From contig NZ_CP121274.1 of assembly GCF_029639405.1 (NCBI RefSeq), positions 3,720,001-3,784,000 of the forward strand: DNA of 64,000 bases. Reading direction: 5' to 3'. The position numbers and the translations under genes are program-made. Source of the stretch: Microbacterium proteolyticum. Lineage in GTDB: Bacteria; Actinomycetota; Actinomycetes; Actinomycetales; Microbacteriaceae. Below, piece by piece: positions 1 through 64,000 of the stretch; the stretch's first letter is position 1; each line of letters opens with the position of its first letter. The notes beneath the pieces were generated by a model. That model was not told the DNA's origin. It saw nothing but the letters and a program-made list of their open reading frames with translations, and did no database searches.

Positions 1-245
1 ACGCGGCCGCTGGCGACGAAGCTGTCGTCCTTTGCGAACTGGGCGTGAGCGCGCTTAGCGGCGGCGCGGAACAGGACGAGGTGGTGGAACGTCGGCTCGA
101 GGTCGGTCGTGGTGCCGTCCGGCTCCACGCGCTGATGCCGCACACCGACCCTGGCGTAGAACCGGGCCTGGCCCTTGGAGGTCGTGGTCAGCTGCGGCTC
201 GGTCGCGATGAACCCGGTCAGTGACTGCTGGGTCTGGATGCTCAC
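1..245 (-). CDS. single-stranded DNA-binding protein, partial (runs off the left edge)
   Basis: The minus strand is open from a GTG at 243-245 to the window edge (81 codons, C-terminus missing). The start is supported by AAGGAG seven bases upstream. The translation begins MSIQTQQSLTGFIATEPQL and continues with a GQARFYARVGVR strand, then THFHHLVLFR-like and AAKRAHAQFAKDDSFVASGR segments. This is the order of an SSB OB-fold: N-terminal strand, strand pair, then the 'a..l.kGd.V.v.G' region. SSBs are common in conjugative elements, where they coat transferred single strands. It is the last gene of the minus-strand transfer block and follows the coupling protein after a 74-bp spacer. The family call rests on pattern similarity over a partial protein. 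Confidence 0.7.
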   Translation of the reverse strand, partial: MSIQTQQSLTGFIATEPQLTTTSKGQARFYARVGVRHQRVEPDGTTTDLEPTFHHLVLFRAAAKRAHAQFAKDDSFVASGR

Positions 246-319
246 GTCGTGCTCCTTGCCTGTCGTGACAGCCGCCAGCCGCGGCCGTTCCCATCAGGCA
301 GGTGCGCGCCCGCTGCCAG

Positions 320-2089
320 TCATGCGGGACGACGCAGCGATGCCTCGATCTCGGCACGGTCGGCCTTCAGCGTCGCGGCGTCCTCGCGGCTCGTCCACGA
401 CCGCAGATCGGTGACGATGGGCGGGGCCGAGCGCAGCAGTGTGATCCCGGTGCCGAACGGCAAGGTTCTGATCGTCTCGGGCGGCATCACGGCCACGCGG
501 CGCACGGAGCGTTGCGAGGAGCGCGATCCGCGGTCGCCGATCGTGTCCGAGTGGGTGGTCTCGTCCCGCTCCCCGATGAGGGTCGACAGGTCTTGCAGGT
601 CGCGTGAGCCGGACGCGCCGCCGAGGACGATCTTGACGATGGAGGCGTCCCAGATCGCCGCGGCGGCGTTTTCGCCCCACTTCTCCCGCGCCTGGGCGAG
701 GGATTGCAACACGGGCATGGTCGTGATCCCGGTGCCGCCCCCCTCCGCCATCAGCGTGGGCAGGCTCGGCAGGGGCGCGAGGTTCCCGATCTCGTCCAGC
801 GCGAGCAGCAGCGGCGGGTCCAGGCGAGCGCCGGGTGAGGTCGCGGCCAGGTGCCTGGCGGTCTCCACAAGGTCTTCGACGAACGCGGACACCAGCGCCG
901 AGGAACCGCCGGCGCCCGCGGAGGTCGCCAGCAGGTAGAGCGTCCCGCGCTGGGTGAGGAACGCCGCGGGGTCGAAGTCCTCGCCGGGGCGCGGGGTGAC
1001 CGCTTCCAGCACGCGCGGGTCGGCCAGGCAGCTCAACGCGAGGGAGACGCCTTGCCAGATCGAGTCGCGGGTGCGGGGGTCGGCGTGGATCATCGCCTCC
1101 AGCGACTCGGCCCATCCGGTCGCCGCCTGCGGGTGGGCGGTGAGGATCGCGACGGCCTCGGCGGCGGCAGTCGGGTCCAGGGTCCAGCGGAACAGCTCGG
1201 CGGCCCCGCGGCCGTCGAGAGCCGCGGCGTGCAGCAGCGCCTGGAGCGCGGTGCGTGTCTTGCCCTCCCAGAACCCGCCGCCCTCGACTCCGCCCGAGGA
1301 AAGCCCGGTGCCGGCGGCCAGGCCCGTCGCACGGATCATCGCCGTCAGCGGGGTCTCGCAGCCGCGCACGGGCGACCAGCGCAGCCCCGCCGGCACGCCT
1401 TCGGCCAGGTGCTGCGGGTCGAACACCGCGACGGGGCCGCGCCGGAGCCTTGCGCGAAGCGTTGCGGTGAGGTTGTCGGGTCGGGTCGAGGTGGTCACGA
1501 CCGCGCCCGGGGCGTCGAGGATGGCGTTGATCGCGACGAACATGCCCTTGCCCGCCCGAGGCGGGCCGATCAGCAGGATGCTGTCCTCCACCGACGCCCA
1601 CACTTGGCGCCCGTGCGAGCGGCCGAGCAGGTAGCCGACGTCGGCCGGCTTCGGCTCCGAGAGGGACGGGCGAAGCGTGGAGGCGCGGCGCAGAAGCGCC
1701 CGGCTGGAGGCGGCCTGGGCGACCTCCGCTCCGGTCGCGGTGCCCTGGATGCGGTGTGGGTCGCGGCGGGTCGTCGTCGAGTGCCGGCGCAGCAGCGACC
1801 AGCCCCACCAGCCTGCGACGCCGAGGACGGCGAGCAGCAGGGCCGTGACGATCCAGTAGACGACCGGGTTCAGCCTCGGCGCGCCCAGTGGATCGCCGGG
1901 GTCGCCGGGACGCAGCAGCACGCCGAGGCCGGCCTCGATGCCGCCTGCCGGCTGTGGCGCCCCGGTCAGGAACGCCGCGATCGCCCCGGCGACCCGAAGC
2001 ACCCCGGCGAATCCGGCGACGGCGACGAGTAGGCCGATGCCGAGGTTCGCGAGCAGGTCTTCGGGGCCGCGTCCCGTCGTCGTGCTCAC
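320..2089 (-). CDS. VirD4/TraG-type T4SS coupling protein (conjugative DNA pump ATPase)
   Basis: 589 residues. Two N-terminal membrane segments (about 15-42 and 76-100) are followed by a cytoplasmic ATPase domain. The Walker A motif is GPPRAGKG (175-182) and the Walker B is LLLALDEIGN (427-436); a GGGTGI loop and an RDLQDLSTLIGERDE segment follow, as in TraG/TraD coupling proteins. The protein would link the relaxase-DNA complex to the type IV secretion channel at the inner membrane. The GTG start overlaps the stop of the upstream gene by four bases (2086-2089), so the two are probably translationally coupled. Length is normal for actinobacterial coupling proteins. Confidence 0.9.
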   Translation of the reverse strand: MSTTTGRGPEDLLANLGIGLLVAVAGFAGVLRVAGAIAAFLTGAPQPAGGIEAGLGVLLRPGDPGDPLGAPRLNPVVYWIVTALLLAVLGVAGWWGWSLLRRHSTTTRRDPHRIQGTATGAEVAQAASSRALLRRASTLRPSLSEPKPADVGYLLGRSHGRQVWASVEDSILLIGPPRAGKGMFVAINAILDAPGAVVTTSTRPDNLTATLRARLRRGPVAVFDPQHLAEGVPAGLRWSPVRGCETPLTAMIRATGLAAGTGLSSGGVEGGGFWEGKTRTALQALLHAAALDGRGAAELFRWTLDPTAAAEAVAILTAHPQAATGWAESLEAMIHADPRTRDSIWQGVSLALSCLADPRVLEAVTPRPGEDFDPAAFLTQRGTLYLLATSAGAGGSSALVSAFVEDLVETARHLAATSPGARLDPPLLLALDEIGNLAPLPSLPTLMAEGGGTGITTMPVLQSLAQAREKWGENAAAAIWDASIVKIVLGGASGSRDLQDLSTLIGERDETTHSDTIGDRGSRSSQRSVRRVAVMPPETIRTLPFGTGITLLRSAPPIVTDLRSWTSREDAATLKADRAEIEASLRRPA

Positions 2090-2706
2090 GGGCGGTCCCG
2101 GTCGGGATGGTGGACGGACAGGGTGCCGGAGATGCGGCCTAGCAGCAGCACCTCGCGTGTCGGGGCCAGCTCGAGCAGGTGCCGTTGCAGCAGGGCGCGG
2201 CCGTGCCCGGTCGGGCCGGCGTCGGAGTGGGCGACGATGACGGCCAGGGCGACGTCCTCGCCGGGCACGAACCCGTCCGCGCTCACCTCGAGCAGCGCAG
2301 GGACCGCAGCCGCCGGAGCCGAAGCCTGCTGGGGAAAGGCAGGCTCGGGAGGGGCGAAGCGGCTCCGGCGGCGCGGTGGCGTGAGGATGTCGGTGAAGGT
2401 CGAGCCGTCCGCCTCACACACCTCGACGCGGATCGGCCCGTTGAGGGCGGTGGTGAGGTGGTCGGCGAGCGCCCCGAAGGTGTCGCGCCGCAGCGGCGAC
2501 AGCGCCTCCGGTGGGGTGAGCGGAGCGCCGTCGACCGTGACGGCCAGGGCACCGTCGGGTGCGACGTCGACCCGGACGTGCGGGACGTGGATGATCGGCT
2601 GGGCGGTCATCGCCGTGTTGTCGGGCTCGTCGGCCGCGTCGCTGCCGCGCCGGTAGCGGGGCTTCACGCCACGCCTGTCCCAACTGCCGTGAGTTCGTTC
2701 GGCCAT
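2086..2706 (-). CDS. conserved conjugation-region protein of unknown function
   Basis: 206 residues, soluble, no membrane segment or signal peptide. The ATG at 2704-2706 is preceded by GAGGGAG, which decides this start over longer readings of the frame. The N-terminus is Arg-rich; residues about 48-110 read as an alpha/beta domain (IHVPHVRVDVAPDGALAVTV), then a proline/alanine linker, then a C-terminal domain with GEDVALAVIVAHSDAGPTG and LLLGRISGTLSV. I do not recognise the family. It is translationally coupled to the coupling-protein gene and lies at the promoter end of this transcript, so it is probably an accessory transfer protein. Confidence 0.6.
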   Translation of the reverse strand: MAERTHGSWDRRGVKPRYRRGSDAADEPDNTAMTAQPIIHVPHVRVDVAPDGALAVTVDGAPLTPPEALSPLRRDTFGALADHLTTALNGPIRVEVCEADGSTFTDILTPPRRRSRFAPPEPAFPQQASAPAAAVPALLEVSADGFVPGEDVALAVIVAHSDAGPTGHGRALLQRHLLELAPTREVLLLGRISGTLSVHHPDRDRP

Positions 2707-2842
2707 CTGCTCCCTCGATCTCTCATAGGAGCGAGGTACGCAGGGATCGCCACCGATACCCGATTCTTGTAGAGATTTCATGATTTCTGAAAGAATCTGT
2801 GTATTGTTGACGTATGTGCGGTGCTGATGAACTGACGGGCTC
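2707..2842. promoter_or_regulatory. divergent AT-rich promoter region
   Basis: This 136-bp gap separates the minus-strand transfer genes from the plus-strand integrase. Around 2757-2815 it is clearly AT-rich against a GC-rich background, with an imperfect dyad (AGATTTCA at about 2772 against TGAAAGAATCT at about 2798) and a TTGTTGACGTATG stretch near 2804 that could serve as a -35 region. It probably holds both promoters. It also marks the left boundary of cargo block 1. No exact attachment-site repeat is visible. Confidence 0.35.
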
Positions 2843-3922
2843 ATGAAGCTCGCTGTGGTGCGAAGCATCGGCAGCGCCCGTGGCTTCCGCGACGAGCAGG
2901 ATGTGGCCGACTTCGAGCAGGAGCTCGTCGACCAGTTCGCTCTGGCGATGGCAGCGGCCGGCCTGACCGACGGGCACATCCAGTCCTCGCGGGCCGCGGT
3001 GTTCGAGTTCCGGCAGAGCCTCGCCGCCCCGCTCTGGGCCGCGGCGCCGGACGACGCCGATCGCTTCCTCGCGGGTCTGCGTCGGGCGGGTCTGGCTGTG
3101 AGCACGCGGGCTGGCAAGGCGAAGACGCTCGCTCAGTTCTACGACTTCGCGATCGCCCGTTACCGGGCCGACGTGCATGCGCTGACCGGGTTCGTCCTCG
3201 AGCAGCCCATCGACGAGTACAACCGGCAGTCGAACAACTCGCTCGGCAAGATCCGCGTGCCGCCGTCGGACGCCGAGGTCGACCATCTGTTCGCGGGATG
3301 GCGCAGCTCGCTGTCGAGCGCGCGGAAGTTCCTTCCGGCGGCGCGGGACTACTTCGCCGCATCGCTCTGGCGGCGCTTGGGGCTGCGGATCAACGAGAGT
3401 GCCAAACTCGACATCCGCGACTGGCGGCCTGATCTGGGCGAGTTCGGCAAGCTCCACGTCCGCTTCGGGAAGGGCTCGCGCGGCCGCGGCGTGAAGCCGC
3501 GGCTGGTGCCGGCGATCAACGGCGCCGATCGGCTGATCGACTGGTGGCTCGCGGAGGTGCGGCACCTGTTCGGCCCGGACTGGGACAACCCCGACGCGCC
3601 GATGATTCCCTCGGAGCGGTTCGACCAGGACCTTGGACGCTGCTCACGGGCGAGCGACGACGTGCTGCGCCAAGGACTCAAAGCGCAGACCGTCGTGTTC
3701 CTGCCGGCCTGGGTCGGCCGGATGACCCCGCACGTCCTGCGGCACTACTGCGCCTCGTCGCTGTACGGCGCGGGTATGGATCTGAAAGCGATCCAGGAGA
3801 TCCTCGGGCATGAGTGGCTATCCACCACGACCCGCTACATCCACGTCTCCAGCGACCACGTCGAGCAGGCGTGGCTGACCGCGAACCGGCGGCTGGAGAC
3901 CCGATTCGGAGGGAGAGTGTGA
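2843..3922 (+). CDS. tyrosine recombinase/integrase
   Basis: 359 residues. An N-terminal SAM-like core-binding domain (about 20-120) precedes the catalytic domain. The expected residues are present: R182 in LRINE, K210 in RFGKGSRGRG, the TPHVLRHYC box (H297, R300), H323 in LGHEWL and nucleophile Y332 in TTTRYIHV. It cuts and rejoins DNA through a 3'-phosphotyrosine intermediate. It is first in a tightly spaced trio: an HTH gene starts four bases after its stop, and a zinc-ribbon recombinase overlaps that gene. This resembles multi-recombinase modules of the Tn554 or recombinase-in-trio kind rather than a lone phage integrase. Confidence 0.88.
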   Translation: MKLAVVRSIGSARGFRDEQDVADFEQELVDQFALAMAAAGLTDGHIQSSRAAVFEFRQSLAAPLWAAAPDDADRFLAGLRRAGLAVSTRAGKAKTLAQFYDFAIARYRADVHALTGFVLEQPIDEYNRQSNNSLGKIRVPPSDAEVDHLFAGWRSSLSSARKFLPAARDYFAASLWRRLGLRINESAKLDIRDWRPDLGEFGKLHVRFGKGSRGRGVKPRLVPAINGADRLIDWWLAEVRHLFGPDWDNPDAPMIPSERFDQDLGRCSRASDDVLRQGLKAQTVVFLPAWVGRMTPHVLRHYCASSLYGAGMDLKAIQEILGHEWLSTTTRYIHVSSDHVEQAWLTANRRLETRFGGRV

Positions 3923-3926
3923 ACCC

Positions 3927-4253
3927 ATGAAATGGAACCTGCGCATGGCCGCCGCCGAGCGCGGCATCTGGAAGTCTTCGGAGCTGCGGCGGCTGCTCGC
4001 GGACGCCGGCCTGGAGATGAGCGTCGGGAAGATGTCGGGCCTGTGGACCGGCACCCCGACCACGCTGCGGCTGGACGACCTCGACGTGATCTGCCTCGTG
4101 CTGGACTGCACGCCCGGCGACCTGTTGACCGCGGACCTCGACGGCGCGGCAGCGCGTCGACCGGCGAAGACCGTCGAGGAGCAGGCGGCGAACGGCTCGC
4201 CGTCGATCGTCAAGCCCCGCTACAACGGCAAGCGGCCCGAGCCGCCGCTGTGA
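3927..4253 (+). CDS. small Cro/C1-type helix-turn-helix protein
   Basis: 108 residues. Residues 5-70 (KSSELRRLLADAGLEMSVGKM ... LDDLDVICLVLDCTPGDLL) match the HTH_26/Cro-C1 layout, including the closing 'L..IC..LdCtpgDLl' signature. The C-terminal tail is basic and disordered-looking. It sits between the integrase (4-bp gap) and the zinc-ribbon gene (4-bp overlap), so it is probably a regulator or accessory DNA-binding subunit of the recombination module. Confidence 0.75.
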   Translation: MKWNLRMAAAERGIWKSSELRRLLADAGLEMSVGKMSGLWTGTPTTLRLDDLDVICLVLDCTPGDLLTADLDGAAARRPAKTVEEQAANGSPSIVKPRYNGKRPEPPL

Positions 4254-4855
4254 GCACCAAACCGGGAGTGACCTCCCGGTTCCGGCCGCCGAAGTTCTGT
4301 TTCACCTGCGGCGTGAACCGCGCGGCCTGGCACTGGCCGAGCGTCGACTACTGCTACGGCTGCCTCCCCGGCGGCCCGTTCCCCGCTCCGTCGTGCGAGC
4401 GGTGCGGCTCGCCGGACTACTTCAGTCAGGGCCTGTGCGAGCGGTGCCACCCCGGCAGCCCGCACTACATCGGTCAGTGCAAGGACTGCTACGCCTGGGG
4501 CGTCTATCGGGGGCACCAGTGGCGGTGCCGGCATTGCGCCTGGTGGGCGAGTCACAACCCGGTCGGCGACTGCCGCTTCTGCCATCGTCGCCTCCCGATC
4601 GGCGAACGTGGTGCCTGCCGGCTCTGCATCGAATCCGCGCGGCGTATCCAGCAGCCCGGCCGCGACATCGACCTCGACGAAGGCACCCGGCACGGGCTCC
4701 AGCTGTTCTTCGCCAACATGCCCGCCCGCCGCAAGCTGCCCCTGCCCGCGCAGTCCACGCGGGCGTCGCGGATCGTGCTCGATGCCGAAGCGAGCCTGGA
4801 GTCCCGCGGGGTGGTGGTCTTTCGGGCCCGCGGCGTCGTGACCGCGACGGGGTGA
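4250..4855 (+). CDS. 5' part of a zinc-ribbon-rich recombinase, truncated by an IS256 element
   Basis: 201 residues from a GTG (4250-4252) that overlaps the previous stop. Residues 17-150 carry about eight CxxC knuckles (CFTC, CYGC, CERC twice, CKDC, CRHC, CRFC, CRLC), which suggests serial zinc ribbons. The native sequence appears to end at codon 187 (base 4810). From 4811 the frame runs into the IS left end and stops inside its hairpin, so the last 14 residues (VVVFRARGVVTATG) are IS-derived. The next native sequence after the IS is a tyrosine-recombinase-like domain on the same strand, so both pieces probably formed one long recombinase. The link is inference. Confidence 0.6.
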   Translation: MSTKPGVTSRFRPPKFCFTCGVNRAAWHWPSVDYCYGCLPGGPFPAPSCERCGSPDYFSQGLCERCHPGSPHYIGQCKDCYAWGVYRGHQWRCRHCAWWASHNPVGDCRFCHRRLPIGERGACRLCIESARRIQQPGRDIDLDEGTRHGLQLFFANMPARRKLPLPAQSTRASRIVLDAEASLESRGVVVFRARGVVTATG

Positions 4856-4923
4856 GCCATCGTGCGATGGTCAGTGAGAACGACCAAGAACTCACACAGA
4901 AAGACGACACCGCACGATGGCTC
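4854..4923 (+). promoter_or_regulatory. hairpin sequestering the transposase start codon
   Basis: GAGCCATCGTGCG (4854-4866) is perfectly complementary to CGCACGATGGCTC (4911-4923), and the second arm contains the transposase ATG (4917-4919). A nested pair, GTGAG (4874-4878) with CTCAC (4891-4895), would extend the fold. Transcripts entering from outside would carry both arms and bury the start codon. This is a known way for insertion sequences to silence read-through expression, as in IS10 and IS50; its operation here is inferred. Confidence 0.65.
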
Positions 4924-6152
4924 TTGACCAGTCTGCCCTCCTCGAGCTGCTCGGGGAACTGAAGCTCACCGGCACCACCGACCGCATCCGAGCCGCGACC
5001 GAGCGGCTCTACCAGGAGCTGATCGACGCGGAGACAGCCGCATTCATCGGCGCCGCCCCCTACGAGCGCACGAGCGAGCGCACGACTACCCGCAACGGTT
5101 CCCGGCCGCGGGTGCTGTCGACCACGGCTGGGGATCTGGAGTTGCGGATCCCGAAGTTGCGGCAGGGGTCGTTCTTCCCGTCGCTGCTGGAGCGGCGCCG
5201 CCGGGTCGACCAAGCCTTGTTCGCGGTCGTGATGGAGGCCTACCTCCACGGCGTCTCAACCCGGAAGGTCGATGACCTCGTCAAAGCGCTCGGCGCTGAC
5301 ACTGGCATCTCGAAGTCCGAGGTGTCCCGCATCTGCCAAGGGCTCGACGCCGAGGTCGCATCGTTCCGCGACCGCTCGCTGTCTGACATCGCCTACCCCT
5401 ACGTGTTCCTCGACGCGACCTACTGCAAGGTCCGCATCGACCACCGTGTCGTGTCCCAGGCGGTCGTCGTCGCGATCGGCGTCGCCGCTGACGGGCGGCG
5501 GGTCGTGCTGGGCTTCGATGTCGGAGACAGCGAGACCGAGGAGTTCTGGAAGCAGTTCCTGCGCTCGTTGAAGACACGAGGTCTGGGCGGGGTGAAGCTG
5601 GTGATCTCCGACGCCCACGCCGGACTGAAGAAGGCCGCAGCGACCGTGTTGCAGGGCGCCGCCTGGCAGCGCTGCCGCGTCCACTTCATGCGCAACGTCC
5701 TGACCGCCCTCCCGAAGGGCCGGCAGGAGATGGTCGCCAGCGTGATCCGCACGATCTTCGCCCAACCCGACGCCGAGCACATCGATGCCCAGTTCGACGA
5801 AGTCGTGCGCATGATCGAGCGCGTCCACCCCAAGACCGCCGTGATGCTCACCGACGCCCGTGACGACATCCTCGCGTTCAAAGCGTTCCCCGCCCGGCAT
5901 TGGCGACAGATCTGGTCCACGAACCCGCTGGAACGCCTCAATCGGGAGATCAAGCGCCGCACCGACGTCGTTGGCGTGTTCCCGAACAACGCCGCCCTGC
6001 TCCGCCTGGCCGGCTCCGTCCTCGTCGAGCAACACGACGAATGGGAAGCCGCCGACCGCCGCTACTTCTCCGAAGCCTCCATGACCGAGCTCACCGCGAC
6101 CACCCCCACCATCGACGAGGCGGTGATACTCCCCGAGATCACCGCCGCCTAA
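4917..6152 (+). CDS. IS256-family transposase
   Basis: 411 residues, full length for Transposase_mut. The DDE catalytic triad can be placed: D166 in YVFLDATYCK, D232 in LVISDAHAG and E339 in STNPLERLNREIKRRT, spaced as in IS256 (about 167/233/341). The CRVHFMRN and HWRQIWSTNPLERLN signatures are present. The ribosome-binding site is weak and lies in the loop of the upstream hairpin. Nothing suggests inactivation. Confidence 0.93.
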   Translation: MALDQSALLELLGELKLTGTTDRIRAATERLYQELIDAETAAFIGAAPYERTSERTTTRNGSRPRVLSTTAGDLELRIPKLRQGSFFPSLLERRRRVDQALFAVVMEAYLHGVSTRKVDDLVKALGADTGISKSEVSRICQGLDAEVASFRDRSLSDIAYPYVFLDATYCKVRIDHRVVSQAVVVAIGVAADGRRVVLGFDVGDSETEEFWKQFLRSLKTRGLGGVKLVISDAHAGLKKAAATVLQGAAWQRCRVHFMRNVLTALPKGRQEMVASVIRTIFAQPDAEHIDAQFDEVVRMIERVHPKTAVMLTDARDDILAFKAFPARHWRQIWSTNPLERLNREIKRRTDVVGVFPNNAALLRLAGSVLVEQHDEWEAADRRYFSEASMTELTATTPTIDEAVILPEITAA

Positions 6153-6266
6153 ACTAACGACAGCTGATCATCGCAACGAAGCGAAAGACCACCACTCAAA
6201 CGGACGCGGCCCGAAGCGAGCGTCTGGGAGCAGCCGGCGCTGTTCGAGCTCGCACCGGACCCCGAG

Positions 6267-7406
6267 GTGCTCCGGCAGCGGGCGACCGCGCAGGCCCGGG
6301 ACTGGAGCTACCGCACCGACGGGATCGTGTTCGAGCACGCCCGGCAGTTCGGCTGGTCGAACCGGCAGACCAATCAGGTCCGTCGCTCCTTGAAGATGCT
6401 CCAGATCCTCGCCCCCGACGGCACGACGATGGTCCGCGCCACCGAAGTGATCCGGCTGCGCCGCTATGACGCCGAGGGCAACATCGTCTCCACCCTCGAT
6501 GTCCTCGACGCCGCCGGCCTGCTCATCGACGACCGCACCCCGCACATCGACCGCTACTTCGACGGCAAGTTCGCCGGCCTCCCGCCGGCGATGCGGACCC
6601 AGCTCGAGCTCTGGTTCGACATCATGATCCACGGCAGTCCTATCCCACCGCGGCGGAAGCCCCGCGACCCGGCCACGGTGAAGATTCAGATCCTCGGCAT
6701 CGCCCCGATCGTCACCGCCTGGGCCGAAGACGGCATCGAGTCGCTCGCCGAGATCAGCCCCGAGCTGCTGCTCGACTCCCTGCCCGCCGACGCAGGTAAG
6801 CGGCACTGGGCCGAGCGCGGATTCCGTGCCCTGTTCGGCATCCTCAAGGGACGCAATGCGATCTTCGCCGACCCGACGACCGGCATGCCCCTGACCGAGC
6901 CGCGCCGCAGCACACCGCTGCCGGCCGACACCGAGACGATCCTCGCCGCCCTGAACCACTCAGATCCAGCGGTCGCCCTCGCCACCTCGATCGTCGCCTT
7001 CCACGGCCTGACCAACCTCCAGATTCGTGCGCTGCAGCTCACCGACATCATCGACGGCCGGCTCACCCTGCCTGACGGGCGCGTGATCCCGCTGGCCGAG
7101 CCGGTGCGAGCCCGGCTGCGGACCTGGCTCGACCACCGAGCAACGAGATGGCCGCGCACGATGAACCCGCACCTGTTCGTCACGATGCAGACCGCGCCAC
7201 GGCTCAGCGCCCCGAGCCGGCAGTTCCCCTGGCTCAAGGCCGGCATCTCCGCGCAGACGCTGCGCACCGACCGCGTCCTGCACGAAGTCCAGGCCAGCGG
7301 CGGCGACGTCCGCCGCATCAGCGACCTGTTCGGGATCGGCATCGAGTCGGTCGCCCGCTACCTCGGCGTCCTCGACCCCGACCTCAGCGGCCACCGGCCG
7401 GACTGA
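6267..7406 (+). CDS. 3' part of a divergent tyrosine-recombinase-like protein, cut off by the IS256 element
   Basis: 379 residues from a GTG without a ribosome-binding site. The same frame stays open leftward to the IS end at 6195 and adds protein-like sequence (RPEASVWEQPALFELAPDP), so the true N-terminus is missing. Residues about 225-375 resemble a degenerate recombinase catalytic domain: ATSIVAFHGLTNLQIRALQL (box I region), SAQTLRTDRVL (box II-like Arg) and a terminal Tyr in ESVARYLGV. The canonical HxxR histidine is not obvious. If eight bases were deleted as a target duplication the frame would join the zinc-ribbon gene exactly, but no duplication is visible. It is probably non-functional as it stands. 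Confidence 0.6.
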   Translation: MLRQRATAQARDWSYRTDGIVFEHARQFGWSNRQTNQVRRSLKMLQILAPDGTTMVRATEVIRLRRYDAEGNIVSTLDVLDAAGLLIDDRTPHIDRYFDGKFAGLPPAMRTQLELWFDIMIHGSPIPPRRKPRDPATVKIQILGIAPIVTAWAEDGIESLAEISPELLLDSLPADAGKRHWAERGFRALFGILKGRNAIFADPTTGMPLTEPRRSTPLPADTETILAALNHSDPAVALATSIVAFHGLTNLQIRALQLTDIIDGRLTLPDGRVIPLAEPVRARLRTWLDHRATRWPRTMNPHLFVTMQTAPRLSAPSRQFPWLKAGISAQTLRTDRVLHEVQASGGDVRRISDLFGIGIESVARYLGVLDPDLSGHRPD

Positions 7407-7408
7407 CC

Positions 7409-7918
7409 TCAGTCGCCTGATCGACGGCGCTCGATCAGCACAGTGTCGCGCCAAGTGCCAGCCAACGGGCCGTAACCCATAAGCGCGATACGTTCGCGGG
7501 TGCCCACCGTGCGGAACCCGTGGCGGTCGTGCAGGCGCAGACTCGCGGTGTTCTCGGGGAAGATCGACGACTGGATGGTCCAGATGCCGGCCGTGTCCGC
7601 GGCAGCGATGAACGCTTCCAGGAGGGCGGCTCCGGCGCCTTGCTCACGGGCGGCATCGGCGATGTAGATCGAGTGCTCGACCACGCCGCGGTACACCGGC
7701 CGCGATGACACGGGGCTGGCGGCCGCCCACCCCACGACGAGGCCGTCGGTGTCTGTGGCGACGAGGCGCAGATCGGGGAGCTTGCCGCTGTCGAAGCCAT
7801 CCCAGTCGGGTGGCTCTGCCTCGAACGTGGCGTGCCCGGTGGCGATGCCTTCACGGTAGATGTGCTCGACGGCAGGCCAGTCCGCGGGCGTCATCGGACG
7901 GATGCCGACGCGGATCAT
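7409..7918 (-). CDS. arsN: GNAT acetyltransferase of the ArsN/phosphinothricin-acetyltransferase type
   Basis: 169 residues. The start pattern IRPMTPADWPAVEHIYREGIATGHATFE and the core AREQGAGAALLEAFIAAAD, AGIWTIQSSIFPENTASLRLHDRHGFR are typical of phosphinothricin/arsinothricin N-acetyltransferases; the acetyl-CoA loop is EQGAGA. The ATG overlaps the arsR stop (ATGA, 7915-7918), so it is co-translated with the arsenic repressor. ArsN homologues in ars operons acetylate arsinothricin; family and context support that role here, but the substrate is not proven. Confidence 0.75.
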   Translation of the reverse strand: MIRVGIRPMTPADWPAVEHIYREGIATGHATFEAEPPDWDGFDSGKLPDLRLVATDTDGLVVGWAAASPVSSRPVYRGVVEHSIYIADAAREQGAGAALLEAFIAAADTAGIWTIQSSIFPENTASLRLHDRHGFRTVGTRERIALMGYGPLAGTWRDTVLIERRRSGD

Positions 7919-8274
7919 TCGGGCAGGAGGGTGCGGGCTGCGTTCTGGAGGGCGCCGTCGACGACGCGGAAGTAGGCCCACTTGCCGCGCTGCTCGCGGG
8001 TGGCAAGGCCGGCTTCGACGAGCTGCTTCATGTGGTGCGAGACGGTGGGCTGGGCAAGGCCGACGGGGTCGGTGAGGTCGCAGATGCACATCTCCCCGGT
8101 GTCGCTGCCGCCGATCAGGGACAGGAGCTTGACCCGGGTGGGGTCGCCGAGAGCCTTGAACAGGCGGGCGATCCGTTCGGCCTGCTCCGATTCGAGCGCG
8201 CCACCGGCCACAGTGCCGCAGCACGCGGTGCCGTCTTCGGTGAGGAGCGGGAGCGCGATGGTCACGGTGCTCAT
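7915..8274 (-). CDS. arsR: ArsR-family arsenic-responsive repressor
   Basis: 119 residues. The winged helix spans about 35-105 (LFKALGDPTRVKLLSLI, QPTVSHHMKQLVEAGL, GKWAYFRV). Cysteines C18-C19 near the N-terminus and C63/C65 (MCICDL) match the arrangement of the Corynebacterium ArsR site (two adjacent N-terminal Cys plus one in the following helix), so As(III) sensing is likely. The GGGAGG ribosome site abuts the first ATG but lies nine bases from a GTG at codon 4 (8265), so translation may start there. It is divergent from the flavoprotein gene across an operator-rich gap. Confidence 0.88.
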   Translation of the reverse strand: MSTVTIALPLLTEDGTACCGTVAGGALESEQAERIARLFKALGDPTRVKLLSLIGGSDTGEMCICDLTDPVGLAQPTVSHHMKQLVEAGLATREQRGKWAYFRVVDGALQNAARTLLPE

Positions 8275-8290
8275 CCTCCCAGTCGTATTG

Positions 8291-8340
8291 ACATCTGTCG
8301 ATGTATCGAGGATTCTCGATGTATTGATGTTAGTCGATGT
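8291..8340. promoter_or_regulatory. ars divergent operator/promoter
   Basis: Short dyads are stacked between arsR and the flavoprotein: ATCGAG-GATT-CTCGAT (8305-8320, exact) and ACATC-TGTC-GATGT (8291-8304), with repeated TCGATGT units up to 8340. This arrangement is expected for a dimeric ArsR operator controlling both directions. The -10/-35 elements cannot be fixed by eye. Confidence 0.55.
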
Positions 8341-8352
8341 GAGGAGTGGGTG

Positions 8353-9678
8353 GTGGATCTTCCTGTCGTGGTGATCGGCGCGGGACCGCAGGGGCTGGCC
8401 GCCGCAGCGCATCTGCGGGAGCGCGGCCTGGAACCGCTGGTGCTGGAGAGGGGCGCGGGTCCCGCGGCGGCGGTGGCGGAGTGGGGGCATGTGCGGCTGT
8501 TCTCGGAGTGGCCCGAGCTCGTCGACTCCGCCGCGGCTCGGCTGCTCGAGCCTTCCGGGTGGCAGCGACCCGAGCGGGGGTATCCGACCGGCGGCGCCTG
8601 GATCACCGGATACCTCGCGCCCCTCGCGCAGGTTCTTGGGGATCGCGTCCGCTACGGCGCAAGGGTCACCGGCGTCGGTCGCAAGGGACGTGACCTGCTG
8701 GTGGATGCCGGGCGCGCCGAGCAGCCGTTCGTGATTCACGTCGAGGAGGCCGACGGCTCGCAGTCGCGGATCGAGGCGCAGGCGGTGATCGACGCCTCGG
8801 GCACCTGGACGAGCCCGAATCCTGCCGGTGCCGACGGGCTGCCTGCGCTCGGCGAGACCGCCGCGGCCGGATTCCTCACGTATCGGATTCCGTCGTTCGC
8901 CGACGCCGAGCCGTATGCGGGGCGGCACACGGTGGTGGTCGGCAATGGGCACTCCGCGGCGACGGCGATCACCGAGCTGGCCCGCATCGCCCGCCAGCAC
9001 CCGGACCCTCGGATCACCTGGGTGCTGCGCCGCGGGACGGTCGGCGACACGTTCGGCGGCGGGGAGGCGGACGAGCTTCCCGAGCGTGGCGCACTCGGCC
9101 AGCGCGCTCGCACCGCGGTCGACCAGGGCCTCGTGAGCCTGGTGACCGGGTTCCGTATCGAGCGGATCGACACCGCCGATCAGGGTGCGGTGCTGGTTGC
9201 CGAGGACGGGCGCGTGCTCGAGCCCGCGGATCGGGTGGTGGTGCTGACCGGGTTCCGGCCGGATCTGTCGATCCTGTCCGAGGTGCGGCTGGAGCTGGAT
9301 GCCCGGTTGCAGGCGCCGGTGCGGATCGCGGCGGACATCGACCCGAACATCCACTCTTGTGGTTCGGTGCGCGCCACCGGCGCTGTGGACCTGGCCCAGC
9401 CCGAGCCGGGCCTCTTCATCGTGGGGGCCAAGTCCTACGGCCGCGCCCCGACCTTCCTCGCCCTCACTGGGTACGAGCAGGTTCGCAGCGTCGTCGCCGA
9501 GCTCGCCGGTGACCACGAGGCTGCGGCCCGGAGCGAGCTGGTGCTGCCGGGCACGGGCGTGTGCGGCGGCGCGGGACTGTTCGACGACCCGACCGGAGCC
9601 AAGGGCGGCGCCTGCTGCGCACCCGCAGCGCCGCAGGTGATCCAGCTCGGACGTGCCCCCGCGGGTACTGCGGTCTAG
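8353..9678 (+). CDS. FAD-dependent oxidoreductase/monooxygenase of the ars cluster (ArsO-like)
   Basis: 441 residues from a GTG six bases after GAGGAG. It has an N-terminal FAD-binding GAGPQGLAAAAHL fold and a second dinucleotide fold at TVVVGNGHSAATAITEL. An ATG-like VLTGFRPD segment precedes the C-terminal FAD contact (GLFIVGAKSYGRAP). The tail carries extra cysteines (GTGVCGGAG and GGACCAP), an unusual metal- or arsenic-binding-like decoration. Flavoproteins of this type recur in actinobacterial ars operons and are called ArsO or thioredoxin-reductase-like; the reaction is not established here. It converges with arsC, with a 4-bp stop overlap. Confidence 0.72.
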   Translation: MDLPVVVIGAGPQGLAAAAHLRERGLEPLVLERGAGPAAAVAEWGHVRLFSEWPELVDSAAARLLEPSGWQRPERGYPTGGAWITGYLAPLAQVLGDRVRYGARVTGVGRKGRDLLVDAGRAEQPFVIHVEEADGSQSRIEAQAVIDASGTWTSPNPAGADGLPALGETAAAGFLTYRIPSFADAEPYAGRHTVVVGNGHSAATAITELARIARQHPDPRITWVLRRGTVGDTFGGGEADELPERGALGQRARTAVDQGLVSLVTGFRIERIDTADQGAVLVAEDGRVLEPADRVVVLTGFRPDLSILSEVRLELDARLQAPVRIAADIDPNIHSCGSVRATGAVDLAQPEPGLFIVGAKSYGRAPTFLALTGYEQVRSVVAELAGDHEAAARSELVLPGTGVCGGAGLFDDPTGAKGGACCAPAAPQVIQLGRAPAGTAV

Positions 9679-10343
9679 GTTCTCGCGGGGACGCCGAGCT
9701 CGGCGAGCAGGTTCAGGACGCGAGCCTCGATCTCGTCGCGCACCGGCCGGACGCCCTCCGGGGTCCATCCGGCGGGGTCGGGCAGGGTCCATTCCTCGTA
9801 GCGTTTGCCGGGGAACACCGGGCAGGCGTCGCCGCAGCCCATCGTGATCACCACGTCTGCGGCGCGCACGACCTCGTCGGTCCAGGGCTTGGGGTACTCG
9901 CCGGCGATGTCGATGCCGCGCTCGGCCATCACCTCGACGGCGACCGGGCTGACCTCGTGGCCGGGTTCGGAGCCGCCGGACCAGCCGACGGCGTGCTCGC
10001 CGGCGTGGTGCTGGAAGAAGCCGAGGGCCATCTGCGAGCGGCCGGCGTTGTGCACGCACAGGAACAGCACCGTCGGCTTTCCGTCGACGTGGAGCCCGTC
10101 GACTTTGGCGAGGGCGCGCAGGCGTTGCCTGGCGAACTTCTCGGTCAGCAGCGGCAGGTAGTTCGGCACGGTCGCACGCTGGGCGAGGTCGGTGTAGGAG
10201 GCGTGCAGGAAACGGTCGATCGTCTCCCGCCCGAATGTGCCGTCGAACTCCCGGGTCAGCCGCTCCGCGCCGGAGGCGAGGGCTGCCTCCTGGTCGATCG
10301 TGATCGTGGCGTGCGGTTCCTGGTGCGGTGACATCGTCGTCAT
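9675..10343 (-). CDS. arsC: arsenate reductase ArsC (LMW-phosphatase fold with N-terminal helical extension)
   Basis: 222 residues. The catalytic P-loop is CX5R in LFLCVHNAGRSQMA; later come a WSGGSEP strand, TMGCGDACPVFPGKRYEEW (second redox Cys region) and PDPAGWTPEGVRPVRDEIEARV, all typical of the thioredoxin/mycothiol-coupled ArsC class. About 90 extra N-terminal residues form a three-helix extension like that of actinobacterial ArsC proteins. It reduces arsenate to arsenite. The ATG overlaps the stop of the upstream ArsR-ArsC fusion; a second ATG at 10334 has better ribosome-site spacing and could be used instead (219 residues). Confidence 0.88.
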   Translation of the reverse strand: MTTMSPHQEPHATITIDQEAALASGAERLTREFDGTFGRETIDRFLHASYTDLAQRATVPNYLPLLTEKFARQRLRALAKVDGLHVDGKPTVLFLCVHNAGRSQMALGFFQHHAGEHAVGWSGGSEPGHEVSPVAVEVMAERGIDIAGEYPKPWTDEVVRAADVVITMGCGDACPVFPGKRYEEWTLPDPAGWTPEGVRPVRDEIEARVLNLLAELGVPART

Positions 10344-11017
10344 CCCTTCGTCGTGGTCAGCCTCGGGGCAAGGCTCTGGATACGGGCGGCGATGTCCTCG
10401 AAGGCGGCATCGAATGCGGCATCCGATCCGTCGCGCACCGGGTCGGGCACCGACCAATGCACCCGGCCCTCGCCGGCGAGTTCCTCGTGGGCGGTGTCGC
10501 AGACCGTGACCACGAAGTCGTCGACGTCCAGCACCTCGGCCAGCGTCCGCGGTCGGGCGGCACGGAGAGTGAGGCCGTGCCGGTCGGCGGCGGCGATCGC
10601 GCCCGGCTCGATGGCGTCTGCCGGGTGCGTGCCGGCGGAGGCGACCGGGATGTCGCTGGCGTCGTGCCAGAGCGCGGCGGCGAGCTGCGAGCGTGCGGAG
10701 TTGCCGGTGCAGACGAACACCACCCGCCGCACGCCGAGGGCCGGCGACGGGGTCAGCCCCGTGAAGGCGCCGGGGGCGAGGTGGAGGTAGGTGCGGCGCC
10801 GGTCGGCCTCCGACCGCGTCCGCAGCAACAGCCCGGCGTGCTCGAGCTGGTTCAGGTGGTGCGCGAGCAGGCTGGAGGAGACGCCGAGCTCGGCTTGCAG
10901 CTCGACCGGGGCGGCATCGCCGAGGGTGAGCAGGTCCATGATCCGCAGCCGCACCGGATCGGCCAGCGCCGCATATCGCGCCACCCGCCCCGCCAGGTCA
11001 GTTCGCTCAATGTTCAT
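10340..11017 (-). CDS. ArsR repressor fused to an ArsC/LMW phosphatase domain
   Basis: 225 residues in two domains. Residues 8-85 form an ArsR winged helix (ALADPVRLRIMDLL, SSSLLAHHLNQLEHAGLL, DRRRTYLHL). Residues 97-220 form an LMW-phosphatase/arsenate-reductase fold with C103 and R109 in VFVCTGNSARSQLA and a closing HWSVPDPV. The fusion links a sensor/repressor with an arsenate-reducing fold. No ArsR-type Cys pair is obvious in the first domain, so the inducer site may be atypical. It is divergent from the aquaglyceroporin gene and translationally coupled to arsC. Confidence 0.85.
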   Translation of the reverse strand: MNIERTDLAGRVARYAALADPVRLRIMDLLTLGDAAPVELQAELGVSSSLLAHHLNQLEHAGLLLRTRSEADRRRTYLHLAPGAFTGLTPSPALGVRRVVFVCTGNSARSQLAAALWHDASDIPVASAGTHPADAIEPGAIAAADRHGLTLRAARPRTLAEVLDVDDFVVTVCDTAHEELAGEGRVHWSVPDPVRDGSDAAFDAAFEDIAARIQSLAPRLTTTKG

Positions 11018-11054
11018 TACCTCAATAGTGACTGAGCAATGTATCGTCGTCAAG
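11018..11054. promoter_or_regulatory. short divergent promoter between arsR-arsC fusion and aqpS
   Basis: The 37-bp gap contains the dyad CTCA...TGAG (11021-11036) in an AT-richer tract. On the minus strand TTGCTC and TATTGA could act as -35 and -10 elements. The short distance implies that one regulator occupies the control region of both genes and that the plus transcript has little or no leader. Confidence 0.4.
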
Positions 11055-11759
11055 GTGACCCACGAAAAGAGCACGACATCCGCCCCCGCCCCGTTGTGGC
11101 GGCGCGCGGTCGCCGAGTTCCTCGGCGCCGGCCTGCTGGTGACCGTCGTGGTCGGCTCCGGCATCGCCGCCCAGCGTCTCTCGCCAGACGACGTCGGGCT
11201 GCAGCTGCTGGAGAACTCGCTGGCGACGGCGCTCGGGCTGACGGTGCTCATCCTGATCTTCCAACCCGTCAGCGGCGCGCACCTCAACCCCGTCGTCACC
11301 CTCGCCGACCGCTTCCTCGGCACCCGCCACGCTCCCTCCGAGATCGTGGTCTACCTCGTCGCGCAGGTCACCGGCGGCATCGGCGGCGCGATCCTCGCGA
11401 ACCTCATGTTCCAGGCGCCGACGGCGGTGTCCACGACCGATCGCCTCTCGGCGGGCCACCTGCTCGGCGAAGTCGTCGCCACCGCCGGGTTGGTGCTGCT
11501 GATCTTCGCCTTGGCCCGCACCGGCCGCAGCGCCGTGGTCGCCCCCGCGGTCGGCGCCTACATCGGCGCCGCGTACTGGTTCACCTCCTCGACCTCCTTC
11601 GCCAACCCCGCCGTGACCATCGGCCGGATCTTCACCGACACCTTCGCCGGCATCGCCCCGACCTCCGCACTGTGGTTCCTCGCCGCCCAGCTCGTCGGCG
11701 CCGCCGCCGGCGTTGGCCTCGTGCTCCTGCTCTTCCCGAATCGAAAGGCCCAGCCATGA
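11055..11759 (+). CDS. aqpS: MIP-family aquaglyceroporin, arsenite channel type (AqpS-like)
   Basis: 234 residues, about six membrane segments. The two channel half-helices are GAHLNPVVTLAD (first NPA box changed to NPV) and SFANPAVTIGR (second NPA box). The GTG start has no clear ribosome site and lies just after the divergent operator, so the transcript may be leaderless. In ars operons lacking ArsB/Acr3, AqpS can release arsenite produced by ArsC down its gradient. That role fits here because no arsenite pump is present in the cluster. Confidence 0.82.
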   Translation: MTHEKSTTSAPAPLWRRAVAEFLGAGLLVTVVVGSGIAAQRLSPDDVGLQLLENSLATALGLTVLILIFQPVSGAHLNPVVTLADRFLGTRHAPSEIVVYLVAQVTGGIGGAILANLMFQAPTAVSTTDRLSAGHLLGEVVATAGLVLLIFALARTGRSAVVAPAVGAYIGAAYWFTSSTSFANPAVTIGRIFTDTFAGIAPTSALWFLAAQLVGAAAGVGLVLLLFPNRKAQP

Positions 11760-13138
11760 CCCACCTGATCGCCATCGGCGGCTCCGACGCCGGCATCTCC
11801 GCCGCCCTGCGCGCCCGCGAGCTCGACCCTGACACCGACGTGACCGTCGTGGTCGCAGACGAGTACCCGAACTTCTCCATCTGCGGCATCCCCTACTACT
11901 TCACCGGCGAAGTGCAGCCCTGGCAGTCGCTCGCGCACCGCACCAGCGCCGACCTGGAAGCCACCGGCATGAGCTTGCGGCTGAACACCTTCGCCACGGG
12001 CATCGACGTCGCAGGTCGCCGGCTCACCGTCCGCACCCCGGACGGCGCGTTCGAGGAGCTGGCCTACGACGAGCTGATCGTCGGCACCGGCGCCCTCCCG
12101 TCCCACGCCGGCATCACCGGCCTGGAGGTGCTGACCCCGGCGGACGGGGTGCATGTCATCCACTCGATGGGCGACACCTTCGCCCTCGATCACGACCTCA
12201 CCGCCCGGCAGCCGCAGTCGGCGATCATCGTCGGCGCCGGCTACGTCGGCCTGGAGATGGCCGAGGCGTTCATCGCCCGCGGCATGACCGTCGTCCAGCT
12301 CCAGCGCGGCCCCGAAGTGCTCTCCACCCTCGACCCCGAGCTCGGCGCCTTCGTCCACGAGGAACTCACGACCCACGGCGTCGAGGTGGTCACCGGCTCG
12401 ACCGTGACCGGGATCGAGAAGACCCCAGCCGGGCTCACCGTCACGGGCACCCGCGACGGGCAGCCGTTCACGCAGACCGCGGACCTCGTGCTGGTCGTCG
12501 TCGGGGTGCGGCCGAACACCGAGCTGCTCGAGCAGGCCGGCGCGAGCCTCGGCGCGGGCCGCGGGGTCGTGGTCGACGAGCACATGCGCACCGGCCTCCC
12601 GCACGTCTGGGCCGCCGGGGACGGCATCATCACCCATCACCGCCTGCTCGGGGTGACCTACTTGCCGCTGGGCACGACGAGCCACAAGCAGGGCCGCATC
12701 GCCGGGGAGAACGCCCTCGGCGGTGACCGGGCCTTCGCCGGCTCGGTCGGCACCCAGGTCGTGAAGGTCTTCGACCTCATCGCTGCCCGCACCGGCCTGC
12801 GTGACCACGAGGCGATCGCCGCCGGGTACGCGCCCGCGACGGTGAGCTCTGCGGCGGACGACCACAAGCGCTACTACCCCGGCGCGCACCCGATCCACTT
12901 CCGCATCACCGGCGACACCGGCGACGGGAGACTGCTCGGCGCGCAACTCGTCGGCAGGCGCGGCACCGAGGTCGCCAAGCGCGTCGACACCTTCGCCACC
13001 GCCCTCTACGCCGGGCTGACTATCGAGCAGTTCGCCGACCTTGACCTCTCCTACACGCCGCCGCTGGGCTCACCGTGGGACGCGGTGCAGGTCGCCGCGC
13101 AAGCGTGGGAGAGCCAGCGCGCGAGGGTGCTGGTCTAG
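11756..13138 (+). CDS. CoA-disulfide-reductase-like FAD/NAD(P) oxidoreductase
   Basis: 460 residues; the ATG overlaps the aqpS stop. FAD-binding GGSDAGISAALRARELDP is followed by the single-cysteine active site NFSICGIPYYFTG, which matches the NCG.PYY box of CoA-disulfide and persulfide reductases. A NAD(P)-binding GAGYVGLEMAEAF (about 160) and VWAAGDG precede the Pyr_redox_dim-type C-terminus (VVKVFDLIAARTGL). It probably reduces a low-molecular-weight thiol disulfide or an arsenic-thiol species and supports ArsC; the substrate is inferred from context. Confidence 0.8.
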   Translation: MTHLIAIGGSDAGISAALRARELDPDTDVTVVVADEYPNFSICGIPYYFTGEVQPWQSLAHRTSADLEATGMSLRLNTFATGIDVAGRRLTVRTPDGAFEELAYDELIVGTGALPSHAGITGLEVLTPADGVHVIHSMGDTFALDHDLTARQPQSAIIVGAGYVGLEMAEAFIARGMTVVQLQRGPEVLSTLDPELGAFVHEELTTHGVEVVTGSTVTGIEKTPAGLTVTGTRDGQPFTQTADLVLVVVGVRPNTELLEQAGASLGAGRGVVVDEHMRTGLPHVWAAGDGIITHHRLLGVTYLPLGTTSHKQGRIAGENALGGDRAFAGSVGTQVVKVFDLIAARTGLRDHEAIAAGYAPATVSSAADDHKRYYPGAHPIHFRITGDTGDGRLLGAQLVGRRGTEVAKRVDTFATALYAGLTIEQFADLDLSYTPPLGSPWDAVQVAAQAWESQRARVLV

Positions 13139-13139
13139 G

Positions 13140-13492
13140 AGCCGACGTTGAGCGCGGCGAGCTGGCGAGGAGCCGGTCGAGAAGGTTCCCGATCGCGCCG
13201 CCCCCGACGAGCATCCAGGTCGCGTTGGTGCCGAGGGACATGACGGTGCCGGGGTTGAACGCGAGTTGCAGGCCGAGCACGTTGCCCACCGGCGAGAAGC
13301 GCTCGTGCTCGCTGAGTTGCGCGATGGTCTTGGTGCCCTGATCGACCGGCGCGGCGGGCGCAGGCGAGCAGGAACCAGCGCGGCCGGACGCGGCCCGTCG
13401 CGGCGCGGCGCGGCGCGGCGGGGAATCGTCGCCTCCGTGTCCGTCGCACTCGTTGCCGCTGGGGCGATCCCGCGGTCGAAAGGGCGACTCAT
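13140..13492 (-). pseudogene. lspA: decayed signal peptidase II gene (lspA remnant)
   Basis: An ATG at 13490-13492 overlaps the P-type ATPase stop, but the frame soon becomes a GC-repeat tract (about 13396-13424). In another frame the recognisable LspA pieces appear: DQGTKTIAQLSE, VLGLQLAFNPGTVMSLG, then TWMLVGGGAIGNLLDRLL. The segment that normally separates the last two is missing (about 30 residues), and the C-terminus after the LDR box is absent. At least one frameshift and one deletion are therefore needed. LspA genes are often linked to Cd/Pb ATPases (for example pbrA-pbrB/pbrC), which fits this position. Confidence 0.72.
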
Positions 13493-15384
13493 GCCTTCCG
13501 CCGTCGGGCTGCCCGCAGACCGTTGAGGATGACCACGACTTCGGCGATCTCGTGGACGAGGACGACGGCGGCCAGGCCAAGCACTCCGAGGATCGCCAGT
13601 GGCAGCAAGGCGGCGATGATGAGGATGGAGAGCACCACGTTCTGGTTGATGATGCTGCGGCCGCGGCGTGCGTGGGCGAGGGCCTGCGGGATGAGGCGCA
13701 GGTCGTGGCCGGTGAACGCGACGTCGGCGGATTCGATCGCCGCGTCGGCTCCCTTGGCTCCCATCGCGATTCCCAGGTCGGCGGCGGCCAGCGCGGGGGC
13801 GTCGTTGATGCCATCGCCGATCATGGCGGTGGGCTGGGACTTCGACAGCGCGGCGACGGCGGTGGCCTTGTCCTCGGGGCGCAGCTCGGCGCGGACATCG
13901 GTGATGCCGGCTTGTGCGGCCAGGGCGGCGGCGGTGCGGGCGTTGTCGCCGGTGAGCATCGTCACTCCCACTCCTCGCTTGAGGAGCGTCGCGATCACCT
14001 CCGGGACTTCGGGGCGCAACTCGTCCCGGACCCCGACGGCGCCCACCGGCACGCCCTCGCGGTGGACAATGACGACGGTCATTCCCTCAGATTCCATCGC
14101 CTCGACCTCGCCGGCCAGCGTTCCGGCGTCGAGCCAGCGGGGGCTTCCCACGGCGAGCCGGGCACCGCCCAGCGTCCCGGTGATGCCGTGCCCTGCCGTC
14201 TCCGTGACCTCCTGCGCGGTCGGAGGTTGCCGGACGGCGTTGGTGATCGCGGCGGCCAGCGGGTGCGTGCTGTGCGCCTCCAGGCTCGCCGCCCATGCGA
14301 GCACCTCGTCCTCGGCCACGTCGGTGGTGACGACGCGGCTCACAGTGGGCTCGTTGCGGGTCAGCGTCCCGGTCTTGTCGACGGCCAAGTGCCGGATGCC
14401 GCCGAACCGCTCGAACGCGGCGCCGGACTTCACCACGACGCCGAACTTGGAAGCCGCCCCGATCGCGGAGACCACGGTCACGGGAACGGCGATCGCCAGC
14501 GCACACGGCGACGCCGCGACCAGCACAACCAGCGCGCGGGTGATCCACAGTTCGACATCGCCGGTCAGCAGCGACCCGAGCAGGGCCACGAGCACGGCGA
14601 GGATCATCACGCCCGGCACGAGGGGGCGAGCGATCCGGTCGGCCAGGCGGGCGCGGTCGCCCTTCTCGGCCTGGGCCTGCTCCACCAGCTCCACGATCGT
14701 GGTCAGGGAGTTGTCGGTGCCGTCCGCGGTGGCCTCGACCTCGAGCACGCCGGAGGTGTTGATCGACCCGGCCGATACCGCGTCGCCGGGCTCGACCTCG
14801 ACCGGGATCGACTCGCCGGTGATCGCGGACGTGTCCAGGCTGCTGCGCCCGACCCGCACGATCCCGTCGGTGGCGATCCGCTCGCCAGGTCGAATCACCA
14901 GCAGGTCGCCGACGCGCAGCTCCTTCGCCTCGACCTCGGCCGTGGCGTCACCTCGCTTGACCAGCGCCGTCTCGGGCACCAGCTTCAGCAGCGCCCGCAG
15001 GCCCGCGCGGGCGCGGTCCATCGCCTTGTCCTCCAGCGCCTCCGCGATGGAGTACAGGAACGCCAGCGCCGCGGCCTCCTCGACATAGCCGAGAATCACC
15101 GCGCCCACCGCGCTGATCGTCATCAGCAGCCCGATGCCGAGCTTGCCCCGCGTGAACAGCTTCCGCAGCGCACCCGGCACGAACGTGGACGCGCCCAGCA
15201 GCAGGCCGATCCAGAACAGCACGAGGGCGGCGAGATCCGCGCCGGTCCACTCGCACACCAGCCCCGCGGCGAACGCGACACCGGAGCCGATCGGGATCAG
15301 GACGCTCGGACTCCGCCACCACGGCCGGTCGTCATCGTCGTCATCGTCGAGCTGCGCGACCTGGGAGCCAGTCATCGTGCTCAC
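13489..15384 (-). CDS. P1B-type heavy-metal ATPase with SPC motif (Co/Cd/Zn exporter)
   Basis: 631 residues, no N-terminal metal-binding domain but an acidic DDDDDDD run near residue 12. Complete catalytic set: TGES, SPC in the transport helix (S292-P293-C294), DKTGTLT, the STHPLA box, TGDN and GDGINDAPAL. SPC together with HE in the last helix (VLVHEIAE) points to the P1B-4 group (Co2+, also Ni/Fe/Zn), whereas the linked regulator is CmtR-like (Cd/Pb). The GTG start overlaps the cmtR stop (GTGA at 15381-15384), so the pair forms an operon. It would export divalent metal across the membrane. Confidence 0.9.
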   Translation of the reverse strand: MSTMTGSQVAQLDDDDDDDRPWWRSPSVLIPIGSGVAFAAGLVCEWTGADLAALVLFWIGLLLGASTFVPGALRKLFTRGKLGIGLLMTISAVGAVILGYVEEAAALAFLYSIAEALEDKAMDRARAGLRALLKLVPETALVKRGDATAEVEAKELRVGDLLVIRPGERIATDGIVRVGRSSLDTSAITGESIPVEVEPGDAVSAGSINTSGVLEVEATADGTDNSLTTIVELVEQAQAEKGDRARLADRIARPLVPGVMILAVLVALLGSLLTGDVELWITRALVVLVAASPCALAIAVPVTVVSAIGAASKFGVVVKSGAAFERFGGIRHLAVDKTGTLTRNEPTVSRVVTTDVAEDEVLAWAASLEAHSTHPLAAAITNAVRQPPTAQEVTETAGHGITGTLGGARLAVGSPRWLDAGTLAGEVEAMESEGMTVVIVHREGVPVGAVGVRDELRPEVPEVIATLLKRGVGVTMLTGDNARTAAALAAQAGITDVRAELRPEDKATAVAALSKSQPTAMIGDGINDAPALAAADLGIAMGAKGADAAIESADVAFTGHDLRLIPQALAHARRGRSIINQNVVLSILIIAALLPLAILGVLGLAAVVLVHEIAEVVVILNGLRAARRRKA

Positions 15385-15740
15385 GCGATCGCTCCCGGCT
15401 CGCAGCAGCCGACGACCGAGCACGCCGGGTCGATGCACGGCGCGTTCTCGTCCACAGCCAGCGTGACCTCCACCAGCGCATCCAGCGCGGCGGCCAGGTG
15501 CGGGTCGGCGATCTCGTAACGCGTCTGGCGGCCCTCCGGCTCGGCCACCACGATCCCACAGTCCCGCAGACACGCCAGATGGTTCGACACGTTCGATCGG
15601 GTCAGTTCCAGACTCCGCGACAGCACCGCCGGATAGCTCGGCCCGTCCAGCAGTGTCATCAGAATCCGCGACCGGGTCGGGTCGGCCATCGCCCGGCCCA
15701 GCCGGTTCATCACATCCAACCGCGAAGCAATAGTCAGCAT
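15381..15740 (-). CDS. cmtR: CmtR-type Cd(II)/Pb(II)-sensing ArsR/SmtB repressor
   Basis: 119 residues. The winged helix includes GRAMADPTRSRILMTLLDG and LELTRSNVSNHLACLRDCGIV. The metal ligands known for Mycobacterium tuberculosis CmtR (C57, C61, C102) fall at exactly the same numbers here: C57 and C61 in NHLACLRDC and C102 in NAPCIDPAC. Three additional C-terminal cysteines (C107, C112, C113) may modify binding. It is the first gene of the operon with the SPC ATPase. A TATAGT box at about 15749-15754 on the coding strand lies just upstream, where self-repression would act. Confidence 0.9.
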   Translation of the reverse strand: MLTIASRLDVMNRLGRAMADPTRSRILMTLLDGPSYPAVLSRSLELTRSNVSNHLACLRDCGIVVAEPEGRQTRYEIADPHLAAALDALVEVTLAVDENAPCIDPACSVVGCCEPGAIA

Positions 15741-15910
15741 GAGATGACTATACAGCAGGCGCTGACGTATCTGAGCCCCACGCCGATCACGGTCTTGCAC
15801 AGCCCGCCGATCCTGCCGTCCGCATCGACACAACCATCACCCCCCTACAAGCCACGGAACTCACGGCCCCAGATACCCTGAACCAGGCCCTCATGCCGTG
15901 AGTTCCTGCA

Positions 15911-17428
15911 TCAACCGACTTCAGGAATCGTGAACTTACGGGGTTCCCCGGTCATGCGGGTGGCCGTGTTGAACAGTTCGAGCTCGGCCGGGTGCAGCTG
16001 ATGCTGCGTGACGTAGGAGTGATCCTTGACTCGCCAGAGCCCTTGCCCGGTGCCGAGGGTGGGCAGCAGTTTCTGCTCGGTGCCGGTCAGCCCGAGGATC
16101 TCGCCGGTGACGCCGAGTTGGTCGCTCTCCTGGCGGTAGATAATCCTCGTCTCCGCATTGGCGAGCAGCGAGGAGGCCAGGGCGCGCATCGCCGAGCCGC
16201 TGTCGCCTACGTTGTCCAGGTCGGTGAGCTTGTGGAACACGAGCGCATTTGCGATGCCGTAGTGACGGGCGAGCCGCCATTGTGCGTCCATGCGGCGCAG
16301 CAGCGGGGCATGGGACATGAGCCGCCATGCCTCGTCGTAGATCACCCACCGTTGCCCGCCGTTCGGGTCCAACAGCGCGGCCTCCATCCACGCCGAGGAG
16401 CACGTCATCAGCACCGAGATCAGGGTGCTGTTCTCCGCGACGCGGGATAGGTCGAGGCTGACCATCGGCAGCGACGGGTCGAAGCTGACGGTCGAGGGGC
16501 CGTCGAACAGCCCGGCGAGGTCGCCGGCGACGAGCCGGCGCAGCGCGTGCCCGGCCAGACGTCCATCCTCGGCGAGACGTCCGTCCGGGTCGTCAGCAGC
16601 AGCCGGGTTCAGGATGCGGTCCACGACCATCGGCAGGATCGGCGTCTCGGCCGATCGCACGGCGTCGGCCAGGGCGATGTCGATCGCGGTGTGCTCCAGC
16701 GGGGTCAGCCGCCGGTCCAGCACCGTCTCGGTCAGCGCACCGATCAGGTCACGGCGGCGTGCGGCGACCTGGGTCGCCCATTCGCTGTCGGACACGTCGG
16801 AAGGCCGGTGCCCCTCGTCGAGCGGGTTGAGCCGGTTGCGCAGCCCGTGCCCGAGCACGATCGCCTTGCCGCCGACAGCCTCGGCGACCGCGGTGTGCTC
16901 TCCCTTGGGGTCGCCCGGCACGTACACGCGACGTCCGAACGCGATCGACCTCGTGTAGAGGGACTTCACCAGGGACGACTTGCCCGAGCCAACGATCCCG
17001 GCCACGACGATGTTCGGGGCCGTGATGACGCCACGCGCGTATAAGACCCACGGGTCGTAGACGAAACTGCCGCCGGAGTAGAGATCCTGCCCGACGAAGA
17101 CACCGGCGGAGCCGAGGCCGCCTTCGGCGAGGAACGGGTACGCCCCGGCCAGCGTCGCCGAAGTGTCCTGGTGGCGCGGCAGCCGCAACCGGCCGGGGGT
17201 GCGCAGCGCCGCCGGGCCGGCCTCCCCGGCAGGCGGGAGGTAGGTGGTGCGTCGGCGTTCGGTACGCTCGGCCTCCCACCGCTGGTGCGCCTGCAGCTTG
17301 CGGGCGCGCTGTTGCTCGGCGAGCAGCTCCGCTGCGGCCCGCGCGCGGGCCTTGCGGTGCTTGCGGCGCTCGTTCTGCGGCGAGACGAGCACGCTGGTGT
17401 GCAGGCGTCCGTCATCCTGACCGGTCAC
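15911..17428 (-). CDS. VirB4/TraE-type conjugation ATPase
   Basis: 505 residues. A basic coiled N-terminus (ERRKHRKARARAAAELLAEQQRAR) precedes an ATPase core with Walker A AGIVGSGKSSLVK (about 145) and Walker B RWVIYDEAWRLM (about 375). The RRMDAQWRLARHYG and TEQKLLPTLGTGQGLWRV segments are VirB4/HerA-like. It powers the conjugative secretion channel. Compared with classic VirB4 the N-terminal domain is short; the SCO6880-like gene upstream may supply it. The GTG start overlaps the preceding stop (GTGA). Confidence 0.87.
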   Translation of the reverse strand: MTGQDDGRLHTSVLVSPQNERRKHRKARARAAAELLAEQQRARKLQAHQRWEAERTERRRTTYLPPAGEAGPAALRTPGRLRLPRHQDTSATLAGAYPFLAEGGLGSAGVFVGQDLYSGGSFVYDPWVLYARGVITAPNIVVAGIVGSGKSSLVKSLYTRSIAFGRRVYVPGDPKGEHTAVAEAVGGKAIVLGHGLRNRLNPLDEGHRPSDVSDSEWATQVAARRRDLIGALTETVLDRRLTPLEHTAIDIALADAVRSAETPILPMVVDRILNPAAADDPDGRLAEDGRLAGHALRRLVAGDLAGLFDGPSTVSFDPSLPMVSLDLSRVAENSTLISVLMTCSSAWMEAALLDPNGGQRWVIYDEAWRLMSHAPLLRRMDAQWRLARHYGIANALVFHKLTDLDNVGDSGSAMRALASSLLANAETRIIYRQESDQLGVTGEILGLTGTEQKLLPTLGTGQGLWRVKDHSYVTQHQLHPAELELFNTATRMTGEPRKFTIPEVG

Positions 17429-18219
17429 AGCGCGAGGCCCTGACCGGGCCGTGCGCTCTGCGCGGCAGCACCGAACAGGCGCGGGTCGGCGGGCCGCGTC
17501 CGCCCGGCCGGCACGACCGGCGCGGGCTCGGCGAGCGCCGGGTCCGGCGGGGCGTCATGCGTTCGCAGCAGGCTGACGTGCCCGAGGGTCGGGTTGTAGG
17601 TCAGCGTGTACTCGGCGACCGTGACCGAGCGGTCCAGCGCCCCGACGGGCGGGGCGTCGTAGACGTACCCGTTGACCAGGGCTGCGTCGGTCGTCTCCCG
17701 CCCGTAGTCCCACTGGGCCAGGTGCGCGACGGCCGCGTCGGGTCCGTCCCGGTCGATGAGGGTCAGCACCTCGTCGGCCTCCTCGCCCTGGAGGAACACG
17801 ACGCTCACCCACCGTGGCGCCGCCTCCGGCGCGCGGGTCGGGCCGTCGACGGCGATCCCGGCCAGGTCGACGCCGGCGGGCTGCCAGGCGATCCGGGAGG
17901 CGTGCTGCGAAGCCAGGTCGAGCCGCACCTGCACCTCGTCGAGCGCGTTCGCGGCGAGGTTGAGTGCGTCGGCGGCGGCGAGCGCGTAGACCCGGCCGAG
18001 GAACGGGTCGCCGTCGTCGGTGCGGGCGAGCTCATGGGCGTCGACGTGGCTGCGGGTGAGCTGGTCGAGCACCTGCCGCAGCGACCGGGTGCCGGCGATC
18101 AGCTCGCCGAGGACCGGGTAGGTGCTGGTCGGCGGCATGTCCCGCGTGGCGTGCGCGAGGCCACGCAGCGCGACGGCGCTCTCCTTGGCGTCCGCGAGCG
18201 GGTCGGTCAGAGTCGGCAT
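17425..18219 (-). CDS. conserved conjugation-operon protein of unknown function
   Basis: 264 residues, soluble. The N-terminal half is helical (LADAKESAVALRGLAHATRDM ... ALAAADALNLAANALDEVQVRL). The C-terminal part is beta-rich (WVSVVFLQGEEADEVLTLID, LVNGYVYDAPPVG, VAEYTLTYNPTLGHVSLLR) and ends in a Pro/Ala-rich tail. The start is supported by GGAGGACAACGCC upstream. It lies between the VirB4 gene (overlapping) and the SCO6880-like gene, so a structural or regulatory transfer role is likely. I do not recognise the family. Confidence 0.6.
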   Translation of the reverse strand: MPTLTDPLADAKESAVALRGLAHATRDMPPTSTYPVLGELIAGTRSLRQVLDQLTRSHVDAHELARTDDGDPFLGRVYALAAADALNLAANALDEVQVRLDLASQHASRIAWQPAGVDLAGIAVDGPTRAPEAAPRWVSVVFLQGEEADEVLTLIDRDGPDAAVAHLAQWDYGRETTDAALVNGYVYDAPPVGALDRSVTVAEYTLTYNPTLGHVSLLRTHDAPPDPALAEPAPVVPAGRTRPADPRLFGAAAQSARPGQGLAL

Positions 18220-18270
18220 GGCGTTGTCCTCCGGTGGATGGGCTGTCGGAAGACAGGTGCGCGGGGCCGG

Positions 18271-19743
18271 TCAGACGGTGCGGCACAGCGGCAGTGCGGC
18301 GGCGGCGAACGCGGCCGCCTGCTGCCCGACCAGGCGGCGCGTCTCGCACGACGCCTGGATCGCTGCCTGCTCGAGGGCGGACACGGCGCCCTCCAGCTCG
18401 TCGAGGGTCGGCGCGGACACGGCGATCAGGCCCGTGTAGCGCAGGATGCCGTGGCCGCTGGTTAGGTCCGCTTCCTGCTGGAGGACATCCTCGAACTCGG
18501 CGGACTGCTGCGCATCCTCGATCTGGCCGATCCGCTGACGCTGGTGTGCGTCGCTGATGTACTCGGTCTTCTTCTTGCGGATGTCGCGGGCGGCCTGGTC
18601 GGAGCGGATCGGGGTGGCGATCAGCGAGAACGCGCGCCGCACGCCCGAGGACAGCAGGATCGGGGCGAGGAACCCCGGATACACCAGCGACCGGGGCCAT
18701 TCGGTGATCCACAGCACCGCGTGGAAAGCGGAGTCTGAGCGCAGGTGCTGCCAGCTCTCGGTGAGTGCGACGGGGCCGGCTGTGGCGAGGTTGCGGCCGA
18801 GGTCGCGGTGCCGTTCCAGGGTCGCCGCGACGGCTGGGTCATACGCCGAGCGCAGCATGACGGCGATCTCGCCGGGGCCGGCCCACTCCGAAGGGGTCAG
18901 GTCCGCGGCGCGCAACGCAGCGGACAGGGTGGTCATTTCCTGGCGCAGCACGGCGGCGGCGCCCCTCATCCCGCCGCCAGCGGTGCGGATCGCGCGGGCT
19001 GCGGCGCGCATGTCGAGCGCGACCGAGAGCGTCGTGGCGTGCAGCTCCCCGGCGGGGCCGGCGCGGTCGATGAGCTCGGCGTACACGGTCGAGGTCCACG
19101 AGCCGTCGGCGCGGCCGTGCTCGGACCACCACTCGGCCAGGCCGCTGCCGGAGTCGGGCAGCGTGCGCTCCAACACTTGCACGCGCGCGAGCCGTCCCGA
19201 CCGGCAGCAGGTCGCCAGCACCCGACCCCAGCCCGTGACGCGGCGCTCCTGCTCGCTGGGGTCCAGCAGCACGAACGCGGGATGGGTTACGGTCAGCACC
19301 GCCGTCAGGGTCTGGGCGTGCGGGTCGTGGATCATCGCGGCGTCAGTCGCCGGGTCGAGGTACTCTCGCAGCGCCGCGGCGTCGCCGGGCAGAGCGAGCG
19401 TGCCGGCCGGGCGAGGCTTGACGATCCGGGCGCGGAACAGCAGTTGCCCGCCCGTGGTCCGCCAGACCCAGCGCAACGCGATCGGCACCCACTCGATGAG
19501 CTTCCGGCCGCCGGCAGGCACCCAGGCCAGCACGGCGCAGAGCAGGCAGATCGGGGCGGCGTAGGCCAGCAGGATGCCGCCGCCCATGTAGAGGGCGACG
19601 ACGATCGACAGCGCCGCGACGGCGAGGACGAGCAGTTGCGACAGCGACAGGCCCAGCAGCACGCCGCGGCGGGTGAGCCGGCTGAACTTCACGGGGTGCA
19701 GCTCGGGTTCGTCTCGATGGCCGCCTCGGGTGCGAGATGCCAT
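18271..19743 (-). CDS. SCO6880-family conjugation membrane protein
   Basis: 490 residues. Two adjacent membrane helices at about 28-52 and 55-76 (VLLGLSLSQLLVLAVAALSI, ILLAYAAPICLLCAVLAWV) are followed by a large soluble domain with MIHDPHAQTLTAVLTVTHPAF and a helical region RKKKTEYISDAHQRQRIGQ. This matches the SCO6880 family found beside VirB4 ATPases in actinobacterial elements, which resembles a VirB3 plus VirB4 N-terminal domain. The start is three bases after the stop of the VirB6-like gene. Confidence 0.75.
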   Translation of the reverse strand: MASRTRGGHRDEPELHPVKFSRLTRRGVLLGLSLSQLLVLAVAALSIVVALYMGGGILLAYAAPICLLCAVLAWVPAGGRKLIEWVPIALRWVWRTTGGQLLFRARIVKPRPAGTLALPGDAAALREYLDPATDAAMIHDPHAQTLTAVLTVTHPAFVLLDPSEQERRVTGWGRVLATCCRSGRLARVQVLERTLPDSGSGLAEWWSEHGRADGSWTSTVYAELIDRAGPAGELHATTLSVALDMRAAARAIRTAGGGMRGAAAVLRQEMTTLSAALRAADLTPSEWAGPGEIAVMLRSAYDPAVAATLERHRDLGRNLATAGPVALTESWQHLRSDSAFHAVLWITEWPRSLVYPGFLAPILLSSGVRRAFSLIATPIRSDQAARDIRKKKTEYISDAHQRQRIGQIEDAQQSAEFEDVLQQEADLTSGHGILRYTGLIAVSAPTLDELEGAVSALEQAAIQASCETRRLVGQQAAAFAAAALPLCRTV

Positions 19744-19746
19744 GAC

Positions 19747-21189
19747 CTACTCCTTCTTCGCCGGGGGCTGCGGACGGGCCGGCGGGTCGGGCTGCCGTGG
19801 CGGCGGCGATGCCGGCGCGGCCGGCCGCGCCGGAGCGGACGGCGGGCTGCTCGGCGGTGCGGCCGGGGTGGGCGCGGTCGGCTCGGCGGCGTCTGCGTGC
19901 CCACCGACTGCGGCGGCGACGGCGTTGCCGGCCTTGGGTCCGGCAGTCGCGGCGGCTCCTGCGACCTTCGCGCCGACAACGACGGCCGCGCCGATCGGAC
20001 CTGCAGCGGCCGCGCCGCCACCCGCCGCGGCCGCACCACCGCCCGCAGCACCCGCGCCGGCGCCTCCGCCCGAGGCGGCGGCGCCACCAGCGGGAGCGGC
20101 GGCTCCAGCCTGTGCGCCGGCGCCCGCTCCACCCGCTGATGCGCTGCCACCCCCGGTCCCGCTCGGGGGTGCCCCGGTGGGGGCCGCAGGCCGGCCGCCA
20201 CCAGAGGGGGCGTCGCCGCCGTCGAGGATCTTCTTCGGGGACGCGCCGTTACCGCCCCCGCTCGGGACCGGCACGGGCCGGTTCATGGCGGACTTGGCCT
20301 CCTGTTCGGCCGACATCGCGTGGTACATGTCGAACCCGACGAAGGAGATGAACTTGTAGGTCATGTACGGCGCGAACGCGGCGACGAGCATGAGGACGAC
20401 GCCGGCGATCGGGTCGCTGATGGAGGCGAGGTCGAGGTCGATTGGTTGGGAGACCTGGGCGACGGCGACGAGGAAGACGACGACGAGGACGAGTTTGGAC
20501 AGGATCAGGGCGATCACGAACGTCGCCCACTTGCCGAACCAGCCGCGGGTCGCATCCCATGACGCGCCGGCCAGGGCGACCGGGGCGAATACGATCGCGA
20601 CCAGCAGCAGCGCTTTGCGCACGAGCAGGGAGAACCACACGATCGCGGCGGCGGAGATCGCAAGCCCTGCCAAGAAGATCGTGATGATCGCGCCGACGCC
20701 GGGGGCGGCGATGTTGATGCCGGCCAGCGCCCCGCCGAGGAGGGCGATCTTGTCGCCCATGTCTTCCATCGAGTTGCCGGTGGCTTGGACGATGCCGATG
20801 CACAACTGGTCGGTGATTTCCAGCAGCGTCCCGGTCAGGGTGAGGACGACGAAGGAGCCGAGCACGGATTTCGCCAGCCCCAGCGCGGCACGGGGCAACG
20901 CGCCGGGGTCGCGGCGGATCAGGCCGGTGATGAGCTGGAGGCAGAAGAAGATGAGCATCACGAAGATGGCGACGCCGAACAGCAGGTTGTAGACGCCGAC
21001 GTACTCGGCGCCGGTGACGTCGACGAGGGTCGTGGTGTCGAACACGGACCACACGGCCTCGAACAGCCATCCCGCGGCGGCGCCCATTGCCTGCGCGAGC
21101 CAGTCGAACGGCGCGGCGACCAGGGAGGCGACGCCTTCGCCGACGGCGTCGCAGACGCCGGAGATCACGGGGATGTCGCACACGCTCAT
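19747..21189 (-). CDS. TrbL/VirB6-like polytopic channel protein with Gly/Ala-rich tail
   Basis: 480 residues. About seven membrane segments between 60 and 290, including VYNLLFGVAIFVMLIFFCLQ, IITIFLAGLAISAAAIVWFSLLV and FVIALILSKLVLVVVFLVAVA, fit VirB6/TrbL. The last 170 residues are a low-complexity Gly/Ala/Pro tail (GGGSASAGGAGAGAQAG) that is probably disordered. It would form part of the inner-membrane translocation pore. The N-terminal CDIPVISGVCDAVGEG motif is shared by actinobacterial homologues known to me as conjugal transfer TrbL. Confidence 0.78.
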   Translation of the reverse strand: MSVCDIPVISGVCDAVGEGVASLVAAPFDWLAQAMGAAAGWLFEAVWSVFDTTTLVDVTGAEYVGVYNLLFGVAIFVMLIFFCLQLITGLIRRDPGALPRAALGLAKSVLGSFVVLTLTGTLLEITDQLCIGIVQATGNSMEDMGDKIALLGGALAGINIAAPGVGAIITIFLAGLAISAAAIVWFSLLVRKALLLVAIVFAPVALAGASWDATRGWFGKWATFVIALILSKLVLVVVFLVAVAQVSQPIDLDLASISDPIAGVVLMLVAAFAPYMTYKFISFVGFDMYHAMSAEQEAKSAMNRPVPVPSGGGNGASPKKILDGGDAPSGGGRPAAPTGAPPSGTGGGSASAGGAGAGAQAGAAAPAGGAAASGGGAGAGAAGGGAAAAGGGAAAAGPIGAAVVVGAKVAGAAATAGPKAGNAVAAAVGGHADAAEPTAPTPAAPPSSPPSAPARPAAPASPPPRQPDPPARPQPPAKKE

Positions 21190-21223
21190 GGGCGGCGCTC
21201 CCGGTGCGCGCTCGGGCGGCCCG

Positions 21224-21493
21224 TCATACGCTCTGGCCCACGTTCCAGAAGAAGTTGATGAGGGTGACGCTCGCGCCGCAGATGATCGCCGCGCCGCAGC
21301 TGACCAGGACGCCGACCTTGCCGCGGCTGGCGAGGTGGGGGTTGCTGCTGTTCGCGCCGAAGCCCCAGATGATCGCCGAGACGATCAGGGCCAGGACGCT
21401 GAGGATCAGGCCCACGGTCATGATCGCGCCGACGATGGTGCGCAGCTGCTCGATACCGGGCAGGCCGGTGCCGTTGGGGTCGATGTCGATCAC
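21224..21493 (-). CDS. small DUF6112-type membrane protein (VirB2-like candidate)
   Basis: 89 residues with two membrane helices (MTVGLILSVLALIVSAIIWG and VGVLVSCGAAIICGASVTLINFFW) separated by a short basic loop, as in VirB2/TrbC pilins and DUF6112 proteins. An AAGGAG site precedes the start. It forms a tandem with the related 88-residue gene upstream: both share the 'QLR.I.GA', helix, 'LAS..' and helix layout. Confidence 0.7.
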   Translation of the reverse strand: MIDIDPNGTGLPGIEQLRTIVGAIMTVGLILSVLALIVSAIIWGFGANSSNPHLASRGKVGVLVSCGAAIICGASVTLINFFWNVGQSV

Positions 21494-21536
21494 GGTGGGC
21501 TCCTTGACGTTCGCGAGGGATGGGTTCTCGCGAGTC

Positions 21537-21557
21537 AGGTGCGCGGGCCGTCCCGCG
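21537..21557 (-). promoter_or_regulatory. intercistronic GCGCACCT motif with hairpin
   Basis: The spacer between the two DUF6112-like genes carries the recurring motif (AGGTGCGCG on the plus strand, 21537-21545). Six-base arms CGCGGG (21542-21547) and CCCGCG (21552-21557) around CCGT form a compact stem. Similar motif copies occur in several other spacers of the same operons. Confidence 0.45.
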
Positions 21558-21563
21558 GGGGCG

Positions 21564-21830
21564 TCAGAGACCGGAGCCGAGGGTGATCAGCCAGTTCAGC
21601 CACGCGACGCCGGCGCCGGCGAGCACGGCGGTGCCGAGCGCGACGAGCAGTCCCGTCCGTGCGCGGGTGGCTGTCTGATAGTTGCCGTGTGAGGACGCCA
21701 GCGCCCAGGTGATCGCGCAGACGATGAGCATCAGCACGGCGATGATGAGCACGAACATCAGCAGGGCTCCGATGACCTGACGCAGTTCCGTCGCGCCCCC
21801 GGTGGCGCCGAAGTCGGGGAACACGTCCAT
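21564..21830 (-). CDS. second small DUF6112-type membrane protein (VirB2-like candidate)
   Basis: 88 residues with the same two-helix layout as its neighbour (QVIGALLMFVLIIAVLMLIV and TGLLVALGTAVLAGAGVAWLNW). ATELRQVIGAL and NYQTATRARTG mirror the equivalent positions of the downstream protein, so the pair probably arose by duplication. The ATG overlaps the stop of the wall-hydrolase gene (TGATG), which excludes longer starts. Confidence 0.7.
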   Translation of the reverse strand: MDVFPDFGATGGATELRQVIGALLMFVLIIAVLMLIVCAITWALASSHGNYQTATRARTGLLVALGTAVLAGAGVAWLNWLITLGSGL

Positions 21831-23011
21831 CAGGCCACCCCCGCGCCAGGGCGACATGCAGAGGTGCTGGCGGCGTCCAGGTCGAGCGCGCCATGTTCGG
21901 CCAGCCACGGCTCGGAATCAACGGCAGCGGCGTTCGACCCGCCTTCGCGGATCTCGAAGTGCAGGTGGGCTCCGGTGGACTGCCCGGAGGAGCCGACGTC
22001 GCCGATGTGCTGTCCGGCCGTCACGGTCTGCCCATCGGTGACGTAGATGGCGTTGGCCCACATGTGCGCGTAGGCGGACGCCACCCGTTGCCCTCCGACC
22101 GTGTGCTCGATGACGATGAGGTTGCCGTAGCCGCCGGATGGTCCGGCGTGGGTGACCACGCCGTCGGCGATCGCGAAGATCGGGGTGCCGTCCGCGGCGG
22201 CGAGGTCGGTCCCCGTGTGCATCGACCGCTCACCGGTGATGGGGTGGATGCGCATCCCGAACGGGTCGGATCTCACCCAGGTTCCGGTCGGCAGCGGAAA
22301 CACAATCCTGGTGGTCTCCGGCACGATCGGGGTGGCCGAGCCTCCGCCTCCTCCGCGTGGCGGGGTGGTCAGGACGCGCAGGATCGTCTCGGCCACCGGC
22401 CGGTAGTTCTGATAGCGGTCGGGGTAGGCGCTAACCTCGACCGCTTGCGCAGCCTCGCCGGGGTCCATCTGCTGCCAGCCGGGGATGTCGAGCAGCCCGC
22501 GCGGGCTCGGGTAGTTGGGGCCGTCAGGTCCGCCGTAGAACGCGCGCGCCTGGTAGTCGGGGTCCATCAGTTCCGCGACGGTTCCCCAGCCGGAGGCGGG
22601 TCGCATCTGGAACAGCCCGAGGCTGTCGTGGTCGGCGCCGTTCCCGTCGTTCGGGTAGTCGCCGGACTCGGGATAGGTGCCGGTGTTGGCGAGCATCCGC
22701 AGCCGCGATTCGGTCAGGGCAGCCATCAACGCGATGACGACGCCCGGCGCGCCAACGCCACTGGTGCGCCCGCCGACCGTGATGATCGTGGCCGCATGGG
22801 TCAGCTGCGTTCGGGTCAGCGTGATCGAGGTGCCGTCCGCCGCGGTCGCGGTCAGCTCCTCCGGGATGGCACCGACCGTCAGGGAGCCGGGCAGGCATGC
22901 CGCGGCCTGCATGGCCGGGTTGACCAGTAGCCCGACGGCCAGCAGCGCCGGCGACGGGCCGAGGAAGATCAGCAGCGCGAGGGCGAGGGCGAGCTTCTTC
23001 ACGCCGATCAC
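21830..23011 (-). CDS. conjugation-associated wall hydrolase: lytic transglycosylase plus M23 peptidase
   Basis: 393 residues from a GTG that overlaps the previous stop (GTGA, 23008-23011). The N-terminal membrane anchor is KLALALALLIFLGPSPALLAVG. Residues about 100-200 form a transglycosylase-like domain (IALMAALTESRLRML with the likely catalytic Glu, DHDSLGLFQMRPASGWG). The C-terminal M23/LytM domain has the zinc ligands in MHTGTDLAA and GAHLHFEIREGG. This VirB1-like enzyme would open peptidoglycan locally for the transfer apparatus. Confidence 0.88.
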   Translation of the reverse strand: MIGVKKLALALALLIFLGPSPALLAVGLLVNPAMQAAACLPGSLTVGAIPEELTATAADGTSITLTRTQLTHAATIITVGGRTSGVGAPGVVIALMAALTESRLRMLANTGTYPESGDYPNDGNGADHDSLGLFQMRPASGWGTVAELMDPDYQARAFYGGPDGPNYPSPRGLLDIPGWQQMDPGEAAQAVEVSAYPDRYQNYRPVAETILRVLTTPPRGGGGGSATPIVPETTRIVFPLPTGTWVRSDPFGMRIHPITGERSMHTGTDLAAADGTPIFAIADGVVTHAGPSGGYGNLIVIEHTVGGQRVASAYAHMWANAIYVTDGQTVTAGQHIGDVGSSGQSTGAHLHFEIREGGSNAAAVDSEPWLAEHGALDLDAASTSACRPGAGVA

Positions 23012-23700
23012 CGCAGCGGGTTGTCGAGCTGCGAGAGCCGCAGCAGCCGGCACGGCCCGGTGGAGAACTCCGGCGCCGGTGGGGAGCAGACGATGAACAC
23101 GGTGAACGACACCGGATGTTCGGAGGTGATCTGCTGCCCGTTCCAGATGCCGGTGCGGTGCCGGGTCGCGTCGATCGTGAACGCGGTGGTGCCCGGTAGC
23201 AGTTGGCCGGGCCGGGCCTGCGCGAGTGCGTCCGCCCACCCATCCGGCACGCCGATGCTGTCGATAGTCAGGCTCTGCCGGGTGGCGTAGCCGCGCAGTT
23301 GCGCCCAGGCGGAACTCGTCGGCAGGTAGCCGGTGATGTCCGAGGCGAGGCCGTTCTGCTCCCCGGTGCTGGTCTCGACGACCTCGAGCAGGACGTCGGC
23401 GATGTCCAGCGGCCCGTAGCCGGCTCCGGCGTCCCAGGTGAACAGGGTGGCCGCGACCGACCGAGCGAACTGCTCTGGGTTATGGGTGAGCCGCACGGCG
23501 GCGGGCTCGTCCGCCGTCGGGAATGTCTCGGACGGGTTCGGTGTGGAAGAGGTGCTCGGGGCCGGGGCGGGCGGGGCGTCGCGGCGGGGGCCGGCCAGCA
23601 GCCCGTACACGCCGACACCCGCCAGGATCAGCAGCAGGCCGGCGGCGATCAGCGCGAGGATCAGGCGGGTGCGGCGTCCGGGTCGGGTGGTCAGCTCCAT
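23008..23700 (-). CDS. single-pass membrane protein, TcpC/VirB8-like candidate
   Basis: 230 residues. A basic N-terminus (RPGRRTR), one membrane helix at about 12-35 (LILALIAAGLLLILAGVGVYGLL), a Pro/Ser/Thr linker, then an extracellular alpha/beta domain (FARSVAATLFTWDAG ... FTVFIVCSPP). This topology and the 'a..fa.a.FtWd' helix are typical of the NTF2-like VirB8/TcpC components of Gram-positive conjugation machines. Position between the ParB-like gene and the wall hydrolase supports it. The family is inferred from layout. Confidence 0.6.
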   Translation of the reverse strand: MELTTRPGRRTRLILALIAAGLLLILAGVGVYGLLAGPRRDAPPAPAPSTSSTPNPSETFPTADEPAAVRLTHNPEQFARSVAATLFTWDAGAGYGPLDIADVLLEVVETSTGEQNGLASDITGYLPTSSAWAQLRGYATRQSLTIDSIGVPDGWADALAQARPGQLLPGTTAFTIDATRHRTGIWNGQQITSEHPVSFTVFIVCSPPAPEFSTGPCRLLRLSQLDNPLR

Positions 23701-23707
23701 GCTGTCC

Positions 23708-23730
23708 AGGTGCGCGGGGCGTCCCCGCGC
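23708..23730 (-). promoter_or_regulatory. intercistronic GCGCACCT motif with 8-bp stem
   Basis: In the 34-bp spacer before the TcpC-like gene, AGGTGCGCG (23708-23716) is followed by an exact stem: GCGCGGGG (23712-23719), loop CGT, CCCCGCGC (23723-23730). It is the strongest hairpin among the repeated intercistronic motifs and could set mRNA processing or translation between the two genes. Confidence 0.45.
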
Positions 23731-23734
23731 TCGC

Positions 23735-24808
23735 TCAGAGGGCGATCAGACGGTGGGCGCGTGCCGAGCGCATCTGCTCGGCCATCTCGTTCAGCGCGTC
23801 GAGCACGGCCTCGAACCCGGCCCACTGCTCCTCGTCGAGCGCGGCGGCGAGCTCGACGGGATCGAAGTGCGAGGTGAAGCCCTGCAAGTCGTCCACGGTG
23901 GCGACGAACACCCGCACCGGGTAGCGGGCTGCCTCATCCGGCCCTGCGGCTGTCAGTGTCTGGGCGGGGCGACGCTTGGTCGCCCCGCGGACGCGGGCGA
24001 GCGTCTCGGCGGCGACGCGCTCCAGTCCGGCCGCGCGGGTGGTGGCCTGCTGGCTGCGCAAGCGGGCGAGCGCGCGGGCCGCGGCGTCGCGGACCCCGCC
24101 GGGCTCGGTGTCGTCCTCGGCCAGACGCTCCAGTTCGGCGAGGGACTGCTCGGCCTGCGCCCGCCGGTAGGCGGGGCTGACGGGTCCGCCCTGGCCGATC
24201 GCGTCCAGCCCGGCCTGGGCGGATTCGCGCACGGACGCCGGCTGCGCCGCATCGGCGGCGAGTTCCTCCAGCCGGCCGATCTGCTCCAGCTTCGTGTATC
24301 CCTTCTTGCCGGTGACGATCAGCGCCGCCTGCTCGCGGGTGTCACCGGCTTCAGTCTGCGGTGCCGTCGATTCGGCGGCACCGTCTGACCTGGGGTTTCT
24401 TCCTTCCGCGGTGAACCTGCTGGCCTCCTGGCGGCGGGCGGCGTCCGCGGCGAGCTCGGCGCGCAGCTCCCGGTACAGAGATGCCTTTTCCAGGTCGGTG
24501 TAGTCCAGGCGGAGCTGGTTCTCGTCCTGCTCCGCCAGCAGCAGGGAGAGCTTGTCGGAGATCCCGGTGCGCACCCACACGTTCACGGTCTTCAGCCCGA
24601 GGTACTGCGCCGCCAAGTAGCGCCGTCCGCCACAGATGAGCAGCCCGTCAGGGGCGATCGTCAGCGGGTGCAGGAACCCCTGACGACGGATCGACTCCGC
24701 CAGCTCCGGGATGTTGCCCTGCTCGCGCCGGTGCCGATAGCCCATGCGGATCGCGTCGAGAGACCACTCCAGTTCGATGTGCCCGGCAGTCGGGTCGCTC
24801 TCGCTCAT
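23735..24808 (-). CDS. ParB/sulfiredoxin-domain DNA-binding protein
   Basis: 357 residues. The ParB N-terminal domain covers about 15-95: NIPELAESIRRQGFLHPLTI, then LLICGGRRYLAAQYLG with the ICGGRR box. A helical region with LLLAEQDENQLRLDYTDLEKA follows, where a KorB/ParB-like HTH is expected, and a long charged helical tail ends in AALDEEQWAGFEAVLDALNEMAEQM. ParB-like proteins in conjugative elements act in partition or as operon regulators. No ParA is visible in the window. The ATG overlaps the upstream stop (TGATG). Confidence 0.75.
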   Translation of the reverse strand: MSESDPTAGHIELEWSLDAIRMGYRHRREQGNIPELAESIRRQGFLHPLTIAPDGLLICGGRRYLAAQYLGLKTVNVWVRTGISDKLSLLLAEQDENQLRLDYTDLEKASLYRELRAELAADAARRQEASRFTAEGRNPRSDGAAESTAPQTEAGDTREQAALIVTGKKGYTKLEQIGRLEELAADAAQPASVRESAQAGLDAIGQGGPVSPAYRRAQAEQSLAELERLAEDDTEPGGVRDAAARALARLRSQQATTRAAGLERVAAETLARVRGATKRRPAQTLTAAGPDEAARYPVRVFVATVDDLQGFTSHFDPVELAAALDEEQWAGFEAVLDALNEMAEQMRSARAHRLIAL

Positions 24809-25641
24809 CACACCTCGCCCCCGCGGACGGTGATCGGGTTGGCGAGGATGATCGTCAGGGCCAGGTCGTCGTCGGCGGCGATCTCGGCGACCGGATACCC
24901 GCGGGTCAGGCGCAGCAGCACTCCGCGGCCGGTGTTGGTCGCCGCGAGCGTCGGGTCCGGGCTGCCGAGCACGACCCGCAGCAGTGTCGTCCACGACACC
25001 CGCGGCATATCCAGCAGCGCGCGGGCGTGCTTGTCGCGGCGCAGCGACTCGTAGGCGGCTCGCCGCGATCCGGTCTCGATGAGCCGTCCGCTGATGTACT
25101 CGATCGCGGCGCGGGTGAGGTCCTCGGGCCAGTCCAGCGCGACGAACAGGGCGATGGTCTCCTCGAGGGCGCGGCGTGCCTGCTCGGAGCGGTCGTCGCT
25201 CTCGTCGTCTGTGTCCTCGGGTGCATCGACGCGGAACGCCGGGTGGTACTCGGTGATCGAGGTCTCCCGGTCGGAGAACCGCTCGGCCTCGTGGAAGCCG
25301 GAGTATTCGGCGCGGCGGGCCTGATGGGTGGAGCACAGCATCCCGGCGGCCTGCTCGTCGGCCTTCAGGGTGATGTCCACCGCGCGGGTGACGACCGCCC
25401 ACGGGTCGTCGGCACGGCGCACCGAGGACGAGCGCATCGCGTCGAACGCGGCCGGGGCGGCGTCCTCGGGCTCCTGCCGGTGCTTGCGGGCCAGGCCCGC
25501 GTACTTGCGGATCGTGTACTGCATCAGCGCCGCCGCCTCCGGGTCGGAGCGCCATGCGCCAGGGCCGGCGTCGTGCAGGCGGACGAGCAGAACGCGAAGT
25601 CCCTCGCTCGTGGCGAACGCGGGCTGAGTGGTGTGCAGCAT
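24808..25641 (-). CDS. conserved element-encoded protein of unknown function
   Basis: 277 residues, soluble, with a strong AGGAGGT ribosome site ahead of the ATG at 25639-25641. It is rich in charged helices: MQYTIRKYAGLARKHRQEPEDAAPAAFDAMRSS, then an acidic stretch DAPEDTDDESDDRSEQ at about 145, and AIEYISGRLIETGSRRAAYESLRRDKHARALLDMP. The length and a sigma-factor-like layout (two helical blocks around an acidic linker; residues 170-260 contain a possible HTH) are suggestive only. It is coupled to the ParB-like gene. Confidence 0.5.
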   Translation of the reverse strand: MLHTTQPAFATSEGLRVLLVRLHDAGPGAWRSDPEAAALMQYTIRKYAGLARKHRQEPEDAAPAAFDAMRSSSVRRADDPWAVVTRAVDITLKADEQAAGMLCSTHQARRAEYSGFHEAERFSDRETSITEYHPAFRVDAPEDTDDESDDRSEQARRALEETIALFVALDWPEDLTRAAIEYISGRLIETGSRRAAYESLRRDKHARALLDMPRVSWTTLLRVVLGSPDPTLAATNTGRGVLLRLTRGYPVAEIAADDDLALTIILANPITVRGGEV

Positions 25642-25733
25642 GATCGGGCACCTCCTGTGTGACAGGTAGGTGCGCGGGCACTCCCCAGCGGCCGGCCGGA
25701 CGCTGAGGAAGGTGCGCATACTGGGGCTCCGGC

Positions 25734-26147
25734 CTACTTCAGCCCGAGGGGTTCGAGCGAGGTCTGCGCGGCCGGGGTGTTCACACCGAACGCGGTCACC
25801 GGGGCGAGCCGGTGCGAGCGGCGCGCGATCCCGCGACGGGAGACCGCGACCGCGTTGGACGGCAGCCGCCGGGTCCGGCGGGCCAGCTCCGCCTGGAAGT
25901 CGATGCCCCGGCTCGATGCGCGCCCGCTCAGGCTGACGAACAGGTCGGTCGGACGCACCCACGCCACCGTGCTGCGGGCCGACGTCGCGGCCGGCGACGT
26001 GCCCGCAGCCTGACGGGACGGGTCGCCATGCACCGCGAGCTCGGACACGTCCGGCTCTGACCGCTCGGCGGCCGGGCGAACCAGCTGCGGGCCGGCCGCG
26101 CGCAGGTGGTCGTGAGACGGCTGCCCGTCGTGGATCGCGTCGCTCAT
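25734..26147 (-). CDS. small basic protein of unknown function
   Basis: 137 residues. The ATG (26145-26147) overlaps the stop of the DUF2637-like gene. The N-terminal half is variable; residues 70-135 are basic with RPTDLFVSLSGRASSRGIDFQAELARRTRRL and SNAVAVSRRGIARRSHRLAPVTAFG. No domain is recognised. It belongs to the same transcript as the primase and ParB-like genes. Confidence 0.5.
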   Translation of the reverse strand: MSDAIHDGQPSHDHLRAAGPQLVRPAAERSEPDVSELAVHGDPSRQAAGTSPAATSARSTVAWVRPTDLFVSLSGRASSRGIDFQAELARRTRRLPSNAVAVSRRGIARRSHRLAPVTAFGVNTPAAQTSLEPLGLK

Positions 26148-26791
26148 GAGGGCGTTCCTTCCGTGTCGGCGGTCGCGGTGATCGCTATCGGAGAGGTGCG
26201 CGCTCCCAGCCACCGGCCCACGGTCGAGGGATGCACGCCGACGTGCCGAGCGATCCGCTTGTTCGACCAGCCCTCGTCGCGCAGCACTACGGCGAGCTCC
26301 CGCCCGGACGCCGGCGGCTCCGCCGGTTCGGCCGGCTCCGCACTAAAGTGCGGCATGGGTTCCGGGGCCGGCTCGGAAACGGACGGGCGGGCCCGGGTAA
26401 GGGCGACGGTGAGATGGGTGATCGCGAGCAGCACGAGCGGCGGCACGGCGGCGACCGAGGCGGCGAGTACTGCCGGCACATCCGCGTCGGCGGCGACAAT
26501 CGCGTGGATCGCGTTCGCGGTGACCGACACGAGGGCGCCGGCCATCAGCAGCAGCCACGGATACCAGGCCGTGCGCTGCCCGGCGAGGGCGACGACCGCG
26601 ACCGTGGCGACGACGATGATGCCGTCCACGATGAGGGGCCAGGCCCATGCCTGCGCATCGTCGATCCCGGAGCGACGCGCGAGATCCGCCAGTGCGGTGA
26701 AGGACAGCCAGAACGCACCGATCGCGATGAACACCGTTCCCGCAATCGCGGTGCCGACGACGAATCGCCGCACCTGGGGCTGACCGTTCAC
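26144..26791 (-). CDS. DUF2637-like membrane protein with C-terminal HTH
   Basis: 215 residues from GTG (GTGA overlap with the primase stop). Four membrane helices in the first 125 residues (TVFIAIGAFWLSFTALADLA, PLIVDGIIVVATVAVVALAG and others) match DUF2637. After a Pro/Glu linker (EPAEPAEPPAS), residues about 160-200 form a resolvase-like helix-turn-helix (LRDEGWSNKRIARHVGVHPSTVGRWLG). DUF2637 proteins, often named Spd, accompany actinomycete conjugative plasmids. The HTH suggests it tethers or senses DNA at the membrane. Confidence 0.75.
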   Translation of the reverse strand: MNGQPQVRRFVVGTAIAGTVFIAIGAFWLSFTALADLARRSGIDDAQAWAWPLIVDGIIVVATVAVVALAGQRTAWYPWLLLMAGALVSVTANAIHAIVAADADVPAVLAASVAAVPPLVLLAITHLTVALTRARPSVSEPAPEPMPHFSAEPAEPAEPPASGRELAVVLRDEGWSNKRIARHVGVHPSTVGRWLGARTSPIAITATADTEGTPS

Positions 26792-27684
26792 AAGGCCGCC
26801 CGGATCGGGGGCTGCGCCGCTGCCGCCGACCCGCCCGCGAGCGCGGGCCGGGCCGGCGCGTGCGGCAGTACGGTCCGGTATGCGGATCGGATCGTCGTGG
26901 TGATCTCCGGCACCGGCAGGCCAGCCCGTTCGGCCGCCGGCCCGAGGACGGCGTGCGCGTCCGCGGACGAGACGCCCGCCTCGGCGGCGCGGCACGCCGC
27001 CCAGAACAGGGCACGGTTACGTTCGCCCTCCCCGCGCGCGGCGACCCACCGAGCCAGCCGCTCAGGGTCCAGGTCTCCGACACGATCCCTCGGCCCCGCC
27101 CACGGAGCGGGCGCCGGACGCGGGTCCAGCAGCTCACGCAAGGCGGGCGCGTCGACCGGGAGCGCGTCGGAGCTCGCGGTGGCGATCACGGCGTAGGAGC
27201 GCTCCCCGTTGTGGCCAACCACCGTCGAAGGCGGCACGACGATGTAGCCGCCATCGCCGCGGAAGTCGACGTGCGCGGCCGGCGCCTGCCAGGAACGGTG
27301 CGGGACGCCGGGGGTCGCCGGGTAGTAGGCGTGCAATCCGCCGGACGGGGAGCGCACCAGCGCGGCCCATCCGTCGATCAGGCCGGCGCGCTGCGCTCGA
27401 CCGAATGCGGCGTACCCGGTCCCGGCCGGATGGACGTCGACGTCGACCACCTCGAACCCGGAGACGGCGCCGGTCGGAACGCCGATGTTCGCCGTCGGCC
27501 ATCGCCGCCACCAGGCAGCGACCTGACGCGGCTCGGCGCTCGCGTCGTGGAAGCCGTGCTCAGTGCGCGGCTCCTTGCCGCGAGGCCGGCACGGAAAGGC
27601 GGGGACGCCGGCCTCGGCGAGCGTCCGTGCCGCGTCCGGCAACGGCATCAAGGCGACGGCGCGCAGCACGGTGCCGATGTCCAT
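26788..27684 (-). CDS. primase-polymerase (Prim-Pol) replication protein
   Basis: 298 residues. The AEP-superfamily catalytic motifs are clear: FEVVDVDVH (D81, D83), RSPSGGLHAYY (the S-x-G-x-H box with H118) and AHVDFRGDGGYIVVPPS (third acidic residue D140). The C-terminal ERNRALFWAACRAAEAGV segment is a PriCT-like helical region. Such proteins prime replication of actinobacterial plasmids and integrative elements. No separate helicase gene lies alongside. It is the first gene of the minus-strand operon reading to the left. Confidence 0.85.
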   Translation of the reverse strand: MDIGTVLRAVALMPLPDAARTLAEAGVPAFPCRPRGKEPRTEHGFHDASAEPRQVAAWWRRWPTANIGVPTGAVSGFEVVDVDVHPAGTGYAAFGRAQRAGLIDGWAALVRSPSGGLHAYYPATPGVPHRSWQAPAAHVDFRGDGGYIVVPPSTVVGHNGERSYAVIATASSDALPVDAPALRELLDPRPAPAPWAGPRDRVGDLDPERLARWVAARGEGERNRALFWAACRAAEAGVSSADAHAVLGPAAERAGLPVPEITTTIRSAYRTVLPHAPARPALAGGSAAAAQPPIRAAL

Positions 27685-27724
27685 AGCCGACCTCCTCCCT
27701 GCGCCCCCGATCCGAGGCTCGCTT

Positions 27725-27763
27725 CATGGCTTGCGACCATGAGGTGCGCGAGGTTCACCTCGC
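27725..27763 (-). promoter_or_regulatory. two adjacent hairpins in the leader of the Prim-Pol operon
   Basis: TCATGG...CCATGA (about 27724-27742) and GCGAGGT-TC-ACCTCGC (27748-27763, exact 7-bp stem with a 2-base loop) lie 40-80 bp upstream of the primase start. They overlap one copy of the recurring AGGTGCGCG motif (27742-27750). This 171-bp gap also marks the junction between the transfer backbone and copper cargo. It may contain the operon promoter, an operator or a replication control element. Confidence 0.4.
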
Positions 27764-27855
27764 AGCGGGCAGACGGACGATCGGTGAGTGCGCCGTCAGG
27801 CGCAGCGGTGAACCGGACGTATCAGCCCGGCCTACCGGCAGGGCGCAGAGGTCGT

Positions 27856-28986
27856 CTAGGGAAGACGCCGAATGTGAGCGTCGCGGCGCGAATCACGCGA
27901 CACCGCACGCGTTACGGGCTCAAGGACCGGGGTGAGGGCGCACACGCCACGGCACGACTCACACGGCATCGCGCCGGTGCAGGAAGGATGCGGATGCCGC
28001 CGGTACTGCCTGGGGGTGATTCCGAAGCGCTTGCGGAACCATACTGCCGCAACTCGCGCGTCCTTCCATCCGACTTGCCGGGATGCGTCGGCGATAGGCA
28101 GGTCGGTTTCCTCGATTAGTCGCGTGAACTCCGTCAGGCGGATCTCGATGAGGAACCGCATGGGGGCGACGCCGACCTGCTGGGTGAACCCGCGCGTGAG
28201 ATGGGCGCGGGAGACGGCCACCTCCGCGGCTAGCCTGCCGACCGTCCACGGCTCGGCCATGCGCGAGCGCAACAGCTCGACCGAGCGGCGCACGGGGCGA
28301 GCGATCGGCGGCTGCGCGAGCCGGCCGCGCACTGGGAGGACTAACCTGTCCGGCACGGCGCCGTCCTCGGCGAGCAGCGTTGGCAGGGCGATCTCAACAG
28401 CGCGGGAGAACAGAGAGATCAGTCGCGTGGTCGCGACCTCCGGTGGCGCGGTCTCGTTCACGAGGCTGATCTGGCGCCAGAGCGGTTCGATGCGGTGCAG
28501 GATGTCCACGCCGGGCTGCAGCACGAGTGCCGAGCCGTCCCACGCGTCGGGATGCAGGCCTGGGCGGACCCGCGTGATGTCGGCGAGCACCCATCGCATG
28601 TGCGAGCGGAGGAAGGATTCGTCGAAGAACAGGGTCCATAGCCGCACAGTTGGCGCCGGACGCACTGAGCACCACATGCCGGCCCCGAGAGTCATCGCGA
28701 AGCCCGGCGTCAGCTCGTGGATGCCTGTGGCTGTCGCGATATGTGCCGCGCCCTCGAGGACGTGGACGATCTTGGCGTGCCCGAACACCGCGCGGTGGAT
28801 GCGTTCGGTGCGCACGCTCTCCACCGCCGACAACGGCGGCCCGGCCGGCCTGCCAATAACGTAGCGGCCGCCGGTGCCGTCAAGATCCTGCAGGGGTGCG
28901 GCCGCATCCCGTCGGTTCACTGGCGCCGTCACGCGTTCATTGATGCGACCAGCTGGGTGGCCTCTGGTAGGTTGCGCCGTGGTCAC
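27856..28986 (-). CDS. AraC-family transcriptional regulator
   Basis: 376 residues. The N-terminal cupin-like sensing half (FGHAKIVHVLEGAAHIATATGIHELTPGFAMTLGAG) precedes a C-terminal double HTH (EPWTVGRLAAEVAVSRAHLTRGFTQQVGVAPMRFLIEIRL ... IADASRQVGWKDARVAAVWFRKRFGITPRQYRR). The terminal 45 residues include CTGAMPCESCRGVC, an unusual cysteine cluster that could bind metal. The GTG start overlaps the multicopper oxidase stop (GTGA), so it is the last gene of the copper operon. Confidence 0.85.
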   Translation of the reverse strand: MTTAQPTRGHPAGRINERVTAPVNRRDAAAPLQDLDGTGGRYVIGRPAGPPLSAVESVRTERIHRAVFGHAKIVHVLEGAAHIATATGIHELTPGFAMTLGAGMWCSVRPAPTVRLWTLFFDESFLRSHMRWVLADITRVRPGLHPDAWDGSALVLQPGVDILHRIEPLWRQISLVNETAPPEVATTRLISLFSRAVEIALPTLLAEDGAVPDRLVLPVRGRLAQPPIARPVRRSVELLRSRMAEPWTVGRLAAEVAVSRAHLTRGFTQQVGVAPMRFLIEIRLTEFTRLIEETDLPIADASRQVGWKDARVAAVWFRKRFGITPRQYRRHPHPSCTGAMPCESCRGVCALTPVLEPVTRAVSRDSRRDAHIRRLP

Positions 28987-30503
28987 GACCGATAGCCGAT
29001 GACAGTGGTCATGCCGGTTTCGGCGTGGTAGATGTTGTGGCAGTGCGCGATCCAGAGGCCGGGGTTGTCGGCGTCGAAGTCGACGGTGAGGGTCTGTTTC
29101 GGCAGGATGATCGAGGTGTCCTTCCGCGGGCCGTCGTCCTGGTGCTGGTATGTGTGCCCGTGCAGGTGGAACGGGTGCCACATCTCGGTGTCGTTGGTGA
29201 TCGTGAGCCGAACGCGTTCGCCTTCCCGGATCTCGTGCGCTGCGTCCAGGGGCTGGGTCATGTCGAACCGCCGCCCGTCGATGCCCCAGTCGTAGTCGGC
29301 CATCCCTCCGGTGAGCGCGATCGCGATGGACCGGTCAGGCTGCCGGGAGGACAGCGCCGCACGGCTGTCGGCGGCCAGCAGCTGCGCGGTCCCGACTCGG
29401 CTGCTGCTCAGCTCCGGGATGCTCACGTCGGCCGCCGGGGCAGTGGCCGCGGCGGCGGTGCGGATGACCGCAAAGCCGCGAGCTCGCTTCCCCTCGGCTT
29501 GAGCGATGAGCGGGAACGCCCCGTCGCCCAGAGTGATGGTCGCGTCGTAGCGTTCGCCCATCCCAATCAGGATGCTGTCAACCTCCACCGGGGTCACGGG
29601 GAACCCGTCGCTGTGGGTGATGGTCAAACCGTGGCCGCCGACTGCGAGACGGAACGCAGTGTCGCTGCCGGCGTTGATGATCCTCAATCGGACCCGGTCG
29701 CCGGGCTTGCCGGTGAACTGGGTGGGGTCGTCGACCGGCTTCCCGTTGATGAGGTAGAGGGGGTAGTAGACATCGCCGGCGTCGCCGCCGAGCAGGTCGG
29801 AGGTGGCGCCCATGAGCGTGTTGCCCATCCGCATGAACATGTCGTCCATTCCGCCCATGTCACCCATCCCGGCGGAGAGTTCTTCGAGTACCTGGTCGGG
29901 GGTGGCGGTGACGCCGTCGAGCCAGTCGTCGAGGATGATCACCCATTCGTCGTCGTAGGCCAGCGGTTCGTTCGGGTCCTCGACGATCAGGGCGCCGTAG
30001 AGGCCGCGGTCCAGTTGCACGCCGACGTGGGGGTGGAACCAGTAGGTGCCAGGGTCGGGGACGATGAACTCGTAGTCGAAGGCTGCGCCGGCGCCGACGG
30101 GCTCCTGCGTGACGGGGGGCACCCCGTCCATGTCGTTGCGCAGCGCGATCCCGTGCCAGTGCACGGAGGTGTCGGTGTCGAGCTGGTTGCGGACGGTGGC
30201 CTGGAGGGTGTCTCCGGCGCCGAGGCGGATCACTGGGGCCGGGGTCGAGCCGAAGGCCCAGGTGGCGGCTGTCTTGCCGGCCAGGTCCAGCACGAGCGGC
30301 GCGGCGGCAAGGGTCGCGGTGGTGACCTTGCCGGTGCCGCCACGTCGCCGCTCCGCATCCTTCACTGGAGTGCCGTCCGGTTGCACCCAGGTCGCTGCCG
30401 GCGCGCAGGACGCTAGGGCGACGGTGGCGAGCGCGCCGACGCTGACGCCAAGGAAGCCACGGCGGGTGAGGGACGCGCTGAGCACAGGACGACTCGTGCT
30501 CAC
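28983..30503 (-). CDS. multicopper oxidase (CueO/laccase type), Tat-exported lipoprotein
   Basis: 506 residues. A Tat-like signal ([22 protein letters not shown]) with a lipobox Cys precedes three cupredoxin domains. All copper ligands are visible: [27 protein letters not shown] and the type-1 site [13 protein letters not shown] Met/Gly/Asp loop ([16 protein letters not shown], about 205-222) is the kind of methionine-rich segment that binds Cu(I) in CueO. It would oxidise Cu(I) outside the membrane. The GTG start overlaps the upstream ATPase stop. Confidence 0.92.
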
Positions 30504-33097
30504 GGCTGCACCTCGTTCTCGAGCACAGCCGTTGGCGCGGCGCTTGCGCTGGGTTGTGCCGGTAGCCGCAGTCGCTTGAGGAGGAGGGCGTTGACGGCGA
30601 CGATGACGGAGGAGCCGGACATGCTGATCGCCGCGATCTCGGGGGTGAGCATGATCCCGAACGCGGGGTAGAACACGCCGGCCGCGATCGGCAGGGCGAT
30701 CGCGTTGTAGCCGACGGCCCAGCCGAGGTTCTGGCGCATCTTCCGCAGCGTGCCCTTGCCGATCTTGAGCGCGATCGCGACATCCAGCGGGTCGGAGCGC
30801 ATCAGGACGACGTCGGCGGTCTCGATCGCGACGTCGGTGCCGGCGCCGATCGCGATGCCGAGGTCGGCTTGGGCCAGCGCGGGGGCGTCGTTGACGCCGT
30901 CGCCGACCATCGCGACCTTCTTGCCCGTCTTCTGCAGCTCGGCGATCTTGGCGGATTTGTCTTCGGGGAGCACGTCGGCGATCACGGTGTCGATGCCCAG
31001 CAGTGCGGCGATGCGGTCGGCGGTGGGTTTGTTGTCGCCGGTGAGCATGGCCACCTCGATGCCCTGTTCGTGGAGGGCGTCGATGGCGGCTTTGGCGGTG
31101 TCGCGGGGCGCGTCGGCCAGAGCGATGACGCCGGCGATCTGCCCGTCGACGGCGAACATGATCGCGGTGCGTCCACCGTCGGCGAGGGCCTGCTGCTGCG
31201 CGGCGACCGGGGAGATGTCGATGCCTTCGGCGGCCATCAGGCGGGCGTTGCCAAGCACGACCTGCTTCCCGTCGACGGTGGCGGTCGCGCCTTGGCCGGT
31301 CACGTTGCGGAACGCGGTCGCGGTGCGGCGGGGGATGTCACGGCTGTCGGCGTACTGCACGATCGCTTTGGCCAGCGGATGCTCGGACTCCCGCTCGAGT
31401 GCGGCCGCGAGGGAGAGCAGCTCGAGGTCGTCCATCCCGACCGGGAGATAGTCAGTGACCTCCGGTTCCCCCTTGGTGAGGGTGCCGGTCTTATCCAGCA
31501 CCACCGTGTCGATGTGGGCGGCGGTCTCGATCCCGGAGGCGTTCTTGAACAGCACCCCGCGCTTGGCACCGAGCCCGGTGCCGACCATGATCGCGGTCGG
31601 GGTCGCCAGGCCGAGCGCGTCGGGACAGGTGATGACGACGACGGTGATGGCGAACAGGATCGCCATCGGCAGCTCGGCCCCGGCGAGGAACCACACCAGG
31701 AAGGTGAGGGTGCCGCCGATCAGGGCGACCAGGACGAGCCAGAACGCGGCCCGGTCGGCGAGACGCTGGCCTGGGGCTTTGGAGTTCTGCGCCTCCTGCA
31801 CGAGCTTCACGATCTGCGCCAGCGCCGTGTCGGCGCCGACCTTCGTGGCCCGCACCCGGAGGGTGCCGACGGTGTTCACGGTCGCGCCGATCACCTCGGC
31901 GCCGGGGGCCTTCTCCACCGGCATGGATTCGCCGGTGACCATCGACTCGTCGACCTCGGATTCGCCCTCCTCGACGGTGCCGTCCGTGGGGACTTTCGCA
32001 CCGGGGCGGATCAGCATCAGATCGCCCGGGACGACCTCGGAGGTGGGGATCTCAACCTCGTTGCCGTCGCGGAGGACGACCGCGCGGGCCGGCGCGAGCT
32101 CCAGCAGTCGGCGGATCGCGTCGTTCGCCCCGCCGCGGGCCCGCATCTCCACCCAATGGCCCAGGAGCACGAAGGTGGCCAGCACGGTCGCAGCCTCGTA
32201 GAACACCTCGCCGCCGCCGGTCAGGGTGATGATCAGACTGTAGAGCCAGCCGGCGCCGACCCCCACCGCGACCAGCACCATCATGTCCAGCGTCCTCGCC
32301 CGCAGCGCCCGGTAGGCGCCGTCGAAGAAGATCCACGCCGAGTAGAAGATCACCGGCAGCGACAGGATCAGCATGAACACGTCATCGCGCAGCCCGAACG
32401 GGGCCGGCACCTCGAACCCGATCACCTCCCGCCCGATCGGGGACCACAAGGTGATCGGGATCGACAGGATCAGGGCGACCAGGAACCGGTTTCGCATGTC
32501 GCGGATCATCGACTCCATCGACATGCCGCCGTGGTGCCCGCCGTGCCCCATCATGTCCTGCGCGCTATGGCCCGCCGCCGCACTCCCACCGTGATCGTGC
32601 CCGCCGGCGACGGCCGCCCCGGCGTGGCCCGCGTGCGCGGCCGCTTCCCCCGCGTGGGCGTGGTCGTCGGAGCCCGAGCCGCTCGGGTGTTCGGCAGCGG
32701 CGCCGGTGCCGGCGTGATGCTGATGGACCTCGGGTTGGTCGGCGTCAGCGTGCGCATCGTGCCCTGCGTGCGCAGCGTCTCCGGCGTGCGCACCGTGGTC
32801 CGCGTGCTCGTCGGGTGCGGCCTGGGCAGGGTGGGCGTGCGGGTCGTGCGCGGGATCGCAGATGTGGTCCGGGACGGACTGGCCGGCGCAGTGGTAGCCG
32901 CAGTCGATGACCCATTGCTGCAGGTGCGCGACCGAGGTGGTCTCGGGGTCGTAGGTGACGGTCGCGGTCTGCGAGACCGGGTTCGCGTCGACGCTGATCA
33001 CCCCGGGCTGGCGCCCCAGGTGGGCTTCGGTGACGTTCTTGGAGGTCGCGCGGATCATGCCACCCACCTGCAGGGTCACGGTTCTGGTGTCGCTCAT
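30500..33097 (-). CDS. copper-type P1B ATPase with a CPD transport motif and His-rich N-terminus
   Basis: 865 residues. Residues 5-65 form an HMA-like ferredoxin fold, but the usual CxxC is replaced by [11 protein letters not shown] long His/Asp/Ala-rich tract (about 78-190, e.g. [17 protein letters not shown]) leads to eight membrane helices. TGES, DKTGTLT, the SEHPLA box, TGDN and [10 protein letters not shown] are intact. The transport motif is CPD (C491-P492-D493) instead of CPC or CPH. The His tract resembles CopB-type ATPases. Metal specificity is therefore uncertain, but copper is likely from context. ATGA overlap couples it to phosphoketolase. Confidence 0.88.
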
Positions 33098-35547
33098 TTC
33101 GGTTCCTTTCCGATGGCGGGGTCGGTGGTGTCGGGGTGGGGCCAGTGCCAGTCGGCGACGGCGGGAATGTCGGTGCCGTGCTCGCGAGTGTGGGCGCGGG
33201 CATGCAGGCGGGCGTCCTGCAGCTGCTGCCGCAGCTCCGCGTGGCGGGCGGCCAGGCCCGGGACGTGGTCGAGGACGTCGATCGCGAGCCGGTACCGGTC
33301 GAGGTCGTTGAGCATGACCATGTCGAACGGGGTCGTGGTGGTGCCCCGCTCCTGGAAGCCGTGCACGTGCAGGTTCTGGTGCCCGGCGCGCTTGTAGGTG
33401 AGCCGGTGGATCAGCCATGGGTAGCCGTGGTAGGCGAAGATCACCGGCTTGTCGGGGGTGAAGATCGCATCGAACTCCCGGTCCGGCAGCCCGTGCGGGT
33501 GCTGGTCCTCGGATTGCAGCCGGGTCAGGTCGACCACGTTCACCACCCGCACTCTCAGATCGGGGACGTGCTCGCGCAGCAGCGCCGCCGCGGCGAGCAC
33601 CTCGAGGGTGGGGACGTCGCCGGCGGCGGCGAGCACCACATCCGGCTCGGTGCCCTCGGTCTCGGTGCCCGCCCACGGCAGGATGCCCAGCCCGCGGGTG
33701 CAGTGCTCGATCGCCTCGTCCATCGTGAGCCACTGCGGGGCGGGCTGCTTCCCGGCGACGACGACGTTGATGTAGCCGGCCGAGCGCAGGCAGTGGTCGT
33801 AGGTGGACAGCAGCGTGTTCGCGTCGAACGGCAGGTAGACGCGGACGATGTCGGGGCTCTTGTTCAGGGCGAGGTCGATGAACCCGGGGTCCTGGTGGGA
33901 GAACCCGTTGTGGTCCTGCCGCCAGACATGGCTGGAGAGCAGGTAGTTGAAGCTCGGGATCGGGTCCCGCCAGGCCACCTCCCGGGCGGCTTCCAGCCAC
34001 TTGGCGTGCTGGTTGAACATCGAGTCGACGATGTGGGTGAACGCCTCGTAGCAATTGAACAGCCCATGCCGGCCGGTGAGCACGTAGCCCTCGAGCCAGC
34101 CCTGGCACTGGTGCTCGCTGAGCACCTCCATCACCCGCCCGGTCGGGGCCAGGTGCTCGTCGACGGGCTCCACAGCCGCGTTCCACTGCTTGCCCGTCGC
34201 CGAGTAGACGGGTGGGGCGAGCCGGTTGGAGGCGGTCTCGTCCGGGCCGAAGATGCGGAAGTTGTCCGGGTTGTCCCGGATCACCCCCGCCAGCCACTCG
34301 CCCAGCACCCGGGTCGCTTCCCCGGTCGACGCGCCGCGCGCGGCGGGGTCGACCGGGTGGGCGTGCTCCCGGAAGTCCGGGAGCCGCAGCGGGATCGTGA
34401 GTTGTCCGCCGTTGCCGGCCGGGTTCGCGCTCATCCGCCGATCCCCCTCCGGCGCGATCGCGACCGTGGCCGGGCGCGGGGCGCCGGTCACGTCGAACAG
34501 CCCGTGCGGGCGGTAGGACGCCAGCCAGTCCTCGAGGATCCGCAGGTGCTCGGGGGTGTCGCGGACCTCGGCGAGCGGCACCTGGTGGGCCCGCCAGGTG
34601 CCCTCCACCGGCAGACCGTCGATCACCTTCGGGCAGGTCCACCCCTTCGGACTGCGCAGCACGATCGCCGGCCACGCCGGCCGCCCCGCCAGCGTCCCGG
34701 CCGCCGCGGCGGCCTTGATGTCCGCGATCTCATCCAGCACCGCATCCAGCACCGCCGCGAACGCCGCGTGGGACTCCTGCGGGGTCTCGCCATCGAAGCC
34801 GACCGTGACGACGTGGGGGTCGTGGCCGTAGCCGCGCAGCAGCGCGACCAGCTCCTCCTCGGGGATGCGCGACAGCACGGTCGGGTTGGCGATCTTGTAC
34901 CCGTTCAGATGCAGGATCGGCAGCACCACCCCGTCATGGGCGGGGTTGAGGAACTTGTTGCCGTGCCACGCGGTCGCCAACGGCCCGGTCTCCGCCTCCC
35001 CGTCCCCGATCACGCAGGCGACCAGCAGGTCCGGATTGTCGAACGCGGCCCCGTAGGCGTGCACGAGGGAGTAGCCCAGCTCCCCGCCCTCGTTGATCGA
35101 CCCGGGCGTCTCGGGGGACGCGTGCGAGGGGATCCCGCCCGGGAAGGAGAACTGCCGGAACAGCGCCCGCAGCCCGTCCTCGGTGCGTTCGATGCCCGGG
35201 TAGCGTTCGCTGTAGGTGCCGTCCAGGTAGGCGTTGGCGACCATGCCCGGGCCGCCGTGCCCCGGCCCGGTCACGTACAGGGTGTTCAGGTCGCGGTCGC
35301 GGATGGCACGGTTCAGGTGGGCGTAGAGGAAGTTCAGGCCCGGGGTGGTGCCCCAATGCCCCAGCAGCCGCGGCTTGATGTCGTCCCGGCTGAGGCGGTG
35401 GCGCAGCAACGGATTGCCCTGCAGGTAGATCTGGCCGATGCTCAGATAGTTCGCCGCCCGCCACCATGCGTCCACCGCGTCCAGTGCCGCGGGGTCGACG
35501 GGTCCGGCGCGGCGCGCCCAGCTGCTCGCCGCTGTCGTAGGGGTCAT
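33094..35547 (-). CDS. xfp: phosphoketolase (xylulose-5-P/fructose-6-P)
   Basis: 817 residues, normal length. The thiamine-diphosphate enzyme signatures are present: [32 protein letters not shown] [21 protein letters not shown], and the C-terminal [15 protein letters not shown] and [20 protein letters not shown] precedes the ATG. It splits xylulose-5-P (or fructose-6-P) with phosphate into acetyl phosphate plus glyceraldehyde-3-P (or erythrose-4-P). It lies inside a copper operon, with overlapping junctions to the Cu ATPase gene, and an acetate kinase gene 8 kb away could turn acetyl phosphate into ATP. Confidence 0.95.
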
Positions 35548-35599
35548 GGTCGGTCTCCTTCCGATCTGCGACCGGTCGGGCCGCTGCCGTGGATGGTGG

Positions 35600-36448
35600 T
35601 CATGATGCACTCGCCGGGAGGGCGGTGGTGGACACGGTGCCGCGGATCCAGACGATGCCGCGGTCGTCCAGGAGCACGATCGCGCCGTCGGCGGTCACGC
35701 CGAGCGCCTGGACGGTGCCGGTGGCGGTGCCCAGGCGTGTCCACGAGCCGTCGACCAGGCGCCACAGGCTGCCCTCGGTGTCGACGCCGACGACCCCGCC
35801 ACCTGAATCGGCCTCCAGCAGATACAGCAGCGGGGCATCCGGGACGGCGGTGAAGGTGGCGCCGGCGTCTCGGCTTTCCTGCACGCCCTCCTGGGTCGCC
35901 GCGTAGAGGGTGCCGTCGGCGGCGACGGCGAGGTCGGCGGCGGGCAGCTCGGCCCCGTCGATCCAGGTGGCGCCGCCGTCGGGGCTCGTGCGCACGGTGA
36001 TCGAGCTGGACCCGATCCCGTAGATCGCCCCGGCACCGCTGGCGGTCAGAACGTGGAAGTCCTCCTGCCCGGTGAACGCGACCGGCTCCCACGACTGCCC
36101 CGCGTCGGTACTGCGCAGCACGCCCAGGTTGGGCGCGCCGAGCTCCGGCGGCGTGGTGGGGCCGGGATGGCCGGAGGCGTAGAAGATGTCGCCGGCGCGG
36201 GTCAGGCCCATCGCGTCGAAGTCATGGCCGCCGACCGGTCCGGCAACGGTGCCGTCCTCGGTCAGCGTGTACAGGCCGGTGTGGGTGCCCAGCAGCACCG
36301 TGCCGTCACCGGCGTCGACGATGCCGTGCACATGTCCGAGGTCCTCCAACCTCGGCGACGCGGACGTCTGGGGCGTCGGGCTCGTGCAGCCAGTGACCAG
36401 CAGCGCCACCGCAGCAGCGAGCGTCGTGATCGTGAGACGACGGTTCAT
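35600..36448 (-). CDS. beta-propeller lipoprotein with BNR/Asp-box repeats (F510_1955 family)
   Basis: 282 residues. The signal peptide ends in a lipobox ([13 protein letters not shown]). The mature part opens with [29 protein letters not shown] and contains Asp-box repeats ([33 protein letters not shown]), as in sialidase-like propellers. Homologues known as F510_1955 glycosylhydrolase-like proteins are common in copper islands, though no enzyme activity can be claimed. Its ATG overlaps the stop of the 32-codon gene upstream. Confidence 0.75.
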
Positions 36449-36543
36449 GCGATCGCCTGGATGACGAGGATGGTCCCCGCAGACAAGATGACCAGGGCGA
36501 GGAAGATGGCCACGAAACAAGCGGCGAGGGTCCGAGAAGTCAT
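36445..36543 (-). CDS. 32-residue single-pass membrane peptide
   Basis: ATG at 36541-36543, with AAAGG seven bases upstream, to TGA at 36445-36447, which overlaps the next ATG (ATGA). The product starts MTSRTLAACFVAIFL and is almost entirely one hydrophobic helix (FVAIFLALVILSAGTILVI). A second 32-residue hydrophobic peptide with the same ATGA junction lies at 45654. Size, ribosome site and coupling argue for a real micro-protein, perhaps a subunit or stabiliser of a membrane complex. Confidence 0.62.
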   Translation of the reverse strand: MTSRTLAACFVAIFLALVILSAGTILVIQAIA

Positions 36544-36596
36544 GACGGCCTTTCGACAATCCGACGCGGCCCGCGGCGGCGGGCACGCGGTCGGGT

Positions 36597-36637
36597 CTCG
36601 GGCGGAGCGAGTCGGGGTAGTGACCGCTCCGCCCGAG
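36597..36637. terminator. strong inverted repeat, terminator-like
   Basis: CTCGGGCGGAGCG (36597-36609) pairs exactly with CGCTCCGCCCGAG (36625-36637) over a 15-base loop, nine bases after the DUF305 stop. There is no U-run, so it may be a GC-type terminator, a processing hairpin or a partial attenuator that lowers expression of the downstream 32-codon and propeller genes. Confidence 0.55.
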
Positions 36638-36645
36638 GGTCCGGG

Positions 36646-37272
36646 TCAGAGGGTGGCGAGGATGCCCTGCATCGTGGTGATCTCGGCGGTCTGCCCGTCG
36701 ATGATCTGCTGCGCCAGCGTGGCGACATCCGGGTTCTGTCCGTTGTCCAGCACCATCTGCGCCATCGTGACCGCGCCCTGGTGGTGGGTGATCATGCCCT
36801 CCAGGAACAGCCGGGTCGCCTCGACGCCGGTCGCGGCATCCAGGGCGGCCATGTCCTCCTCAGACATCATCCCGTCGCCGTGGTCCATGCCTTCCATCCC
36901 GCCCATGCCGGACATGGAGTCGTCGTAGGGGATGCCCCAGTCCTCCAACCAGCCCTTCATGGTCTGGATCTCGGGGTCCTGGGCGGCCTTGACCTGCTGC
37001 GCGAGGTCGACGACCCGCTCGTCGATGCCGTCCTTGGCGAGGATCTGGTCGGCCATCTGGATGGCCTGCTCGTGATGCGGGATCATCATCGTCACGAACA
37101 TCTCGTCCGCGGCGTTGAACGCGGCGTCGGCGGTGGCCGAGGGGGTGCTGCTGGTCATGCCGCCGGAGCCGTGATCCATGCCGGGCATGGAGCCGCCGGT
37201 CGGGGCGCAGCCAGCGAGCACGAGCGCGGCGGTGAGCGCGCCGGTCGTCAGCGCGAGAGTGCGGAAACGCAT
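36646..37272 (-). CDS. DUF305 copper-resistance lipoprotein
   Basis: 208 residues. Signal peptide with lipobox (TAALVLAGCAPTGG). Two DUF305 half-repeats follow: FVTMMIPHHEQAIQMADQIL ... DPEIQTMKGWLEDWG and LFLEGMITHHQGAVTMAQMVLDNG ... EITTMQGIL. A Met/Gly/His-rich tract between them (MSGMGGMEGMDHGDGMM) and one near the N-terminus (MPGMDHGSGGM) suit Cu(I)/Ag(I) binding outside the cell membrane, as proposed for CopM-like DUF305 proteins. Confidence 0.85.
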   Translation of the reverse strand: MRFRTLALTTGALTAALVLAGCAPTGGSMPGMDHGSGGMTSSTPSATADAAFNAADEMFVTMMIPHHEQAIQMADQILAKDGIDERVVDLAQQVKAAQDPEIQTMKGWLEDWGIPYDDSMSGMGGMEGMDHGDGMMSEEDMAALDAATGVEATRLFLEGMITHHQGAVTMAQMVLDNGQNPDVATLAQQIIDGQTAEITTMQGILATL

Positions 37273-37383
37273 GGTGGGTGTCCTTGTCTGTCAGTCGATT
37301 GGGGTGAGTTGATTCCTGCTGCCGCGAGTGGGCAGGCCGAGGCATCCTGCCGGGCACGAAGATCGCGCCGGGCAGGCCGGGAA

Positions 37384-37878
37384 TCAGGTTCGACTGATCG
37401 ACAGGACGAGGAGGGAGGGTGGTCGCGGATGCGGCAGCGCCGCCAGCACGGTGCGCCCGTGCAAGCGCAGCAGCGCCAGCGCGACGCCGAGCCGCGCCAG
37501 GAGCACTGGGGCGAGCAGCACGATGGCGGCGGCCAGCAACGCGAGCACGCACACCATCATCAGCATCGAATGATCCGGCACCCCGCCCGAGGCCCCGCAA
37601 TCCCCTGAGCAATGGTCGGCGGTGGCGCCAGTCCCCATCACGGCCGCACCATCGAGGGTGCTCGCCGGGTGAGTGGTGGACCCCATGTCGGAGCCGGGGG
37701 CATAGGAAGCCCCGACACCCTCGCTGGCAGCTACGCCAGCGGCGTCGTGCCCGAACGTGAGCGTGCCGGCGAGGGTATGCATCGCCAGAAGGCCGGCGAT
37801 CAGCAGAAGCGCGGTCGCGAACGTCATCAGCAGTCGCCGCAGTCCCGATGGGGACTGCACAACGCGCATGCGGTTCAC
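37384..37878 (-). CDS. DUF6153-type two-helix membrane protein
   Basis: 164 residues from GTG, supported by GGAAGGAG seven bases upstream. Helices at about 14-34 (LLMTFATALLLIAGLLAMHTLAG) and 104-128 (MLMMVCVLALLAAAIVLLAPVLLA) flank an extracellular loop with HCSGDCGASGG. The C-terminus PHPRPPSLLVLSISRT is nearly matched by the gene at 44925 (PSLVTLSISRT). These small proteins recur in actinobacterial copper clusters; the function is unknown. Confidence 0.7.
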   Translation of the reverse strand: MNRMRVVQSPSGLRRLLMTFATALLLIAGLLAMHTLAGTLTFGHDAAGVAASEGVGASYAPGSDMGSTTHPASTLDGAAVMGTGATADHCSGDCGASGGVPDHSMLMMVCVLALLAAAIVLLAPVLLARLGVALALLRLHGRTVLAALPHPRPPSLLVLSISRT

Positions 37879-37963
37879 GGCAGAACTCCTTCCCGCTCCC
37901 AGACTACCGCGGCGCGCTCCGAGCGCACTGGCGCGGGCCCGCCCGCCAGACTGCGCGCCATCA

Positions 37964-38581
37964 CTACCGGTCCGCGTCTCGGCGGGAAGCGCCGGTCGCG
38001 GCCCGGTGGGCCTTCTCCCGCAGTGCCAGCAGGGCGAGGGTGTCGTCCTTGATCTGAGTGCGGCCGAGCATTCCCCAGTGCGCGCTGAGGTGGTCTTCGA
38101 GGTAGCGCAACACCTGAGTGAACGGGACGGTGTGCCACGGCATCCCCGAGCCGGGCGGGGAGGTGGGGTTGCCGAACACGATCGTGCGGATCGTGTGCCC
38201 TTCCGGGGCCACCGTCCGTCCCGTCTCCAGTAGCTCGGCGACCAGCCGGGCGGCATCGTCAGGTGCACAGCACCCGAACCGGGTGAACGCGGCTTCCAGC
38301 ACCGCCGGGTCATGCATCGCCGGATTGGGGTGCGGGCGGCCTTCCTTGACCTCGCCGACGATCATGTCCGCCCCGCCCCCGGCGCCCAGGGCCGGGTCGA
38401 GCGGTGCGTCGGCTGTCCCGGACGCTCCCGGTGACCGGTGCAGGCGCACGGCGAGGATGTCGAGGTCGGTGATGGTGCGCGGCCCGGCGGGCCCGGTGGC
38501 GTCCAGCACCGGGTATTCGGCGACGGTGAAGTAGCCGTTGACCCGCAGATAGGCCTGCACCAGCCCGACCGCCGTGTCCAC
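37964..38581 (-). CDS. uncharacterised protein with a possible PD-(D/E)XK nuclease-like core
   Basis: 205 residues from GTG; AAGGA lies eleven bases upstream. Residues 30-85 read TDLDILAVRLH ... ADMIVGEVKEGRPHPNP. An Asp followed after a strand by E-V-K fits the PD-(D/E)XK pattern. The rest is helical, including AAFTRFGCCAPDDAARLVAELLETGR and VLRYLEDHLSAHWGML. No membrane segment. The nuclease idea is inference from a short motif. It lies between the YHS gene and the DUF6153 gene in the copper region. Confidence 0.5.
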   Translation of the reverse strand: MDTAVGLVQAYLRVNGYFTVAEYPVLDATGPAGPRTITDLDILAVRLHRSPGASGTADAPLDPALGAGGGADMIVGEVKEGRPHPNPAMHDPAVLEAAFTRFGCCAPDDAARLVAELLETGRTVAPEGHTIRTIVFGNPTSPPGSGMPWHTVPFTQVLRYLEDHLSAHWGMLGRTQIKDDTLALLALREKAHRAATGASRRDADR

Positions 38582-38612
38582 GTCGCGCGCCGTCCTTCTT
38601 CAGTGGCGCGGG

Positions 38613-38894
38613 TCAGGCGGCGTGCGTGTAGCGCGCGGGGTCGGCGTCGAACAGCGGCCCGCACTCGGTGCAGCAGAACCAGTACCGGGTGCCCTGGTAG
38701 TCGCGGAACAGGCCGCGCTGCTCGGCCCAGGCCGGGTCGACCTGGTTGCCGGGCATCACCGGACAGGTCACCAGGTTCGTCGCTCCGGCCGGCGGCTCAT
38801 GGTGGTGATGCTCGTCGTGAGCGCCGTGGTCATGCGAGCCGTGGTCGTGGTGATCGTGCGACCCGTGCTCGTGGTCGGTGTGGTCGTGGGTCAT
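38613..38894 (-). CDS. His-rich YHS-domain metal-binding protein
   Basis: 93 residues. The first 36 are a His/Asp tract (HDHTDHEHGSHDHHDHGSHD). The YHS domain follows: TNLVTCPVMPGNQVDPAWAEQRGLFRDYQGTRYWFCCTECGPLF, with C44 and the CCTEC cluster. YHS domains bind copper or other soft metals and are often fused to CopA-type ATPases; here it is a separate small chaperone-like protein just downstream of copA. Confidence 0.85.
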   Translation of the reverse strand: MTHDHTDHEHGSHDHHDHGSHDHGAHDEHHHHEPPAGATNLVTCPVMPGNQVDPAWAEQRGLFRDYQGTRYWFCCTECGPLFDADPARYTHAA

Positions 38895-38920
38895 GGTGTG
38901 CTCCTTCTGATGCGGGCGGT

Positions 38921-41209
38921 TCAGACGCGAACCGGGGCGGATTCCCGGGCCACCGGCGCGGCGGCGGGTGTCGGGGTGGGGAGGGGACGGAAGCGGCGCA
39001 GGCGGAGGCTGTTGGTGACGACGAAGACGCTGCTGAACGCCATCGCAGCTCCCGCGAGGATGGGGTTGAGGAGGGCGAGCATCGCGACCGGGAGGGCGGC
39101 GACGTTGTACGCGAACGCCCAGAACAGGTTCCCCTTGATCGTGCCCAGGGTGCGGCGGGCCAGCCGGATCGCGTCCGGGACCAGCACGAGGTCGCCGGAG
39201 ACGATGGTCAGGTCCGCGGCGGTGATGGCCGCGTCGGTGCCGGTGCCCATCGCAATGCCAAGATCGGCGGCGGCGAGTGCGGCGGCGTCGTTGACGCCGT
39301 CGCCGACCATCGCGACCACCCGGCCCGCGGTCTGCAGATCGCGGATGGTGTCGAGCTTGCCCTGCGGAGTGACCCCCGCTCGCACATCCCGGATGCCGAC
39401 CTGGTCGGCGATCGCCCGGGCGGCACCGGGGTTGTCGCCGGTGAGCAGGATCGGGGTCAAACCGAGCTCCCGGAGCCGTGCGACCGCCTCACGGCTGGTG
39501 GGTTTGATGGTGTCGGCGACGCTGATCGCCCCGCGCACCTGCCCGTCCCACGCCACCACCGTCACCGTCGCCCCCGCCGCCTCGTCCGCCGTGATGGTGT
39601 CGACAAGGTCGGCGGGGATGGGGAGGGACCATTGGGTGGTGATCCAGGAGGCGCGGCCGGCGGCGACCAGGCGGCCGTCGACGATGCCCTGCACGCCCTG
39701 CCCGGCCTCGGCTTGGAACGATTCCACTGCCGCGAGCGGGCTGCTGGCTGCTGCGGTGATGGCGCGGCCGATGGGGTGTTCGGAGCCGTGCTCGAGCGCG
39801 GCGGCGATCTGCACCAGTTCCGTCTGGTCGGTGCCGGGAGTCGGATGCGTAGCGGTGACGGTCATGGTGCCGGCGGTGATGGTGCCGGTCTTGTCCAGCA
39901 CGACCGTGTCGATGCGGCGGGTCTGCTCCAGCACCTGGGGTCCGCGGATGAGGATGCCCAGCTGCGCGCCACGACCGGTGCCGACCAGCAGCGCGGTCGG
40001 GGTCGCCAGCCCGAGCGCGCACGGGCACGCGATGATCAGCGTCGTCACCGCGGCGGTGAACGCGACCTCCGGGGAAGCGCCGACCACCAGCCACACCGTG
40101 AACGCGACGATCGCGAGGGCGATGACGATCGGGACGAAGATCGCGGAGACACGGTCGGCGAGGCGCTGCACCTGCGCCTTCCCGGTCTGCGCCTCCTCCA
40201 CCAGCCTGGCCATCCGGGCCAGCTCCGTGTCCGCGCCGACCCGGGTGAGCTCCACCAGCAGCCGGCCCCCGGTGTTCACCGTGGCGCCGACCACCTTCGA
40301 GCCGGGGGCGACCTCGACGGGGACGGACTCGCCGGTTAGCATCGACTCGTCCACCGCGGAGACACCTTCGGTGACGACACCGTCGGCGGGGATCTTCTCC
40401 CCGGGTCGCACCACCACGATGTCGCCGGGGATCAGCTGGGCGACGGGGACGCGCTGTTCGCTACCTGCGCGGAGGACGACGGCGTCTTTCGCGCCGAGCT
40501 CCAGTAGGGCGCGCAGGGCTTCCCCGGATTGCCGCTTGGCGCGGGTCTCCAGGTAGCGGCCGAGGAGGATGAACACCGTCACCAGGGCGGCGACCTCAAG
40601 GTACACCTCGTGACCGCCGGCCTGCGGGGTGCCGACGAAGGTGACGCTCATCCGCATCCCTGGCATGCCGGCACCGCCGAAGAACAGCGCATACAGCGAC
40701 CAGCCGAACGCGGCCAGCACCCCGACACTGATCAGGGTGTCCATCGTCGCCGCCCCGTGGCGGGCGTTGATCGCCGCGGCGCGGTGGAACGGCCACGCCC
40801 CCCACACCACCACCGGCGCCGCCAGGGTCAGGGTCAGCCACTGCCAGTAGGTGAACTGCAGCGCCGGGATCATCGACAACACCGCCACCGGCACCGCCAG
40901 GACCGTCGAGACGATCAGCCGCTGCCGCAACGACACCAACTCCGCATCCCGCGGCGCTGTGGCCTGTTCGTCAATGGCCTCGGTGGCCGGTGGGGCGGGG
41001 ACGGATGCCCCGTACCCGGCCTGCTCGACCGCCGCGATCAGCTCCTCCACCGGCACCGCGGACTCGGCGTGCACGCGGGCCTTCTCCGTGGCGAAGTTGA
41101 CCGTCGCCGCCACCCCGGGCAGCTTGTTCAGCTTCCGCTCCACCCGCGTCGCGCACGACGCGCAGGTCATCCCGGTGATGTCGAGATCCACATCCGTGGT
41201 CGTGGTCAT
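38921..41209 (-). CDS. copA: Cu(I)-exporting P1B ATPase CopA
   Basis: 762 residues, canonical. One N-terminal HMA domain with [12 protein letters not shown] (C16/C19), eight membrane helices, TGES, CPC transport motif (C395-P396-C397), DKTGTIT, the SEHPIG box, TGDN and [10 protein letters not shown]. The ATG overlaps the stop of the copZ-like gene (ATGA 41206-41209). It pumps Cu(I) out of the cytoplasm with ATP hydrolysis. The operon order is csoR, copZ-like, copA, YHS, a standard actinobacterial copper-efflux unit. Confidence 0.95.
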
Positions 41210-41562
41210 GAGGCTGAGGCGAGGCTGTAGCCGGCCTCCTCCACCGCCGCCCGCACCCGCTCCGCATCCACCGGCGCGGCGCCGGACACCGTCACCGTGG
41301 ACACGCCGCCGGCGTGCAGGTCGACGGCGACATTGGAGACGCCGTCGATCGCGGAGACCTCTTCGGTGACGCTGCGTACGCAGTGCGAGCAGGTCATCCC
41401 CTCCACCAGGAACTGCGCCGACACGGTGTCACCCGCCGCCGTCTGCTGCACCGGCGTGCCGGTGTCGGTGGCTGCCGTGCTGTGGGAGGTGGGGCTGCAA
41501 CAGGCGCACCCGCCCCCGCTGGTCGCCTGCAGGCCGAGGTCCTGGAATCCCTGTCCGGTCAT
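41206..41562 (-). CDS. CopZ-like copper chaperone with cysteine-rich N-terminal extension
   Basis: 118 residues. The HMA domain occupies about 48-116 with [17 protein letters not shown] (CxxC) and a closing EEAGYSLAS. The first 45 residues contain [13 protein letters not shown], a second Cys cluster not found in standard CopZ (about 70 residues). It would pass Cu(I) to the coupled CopA. Confidence 0.88.
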
Positions 41563-41612
41563 GATGTGCTCCCTTCAAGAGCCTTGCGTGAATGTGAGTG
41601 GGGGGAGATGTC

Positions 41613-41897
41613 TTAGGAGCGCACGAGGCGGGCGATCGCGGCGTTGGCCTCACGGAGCTTCTCCTCCGCGACCGGTCCGCCCTCTGCGGTCGCCTGCGCG
41701 ACGCAGTGCCCGAGGTGGTCTTCCAGCAGTGTCAGCGCGACCGACTCCAGCGCCTTGGTCACCGCGGACACCTGGGTGAGGATGTCGATGCAGTACACGT
41801 CCTCATCGACCATCCGCGCGATCCCGCGCACCTGTCCTTCCGCGCGTCGCAGCCGCGCCAGCAGCGCCTGCTTGTCGTCGACATATCCGTGTGCCAT
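41613..41897 (-). CDS. csoR: CsoR copper-sensing repressor
   Basis: 94 residues, DUF156 four-helix fold. The Cu(I) ligands of M. tuberculosis CsoR (C36, H61, C65) occur at the same numbers: C36 in DEDVYCIDIL and H61/C65 in LEDHLGHC. The ATG at 41895-41897 sits eight bases after GGAGG and is preferred to an upstream GTG. It lies next to a CsoR operator and is divergent from an AAA-type ATPase gene. Cu(I) binding releases DNA and derepresses the operons. Confidence 0.93.
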   Translation of the reverse strand: MAHGYVDDKQALLARLRRAEGQVRGIARMVDEDVYCIDILTQVSAVTKALESVALTLLEDHLGHCVAQATAEGGPVAEEKLREANAAIARLVRS

Positions 41898-41921
41898 TCC
41901 GACCACCTCCGATCCCGATGC

Positions 41922-41940
41922 TATACCCGCTGGGGGTATA
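41922..41940. promoter_or_regulatory. CsoR operator (divergent csoR/ATPase promoter)
   Basis: TATACCC-GCTG-GGGGTATA has the near-palindromic TACCC/GGGTA arms known for CsoR boxes. It lies 25 bp upstream of csoR and 51 bp upstream of the divergent ATPase gene, so it can control both. Confidence 0.8.
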
Positions 41941-41950
41941 AGGTGCTTTC

Positions 41951-41972
41951 GCGGTCGGATATTCCCGACCGC
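41951..41972. promoter_or_regulatory. perfect inverted repeat in the leader of the AAA ATPase gene
   Basis: GCGGTCGG (41951-41958), spacer ATATTC, CCGACCGC (41965-41972), directly between the CsoR box and the AGGAGG ribosome site of the next gene. It could be a leader hairpin or a second operator. Confidence 0.45.
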
Positions 41973-41990
41973 ACAGACAGGAGGGCGAAC

Positions 41991-42512
41991 GTGACCAACT
42001 GGTACGTGATCACGGGTGGGCCGAGCTCAGGGAAGACCACCACCGTGAATCTGTTGCGCGACCGCGGCTACACGACGACGATCGAGCACGCCCGCCACTA
42101 CCTTGACCTGCAGCGCATCGCCGGTCGCACCGTCGAGGAGGTCCGCGCCAAGCAGCGCGAGTTCCAGCGCGGCGTGCTGGACATGCAGCTCGCCGAGGAA
42201 GCCGCCCTCGATCCCGCCACGACGGTGTTTCTGGACCGGGCCATCCCGGACTCGCTGGCCTACTACCGCTTCCTGGAGCTCGAACCCGACCCGATCCTGG
42301 TGGCCGCGCTCGAGCAGGTGGACTACCGCACGACGTTCATCTTGGACCTGCTGCCGCTGGCGCCGGACTACGCGCGCACCGAGGACACCGCCGCCCAGCA
42401 GCGGATCCATCACCTGCTCACCGAGGTATACGCGGCGCTGCCGTTCCCGATCGTGCACGTCCCAGTACTCGGGGCGCAGGAGCGGGTCGACTTCATCCTC
42501 GACCGGCTCTAA
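41991..42512 (+). CDS. AAA-type small ATPase/nucleoside-kinase-like protein
   Basis: 173 residues from GTG with AGGAGG six bases upstream. P-loop GGPSSGKTT at 10-18, then IEHARHYLDLQRIAGRTVEEVRAKQREFQ and the Walker-B/DRxIPD segment VFLDRAIPDSLAYYRF, as in the AAA_28 kinase-like family. The substrate is unknown. It is probably under CsoR control from the shared divergent operator. Confidence 0.75.
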   Translation: MTNWYVITGGPSSGKTTTVNLLRDRGYTTTIEHARHYLDLQRIAGRTVEEVRAKQREFQRGVLDMQLAEEAALDPATTVFLDRAIPDSLAYYRFLELEPDPILVAALEQVDYRTTFILDLLPLAPDYARTEDTAAQQRIHHLLTEVYAALPFPIVHVPVLGAQERVDFILDRL

Positions 42513-42527
42513 GCGCCGGTCGCCACT

Positions 42528-42548
42528 CCCGGGCGGCTACTGCCCGGG
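42528..42548 (+). terminator. terminator-like hairpin after the AAA ATPase gene
   Basis: CCCGGGC (42528-42534) pairs with GCCCGGG (42542-42548) over a 7-base loop, 16 bp past the ATPase stop and upstream of the next copper promoter. GC-rich and without a U-tract. Confidence 0.5.
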
Positions 42549-42572
42549 TGTGGGAGGCAAGACTCCTCATAA

Positions 42573-42591
42573 CATACCCCCCTAGCGTATG
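42573..42591 (+). promoter_or_regulatory. CsoR-type operator upstream of the Csp gene
   Basis: CATACCCCCCTAGCGTATG has outer palindromic arms (CATAC/GTATG) and the C/G-run core of CsoR sites. It lies about 80 bp upstream of the copper-storage gene. Confidence 0.65.
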
Positions 42592-42673
42592 CAAGCCGGT
42601 CGCCGACCGCTGCCGCCCGGCCTACGGTTCTTCGCAACCGGCCCGATACGGGCCGACGAGAAGGAGGACTGAG

Positions 42674-43078
42674 ATGACCATCGCAGATCAGATGCTCCGG
42701 ACCCACCCGAAGGATCTGGGAGACCTCGATCAGGCGGCACTGCTGGCCTGCATTCAGGCCTGCATCGAGTGCGCCCAGGCGTGTAGCGCGTGCGCCGACG
42801 CCTGTTTGAGCGAGGACATGATCGCCGACCTCACCAAGTGTGTGAGGACCAACCTCGACTGCGCGGACCTGTGCGAGACAACCGGTCGCATCCTGTCGCG
42901 GCGCACCGGCTACGACGCGAACGTCACGCGGGCCACCCTGGAAGCCTGCCGCACCGCGTGCGCGGCCTGCGCCGACGAATGCGAACAGCACGCCGGCATG
43001 CACGAGCACTGCCGGGTGTGCGAGGAAGCCTGCCGGAGGTGCGAGCAGGCCTGCGAGAAGCTGCTCGGCCTGCTGTGA
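42674..43078 (+). CDS. four-helix-bundle copper storage protein (Csp3-like)
   Basis: 134 residues with 18 cysteines, most in CxxxC helical spacing: LACIQACIECAQACSACADAC, CVRTNLDCADLC, CRTACAACADEC, HCRVCEEACRRCEQAC. This is the Csp/DUF326 pattern, in which a tetrameric helix bundle stores many Cu(I) ions along its core. No signal peptide is present, so it is cytosolic (Csp3 type). AAGGAGG precedes the ATG; a CsoR-type box is just upstream. It overlaps the next gene by GTGA. Confidence 0.92.
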   Translation: MTIADQMLRTHPKDLGDLDQAALLACIQACIECAQACSACADACLSEDMIADLTKCVRTNLDCADLCETTGRILSRRTGYDANVTRATLEACRTACAACADECEQHAGMHEHCRVCEEACRRCEQACEKLLGLL

Positions 43079-43566
43079 GCGACCACACCCCGCACGAACG
43101 GGCCTCGCACGCCGGCGGCGCGAAGAGCTACCTCCGCCTGCTCATCGCCCTGGCCCTGAGCCTGGTGGTGATGTACTTCTTCACGTTCGCACTGATCAAC
43201 GTCGTCGGCGATCTCTACCTGAACATCAGCAACCTCTACATGGCCCTGATGATGGTGTTCCCGATGGGCATCATCATGATCGCGATCATGTGGCGCATGT
43301 TCCCAAACAAGCCGCTCAATATCGGGCTCATCATCGCATTCGCCCTGCTCACGGTCGGCGCGTTCTTCATGGGAAGGGCCGCAACGTTCGTGGGAAATCA
43401 GCAGTTCCTGGACTCAATGATCCCCCACCACTCCCGAGCCATCCTGCTTTGCGAACAGTCGAACATCACCGACCCGGAAATCAAAGACCTCTGCGGCGAG
43501 ATCGTCGAGTCCCAGCAACAAGAAATCGATCAGATGAAGGACATCCTGCAGCGGCTCGGGAACTAA
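43075..43566 (+). CDS. membrane-anchored DUF305-type protein
   Basis: 163 residues from a GTG overlapping the Csp stop. Three membrane helices (LRLLIALALSLVVMYFFTFAL, LYMALMMVFPMGIIMIAIMW, IGLIIAFALLTVGAFFMG) are followed by a half DUF305 domain with QQFLDSMIPHHSRAILLCEQSNITDPEIKDLCGEI. The HH and added cysteines suit copper binding. Its stop overlaps the acetate kinase stop on the opposite strand. Confidence 0.82.
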   Translation: MSDHTPHERASHAGGAKSYLRLLIALALSLVVMYFFTFALINVVGDLYLNISNLYMALMMVFPMGIIMIAIMWRMFPNKPLNIGLIIAFALLTVGAFFMGRAATFVGNQQFLDSMIPHHSRAILLCEQSNITDPEIKDLCGEIVESQQQEIDQMKDILQRLGN

Positions 43567-44714
43567 ACGGGCCCTGCTAGATCAGCGTCGGGCCGAGTCA
43601 CCGCGGCGAGAGACTGCCGGGCGATCTCGAACTCCTCGTTTGTGGGCACGACCAGGACGGCGGTCGAGGAGCGAGGGTCGGAGACCGTCCGCGGCTCCCG
43701 CCCCGCCGGCGCGCGGTTGCGCTCGTCGTCGAGGCAAATCCCGAGACGCTCCATGCCGGAGACGGCGGCGGCGCGAGTCGCCGGGGCATTCTCGCCCACA
43801 CCGCCGGTGAACACGATCGCGTCGGCGCCGCCGAGCTGGCCGAGGTAGGCGCCGAGGTAGTGCCGCAGCCGGTGGTGGTAGACCTCCAGCGCCGCGGTCG
43901 CGGCGGGATCGCCGGCGACCGCGGCAGCGTGGATGTCGCGCATGTCCTCGGTGCCGGCCAACGCGCGCAAGCCGCTCTCGCGGGTCAGCAGCTCCTCGAG
44001 CTCGTCCCAGCCGTGGCCCGCTCGGCCGAGGGCGATGAGCACTCCGGGATCGACGTCGCCGGCGCGGGTGCCCATGACGAGTCCTGCCAGGGGCGTCATG
44101 CCCATCGAGGTGTCCACGGACCGTCCGCCGGCGATCGCGCAGGCGGAGGCGCCGTTGCCCAGATGGAAGACGATCAGCCGCAGCTCCGACAGCGGCCGCC
44201 CCAGCAGCTCGGCCGCGCGGACGGAGACGTACTGGTAGGAGATGCCGTGGAACCCGTACCGGCGGATCCGATGCTGCTGGACGAGCTCCGGCGGCAGCGC
44301 GTAGACGGTGGCTGCCGGCGGCAGGGTGCGGTGGAACGCAGTATCGAACACCGCGACGTTCGGGATGCCGGGGAACACGGCACGGGCGGCGCGGATGCCC
44401 GCGAGATTGAGCGGGTTGTGCAGCGGCGCCAAGACGGCGAGCTCGTCGATCTGCTGCTCCACCTCGTCGGTGATCAGCGTCGCGGAGTCGAACCGGCTGC
44501 CGCCGTGCACCACACGGTGGCCGATGATCGCGACGGGTTCGTCGCGCAGCTTCGCAAGCAGATCTCGGATCACGGCGTCGTGCGCCGCCGGCTCGCCGCG
44601 ATCCGTGTCGAGCCGTTCCACGAGGCCGCCCCGGATCGACGAGCCCGACTGCCCGTCGACCAGCTGCCACTTGACCGAGGAGGAGCCCGCGTTCAGCACC
44701 AACACGACGGTCAT
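43563..44714 (-). CDS. ackA: acetate kinase
   Basis: 383 residues, near the family norm of about 400. N-terminal LVLNAGSSSVKWQL, HRVVHGG, DTAFHRTLP, YGFHGISYQYV, HLGNGAS, DTSMGMTPLAG and FTGGVGENAP are all diagnostic. GGGGAG is six bases from the ATG. It converts acetyl phosphate plus ADP to acetate plus ATP and pairs metabolically with the phosphoketolase in the same copper island. A CsoR-type box lies in its upstream divergent region. Confidence 0.95.
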   Translation of the reverse strand: MTVVLVLNAGSSSVKWQLVDGQSGSSIRGGLVERLDTDRGEPAAHDAVIRDLLAKLRDEPVAIIGHRVVHGGSRFDSATLITDEVEQQIDELAVLAPLHNPLNLAGIRAARAVFPGIPNVAVFDTAFHRTLPPAATVYALPPELVQQHRIRRYGFHGISYQYVSVRAAELLGRPLSELRLIVFHLGNGASACAIAGGRSVDTSMGMTPLAGLVMGTRAGDVDPGVLIALGRAGHGWDELEELLTRESGLRALAGTEDMRDIHAAAVAGDPAATAALEVYHHRLRHYLGAYLGQLGGADAIVFTGGVGENAPATRAAAVSGMERLGICLDDERNRAPAGREPRTVSDPRSSTAVLVVPTNEEFEIARQSLAAVTRPDADLAGPV

Positions 44715-44881
44715 CCGCAGCTCCCCAGGTGCCTCATCGTCATCGTCCTCGGATTCTACGGGGGCGCGCACCCCACGCCTTGCGCCCTTCGACCAGTCCA
44801 ACCTGGCCGCCGCCCCGGCCCCGGATCGCTTGATCGGCTCGGGGCTGGGTGCCACCGCGGGGATTCCGTCGCGTGAGGGCT

Positions 44882-44898
44882 GTACCCGGAGGGGGTAC
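44882..44898. promoter_or_regulatory. CsoR-type operator between ackA and the DUF6153-like gene
   Basis: GTACCC-GGAG-GGGGTAC is a clean dyad of the same class as the box at csoR. It is 27 bp upstream of the plus-strand gene and 168 bp upstream of ackA. Confidence 0.7.
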
Positions 44899-44924
44899 TG
44901 TTGGGGTTGGAAAGGCGGACAGGA

Positions 44925-45368
44925 ATGCGAGGAATCCGGGCGGCGCTGCAGCCAGCCGGCGCCACACGTCGCATCGCCTTGCTCGGCTTCGGTGTGGCCA
45001 TCGCCGTGATCGCCGGCATCCTTGCCATGCATTCGTTGAGCCTGGAGGACAATCAGACCGGCTCCGTCACACCGGCCGTGTCGGTCGTGTCAGCCCAGGC
45101 GGAGCCCGTCGCGGCGACCGCGCCAGTGTCGTCATCCGATTCGGAGGGATGCGACACCATCGTCTGCACGCCCGGCCATGCGCTGGGCGCGATCGCCTGC
45201 GTCCTGGCCCTGCTGCTGACACTGTCGCTCCTGATCCTGGTGGATCGGTCCCGTTGGGACGAGCTCCTTGCGCTGCTTCGGCGTCACCTGTCGGTGATGC
45301 CGACGCCGCGGGGTCTTGCGTTGCGGGCTGCTCCTTCCCTCGTCACCCTGTCGATCAGTCGCACCTGA
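44925..45368 (+). CDS. DUF6153-like two-helix membrane protein
   Basis: 147 residues. The ATG at 44925 is eight bases after AAAGG. Helix one is RIALLGFGVAIAVIAGILAMHSL, helix two ALGAIACVLALLLTLSLLILV; the loop between holds EGCDTIVCTPGHA. The C-terminus ALRAAPSLVTLSISRT resembles that of the 164-residue protein at 37384, so the two are paralogues. It is probably CsoR-controlled. Confidence 0.68.
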   Translation: MRGIRAALQPAGATRRIALLGFGVAIAVIAGILAMHSLSLEDNQTGSVTPAVSVVSAQAEPVAATAPVSSSDSEGCDTIVCTPGHALGAIACVLALLLTLSLLILVDRSRWDELLALLRRHLSVMPTPRGLALRAAPSLVTLSISRT

Positions 45369-45641
45369 TCCACGACGTCGCGCCGCGAATGGTGCGCGCG
45401 AGAGCTCGGTGCGTGTTGGTTCACTGATTTCGCCGGAGTACGCGCCCGGCTGAACCGCCGCCGGCTGCACTAGGGCGTCGCCGCGAGTGGGTGGCTGCGC
45501 GAACCGTTCACGCACAGCCCTGCCTCTCCGACCTCGCCGCCCGCGGCCGGCGCACCCCCGGCACCGCGATCCGTTACCTGCCCCCGAGCATCGGGACGCC
45601 GTCGCCGACGCCGCGGCGGCCACGCCCCCGATCTACGACCC
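45369..45641. other. spacer without a recognisable gene
   Basis: GC-rich, with no ribosome site and no recognisable protein on either strand. One frame in phase with the following 32-codon gene is open but of low complexity (Pro/Arg/Ala), so it may be a relic. No convincing hairpin or operator was seen. Confidence 0.4.
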
Positions 45642-45653
45642 GTGAAGGATCTG

Positions 45654-45752
45654 ATGTTCCGTTCTATGCCCTTCGTCCTCACCGCATTGGTGCTGCTCGC
45701 GGTACTCGCTGGTGCTGCGATCCTGTACTTCGCATTGGCGGTCCTCGCATGA
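45654..45752 (+). CDS. 32-residue single-pass membrane peptide (second copy)
   Basis: ATG at 45654 after GAAGGA; TGA at 45750-45752 overlaps the ATG of the M23 gene. The product starts MFRSMPFVLTALVLLAVLAG and continues as one hydrophobic helix. Length and junction type equal those of the peptide at 36445; sequence similarity is limited to composition and layout. A GTG at 45642 could add four residues. Confidence 0.58.
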   Translation: MFRSMPFVLTALVLLAVLAGAAILYFALAVLA

Positions 45753-46552
45753 TCGCGGATACCGCCGAGCACGACATAGCGCCAACCCGTCGCCGCATTC
45801 GTGAGCGCGCCGCCGCAGCGCAGCAGGCGGCGCACGCGGCGCGACGACAGTCGCGCGCAAGGTGGCTACGCCGTCGCGCGGTGGCTCTCGTGGCGATGGC
45901 CGCGGTGCCCGCGCTTGCCGTCCCGCTGTCGTTCCCGTCGCCGTCCCCGGCCGTGGCTCTCGCTGCCCAGCAGCCGGAGACGGTGAGCTCACAGCCGCAG
46001 TCGCTCACAGTCGGCGACCGCGTCGCGCCGGTGGTGCTGGACCGCGACGGCTTCTCCGCTAGCGTGCCGCTGCCCGATGGCGCGGAACCGTATGCGTTCA
46101 CTGCGGCCACCTTCGTGAACGATCCCGCCTCGCCGGTGCAGTGGCCGTTCACCACCGGGGTCCCGGTCAGTAGCCCGTTCGGCTATCGCATCCCGCCGTG
46201 CTCGTCGTGCTCGAGCTACCACAACGGGGTCGATCTGACCCCGGGGATGGGCACCTCGATCCAGGCGATGGCGGATGGAGTCGTGACGGTCGCGACCGAC
46301 GAGGGCGGCAGTTACGGCACCTATGTGGTGATCCAGCACGAGATCGACGGGCAGCTGGTCGAGAGCCTCTACGCACACCTGATCGAGGGCTCGATCGCGC
46401 TTGAGGTGGGGGAGCGGGTTCGGGTCGGGCAGCTGGTGGGTTTGGTGGGTAACACGGGCCTGAGCACAGGGGCGCATCTGCACTTCGAGGTGCGGCCCGA
46501 CGGCGAACCGGTCGATCCGTTCGTCTGGCTGCCGCCGAGGGTACGGTCGTGA
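45749..46552 (+). CDS. M23-family peptidase (exported)
   Basis: 267 residues. A basic N-terminus with one membrane/signal helix (AVALVAMAAVPALAVPLSF, about 50-70) precedes a LytM/M23 domain. PFGYRIPPCSSCSSYHNGVDLTPGMG supplies the first zinc ligands and STGAHLHFEVRPDG the last ones. The SCSSY cysteine pair in the ligand loop is common in actinobacterial M23 proteins. It is co-translated with the 32-residue peptide and lgt. Confidence 0.85.
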   Translation: MIADTAEHDIAPTRRRIRERAAAAQQAAHAARRQSRARWLRRRAVALVAMAAVPALAVPLSFPSPSPAVALAAQQPETVSSQPQSLTVGDRVAPVVLDRDGFSASVPLPDGAEPYAFTAATFVNDPASPVQWPFTTGVPVSSPFGYRIPPCSSCSSYHNGVDLTPGMGTSIQAMADGVVTVATDEGGSYGTYVVIQHEIDGQLVESLYAHLIEGSIALEVGERVRVGQLVGLVGNTGLSTGAHLHFEVRPDGEPVDPFVWLPPRVRS

Positions 46553-47439
46553 TGCCGCTCGACGTGCTGCCGGCCCTGATTCCGAGCCCGGACATCAGCT
46601 ACATCCAGCTCGGGCCGCTGCGAATCCACTTCTACGCCGTGTTCATCCTCACCGGCATCGTGCTCGCCGTCGTCATCGCGGCGCGGCGGCTGCAGCGCGC
46701 GGGGCATCCGCGTGGCGCGGTGCTGGATGTGGCGATGTGGGCGGTGCCGCTGGGCATCGTCGGCGCCCGCATCTATCATGTGCTCACCCATCCGGGCGAT
46801 TACTTCTATCCGGGCGCGGACCTGCTGCGGGTGCTCTACCTGTGGGAGGGCGGCCTGGCGATCTTCGGGGCCGTGCTCCTCGGCCTGGTCGGGATCATCA
46901 TCGGCACCCGCCGGGCCGGGATCCCGCTGCTGCTGTTCCTGGATGCGCTAGCCCCCGGCATGCTCGTCGCGCAGGCCGTCGGGCGGCTGGGCAACTACTT
47001 CAACCAGGAGCTGTTCGGTCCGCCCACCACGCTGCCGTGGGGGCTGCAGATCGACCCGGGCAGCCCCGCGATCCCGCCCGGCACCCCGGAGGGCACGCTG
47101 TTCCAGCCGCTGTTCCTGTACGAGCTGCTGTGGAATCTGCTCGGCGCCGCGGTGATCCTCATCGTCGAGCGCATCCGCCGCCTCGACGGGCACCCCGCAG
47201 CGGGGACCGGGCTGAGCCTGGGCCTCTACCTGCTGTGGTACGGGTTCGGGCGGGCCTTCCTGGAGTGGATCCGGCTGGACCCGACCGAGCTGCTGGCCGG
47301 CGGGATCAAGGCGAACATCGTCACCGCGGTGATCGCGGCCGTGCTCGGCGTCGGCGTCATCGTCTACGCCCAGTGGCGCACCCGACGGGCCGCGGCCGTA
47401 CCGGCCGGAAACGAGGCGGTGCATGCCGACGCCGAGTAG
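46549..47439 (+). CDS. lgt: prolipoprotein diacylglyceryl transferase
   Basis: 296 residues, seven membrane segments. The Lgt signature is AQAVGRLGNYFNQELFG with the GRxGNyxNqE box; IRIHFYAV and FLYELLWNLLG are also typical. It adds diacylglycerol to the lipobox Cys of prolipoproteins. Several lipoproteins (MCO, DUF305, propeller, TlpA) are encoded nearby, so it may support the island's own products alongside a chromosomal copy. Confidence 0.92.
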   Translation: MMPLDVLPALIPSPDISYIQLGPLRIHFYAVFILTGIVLAVVIAARRLQRAGHPRGAVLDVAMWAVPLGIVGARIYHVLTHPGDYFYPGADLLRVLYLWEGGLAIFGAVLLGLVGIIIGTRRAGIPLLLFLDALAPGMLVAQAVGRLGNYFNQELFGPPTTLPWGLQIDPGSPAIPPGTPEGTLFQPLFLYELLWNLLGAAVILIVERIRRLDGHPAAGTGLSLGLYLLWYGFGRAFLEWIRLDPTELLAGGIKANIVTAVIAAVLGVGVIVYAQWRTRRAAAVPAGNEAVHADAE

Positions 47440-49060
47440 CACACCCGAGACGGACACCACCTTGCCGGGCGACCATATCGACCGCGCGGGAGAGTCCCCG
47501 AGCGGCCCGCGCCTGGGCGTGGTCGGCTGGTTGCGGTGGGGGTGGCGGCAGCTGACCTCGATGCGCACCGCGCTGATCTTGCTGTTGCTGCTGGCTCTGG
47601 CGGCGATCCCGGGGTCGTTGATCCCACAGCGGTCCTCCGATCCCAACGGGGTCATCCAGTTCGACCGGAACAACCCCGGCTGGGCCTGGGCGGTGCAGCT
47701 GCTGCAGCTGCATGACGTGTTCGGGTCCGTATGGTTCTCCGCCGTCTACCTGCTGCTGTTCGCCTCCCTCGTGGGGTGTCTCATCCCGCGCATCCGCCAC
47801 CACGCCCAGGCTCTGCTGGCACAGCCGCCGGCGACACCCCGCAACCTCCAGCGCCTGCCGGCGCACGACCGTCGCCGCGTGGACGGCCCGCCGGAAGATG
47901 TGCTGCGCGCCGCGGAGAAGGAGCTGCGCCGCCAGCACTACCGGCTCCGCAGGCTCGACGCGGGCGGGGAGTGTTCGATCGCCGCCGAACGCGGCTACCT
48001 GCGCGAGACCGGGAACCTGCTGTTCCACCTCGCCCTGCTCGCGGTGCTCGTCGTCCTTGCGGTCGGCACCGGCTACCGCTTCACCGGGCAGCGCATCCTC
48101 GTCGAGGGGCAGACCTTCGCCAGCACGCGGATCGCATACGACTCCTTCACCCCTGGCCGGTTCGTGACCGACGCGCAGATCCCGCAGTTCACCCTCACCC
48201 TGGACCGGTTCCGCGTCGACTACGTCGAGGACAATCTCAACGCGCTGGGCATGCCGCGCGACTTCGACGCCCAGGTCACCGTCACCGCAGACGGCACGCA
48301 GCAGTCCTCGAGCATCCGGGTGAACGAGCCGCTGTCGGTAGCCGGCACCGACATCTACCTGCTCGGCAACGGCTACGCCCCGACCCTCACCGTCCGCAAC
48401 CCGGCCGGCGACGTCGTCTTCAGCGACTCGATCCCGTTCCTCCCGCAAGACGCCAACCTCACCAGCCTCGGCGTCGTGAAGGTCCCTGACGGGCTGGCGA
48501 AGCAGGTCGGGATGATCGCCCTGTTCTACCCGACCCGCGCGATCGCGCCCGGAGGCGCCTCCTACTCCAGCTACCCCGACCTGCTCGACCCGGTCGTCAC
48601 CCTGGACGTGTATGTCGGCAACCTGGGACTGGACAGCGGTGTTCCCGTGTCGGTCTACTCGCTCGACACCTCCGCGATGACCCAGGTCGCCGGCCGCGGC
48701 ACCGCGACCCCGGCCCTCGAGCTCACGCCCGGCACCACCGCCCCGCTGCCGGACGGGCTGGGCACGATCGAGCTCACCAACATCCCGCGATTCGCGTCGC
48801 TGGACATCGCCCACGACCCGACCCAGGCGCCCACCCTGATCGCCGCGTCCGCCGCGGTCGCCGGCCTGGCCCTCTCGCTGTTCGTGCCCCGGCGGCGCAT
48901 CTGGGTGCGCGTCGCCGCCCGCGGCGACCAGACGCAGCTCGAGGTCGCCGCGCTCGCCCGCGGCGACGACCCCCGCCTGCAGTCCACTGTCGACGCCCTC
49001 GCCGCCCGCCTTGAAACCGCGCCCCGACCACCCGGAGGATCCGATGACCCCGTTCCTTGA
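47423..49060 (+). CDS. resB: cytochrome c biogenesis protein ResB
   Basis: 545 residues. Membrane helices at about 47-67, 103-122, 203-220 and 480-500 flank a large external domain; SMRTALILLLLLALAAIPGSLIPQ is the characteristic first helix, and RETGNLLFHLALLAVLVVLAVG the third. It works with CcsA in System II heme delivery to apocytochrome c. The ATG overlaps the lgt end by 17 bases. Confidence 0.92.
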   Translation: MPTPSSTPETDTTLPGDHIDRAGESPSGPRLGVVGWLRWGWRQLTSMRTALILLLLLALAAIPGSLIPQRSSDPNGVIQFDRNNPGWAWAVQLLQLHDVFGSVWFSAVYLLLFASLVGCLIPRIRHHAQALLAQPPATPRNLQRLPAHDRRRVDGPPEDVLRAAEKELRRQHYRLRRLDAGGECSIAAERGYLRETGNLLFHLALLAVLVVLAVGTGYRFTGQRILVEGQTFASTRIAYDSFTPGRFVTDAQIPQFTLTLDRFRVDYVEDNLNALGMPRDFDAQVTVTADGTQQSSSIRVNEPLSVAGTDIYLLGNGYAPTLTVRNPAGDVVFSDSIPFLPQDANLTSLGVVKVPDGLAKQVGMIALFYPTRAIAPGGASYSSYPDLLDPVVTLDVYVGNLGLDSGVPVSVYSLDTSAMTQVAGRGTATPALELTPGTTAPLPDGLGTIELTNIPRFASLDIAHDPTQAPTLIAASAAVAGLALSLFVPRRRIWVRVAARGDQTQLEVAALARGDDPRLQSTVDALAARLETAPRPPGGSDDPVP

Positions 49061-50009
49061 CGCCCTGTCCCTGCTGCTGGTGTACTCGGCGATCGCCGTC
49101 TACGCGGCCGGCTTCATCGCCTACACCCTCGACCTCGCCCGACGCACCGCCCCGCGCCCCACGTCGGCGCCGGCCAAGGAACGGGTCCTCGCCGGGCCAG
49201 CCACGATGCCTCCTGCACCGCCCGGGGCCACGGAGCCCACGACGGAGCCGGCACCCGGCAGGTCGAAAGCGATCCGGGTCGGCTACGCGCTGACCGTGCT
49301 CGGCTGGGTGCTCCACGTCGCGGCCACGGTGCTGCGCGGCATCGCCGCCGAACGGGTGCCCTGGGCCAACATGTTCGAGTTCTCCCTGACCGGCACGGCG
49401 CTGATCATCGGCACCTTCCTGGCCGTGTCCATCCGGGGTCGCCTCGCGTTCCTGGGGACCGCGGTCCTCGGACTGACCGTGCTGCTGCTGGGCGTGGCGA
49501 CGGTGAGCTTCTACGTGCCCGTGGTGCCGCTGATGCCCGCACTGCAGTCCGGGTGGCTGGTGATCCACGTCCTGGTCGCGCTGCTGGCCACCGCGTTCTT
49601 CGGCCTGGCGTTCCTGGTCAGCATCACCTATCTGCTCAAGTCCCGCCGCCATCCCGAGCAGACGACTCGGCTGCAGCGTCTCCTGGAGGCCACCCCGTCG
49701 GCCGAGGACCTCGACCGCCTCGCCTACCGGCTGACCATCGTCGGCTTCATCCTGTGGACCTTCACCCTCATCGCCGGCGCGATCTGGGCCGGGCGCGCCT
49801 GGGGCCGGTTCTGGGGGTGGGACGTGAAAGAGGTCTGGACCTTCATCATCTGGGTCCTCTACGCCGCCTACCTCCACGCGATGGCCACCCGCGGCTGGCA
49901 CGGCCGCCGCGCCGCCGGGCTGTGCATCACCGGCTTCGCCGCCGTGCTGTTCAACTTCGGCGTCGTCAACGTCTTCTTCACCGGCCTGCACTCCTACTCC
50001 GGCCTCTGA
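49044..50009 (+). CDS. ccsA: cytochrome c biogenesis protein CcsA/CcsB (heme handling)
   Basis: 321 residues, about eight helices. The tryptophan-rich heme-binding signature is WGRFWGWDVKEVWTFIIW, with conserved histidines in LHVAATVLRG, VIHVLVALL and AAYLHAMATRGWHG. CGGAGG precedes the ATG at 49044, which overlaps the resB 3' end. Together with ResB it exports heme and attaches it to cytochrome c. Confidence 0.92.
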   Translation: MTPFLDALSLLLVYSAIAVYAAGFIAYTLDLARRTAPRPTSAPAKERVLAGPATMPPAPPGATEPTTEPAPGRSKAIRVGYALTVLGWVLHVAATVLRGIAAERVPWANMFEFSLTGTALIIGTFLAVSIRGRLAFLGTAVLGLTVLLLGVATVSFYVPVVPLMPALQSGWLVIHVLVALLATAFFGLAFLVSITYLLKSRRHPEQTTRLQRLLEATPSAEDLDRLAYRLTIVGFILWTFTLIAGAIWAGRAWGRFWGWDVKEVWTFIIWVLYAAYLHAMATRGWHGRRAAGLCITGFAAVLFNFGVVNVFFTGLHSYSGL

Positions 50010-50035
50010 CCACACTCCCGAAAGGACCGCACCCC

Positions 50036-50305
50036 ATGACAAGAAAGACCACCCCGCGCCCGAACAAGCCCGACGACTTCGAGGCCCGCTGGCGCAAGCA
50101 CCGCCTCCTCGTCCGCCTCGGCCAGGTCCTGATCGGCGCCGGCGCGCTCGTCGCGATCATCCACTGGCTCGCCCACCTCGAAGCGTTCGGACCCGGCCAA
50201 CCACCCGGCTGGCTCGACCTCGCCGCCGGCTACCCGACCGGGCTCGTCCTCGTCATCGCCGGCGCCATCCTCGCCGGGCGCAAGCGCCCCACCGCCAAGT
50301 CCTAG
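50036..50305 (+). CDS. small two-helix membrane protein of the ccm cluster
   Basis: 89 residues with GAAAGGA upstream. Helices LLVRLGQVLIGAGALVAIIHWLAHL and GLVLVIAGAILAGRK; a hydrophilic N-terminus KPDDFEARWRKHR. Function unknown; the gene is regularly spaced inside the cytochrome c maturation cluster. Confidence 0.6.
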   Translation: MTRKTTPRPNKPDDFEARWRKHRLLVRLGQVLIGAGALVAIIHWLAHLEAFGPGQPPGWLDLAAGYPTGLVLVIAGAILAGRKRPTAKS

Positions 50306-50343
50306 ACCACCGGCTCACCACCGCTGCCTGAAAGCCCATAGCC

Positions 50344-50973
50344 ATGCCCCCGAAACCCGACTCCGCCCACCCGCGCCGACGCTGGATCGCGGCACCAGTC
50401 GGTGGCAGCCTCGCCGCACTGCTCCTGCTGGCCGGATGCGCCGCCCAGCCGCCCGACATCACCCTCCCGCAGACCCCGAACGGGTACACCTCAGCCGACG
50501 ACACGGTCGTGGAGATCCCCGCCGCCGAGCGCGACGCCCCGGTGACCTTCGGCGGTCCGCTGGACACCGGCGGCCAAGCCGACTCCACCGACTGGCTCGG
50601 CTCGGTCGTCGTCGTCAACTTCTGGTACGCCGCCTGCCCACCCTGCCGCGCCGAAGCCCCCGACCTTCAGGCGACATATGAGCAGTACGCCGACCAGGGC
50701 GTCGTGTTCATCGGCGTGAACGTGCGCGACACCGGCGCGACCGCGACCGCGTTCGCCACCGAGTTCGACATCACCTACCCGTCGATCCTGGACGCCGCGA
50801 CCAGCGACGTGCAGTTCGCGTTCGCCGGCAAGTCCGCCCCGAACGCCGTGCCCACCACGATCGTCCTCGACCGTGACGGACGGATGGCCTCCCGAATCCT
50901 CGGCCGCATCCCCTCCCGAGGCACCCTCGCCGCCCTCATCGACACCGCCTTGACCGAGAGCCGCACCCCGTGA
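50344..50973 (+). CDS. TlpA/ResA-type thiol-disulfide oxidoreductase lipoprotein
   Basis: 209 residues. Lipobox LLLAGC (C32) after a Tat-neutral signal. A thioredoxin fold with active site WYAACPPCRAE (C98, C101), VVFIGVNVRDTG and the cis-Pro segment AVPTTIVLDRDG. It would reduce apocytochrome c cysteines outside the membrane, using electrons delivered by CcdA, whose gene overlaps it. Confidence 0.9.
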   Translation: MPPKPDSAHPRRRWIAAPVGGSLAALLLLAGCAAQPPDITLPQTPNGYTSADDTVVEIPAAERDAPVTFGGPLDTGGQADSTDWLGSVVVVNFWYAACPPCRAEAPDLQATYEQYADQGVVFIGVNVRDTGATATAFATEFDITYPSILDAATSDVQFAFAGKSAPNAVPTTIVLDRDGRMASRILGRIPSRGTLAALIDTALTESRTP

Positions 50974-51347
50974 ACGGCATCGTCGCCAACGGCGAACTCT
51001 GGCTCGCGATGCCGATCGCGTTGCTGGCCGGCCTCGTCTCCTTCGCCTCGCCCTGCGTGCTCCCGCTCGTACCCGGCTACCTCGGCTACGTCACCGGCGC
51101 ATCCACCACCCGCTCCCGCTGGAGACCCCTGATCGGGGCCGGCCTGTTCACCCTCGGGTTCTCGCTCGTGTTCATCGCCTACGGCGTCGCCTTCGGCGCC
51201 GTGGGCAGCTGGCTGATCCGCTGGCAGGACATCCTCATCCGCATCCTCGGCGCCGTCGTCCTCATCATGGGGCTGGTGTTCATCGGCCTGCTGCGCGTCT
51301 TCCAGCGCACCGCGAAACCCGCCATCAAACCCCCTACCGGCCTGGTC
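50970..51347 (+). pseudogene. ccdA: ccdA, 5' half (interrupted by an IS21-family element)
   Basis: The GTG overlaps the tlpA stop. The first 126 codons encode the CcdA N-terminal half: LAGLVSFASPCVLPLVPGYLGYVTG with the first redox Cys, then helices to IKPPTGLV. The frame then runs into the transposon and stops at 51380. The missing part resumes after 55921; joining at the 6-bp duplication restores [11 protein letters not shown] in frame. The protein normally carries electrons across the membrane to TlpA/ResA, so this copy should be inactive. Confidence 0.92.
51342..51347 (+). repeat. target site duplication, left copy
   Basis: CTGGTC directly before the left terminal repeat; an identical copy follows the right terminal repeat. 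Confidence 0.88.
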
Positions 51348-51383
51348 TGGCTCTGTCAGTCTGTTTTGGCCCCGGAGTGACGG
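51348..51383 (+). repeat. left terminal inverted repeat of the IS21-mer element
   Basis: Begins TGGCTCTGTCAGTC and includes TTTTGGCCCCGG; pairs with 55886-55921 at 30 of 36 positions. Confidence 0.85.
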
Positions 51384-51498
51384 CTAGGAGTGGCCCCACT
51401 TTCTGACTTGCCGGGGCGGTTCTGACGGTTTGATCTGGCCCCACCTGAGCGTGTGTTTCGTGTTGCTTCAGGATGAGCGGGCCCGGCAGGGGTCGAAA

Positions 51499-53157
51499 GT
51501 GGAATTGTTCGCGGATATCCGCCGTGCCTCGCGCGTCGACGGGCTATCGGTGCGCGCGTTGGCAGACAGGTTCGGGGTCCACCGTCGCACGGTGCGGCAG
51601 GCCTTGGCGTCGCCAATTCCGCCGCCGCGGAAGATACCGTCACGGATGTCTCCACGGCTGGGGCCGTACAAGGCGGTGATCGACGCGATGCTCACTCAGG
51701 ATCTGGACGCGCCTCGTAAGCAGCGGCACACGGCGACAAGGGTTCTCGCGCGGCTGGTCGACGAGCACGAAGCGGCGGGACTGTCGTACTCGACGGTCCG
51801 CGACTACGTGCGCGTACGTCGTGCCCAGATCGATGCCGCAGCCGGGCGCCGCGTCGAGGTGTTCGTCCCACAGGAACACGCACCTGGTGAGGAAGCCGAA
51901 GTCGATTTCGGCGAGGTCTGGGTGATCCTTGGCGGGGTGAAAACGAAGTGCCACATGTTCACGTTCCGGCTCTCGCACTCGGGGAAGGCGGTGCACCGGG
52001 TGTACTCGACGCAATCGCAGGAAGCGTTCCTGGAAGGACATATCGACGCGTTCGACGAGATAGGTGGGATCCCGACCCGGCACATCCGGTACGACAATCT
52101 CACTGCCGCGGTACAGACGGTGCTGTATGGGAAGGGCCGTAGCCGAGTAGAGAACGACCGATGGGTACTGTTCCGCTCGCACTACGGGTTCGACTCGTTC
52201 TATTGCCAGCCCGGAATCGACGGCGCCCACGAGAAGGGTGGCGTCGAAGGCGAAGTTGGTCGGTTTCGCCGCACCTGGCTGTCGCCGATGCCGGTCATCG
52301 ACTCGCTCGCCGAGTTGAACGAGCAGATCCGCCGGTGGGACGCCCGCGACAACGAGCGACGCATCAACACCCGGATCCGCACTGTCGGGCAAGACTTCAT
52401 CGACGAACAAGCCCGCCTTACGCCATTGCCAGGCGAGCGGTTCGATCCTGGCCTGGTGCTCTACCCGCGGGTAGACCGCTCGAGCCTGATCACCGTGCGG
52501 ATGGCGAGGTACTCCGTGCCCGCCCGTCTGATCGGGCGGAAGGTGCGGGTCTCGTTGCGGGCGTCTGAACTCGTGGTGTTCGACGGCCACGCCGAGGTCG
52601 CTCGGCACGAGCGGGTCGTGGCCCGCGGCGGGGAGTCGATCAACCTTGACCACTACCTCGAGGTCCTCAGGCGCAAGCCCGGCGCGTTGCCCGGGTCCAC
52701 CGCGCTGGCCCGTGCACGCGAAGCCGGCGTGTTCACGACAGCGCATGACGCGTTCTGGCAGCAAGCGCGGAAGGTCGATGGCGACAGCGCCGGCACAAGG
52801 GCTCTGATCGATGTGCTCCTGCTCCACAGGACCATGCGAACCGTCGACGTGATCGCGGGGATCCGTGCCGCCCTCACGGTCGGGGCGGTGTCCGCCGACG
52901 TCGTCGCGGTCGAAGCCCGACTGCACGCCGCCGGGCCCGAGTCAGACCGTCATCGCGTTGAACAACCACGACGTGACGTGCAGCGAGTTGTCAGCCTGAC
53001 CCAGCGTCGCCTCATGGATCCGGCCGCGGTGATCGCCGGACTCCCAGCCGACCGGCGGCCACTGCCATCCGTCGCGCACTACGACGAACTCCTTAACCGA
53101 CGTTCCGAACCAGAACCGCCGGTCACCGATGAGAGAGAAGGAATCGCCGGATCATGA
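51499..53157 (+). CDS. istA: IS21-family transposase IstA
   Basis: 552 residues from the GTG at 51499 (CAGGGG six bases upstream), which aligns with the usual IstA start 'KVELFADIRRASR'; the frame is open further upstream to 51430, so a longer form is possible. HTH: LSVRALADRFGVHRRTVRQAL. DDE residues lie in EEAEVDFGEVWV, HIRYDNLTAAV and HEKGGVEGEVGRFRR. It overlaps istB by four bases, as is normal for IS21. Confidence 0.9.
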   Translation: MELFADIRRASRVDGLSVRALADRFGVHRRTVRQALASPIPPPRKIPSRMSPRLGPYKAVIDAMLTQDLDAPRKQRHTATRVLARLVDEHEAAGLSYSTVRDYVRVRRAQIDAAAGRRVEVFVPQEHAPGEEAEVDFGEVWVILGGVKTKCHMFTFRLSHSGKAVHRVYSTQSQEAFLEGHIDAFDEIGGIPTRHIRYDNLTAAVQTVLYGKGRSRVENDRWVLFRSHYGFDSFYCQPGIDGAHEKGGVEGEVGRFRRTWLSPMPVIDSLAELNEQIRRWDARDNERRINTRIRTVGQDFIDEQARLTPLPGERFDPGLVLYPRVDRSSLITVRMARYSVPARLIGRKVRVSLRASELVVFDGHAEVARHERVVARGGESINLDHYLEVLRRKPGALPGSTALARAREAGVFTTAHDAFWQQARKVDGDSAGTRALIDVLLLHRTMRTVDVIAGIRAALTVGAVSADVVAVEARLHAAGPESDRHRVEQPRRDVQRVVSLTQRRLMDPAAVIAGLPADRRPLPSVAHYDELLNRRSEPEPPVTDEREGIAGS

Positions 53158-53954
53158 GCAACCCCACGAATGTCACCACGATCCTGCGTCGGCAGCGCGG
53201 GCTGACCGAAGAAGCCGCCGCGGCCGCAGTTGACCAAGCCTGCCGCAGGCTCCGTTTACCCACCATGCGGGCGGTGATGCACGAAGCGATCACGGCCGCG
53301 GAACGTGAGCAGCTGACCTACCAAGGGTTCCTTGCCGAGCTCCTCCTCGCCGAGTGCGACGACCGGGACCGCCGGTCCGTTGTCCGCCGCGTGTCGGCAG
53401 CCGGGTTCCCGAGGAACAAGTGGCTCGGGGACTTCGATTTCGACGCGAATCCGAACGTCAACCCTGCAACGATCCATACGCTCGCGAACGGGGACTGGAT
53501 CCGCCGCGGCGATCCGCTGTGTCTGATCGGGGACTCCGGCACCGGGAAGTCGCATCTCCTCATCGGCCTCGGCACCGCCGCTGCAGAGAAGGGCTTCCGC
53601 GTCCGGTACACCCTGGCGACGAAGCTCGTGAACGAGCTCGTTGAAGCCGCCGACGAGAAACAACTCACCCGCACCATCAACCGGTACGGACGCGTTGACC
53701 TGCTCCTGATCGACGAGCTCGGCTACATGGAACTCGACCGACGCGGCGCCGAACTCCTGTTCCAGGTCCTCACAGAGCGGGAAGAGAAGAACTCCGTCGC
53801 GATCGCATCCAACGAGTCGTTCAGCGGGTGGACGAAGACCTTCACTGACCCGCGCCTGTGTGCGGCAATCGTCGACCGGCTCACGTTCAACGGCACCATC
53901 ATCGAAACCGGCACCACCTCGTACCGCCTCAACCACACCCGTCAGCGGCAGTAG
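53154..53954 (+). CDS. istB: IS21-family helper ATPase IstB
   Basis: 266 residues, AAA+ DnaC-like. Walker A LIGDSGTGKSHLL, Walker B LLLIDELGYMELDRRGAELLF, then SVAIASNESFSGWTKTF (sensor I region) and VDRLTFNGTIIETG. It assembles on target DNA and activates IstA. ATG overlaps the istA stop. Confidence 0.93.
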   Translation: MSNPTNVTTILRRQRGLTEEAAAAAVDQACRRLRLPTMRAVMHEAITAAEREQLTYQGFLAELLLAECDDRDRRSVVRRVSAAGFPRNKWLGDFDFDANPNVNPATIHTLANGDWIRRGDPLCLIGDSGTGKSHLLIGLGTAAAEKGFRVRYTLATKLVNELVEAADEKQLTRTINRYGRVDLLLIDELGYMELDRRGAELLFQVLTEREEKNSVAIASNESFSGWTKTFTDPRLCAAIVDRLTFNGTIIETGTTSYRLNHTRQRQ

Positions 53955-53968
53955 CGATCCGAAAGTCA

Positions 53969-54358
53969 TCAGAGGTAGCGGCAGATGGACTCCGGCGTGC
54001 AGGCTTCGGACGCCGTTGCCGTCGCGTGCGCCCGAAGCTCGACGATGCTCCCTCGTAGGGCGCGCAGCTGCTCGAGCTGCTCATCAATCTCCACGAGCCG
54101 GCGGTCAAGGAGATCCAGCACGTGAGCGCACGGCGAACCACCCGTGTCGCGAACATCGAGGATCTCCGCGGTCTGCGCAAGGGTGAGCCCCGCCGCGCGA
54201 GCCCGATCGATGAACTCGAGCCGCTGCACCGTCTCGTCACCATAGCTGCGGTACCCGGCCGGGGTGCGCTCCGGCGGTTGCAGCAGCCCGCGCTCCTCGT
54301 AGTACCGCAGCGTCGACGGTCTCGTCCTCGCCTTCTCCGCGAGTTCTCCGATCCGCAT
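53969..54358 (-). CDS. merR: MerR-family mercury-responsive regulator
   Basis: 129 residues. N-terminal winged helix MRIGELAEKARTRPSTLRYYEERGLL, a dimer helix, and cysteines C77, C120 and C126, close to the C82/C117/C126 Hg(II) site of MerR. GGAGG lies seven bases before the ATG. It is divergent from merA across an operator with the stretched spacer typical of MerR promoters, so it should repress without and activate with Hg(II). Confidence 0.88.
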   Translation of the reverse strand: MRIGELAEKARTRPSTLRYYEERGLLQPPERTPAGYRSYGDETVQRLEFIDRARAAGLTLAQTAEILDVRDTGGSPCAHVLDLLDRRLVEIDEQLEQLRALRGSIVELRAHATATASEACTPESICRYL

Positions 54359-54379
54359 CGTGACACCTCCACCGTCAGT

Positions 54380-54411
54380 TTGACCTTCAAGCATGCTTGA
54401 AGGTCCATTCT
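54380..54411 (+). promoter_or_regulatory. merA promoter with perfect MerR operator
   Basis: A perfect 24-bp palindrome (54382-54405, half-site GACCTTCAAGCA) sits between -35 TTGACC (54380-54385) and a -10-like CATTCT (54406-54411), leaving about 20 bp between the hexamers, longer than the 17 bp optimum. This is the MerR activation geometry. Confidence 0.78.
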
Positions 54412-54457
54412 GTCGCATAGGGCCGCACGTGCGGCCCGGTCCACCCGAGGAGGCATC

Positions 54458-55834
54458 ATGACTCAGCACAACGAGTTCGATCTTGCGGTGGTCGGGACGG
54501 GCGGCGCGGCGATGTCCGCGGCGATCCACGCCCGACTCGAGGGGGCGAGCGTGGTCGCCATCGAATCGGGCACGCTCGGTGGCACCTGCGTGAACGTGGG
54601 TTGCGTGCCCTCCAAGACACTCCTCGCGGCCGCGCACACCCGCCACGCCGCGCTCACGAACCCGTTCCCCGGCGCCGCCACCTCCGCTGGGGCCGTCGAC
54701 CTCGGCGCGCTCGTGCAGCAGAAGGATGAGCTGGTCGGCATGCTCCGCCAGACCAAGTACGCCGACATCGCCGCCGCCTACGGGTTCGACATCCTCCCCG
54801 GCACCGCAACATTCACCGATCCCTCAACACTGCTCGTCGATGGACGACCGGTTCGCGCCAAGTCGTATCTCATCGCCACCGGCGCCGAACCGACCATCCC
54901 AACGATCCCCGGCCTCGAGCAGATCGATTACCTCACGTCGACCACGGCGATGGAACTCACCGAGCTGCCCGCTTCGCTCGTGGTGATCGGCGGCGGATTC
55001 GTCGGCCTCGAACAGGCCCAGCTGTTCGCCCGGCTCGGGGTCGAGGTCACCATCATCGGCCGGCTCGCCCCGCACGCCGAACCAGAACTCTCCTCCGAGC
55101 TCCGCAAAGCCTTCCTGACCGACGGAATCACCGTCATAGGCGACCGCGCCGCAACGATCACCCCACACGACGACCTGGTCCGAGTCCTCACCCGCACCGG
55201 GAAAGTAGCTACCGGTGAACGCGTCCTCGTCGCCACCGGCCGCACCCCCCGCACCGACGGGCTCGGCCTCGCCACTGCGGGCATCGCGACCGACACCCGC
55301 GGCTTCATCATTGTCGACGAACAACAGCGGACCACGAACCCGGCGGTGTTCGCCGCCGGCGACGTCACCGACGTGCCCCAGTACGTGTACGTCGCCGCGA
55401 GGACCGGGAAGATCGCCGCACACAACGCCCTCGGTCACTCTGAGCAGGTCGACTACACCGGGTTGCCCTCCGTCCTGTTCACCTCACCCCAACTCGCCTC
55501 GGCCGGGATCACCGAAGCCGAAGCCATCGCCGCCGGATACAGATGCGCCTGCCGATACCTGCGACTGGCCGACGTGCCCAGAGCCATCGCCAACCACAAC
55601 ACCCGCGGCGGCATCAAGATCGTCGCCGACGCCGACACCGGCAAAGTCCTCGGAGTCCACGCCCTCGCCGACACCGCCGGCGAGATGATGCTCGCCGCGA
55701 CCTACGCCATCAAAGCCGGATTCACCGTCACCCAACTCGCCGACACCTGGGCCCCGTACCTCACCATGGCCGAAGGCATCCGCCTCACTGCGAACCTCTT
55801 CCGCAACGAACTCCCCACTTCCTGCTGCGCCTGA
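54458..55834 (+). CDS. merA: mercuric reductase
   Basis: 458 residues; no N-terminal HMA domain. FAD-binding VVGTGGAAMSAAIHA, redox pair C44/C49 in GGTCVNVGCVPSK, NAD(P)-binding VIGGGFVGLEQAQLFARLG, VFAAGDVTD, dimer domain VLGVHALADTAGEM, and the C-terminal adjacent cysteines C456-C457 (PTSCCA) that hand Hg(II) to the active site. It reduces Hg(II) to volatile Hg(0) with NADPH. No merT/merP transporter or merB is in the element. Confidence 0.94.
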   Translation: MTQHNEFDLAVVGTGGAAMSAAIHARLEGASVVAIESGTLGGTCVNVGCVPSKTLLAAAHTRHAALTNPFPGAATSAGAVDLGALVQQKDELVGMLRQTKYADIAAAYGFDILPGTATFTDPSTLLVDGRPVRAKSYLIATGAEPTIPTIPGLEQIDYLTSTTAMELTELPASLVVIGGGFVGLEQAQLFARLGVEVTIIGRLAPHAEPELSSELRKAFLTDGITVIGDRAATITPHDDLVRVLTRTGKVATGERVLVATGRTPRTDGLGLATAGIATDTRGFIIVDEQQRTTNPAVFAAGDVTDVPQYVYVAARTGKIAAHNALGHSEQVDYTGLPSVLFTSPQLASAGITEAEAIAAGYRCACRYLRLADVPRAIANHNTRGGIKIVADADTGKVLGVHALADTAGEMMLAATYAIKAGFTVTQLADTWAPYLTMAEGIRLTANLFRNELPTSCCA

Positions 55835-55885
55835 CAACAGACAGCCACCCACATCGACCCGCCGCCACGACGGGGCCACTTCAAA

Positions 55886-55921
55886 CCGTCACCCCGGGGC
55901 CAAATCAGGTTGACAAAGTCA
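55886..55921 (-). repeat. right terminal inverted repeat of the IS21-mer element
   Basis: Read inward it begins TGACTTTGTCAACC and contains ATTTGGCCCCGG; partner of 51348-51383. Confidence 0.85.
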
Positions 55922-55927
55922 CTGGTC
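55922..55927 (+). repeat. target site duplication, right copy
   Basis: CTGGTC, identical to 51342-51347. Confidence 0.88.
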
Positions 55928-56272
55928 GGCGCGCCGCTGCTCGGCATCGCCTTCGGCCTCGGCTGGACCCCCTGCCTCGGCCCCACCCTCGCCGCGATCT
56001 CCGCACTCAGCATCAGCACCGCATCCGCCGCCCGCGGAGCACTCCTGGCCGTCATCTACTGCATCGGCCTCGGTCTGCCGTTCCTCGCCGTCGCCGCCGG
56101 CCTCGGATGGGCAACCACCGCCACCGGGTTCCTTCGCCGACACATCCGCGCCATCAACATCGCCGGCGGAACCGCCATGATCCTCACCGGCATCCTCATG
56201 ATCACCGGACTCTGGACAATGCTGATCTACTCACTCCAAACCCTCATCGGCGGAACGCTCCTGCCGATCTGA
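55928..56272 (+). pseudogene. ccdA: ccdA, 3' half
   Basis: Encodes [28 protein letters not shown], with the second redox Cys of CcdA in GWTPC, and three further helices to GGTLLPI. The frame extends back to a TTG at 55910 inside the transposon end, but the first native codons are those of the duplicated CTGGTC. Joined to the 5' half it gives a CcdA of about 240 residues. Confidence 0.92.
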
Positions 56273-56310
56273 GGATCGCGGCTTAGGTTGCATTTGCGTC
56301 CACGGACGAG

Positions 56311-56339
56311 CGAGGTTCCCGGAGGGTTGGCTAACCTCG
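56311..56339. terminator. hairpin between convergent ccdA and methyltransferase genes
   Basis: CGAGGTT (56311-56317) pairs with AACCTCG (56333-56339) over 15 bases in the 108-bp gap where the two genes converge, so it could end transcripts from either side. Confidence 0.4.
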
Positions 56340-56380
56340 AAGGAGATCCCGGATTTCATGCGAAGAGGAACTGGTTTCGC

Positions 56381-57496
56381 CTAAGTGTCAGGATTCCACT
56401 GAAGAACATGAAGGGCTCGGACCGCCTGGCGAGGTAGAACGCCGTTGCCGAGCGCGGTGAGCTGTTCGCTGCTGCTCAGCTCGAGGTCGGGGTCGGTGAG
56501 CCAGCCGTCTGGCAGGCCCATGAGCCATTCCACGAAGCGCGGCGCGGGACGGAGCTGACCGTCATGGTTCAGCACCGCCGGAGCTGGGGCGGGTCGTCCG
56601 CTGAGGTGTTCCCATCGTCGGATGGCTCCGGCGTAGTGTCCCCATCGTCGAACAGCTGCTCGATCAGCGGCCACAGTCCGACCGGCTCCTGGCCTCGCCT
56701 GCGTCGGGGGCCATTCTGCGCCAGGTCGATGATCTGATGCGAGAGGGCGATCGTGCCGCGTCGGGCTCGCACCTGTTCCAGCGTCTCCCCACCGCGGGCG
56801 ACGTCCGAGGCTAGCGGGGTGCGGAACAGCGCGCCGAGCGAGGATGAAGATCCGAAATCGGGTGTGTGGTGCGCCGACGTGGGAAGCGGGTAGGCCAACC
56901 CAGCGAGCGTCGTACCGGAGGTCGGCCAGATCGCCGAGTACGGCTCCAAGTGCCCGTAGAGGTCGGGCTGGTGCGTCTCCCAGATCCCACGGGTCGGGTT
57001 CCATTGCGCGAAGGGCAGCCCGTGTCGCGGGGGTTGCGCGTTCGAGGACTGCGGAGAGGGGGTTGCGTTCATCGTGGTCGTCCTGCGGGTCGGGGCGGCG
57101 TGCGGTGGCGGAGAGCAGGCCGCGGACGTTCTCGGCGACGACCCACTCGGGTTGCAGCACGTCGATCGCCGCCGCCATCTGCGCCCACAGGCCCGAGCGG
57201 GTGCCCGGTGCGAGGCCGGCTCGCTTGCCGACCGTGGAGACGTCCTGGCAGGGGAACCCGCCGCAAATCACGTCGACCGGCGCGACCTGCCGCCAGTCGA
57301 CCTGCGTGATGTCGCCAAGGTTGGGGATAGCGGGCCAGTGATGCGCGAACACGCGGGCCGGGGCGGGGTTGAGCTCGGAGAACCAGGCCGTGCGTCCGCC
57401 GAGGACGTGCTCGACGGCGAGGTCGAGGCCGCCGTAGCCGGAGAACAGCGATCCGATCCGCAGCGGGGCGGCCGGGGCGGGGGCTGAGTCGGGCAT
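56381..57496 (-). CDS. C5-cytosine DNA methyltransferase
   Basis: 371 residues from the ATG at 57494-57496 (AGGAA upstream). Motif I IGSLFSGYGGLDLAV, motif IV GGFPCQDVS (catalytic C83), motif VI VVAENVRGL (122-127), motif VIII HTRFRIFILARR and motif X QLTALGNGVLPRQAVRAL are all present. The variable middle is Arg/Pro-rich and holds the target-recognition region. A 167-codon open frame lies nested in it. On a conjugative element such an enzyme may protect incoming DNA from host restriction; no partner restriction enzyme is visible. Confidence 0.92.
   Translation of the reverse strand: MPDSAPAPAAPLRIGSLFSGYGGLDLAVEHVLGGRTAWFSELNPAPARVFAHHWPAIPNLGDITQVDWRQVAPVDVICGGFPCQDVSTVGKRAGLAPGTRSGLWAQMAAAIDVLQPEWVVAENVRGLLSATARRPDPQDDHDERNPLSAVLERATPATRAALRAMEPDPWDLGDAPARPLRALGAVLGDLADLRYDARWVGLPASHVGAPHTRFRIFILARRAVPHPASLGRRPRWGDAGTGASPTRHDRPLASDHRPGAEWPPTQARPGAGRTVAADRAAVRRWGHYAGAIRRWEHLSGRPAPAPAVLNHDGQLRPAPRFVEWLMGLPDGWLTDPDLELSSSEQLTALGNGVLPRQAVRALHVLQWNPDT
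56569..57072 (-). CDS. nested overlapping reading frame inside the methyltransferase gene
   Basis: 167 residues on the same strand, in a different frame from the methyltransferase and fully within it. Its translation looks protein-like rather than random: GLPFAQWNPTRGIWE, YSAIWPTSGTTLAGLAYPLPTSA, ARGGETLEQVRARRGTIALSHQIIDL and GLWPLIEQLFDDGDTTPEPSDDGN. WPTSG/PLPTS segments are known to me from proteins encoded next to, or within, phage C5 methylases. ATG start; the ribosome site is unclear. The alternatives are real dual coding, or a frameshifted piece of the methylase target-recognition domain. Confidence 0.45.
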   Translation of the reverse strand: MNATPSPQSSNAQPPRHGLPFAQWNPTRGIWETHQPDLYGHLEPYSAIWPTSGTTLAGLAYPLPTSAHHTPDFGSSSSLGALFRTPLASDVARGGETLEQVRARRGTIALSHQIIDLAQNGPRRRRGQEPVGLWPLIEQLFDDGDTTPEPSDDGNTSADDPPQLRRC

Positions 57497-57710
57497 CGAG
57501 GTTCCTGTGCGGTCGGCGCGTCCCGGTTGAGGCACTCGCCGGGCTGGTCACCTTCCAGGTGCGCGCGACTCCCACAAGCTCCGCGGCTCCGCCCTCGTCT
57601 TCCCGGCGTCGATCGTTCGGCGCGGTGGCCTCGGATCGCGTTGCTGGGAGCACTGTTCGGCGCGGGCGGTCAGCCTGCCTTCGGTCGGCCCACGCCTCTT
57701 GCAGACGAGG

Positions 57711-57740
57711 TTCGGACCCGGCGCGAGCGCCGGGTCCGAA
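57711..57740. other. perfect 13-bp inverted repeat, candidate oriT hairpin
   Basis: TTCGGACCCGGCG (57711-57723), loop CGAG, CGCCGGGTCCGAA (57728-57740), 29 bp before the relaxase ATG. MobF relaxases nick beside such hairpins, and oriT often lies next to the relaxase gene. It could instead be an attenuator of relaxase expression. The rest of the 273-bp gap (57497-57769) holds one GCGCACCT motif copy and no gene. Confidence 0.5.
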
Positions 57741-57769
57741 GGCGGTGGTCCCGTTCGCACCTGACGGGC

Positions 57770-60700
57770 ATGACGGTCTCGATGCGGGTGATGAGCGCGG
57801 GCGAGGGTTACAAGTACCTGCTCAAGACGGTCGCCGCGGGCGACGGGAACCGTGCCTTGTCGACCCCGCTGACGCGGTACTACCTCGAGGAGGGAACCCC
57901 GCCCGGTCGTTGGATGGGCAGCGGCGTGCCTTCGCTTGGCGGCGGCAGGATTGTTTCTGGCGATCAGGTCTCCGAGGTTCAACTTCAGCTGCTCGTCGGC
58001 ATGGGCCGTGATCCGGTCACGGGCGATCCGCTCGGCCGCGCCTACCAGGACTTCTCGACTGCTGCCGTTCGTGTCGAGGCGCGGATCGCATCGCTGGACC
58101 CGAGCCTGGGCCTGGTCGCTCGGGCGGAGGCGATCGCGCAGATCGAGGCCGAGGAAGCTGCGCGCGGGACGCGGCGCGCGGTCGCCGGGTTCGACTTCAC
58201 GTTCTCGATCCCGAAGGCTGCATCCGTCGTGTGGGCGGTTGCGGACGCCGGCACGCAGGCGATCATCGCCGACGCGCACCATGCGGCCGTTGCGGAGGTG
58301 GTTGCGTTCATGGAGCGGGAGATTGCGGCCACGCGCGTCGGCGCAGCCGGACGCGACGGCGCCGTTGCACAGGTCGGCGTCGGTGGACTCATCGCAACCG
58401 CGTTCGATCACTACGACAGCAGGGCCGGCGACCCCCACTTGCACACGCACGTCGTGATCTCGAACAAGGTGCAGACGTTGCTCGACGGCAAGTGGCGGTC
58501 GCTGGACGGGCGGCCCCTGCACGCGGCGGTCGTCGCCCTGTCGGAGCTGCACGAGGCGGTGTTCGCCGACCATCTCACCCGCGTTCTCGGCGTCGAGTGG
58601 GAGGCGCGATCTCGTGGCCGGGACCGGAACCCGGCTTGGGCGATCACGACCGTCCCGGAGTCGCTGATCGCCCTGTTCTCCAGCCGGTCACGGCACATCG
58701 ACGAGGAAGCCGACCGGCTGATCGAGCGGTACATCGCCGAGCACGGGCGGCGTCCGTCGCCGGCGACGATCGTGAAGCTGCGCGCGCAGGCGACGTTGAC
58801 GACGAGACCGGACAAGCAGGTGCAGTCCCTCGCGGCGCTGACGGCGCAATGGCGTCGTCGTGCGAGCGCGACCCTGGGCGAGGACGCGACCGAGTGGGCG
58901 CGCCGGATCACCGACGCCTCGTCGCCGCCGCTGTTGCGCGCCGACGACATTCCCCTAGACGTGATACGCGAGCTCGGGCAGAGGGTGGTCGAGGTCGTCG
59001 GCGAGAAGCGGGCGACGTGGCGACGGTGGAACCTCTACGCGGAGGCCGCGCGGCAGACGATGGGCTGGCGGTTCGCCAGCACGACCGATCGCGACGCGAT
59101 CGTCGGCATGGTCGCCGATGCCGCCGAGGCGGGGTCGCTGCGGCTGACCCCGCCGGAGCTGGCGAGCAGTCCGGCGATCTTCCGACGCTCGGACGGGACG
59201 AGCGCGTTCCGTCCGAAGCACGCCACGGTCTACTCCTCCGAGCAGCTCCTCGCGGCCGAGGATCGGCTGCTCGAACGGTCCCGGATGCTGACCGCGCCCA
59301 CGCTCGACCTCGCCCAGCTCGAGCGCGTCACCCGCAGGCCCGACCGTCGTGGTCTCGTGCTCGGCGACGACCAGGCCGCCGCCTTGGCGACGGTCGCGGT
59401 CTCCGGTCGCGTCCTCGACGTGCTGGTCGGCCCGGCCGGCGCCGGGAAGACGACGGCCATGAGCGCCCTGCGGCGGGCCTGGGAGATGCAGCATGGGCAC
59501 GGATCGGTGGTGGGATTGGCGCCGTCCGCGGCGGCGGCGCAGGTGCTCGGCGACGACCTTGGGATCGTCACCGAGAACACGGCGAAGTGGTGGCAAGACC
59601 ACCTCGTGCGTGGCACGACGTTCGCAGCCGGGCAGCTGGTCATCATCGACGAGGCATCCCTCGCCGGGACACTCACGCTGGATCGGATCACCGCGCTCGT
59701 GGCACAGGCCGGCGCGAAAGCACTGCTGGTGGGCGACTGGGCTCAGTTGCAGTCCGTAGACGCCGGCGGGGCGTTCTCGATGCTCGTCCACGACCGGGAC
59801 GACGCCCCCGAGCTGGTCGACATCCACCGCTTCACGCACCGCTGGGAGAAGGCGGCGTCCCTTGGGCTGCGCCACGGCGACGCCTCCGTGATCGACGAGT
59901 ACGACGCCCACGGTCGCGTCCACGACGGCGACACTGACGCCATGACGGACGCCGCCTACACCGGCTGGCGCGGCGACATGCTCGCCGGGCGCGAGTCGGT
60001 GCTGATCGCGGAGACCCACGAGTCGGTCTCCGCGCTGAACCAGCGAGCACGCGCGGACCTGATCCTCGACGGCGCCGTGACGCCGCTGCGCGGCTCGGTC
60101 CAGCTGCACGACGGCACCCTCGCATCACCGGGCGATGCCGTCATCTCCCGCCACAACGACCGGCGCTTGCGGGCCGGGCGCGGCTGGGTCCGCAACGGCG
60201 ACCGCTGGACGATGACCGCCGTGCGCAGCGATGGCTCGGTCACCGTCCGCCGCGCCGGCCGACGCCGCGGCGCGTCCCTGGTGCTGCCGGCCGGCTACGT
60301 CCGCGAACACCTCGATCTCGGCTATGCGGTCACGGCACACCGGGCGCAGGGACTCACCACCGACACCGCGCACGCCCTGATCGAGGCGACGACGACGCGG
60401 GAGAACCTGTACGTCGCGATGACGCGCGGACGCGACGCGAACCACGCCTACGTCGCCACCGGCCGACCGGACGGCGTGCATGCCGGCCCGCATCCCGGCG
60501 ACAACACCGCGGCGAGCGCACGCACGGTGCTGTTCGGCGTCGTGCAGCACTCCGGCGCCGAGCTCTCCGCGCACGAGACGGTCACCTCCGAGCAGGAGGC
60601 ATGGTCGTCCATCCGGCAGATCGCGGCGGAGTACGACACGATCGCCACCGCCGCGCAGCAGGATCGCTGGGTCGCCCTGATCCGCGCCAGCGGCCTCACC

Positions 60701-61330
60701 GAACGCGAGGCCGAGGACGCCATCGCCTCCGACGCCTTCGGCGCGCTCGCCGCCGAGCTGCGCTACGCCGAGGCCAACCATCACGACGTCGCTACCCTGC
60801 TGCCACGGCTGGTCGCCTCCCGCAGCCTCCACGACGCCCAGGACGTCGCGGCGGTCCTGCACGCGCGCCTGTCCGCCGTGACATCCAGGCCAGCCGGCGC
60901 GGGCCGCGCCCGCCGTGCGCCACGACTGATCGCCGGGCTCATCCCCGAGGCGGCCGGGCGGATGGACGCGCAGATGCGGCGCGCGCTCGATGAGCGCCGA
61001 CAGCTCATCGAGGACCGCGCCCAGGCGCTCGCCCGCGCCGCCCTGGCCGAGCACCGGGCCTGGGTCGGGCACCTCGGGCAGCCGCCGGCCCGGCCGGCGC
61101 CGCGCGCCCGATGGTGGCAGGCGGCCGCCACCATCGCCGCCTACCGGGATCGGTACGAGGTCACGGCGGACACTCCGCTCGGGCCGGCCCCCGACGCGGC
61201 CGCACAGCGACTCGACGCCGCACGGGCGCGCGCCGCTCTGGAGCGTGCCCGCACGCTCGCCGACACGGGCGAGCGCGACACTTGGACACCGCCGGACCCT
61301 CGCGCCGAGCGCACCGGACCCGGCCTGTGA
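57770..61330 (+). CDS. MobF-family relaxase with RecD-like helicase (TraA)
   Basis: 1186 residues. TrwC relaxase domain at the N-terminus: tyrosines Y14/Y16 in GEGYKYLLKT, FDFTFSIPKAASVVW, and the metal-binding HLHTH (H223, H225, H227). The helicase part has Walker A GPAGAGKTT (554-562), VIIDEASLAG, GDWAQLQSV and the UvrD-like TAHRAQGLTTD and VAMTRGRDANHAYV motifs. The C-terminal 250 residues are helical. It nicks oriT, stays covalently bound to the 5' end and unwinds the strand for transfer. Confidence 0.95.
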   Translation: MTVSMRVMSAGEGYKYLLKTVAAGDGNRALSTPLTRYYLEEGTPPGRWMGSGVPSLGGGRIVSGDQVSEVQLQLLVGMGRDPVTGDPLGRAYQDFSTAAVRVEARIASLDPSLGLVARAEAIAQIEAEEAARGTRRAVAGFDFTFSIPKAASVVWAVADAGTQAIIADAHHAAVAEVVAFMEREIAATRVGAAGRDGAVAQVGVGGLIATAFDHYDSRAGDPHLHTHVVISNKVQTLLDGKWRSLDGRPLHAAVVALSELHEAVFADHLTRVLGVEWEARSRGRDRNPAWAITTVPESLIALFSSRSRHIDEEADRLIERYIAEHGRRPSPATIVKLRAQATLTTRPDKQVQSLAALTAQWRRRASATLGEDATEWARRITDASSPPLLRADDIPLDVIRELGQRVVEVVGEKRATWRRWNLYAEAARQTMGWRFASTTDRDAIVGMVADAAEAGSLRLTPPELASSPAIFRRSDGTSAFRPKHATVYSSEQLLAAEDRLLERSRMLTAPTLDLAQLERVTRRPDRRGLVLGDDQAAALATVAVSGRVLDVLVGPAGAGKTTAMSALRRAWEMQHGHGSVVGLAPSAAAAQVLGDDLGIVTENTAKWWQDHLVRGTTFAAGQLVIIDEASLAGTLTLDRITALVAQAGAKALLVGDWAQLQSVDAGGAFSMLVHDRDDAPELVDIHRFTHRWEKAASLGLRHGDASVIDEYDAHGRVHDGDTDAMTDAAYTGWRGDMLAGRESVLIAETHESVSALNQRARADLILDGAVTPLRGSVQLHDGTLASPGDAVISRHNDRRLRAGRGWVRNGDRWTMTAVRSDGSVTVRRAGRRRGASLVLPAGYVREHLDLGYAVTAHRAQGLTTDTAHALIEATTTRENLYVAMTRGRDANHAYVATGRPDGVHAGPHPGDNTAASARTVLFGVVQHSGAELSAHETVTSEQEAWSSIRQIAAEYDTIATAAQQDRWVALIRASGLTEREAEDAIASDAFGALAAELRYAEANHHDVATLLPRLVASRSLHDAQDVAAVLHARLSAVTSRPAGAGRARRAPRLIAGLIPEAAGRMDAQMRRALDERRQLIEDRAQALARAALAEHRAWVGHLGQPPARPAPRARWWQAAATIAAYRDRYEVTADTPLGPAPDAAAQRLDAARARAALERARTLADTGERDTWTPPDPRAERTGPGL

Positions 61331-61444
61331 TCGGCAATGCGCTTCCGATGTCGCACCTGTCGGCGTATTCTGCCTGCAGGCAGTTCCTTTCGGCGCCGTC
61401 GCTTGTCGCGAAGGCATGACCGCACCGTCAGCCGGCCGGTCCTT

Positions 61445-61470
61445 CTAGTTACTCGCTGCCGAGTCACTAG
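61445..61470. promoter_or_regulatory. near-perfect palindrome, candidate operator
   Basis: CTAGTTACTCG (61445-61455), spacer CTGC, CGAGTCACTAG (61460-61470): 10 of 11 bases pair. It overlaps the start of the GGAGAGG ribosome site of the next gene, so a bound repressor would block it. The 61331-61444 stretch upstream shows no gene. Confidence 0.55.
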
Positions 61471-61485
61471 GAGAGGACCGCCCTC

Positions 61486-61824
61486 ATGATCCGGCTACTC
61501 TGGACCCTCAGCGTCCGTACCCGTGCGTTCCTGCGCCGCTACATGCCGACCAACATCCTGCTCGACCGGATCCGCACCCGTCGCGGCCTCAAGTGGGGCG
61601 TCCCCGCGATGCTCATCGCCGTCCCCTACCTGCTCATCGCAGCGACCCTCGCCGCCGCGGTCGCCGACGGCGGCCCCGGCTGGCTGAACTTCCTAGTCGT
61701 GCTGTTCCTCTGGAACGCCGCGAAGTTCGCGTTCATCGGCCCGGTCAGCCTGATCCTGCTGGCCCGGACCCGCCTGCACGAGGCCCGCGCCCGCCGCGCG
61801 CAGGCCCGCTACGCCACCGCTTGA
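61486..61824 (+). CDS. small membrane protein following the relaxase
   Basis: 112 residues, two helices ([51 protein letters not shown]) between basic ends ([25 protein letters not shown]). GGAGAGG precedes the ATG. Similar small proteins lie beside MobF relaxases in Micrococcales elements. Function unknown. Confidence 0.65.
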
Positions 61825-61865
61825 CAGGACGCTCCCACCCATCTCTGGGCAACCCCTCGCCTAGT

Positions 61866-61882
61866 GGATAACGGTATTATCC
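61866..61882. promoter_or_regulatory. operator/promoter upstream of the wHTH regulator
   Basis: GGATAA-CGGTA-TTATCC dyad with a TATTAT -10-like element inside, framed by CTCGCC (about 61856) and GGCGAG (about 61890). It lies 48 bp before the regulator start, which suggests self-control. Confidence 0.45.
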
Positions 61883-61930
61883 CCTTGTGGGCGAGGTGAG
61901 ACGACAAGGCGACTCCGGCAGAATGGACGG

Positions 61931-62251
61931 GTGCCTGAACACGTTCGCCCCGACCTGCCTCCTGCGGTCGGTGACGCCGTGAGCGCGTTCGGCTACGGCG
62001 TCCGGGTCGCCATCATCGGCTACATCCACGAGCATGGCCCCGCCACCCGCGGACAGCTCGCCACCGCCCTCGGCCTAGTGCCCAAGACCGTGCAGTTCCA
62101 TCTCACCGGGCTCACAGCCCTAGGCGTCGTCATACCTGACCCACCCCCTGAACAAGCCCGACGCGGCCAGCGCACGCGCTATGAAATCGACGCCGGTCGA
62201 GTGCTGGAGCTGTACGCCGAACTCGGTAAGCATCTCGGCATCGGCGGCTGA
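61931..62251 (+). CDS. winged-helix transcriptional regulator
   Basis: 106 residues from GTG. ArsR/MarR-like HTH: VRVAIIGYIHEHGPATRGQLATALGLVPKTVQFHLTGLTALGVV, then a wing with RGQRTRYEIDAGRV. No metal-binding cysteines. Probably regulates the relaxase-end genes or its own promoter. Confidence 0.75.
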   Translation: MPEHVRPDLPPAVGDAVSAFGYGVRVAIIGYIHEHGPATRGQLATALGLVPKTVQFHLTGLTALGVVIPDPPPEQARRGQRTRYEIDAGRVLELYAELGKHLGIGG

Positions 62252-62328
62252 ACGCTCCCGAGGCGTTTGGCGCTTCGGTCTCGACTGCACGAGTCCCACT
62301 CCGACGCTGGACGCGACAGTGATTCGGG

Positions 62329-64000
62329 TCAGCTCTGCTCGTCAAACAGCGCCAAGAAGTCTTCGTCCTCCTCTCGCACGTAACCGTGACGCTCGCGGTA
62401 GATCGCCAGGCGTCGGCCGAACCACAGTGTGAGGATGCCGGCCAAGGCGAAGATGCCGCCGGCGATCCCGAACGGGAACATCCAATCCCCAGCGCCGGTC
62501 AGCGCCAGCGACGGCGGCAGCTCCGGGGTCTTCGGGACGGTCGGCACGGAGACGACGGTTGTGGTCTCGTCGGGCGCTCCGCACAGCCCACGGTGGATCT
62601 CATCGCCGTTCGCGTCGAACAGCGTCTCGATCCAGTAGTACGTGCCGGCCTGCTCGAAGACGACAGCCTCGGAGGTGTAGTCGCCTGGACCGTCGAGGGC
62701 GATCGGGTCGCTGCGGAACGCGAGCTCGGCGTCCGTGCAGGTCGCGGTCTCCCCGTCCTGCCGGTATGCCTCGAACACGAGCGTCGAACCGTCCGGGACC
62801 GTCCCGCTGACACGGGCGAGGTCATGCGCGGGCTCGCCGAGGGTGACCTCGGCAACGGCCTGTGTCGTGACCGTCAGCTGCTCGGGCTGCTCGGTGATGA
62901 CGGTCGTCTCGCCGGGCGCCCCGCAGGTGCCCTCGACGAGGATCGTCCCGTCCGCGTCGTAGAGCGTCTCGATCCAGTACACGTTGCCGGGCTGGTCGGT
63001 CGTGGTCTGGCCCGAGGCGTAGACGCCGGGCTGGGTGACCGCGATCTGCTCGCTCTGGTAGAACGCGCTCGTGCAGTTCGGCTCCGCGTCGGCCGGCTCG
63101 GGGCCGTAGGCGCGGAACTGGAGATACGCCCCCTCGGGGATCGTGCCCTGCACCAGGGCGGTGTCCGCGAACGGCTCGCCCACCCGCGCGGTCGCCGTCG
63201 CCTGGGTGATGACCGTGACGGGCAGCTCGACCTCCGGCGTCGGCGGGACGAAGAACCTCTCGAGCACGTCGGCCGGCGACGAGCGATACGGCTGCACTCG
63301 GTCGTCGCCGTCGAAGGTCGTGACCAGCACGTAGAAGCCGGGCTCAGACGGCTCGATCCGGTCGGCATCGGTGTAGCCGAGCCGGTAGACGCCGTTGCGC
63401 GCCGGGGTCGTGATCGAAGTCAGCAAGGGCGCGTCGGACAGGTCGAGGTCGTCCGTAAGCACGGCATCCGTGGCGAACGGCCCATAGACCGTGTGGGTCA
63501 CCTCGTCGTTGTCGGCCTGCCAGTACCCGTCGCCCGCGAACTGCCCGTGGTTGGCGGGGAAGCCCGTGACCGTCACCGTGTCGAACGCCCTGCCGCCCGG
63601 ATGGACGTTGTACTCGCGCATCAGCGAGGTCGTCACGATGGGCCAGCGCACCGAGGTCGTCTCGACCGTGATGCCGTACTCGTCGGTCCAGTCCGCCGCG
63701 AGGTAGTCACGCACCCACTCCGGCTGTGTCGCCTTGTGCGCCCGCCACACCCAGGTCACGAATCCGCCCTGCGGTGCCACGACCTCCGGCGAGGTGTAAA
63801 CGCCGGGACCGTCGGCCGTGATCGTCACCGTGCCAAGCGGCACCGCGCCCGTCTCGGCGAGGACGGCCTGCGTCGGCGGCAGGGTGCCCGGCACCTGATA
63901 AGCGGTTCCCTCGAACACGACGGGGATGAACGCCCCGTCGCGCTTGAGCCACGCGCCGTTCGCGCTGGACACCGTGATCGTGTCGGTCAGCGCGTCACCG
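62329..64000 (-). CDS. LALTG-anchored repeat surface protein (partial; N-terminus beyond the window)
   Basis: At least 557 residues; the frame is open to the right edge, so the apparent GTG at 63970-63972 is probably internal. Two tandem domains of about 115 residues (about 62886-63225 and 62530-62885) share 'VxTQAxAxxxxGEPxxDxAxVxGTxP', an internal Cys pair, YWIETL.DA.G and GxCGAP.ETT. More N-terminal parts show a related PGVYTSPEVV pattern. The C-terminus has LALTGAGDW, a class E sortase-like LAxTG motif, a membrane helix and a 30-residue charged tail. It is probably a sortase-linked adhesin that helps mating contact. Confidence 0.8.
   Translation of the reverse strand, partial: GDALTDTITVSSANGAWLKRDGAFIPVVFEGTAYQVPGTLPPTQAVLAETGAVPLGTVTITADGPGVYTSPEVVAPQGGFVTWVWRAHKATQPEWVRDYLAADWTDEYGITVETTSVRWPIVTTSLMREYNVHPGGRAFDTVTVTGFPANHGQFAGDGYWQADNDEVTHTVYGPFATDAVLTDDLDLSDAPLLTSITTPARNGVYRLGYTDADRIEPSEPGFYVLVTTFDGDDRVQPYRSSPADVLERFFVPPTPEVELPVTVITQATATARVGEPFADTALVQGTIPEGAYLQFRAYGPEPADAEPNCTSAFYQSEQIAVTQPGVYASGQTTTDQPGNVYWIETLYDADGTILVEGTCGAPGETTVITEQPEQLTVTTQAVAEVTLGEPAHDLARVSGTVPDGSTLVFEAYRQDGETATCTDAELAFRSDPIALDGPGDYTSEAVVFEQAGTYYWIETLFDANGDEIHRGLCGAPDETTTVVSVPTVPKTPELPPSLALTGAGDWMFPFGIAGGIFALAGILTLWFGRRLAIYRERHGYVREEDEDFLALFDEQS

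Follow-up and report, generated by a model that had tools for sequence, protein, structure and literature searches.

The mercury genes merR and merA of the 64-kb window (the whole stretch of 64,000 nucleotides that was analysed) are very probably passengers of a unit transposon whose core is of IS21 type. A single 4574-bp unit at 51348–55921, with the gene order istA-istB-merR-merA, interrupted ccdA. The features were as follows.

50970–51347, plus strand: 5′ part of the interrupted ccdA, through the first CTGGTC copy (open reading frame; uninterrupted relatives L151 and L152)
51342–51347: left copy of the target-site duplication, CTGGTC (sequence)
51348–51397, plus strand: left terminal inverted repeat
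51423–51442, plus strand: second, inner left repeat TGACGGTTTGATCTGGCCCC, as in the multiple terminal repeats of IS21
51463–53157, plus strand: istA, DDE transposase, 564 aa (NF033546)
53154–53954, plus strand: istB, AAA+ helper ATPase, 266 aa (NF038214, PF01695)
53969–54358, minus strand: merR, MerR-family metal-responsive regulator, 129 aa (PF13411, PF09278)
54382–54405: perfect 24-bp palindrome GACCTTCAAGCATGCTTGAAGGTC (read from the sequence)
54458–55834, plus strand: merA, mercury(II) reductase, 458 aa (TIGR02053)
55872–55921, minus strand: right terminal inverted repeat, final letters CA
55922–55927: right copy of the target-site duplication, CTGGTC (sequence)
55928–56272, plus strand: ccdA 3′ part (alignment to uninterrupted ccdA)

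The outer 36 bp of the left end (51348–51383) had 30 of 36 positions in common with the right end, and the terminal repeat of the element reached 50 bp at 82%. These ends and the exact CTGGTC duplication had been described in the original prediction and were borne out by the sequence; target duplications of IS21 range from 4 to 8 bp. A degenerate end pattern (≤3 mismatches) matched the 64-kb window at the two element ends only, with 0 matches expected in shuffled sequence. The inner left repeat belonged to repeat families D12 and I4 in the repeat analysis. A scan for TG-starting ends (≥21/36 matches) detected no third IS21 end within the element, nor any between istB and merR, where one would have spoken against merR-merA as passengers. 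The 1.97 kb from istB to the outer right end held merR and merA, and the element contained one istAB only, no second being found. Other istAB copies of the same genome were located elsewhere (C1, C2:5 and C2:2262120); judging from coordinates only, contig C1 appears to be doubled. The common ends, the duplication and the lack of an inner end thus agreed with the prediction that merR-merA lie as passengers within a single IS21 element.

The ccdA flanks, rejoined with a single CTGGTC, gave one open frame of 240 aa (723 bp). This rejoined gene aligned without gaps to the uninterrupted ccdA of two related islands, over 723 bp at 97.4% identity (L151) and over 721 bp at 95.6% (L152), and both islands had the empty site without istAB and without merRA. 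A clean insertion with the frame restored on removal was thereby confirmed, and the empty site sought in related islands was found in two. The interrupted island was 99.94% identical to that of Compostimonas suwonensis over all 19.6 kb fetched, and the ccs-resA-ccdA flank, searched against plasmids, returned two short ccsB matches only. The cost ascribed to the broken ccdA was not supported, because the same genome encodes further CcdA homologues elsewhere (51–52% identity); nor was it refuted.

A search for the same ends with istAB-merR-merA between them, at other sites with duplications of their own, had been proposed as a check, and such copies were found. The whole unit, in copies 99–100% identical or as a 92% variant, was present at seven distinct sites, that of the window among them, each with a perfect 6-bp duplication. 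The duplications outside the window were GACTCG (in two Paenarthrobacter plasmids), CACGGT, ACTATG, ATCGTT, CGGCTG and CGCAGA, of which the last two were read across split contigs. A Cnuibacter plasmid copy had no duplication (flanks GACTGA/GACGAC), the G075 copy was a mosaic of variants A and B with unlike flanks, and three others (L047, L049 and L062) were truncated or without the left part. No further full-length copy besides that of the window was found at E 1e-80 in 396 order and 394 class genomes, samples that overlap each other and the family sample. Between variants A and B, dS was 0.19 for istA, 0.32 for istB, 0.26 for merR and 0.32 for merA, and omega was at most 0.17 (merA 0.17, merR 0.14). 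The mer part was somewhat more diverged than the core. Recent cargo replacement between the variants was rejected, because divergence rose gradually with no sharp step at the istB-merR border and dS was similar for istB, merR and merA. By these sequence comparisons, core and cargo have diverged together under purifying selection.

IstA scored 252.5 bits against NF033546 (cut-off 160) and aligned with the IS5376 IstA 8q4d (E 3.1e-21); its start was taken as annotated in the NZ_CP127116 copy. IstB scored 254.7 bits against NF038214 (cut-off 200), and the istB start overlapped the istA stop. MerA passed the equivalog model TIGR02053 (517.4 bits, cut-off 454.45), had no N-terminal NmerA domain and kept Cys 44/49 and the C-terminal Cys 456/457; its closest solved structures were 5x1y and 1zk7. 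MerR contained Cys 77, 120 and 126. It scored 86.5 bits against the Hg-specific TIGR02051 (cut-off 150.85) and slightly higher against the Zn and Cd/Pb models, each time below the model's own cut-off, so that no metal-specific cut-off was passed in the NCBIfam profile search. The palindrome GACCTTCAAGCATGCTTGAAGGTC, which overlaps TTGACC at 54380–54385, is probably the MerR operator and merA promoter. The gaps of 14 bp (istB-merR), 99 bp (merR-merA) and about 37 bp (merA-right repeat) are too small for merT or merP, the absence of which from the element had been correctly predicted. This absence, together with the failure of MerR to pass any specific cut-off, would suit a mobile unit whose mercury genes are functionless passengers in the present host. 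We consider that improbable, as the equivalog score and conserved cysteines of MerA and the low omega of both mer genes argue against it.

At the level of sequence, the unit structure, the empty site, the other sites, the common descent and purifying selection of core and cargo, and the differing cargo of relatives are established. In the mechanism that we propose, IstA (the DDE transposase) and IstB (the AAA+ helper) would recognise the two outer inverted repeats and move everything between them, leaving a 6-bp target duplication, so that merR and merA would travel with each jump. The mer pair would fill the slot between istB and the right end, in which related actinobacterial IS21 elements appear to hold other genes. 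MerR probably controls the divergent merA promoter at the 24-bp palindrome; the probable role of MerA is reduction of Hg(II) to Hg(0). The unit may still be capable of transposition today, and merR-merA would be expected to provide mercury induction and resistance.

The window could instead contain a plain IS21 beside resident merRA, the outer end being a chance or leftover repeat. merRA pairs without istAB were present in relatives (L096–L099, L104 and L105); the pair can thus also be maintained by itself. In L096–L099 and L105 the same divergent actinobacterial pair was seen (MerA 80–88% identical), with no istA/istB match at E 1e-8 in about 8 kb to either side (for L105, 2.4 kb on one of them) and no IS21-like end above 23/36. 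A 76%-related plain IS21 on a Leifsonia plasmid (L012) also stopped 54 bp past istB, at ends with no exact duplication. The original prediction had named related ends directly after istB, with mer outside, as evidence against itself; L012 does end in that place, but the 10.5 kb fetched there contained no mer gene, by annotation or by search. A plain IS21 does not agree with the perfect duplications around whole units, the gapless empty site lacking both istAB and merRA, or the missing inner end. It was rejected on the outer ends common to seven sites and on the empty site, and is close to refuted, because whole units with the same outer ends occur at different sites.

Very unlikely, too, is a composite transposon that carried merRA between two IS21 copies, one of which later decayed to its right end, leaving a remnant that is now frozen and has lost its mobility as a unit. 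Two loci resemble such decay: L104 carried merRA and a right-end remnant with no istAB, and in L098 merRA was accompanied by about 40 bp of istB tail. Set against this, the element had no second istAB and only about 37 bp between merA and the right repeat, and the single-core unit was found at several sites, hence it is not frozen. With one core, no third end and no two flanking IS copies, a composite transposon was rejected as the present structure. The composite route may nevertheless describe the origin of the unit transposon that we favour: plausibly, two neighbouring IS21 copies enclosed the genes, and the second core was lost while its right end was kept beyond them. Near-identical units that differ in site and duplication, related cores with unrelated cargo and merRA with leftover ends make this capture step directly testable.

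Mercury transposons of the Tn5053/Tn402 type move a mer operon as a unit with a DDE transposase and an AAA+ ATPase; they have 25-bp ends, a 5-bp duplication, and TniQ and a resolvase beside TniA/TniB. The window element would likewise move mer genes with a DDE transposase and an AAA+ ATPase, but has IS21-type IstA/IstB, 36–50-bp ends, a 6-bp duplication and no tniQ or resolvase. It does not belong to that type: only four genes fit inside, and transposase and helper pass IS21 models. It resembles IS21, IS5376 and ISMyo2 in the overlap of istA with istB and in the AAA+ helper, in the multiple terminal repeats (TG...CA) and in the short target duplication (PMC10122671, PMC4608216). PMC10122671 describes IS21 members as a pair of reading frames bounded by two repeats, to which the window element adds merR and merA. 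Strictly, an insertion sequence holds transposition genes only between its ends; with merR and merA inside, this is a transposon or transporter IS (tIS) built on IS21 and not a plain IS. tIS are insertion sequences with passenger genes and likewise have one IS core with the passengers within the IS ends (PMC9330008, PMC3129680, PMC7986276). The ends shared by the copies and their joint movement (seven duplicated sites, two copies without duplication) agree with a unit transposon or tIS. The literature search, which did not extend to ISfinder or TnPedia, brought up no account of a mercury transposon of IS21 type.

A large actinobacterial IS21 group probably consists of cargo transposons with a fixed slot between istB and the right end, refilled with unrelated genes and entered by mercury genes at least twice independently. 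Ends plus duplication were recovered in 12 of 32 related istAB loci, versus 19 of 992 swap controls. Ends were examined in 38 loci; L013, L045, L057, L137, L044 and L009 were left out of the swap test as interrupted or partial loci or as mer-element copies for which the window already stood. Of the 12 duplication-supported elements, 11 held 0.66–4.66 kb between istB and the right end (mer, MscL, ABC transporter, GNAT and others), a share that rests on these 12, the other 20 having yielded no ends plus duplication. Cargo on IS21, predicted to be unusual, is therefore not so in this group. The cargo of 15 loci (L108, L109, L111, L116–L118, L120–L122, L126, L129, L130, L132, L135 and L137) was left unread because their ends were not established. 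L124 (MscL) and L128 (mer) shared istAB at 79%, with no match between their cargoes. IS21 serves as a model of AAA+-regulated transposition and has been treated as carrying its own genes only. If this actinobacterial branch routinely carries swappable cargo, annotation that stops at istB leaves mobile genes out, and a vehicle of mercury resistance in soil and plasmid actinobacteria has been overlooked.

In two further IS21 types with mercury genes (4.9 and 7.2 kb), MerA was only 48–50% identical to that of the window; type 2 was found in Arthrobacter-group plasmids and type 3 in plasmids of Rhodococcus and Mycobacterium. The trees comprised 17 rows for MerA and 33 for IstB, both hand-chosen. 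The 7.2-kb relative encoded a small membrane protein with a MerE match below threshold, and carried merB, a redoxin and a gene annotated as ccdA. If the group is read as cargo transposons, its cargo types would include mercury operons, MscL, cation efflux, ABC transporters, acetyltransferases and proteases.

The mercury unit of the window (mercury IS21 type 1, variant A) was delimited by its ends and target duplication, in an island with the following features.

51342–51347 and 55922–55927, CTGGTC target duplication (from the sequence)
51348–55921, IS21 mercury unit, 4574 bp (from ends and duplication)
51423–51442, inner left repeat, pairing with the right end
54382–54405, perfect 24-bp palindrome between the divergent merR and merA (from the sequence)
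56381–57535, C-5 cytosine methylase of the island
57527–61330, TrwC-type relaxase of the island

The outer 36-bp ends agreed in 30 of 36 positions, within an inverted terminal repeat that reached 50 bp at 82% identity. A degenerate pattern of these ends occurred at two places in the 64-kb window, both of them the element ends (shuffle expectation 0). The original prediction placed merR and merA inside a single IS21 unit; consistent with this, no third IS21 end was detected within the element by a scan for TG-starting ends (21/36 matches). The inner left repeat resembled the multiple terminal repeats of IS21.

The products of istA (252.5 bits against the IS21 transposase model, cut-off 160), istB (254.7 bits against the IstB model, cut-off 200) and merA (517.4 bits against the MerA equivalog, cut-off 454.45) passed their models. 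IstA aligned with the IS5376 transposase structure 8q4d (E 3.1e-21), and MerA resembled the solved mercuric reductases 5x1y and 1zk7, containing Cys 44/49 and Cys 456/457 and lacking the N-terminal NmerA domain. The merR product was a MerR-family regulator below every metal-specific cut-off, and the 24-bp palindrome is a putative MerR operator. The regulators of the three mercury IS21 types (window 53969–54358, L128:4992–5381 and L133:1577–1960) had a common cysteine pattern, PC.HV early and C.....C.YL at the end, and none passed a MerR-specific cut-off.

With one CTGGTC copy between them, the two ccdA flanks formed a single 240-aa frame. Among 398 family genomes searched, the joined 723-bp gene aligned without gaps to uninterrupted ccdA genes of G041 (L151, 97.4% over 723 bp) and G361 (L152, 95.6% over 721 bp), indicating that the insertion was clean, as predicted, and that the empty site exists in nature. 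In G361 the intact ccdA was followed 6.5 kb further by the 92% variant of the transposon. The predicted cost of losing ccdA was not demonstrated, as both the chromosome and contig C1 of the same genome keep CcdA homologues (51–52% identity). The whole 19.6-kb sequence taken from Compostimonas suwonensis (NZ_PGFB01000005) was 99.94% identical to window positions 43348–62921, ccdA insertion included; thus, either the island moved between genera with ccdA already interrupted or both acquired it from one source.

Copies of the same istAB-merR-merA unit, sought at other sites as the original prediction had suggested, were indeed present there with distinct perfect 6-bp duplications. In PLSDB, 42 records matched the element query, three with at least 80% query coverage. 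In a Cnuibacter physcomitrellae plasmid the unit was matched over its full length (99.9%); in two Paenarthrobacter plasmids it was present at 99.4–99.6% with an IS5 close to the right end. The 398 family genomes held, in addition to the window's copy, full-length matches in G026, G060 and G075 (99–100%) and, at 92%, in G361, G276 and G032; samples of 396 order and 394 class genomes yielded no further full-length copies. An end-pattern scan of genome contigs gave 25 stretches.

Target duplications (6 bp) of the type 1 unit
CTGGTC, perfect: window; Compostimonas suwonensis at the same site
GACTCG, perfect: both Paenarthrobacter plasmids
CACGGT, perfect: Micrococcales 72-143; Agromyces mediolanus at the same site
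ACTATG, perfect: Cryobacterium MAG; Microbacterium BWSM_13 at the same site
ATCGTT, perfect: Microbacterium 5K110
CGGCTG, perfect: L066/L055, read across split contigs
CGCAGA, perfect: L048/L052, split contigs, the element itself being unassembled

The Cnuibacter copy had no target duplication (flanks GACTGA/GACGAC), the G075 copy had unlike flanks without a matching duplication, and three further copies (L047, L049 and L062) were cut or lacked the left part. The G075 copy (L016/L101) was a mosaic, mostly variant A, in which the right end and the 3′ ends of istB and merA held patches of variant B; its right flank was that of the ACTATG site; it may reflect recombination or a metagenome assembly chimera.

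Thirty further istAB loci, picked among the strongest DNA matches to the window element, were examined by pairing inverted ends around them; ends were taken as supported with at least 19/30 end matches and a duplication of 5 bp or more. Such ends were found in 12/32 loci versus 19/992 when left and right sides were swapped between loci. In one supported element (L131) the right end lay 107 bp past istB; in the other 11, window included, it lay 657–4657 bp past istB. Cargo in this slot was identified by reading frames and Pfam/NCBIfam.

Cargo between istB and the right end
L112: GNAT
L113 (window's own genome): GntR regulator and a membrane-like protein without Pfam match
L114: FtsX-type ABC transporter
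L115: PRA-PH domain protein and methyltransferase
L119: matrixin-like protease
L124: MscL
L128 (type 2): MerA and MerR
L133 (type 3): MerR, MerA, MerB, a small membrane protein (sub-threshold MerE match), redoxin and a protein annotated CcdA
L134: protein without Pfam match
L136: DF-family protein, just under the NCBIfam cut-off

The CcdA label in L133 comes from the annotation of its Rhodococcus copy; the protein had no Pfam/NCBIfam match in our analysis. The MscL and type 2 mercury elements (L124 and L128) were 79% alike in the istAB core with no similarity in cargo; L127 and L128 had 83% in common. In Microbacterium flavum (L045) a cation-efflux gene lay between istB and the right end, the left end being outside the fetched sequence. 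Secreted or lipoprotein-like genes of unassigned function occupied the slots of L100, L127 (two similar ones) and L134; the ends of L100 and L127 were without duplication.

In the literature, IS21 members are described as istA and istB between two repeats (PMC10122671), IS elements as holding transposition proteins only (PMC11208146), and transporter IS in general terms (PMC9330008, PMC3129680, PMC7986276). Passages on the actinobacterial IS21 element ISMyo2 (2,387 bp) mention no cargo (PMC4608216), and one on Micrococcus luteus islands lists IS21 and, separately, mer genes, drawing no link (PMC13189705); passages in PMC7371123, PMC11092175, PMC4444841, PMC3960245 and PMC11628540 held nothing further on IS21 cargo. 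No IS21 mercury transposon was described in the literature searched; ISfinder or TnPedia may already have an entry.

The mercury cargo of the IS21 types appears, from protein trees and gene order, to derive from independent captures. The MerA proteins of L128, L123 and L133 were 48–50% identical to window MerA, and the MerA tree (midpoint root) split the two sides with full support. L128 grouped elsewhere in the IstB tree, in a supported clade (97/90) next to MscL and unknown cargo. A clade of L133, L123 and L122 (100/99) lay within a supported nine-row clade (95/96) also containing the window type, and the fork between them was weak (89/76), so type 1 and type 3 are not separated by IstB alone. 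Gene order differs as well: the window type has merR beside istB and merA beside the right end, whereas types 2 and 3 have merR beside the right end, with merA transcribed towards istB. Related pairs of merA and merR without a matching IS21 core occurred on the window's MerA side (L096–L099, L105). On the other side, such pairs had ~74–82% similarity to the mer part of type 3, the only part of the query matched, and lay on Corynebacterium, Micrococcus, Cellulosimicrobium, Nocardioides and Arthrobacter plasmids.

Full-length copies of type 2 (4.9 kb) occurred at 99.9% in Paenarthrobacter YJN-D, in Pseudarthrobacter Sphe3 and on two plasmids of Arthrobacter ZXY-2. The 5-bp duplications of this type were GACGG (YJN-D), CCTCC (pZXY21), GGCGG (Sphe3) and TCCCT (G477); the pZXY22 copy had no exact duplication. 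Type 3 (7.2 kb; L133:1467–8649, also L142, L143 and L144) was found on Rhodococcus and Mycobacterium plasmids and in G1061, with duplications of 6–7 bp: AGCGAG (Rhodococcus fascians), TACTCA (Mycobacterium dioxanotrophicus), CGAGAA (G1061) and the 7-bp ACATGAG (Rhodococcus NJ-530, with integrase genes inserted). L123 carried the same cargo as L133 and lacked a duplication.

Nucleotide identities between variants A (window) and B (L044) were 94.3% (istA), 92.6% (istB), 91.5% (merR) and 89.2% (merA), with no sharp step seen along the element. The dS values were 0.19, 0.32, 0.26 and 0.32, respectively; those for istB and the mer genes are similar, indicating a mer-bearing ancestor older than the A/B split. 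Omega was 0.09 (istA), 0.03 (istB), 0.14 (merR) and 0.17 (merA), and core and cargo are both under purifying selection.

The window's own genome also contained IS21 copies 74% related to the window element (C1:30196, C2:2262120 and C2:5; L002–L005, L113), the C1 copy having the duplication AGCACC and a GntR-type regulator and membrane-like protein before its right end. On contig C1 (136,212 bp), istAB (30196 and 98302) and the CcdA homologues (65970 and 134076) each occurred at two positions spaced by exactly 68,106 bp, half the contig, which looks from these coordinates like a doubled 68,106-bp plasmid.

Two mer fragments lacked the full core: in L104 (7001–8931) merRA was accompanied by a right-end remnant but no istAB, and in L098 by an istB tail. 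They may be decayed copies, or they may be informative about capture. Next to the merRA of L104 lay a relaxase gene, 72% related to that of the window, and a segment with 79% similarity to part of the cytosine methylase gene of the window.
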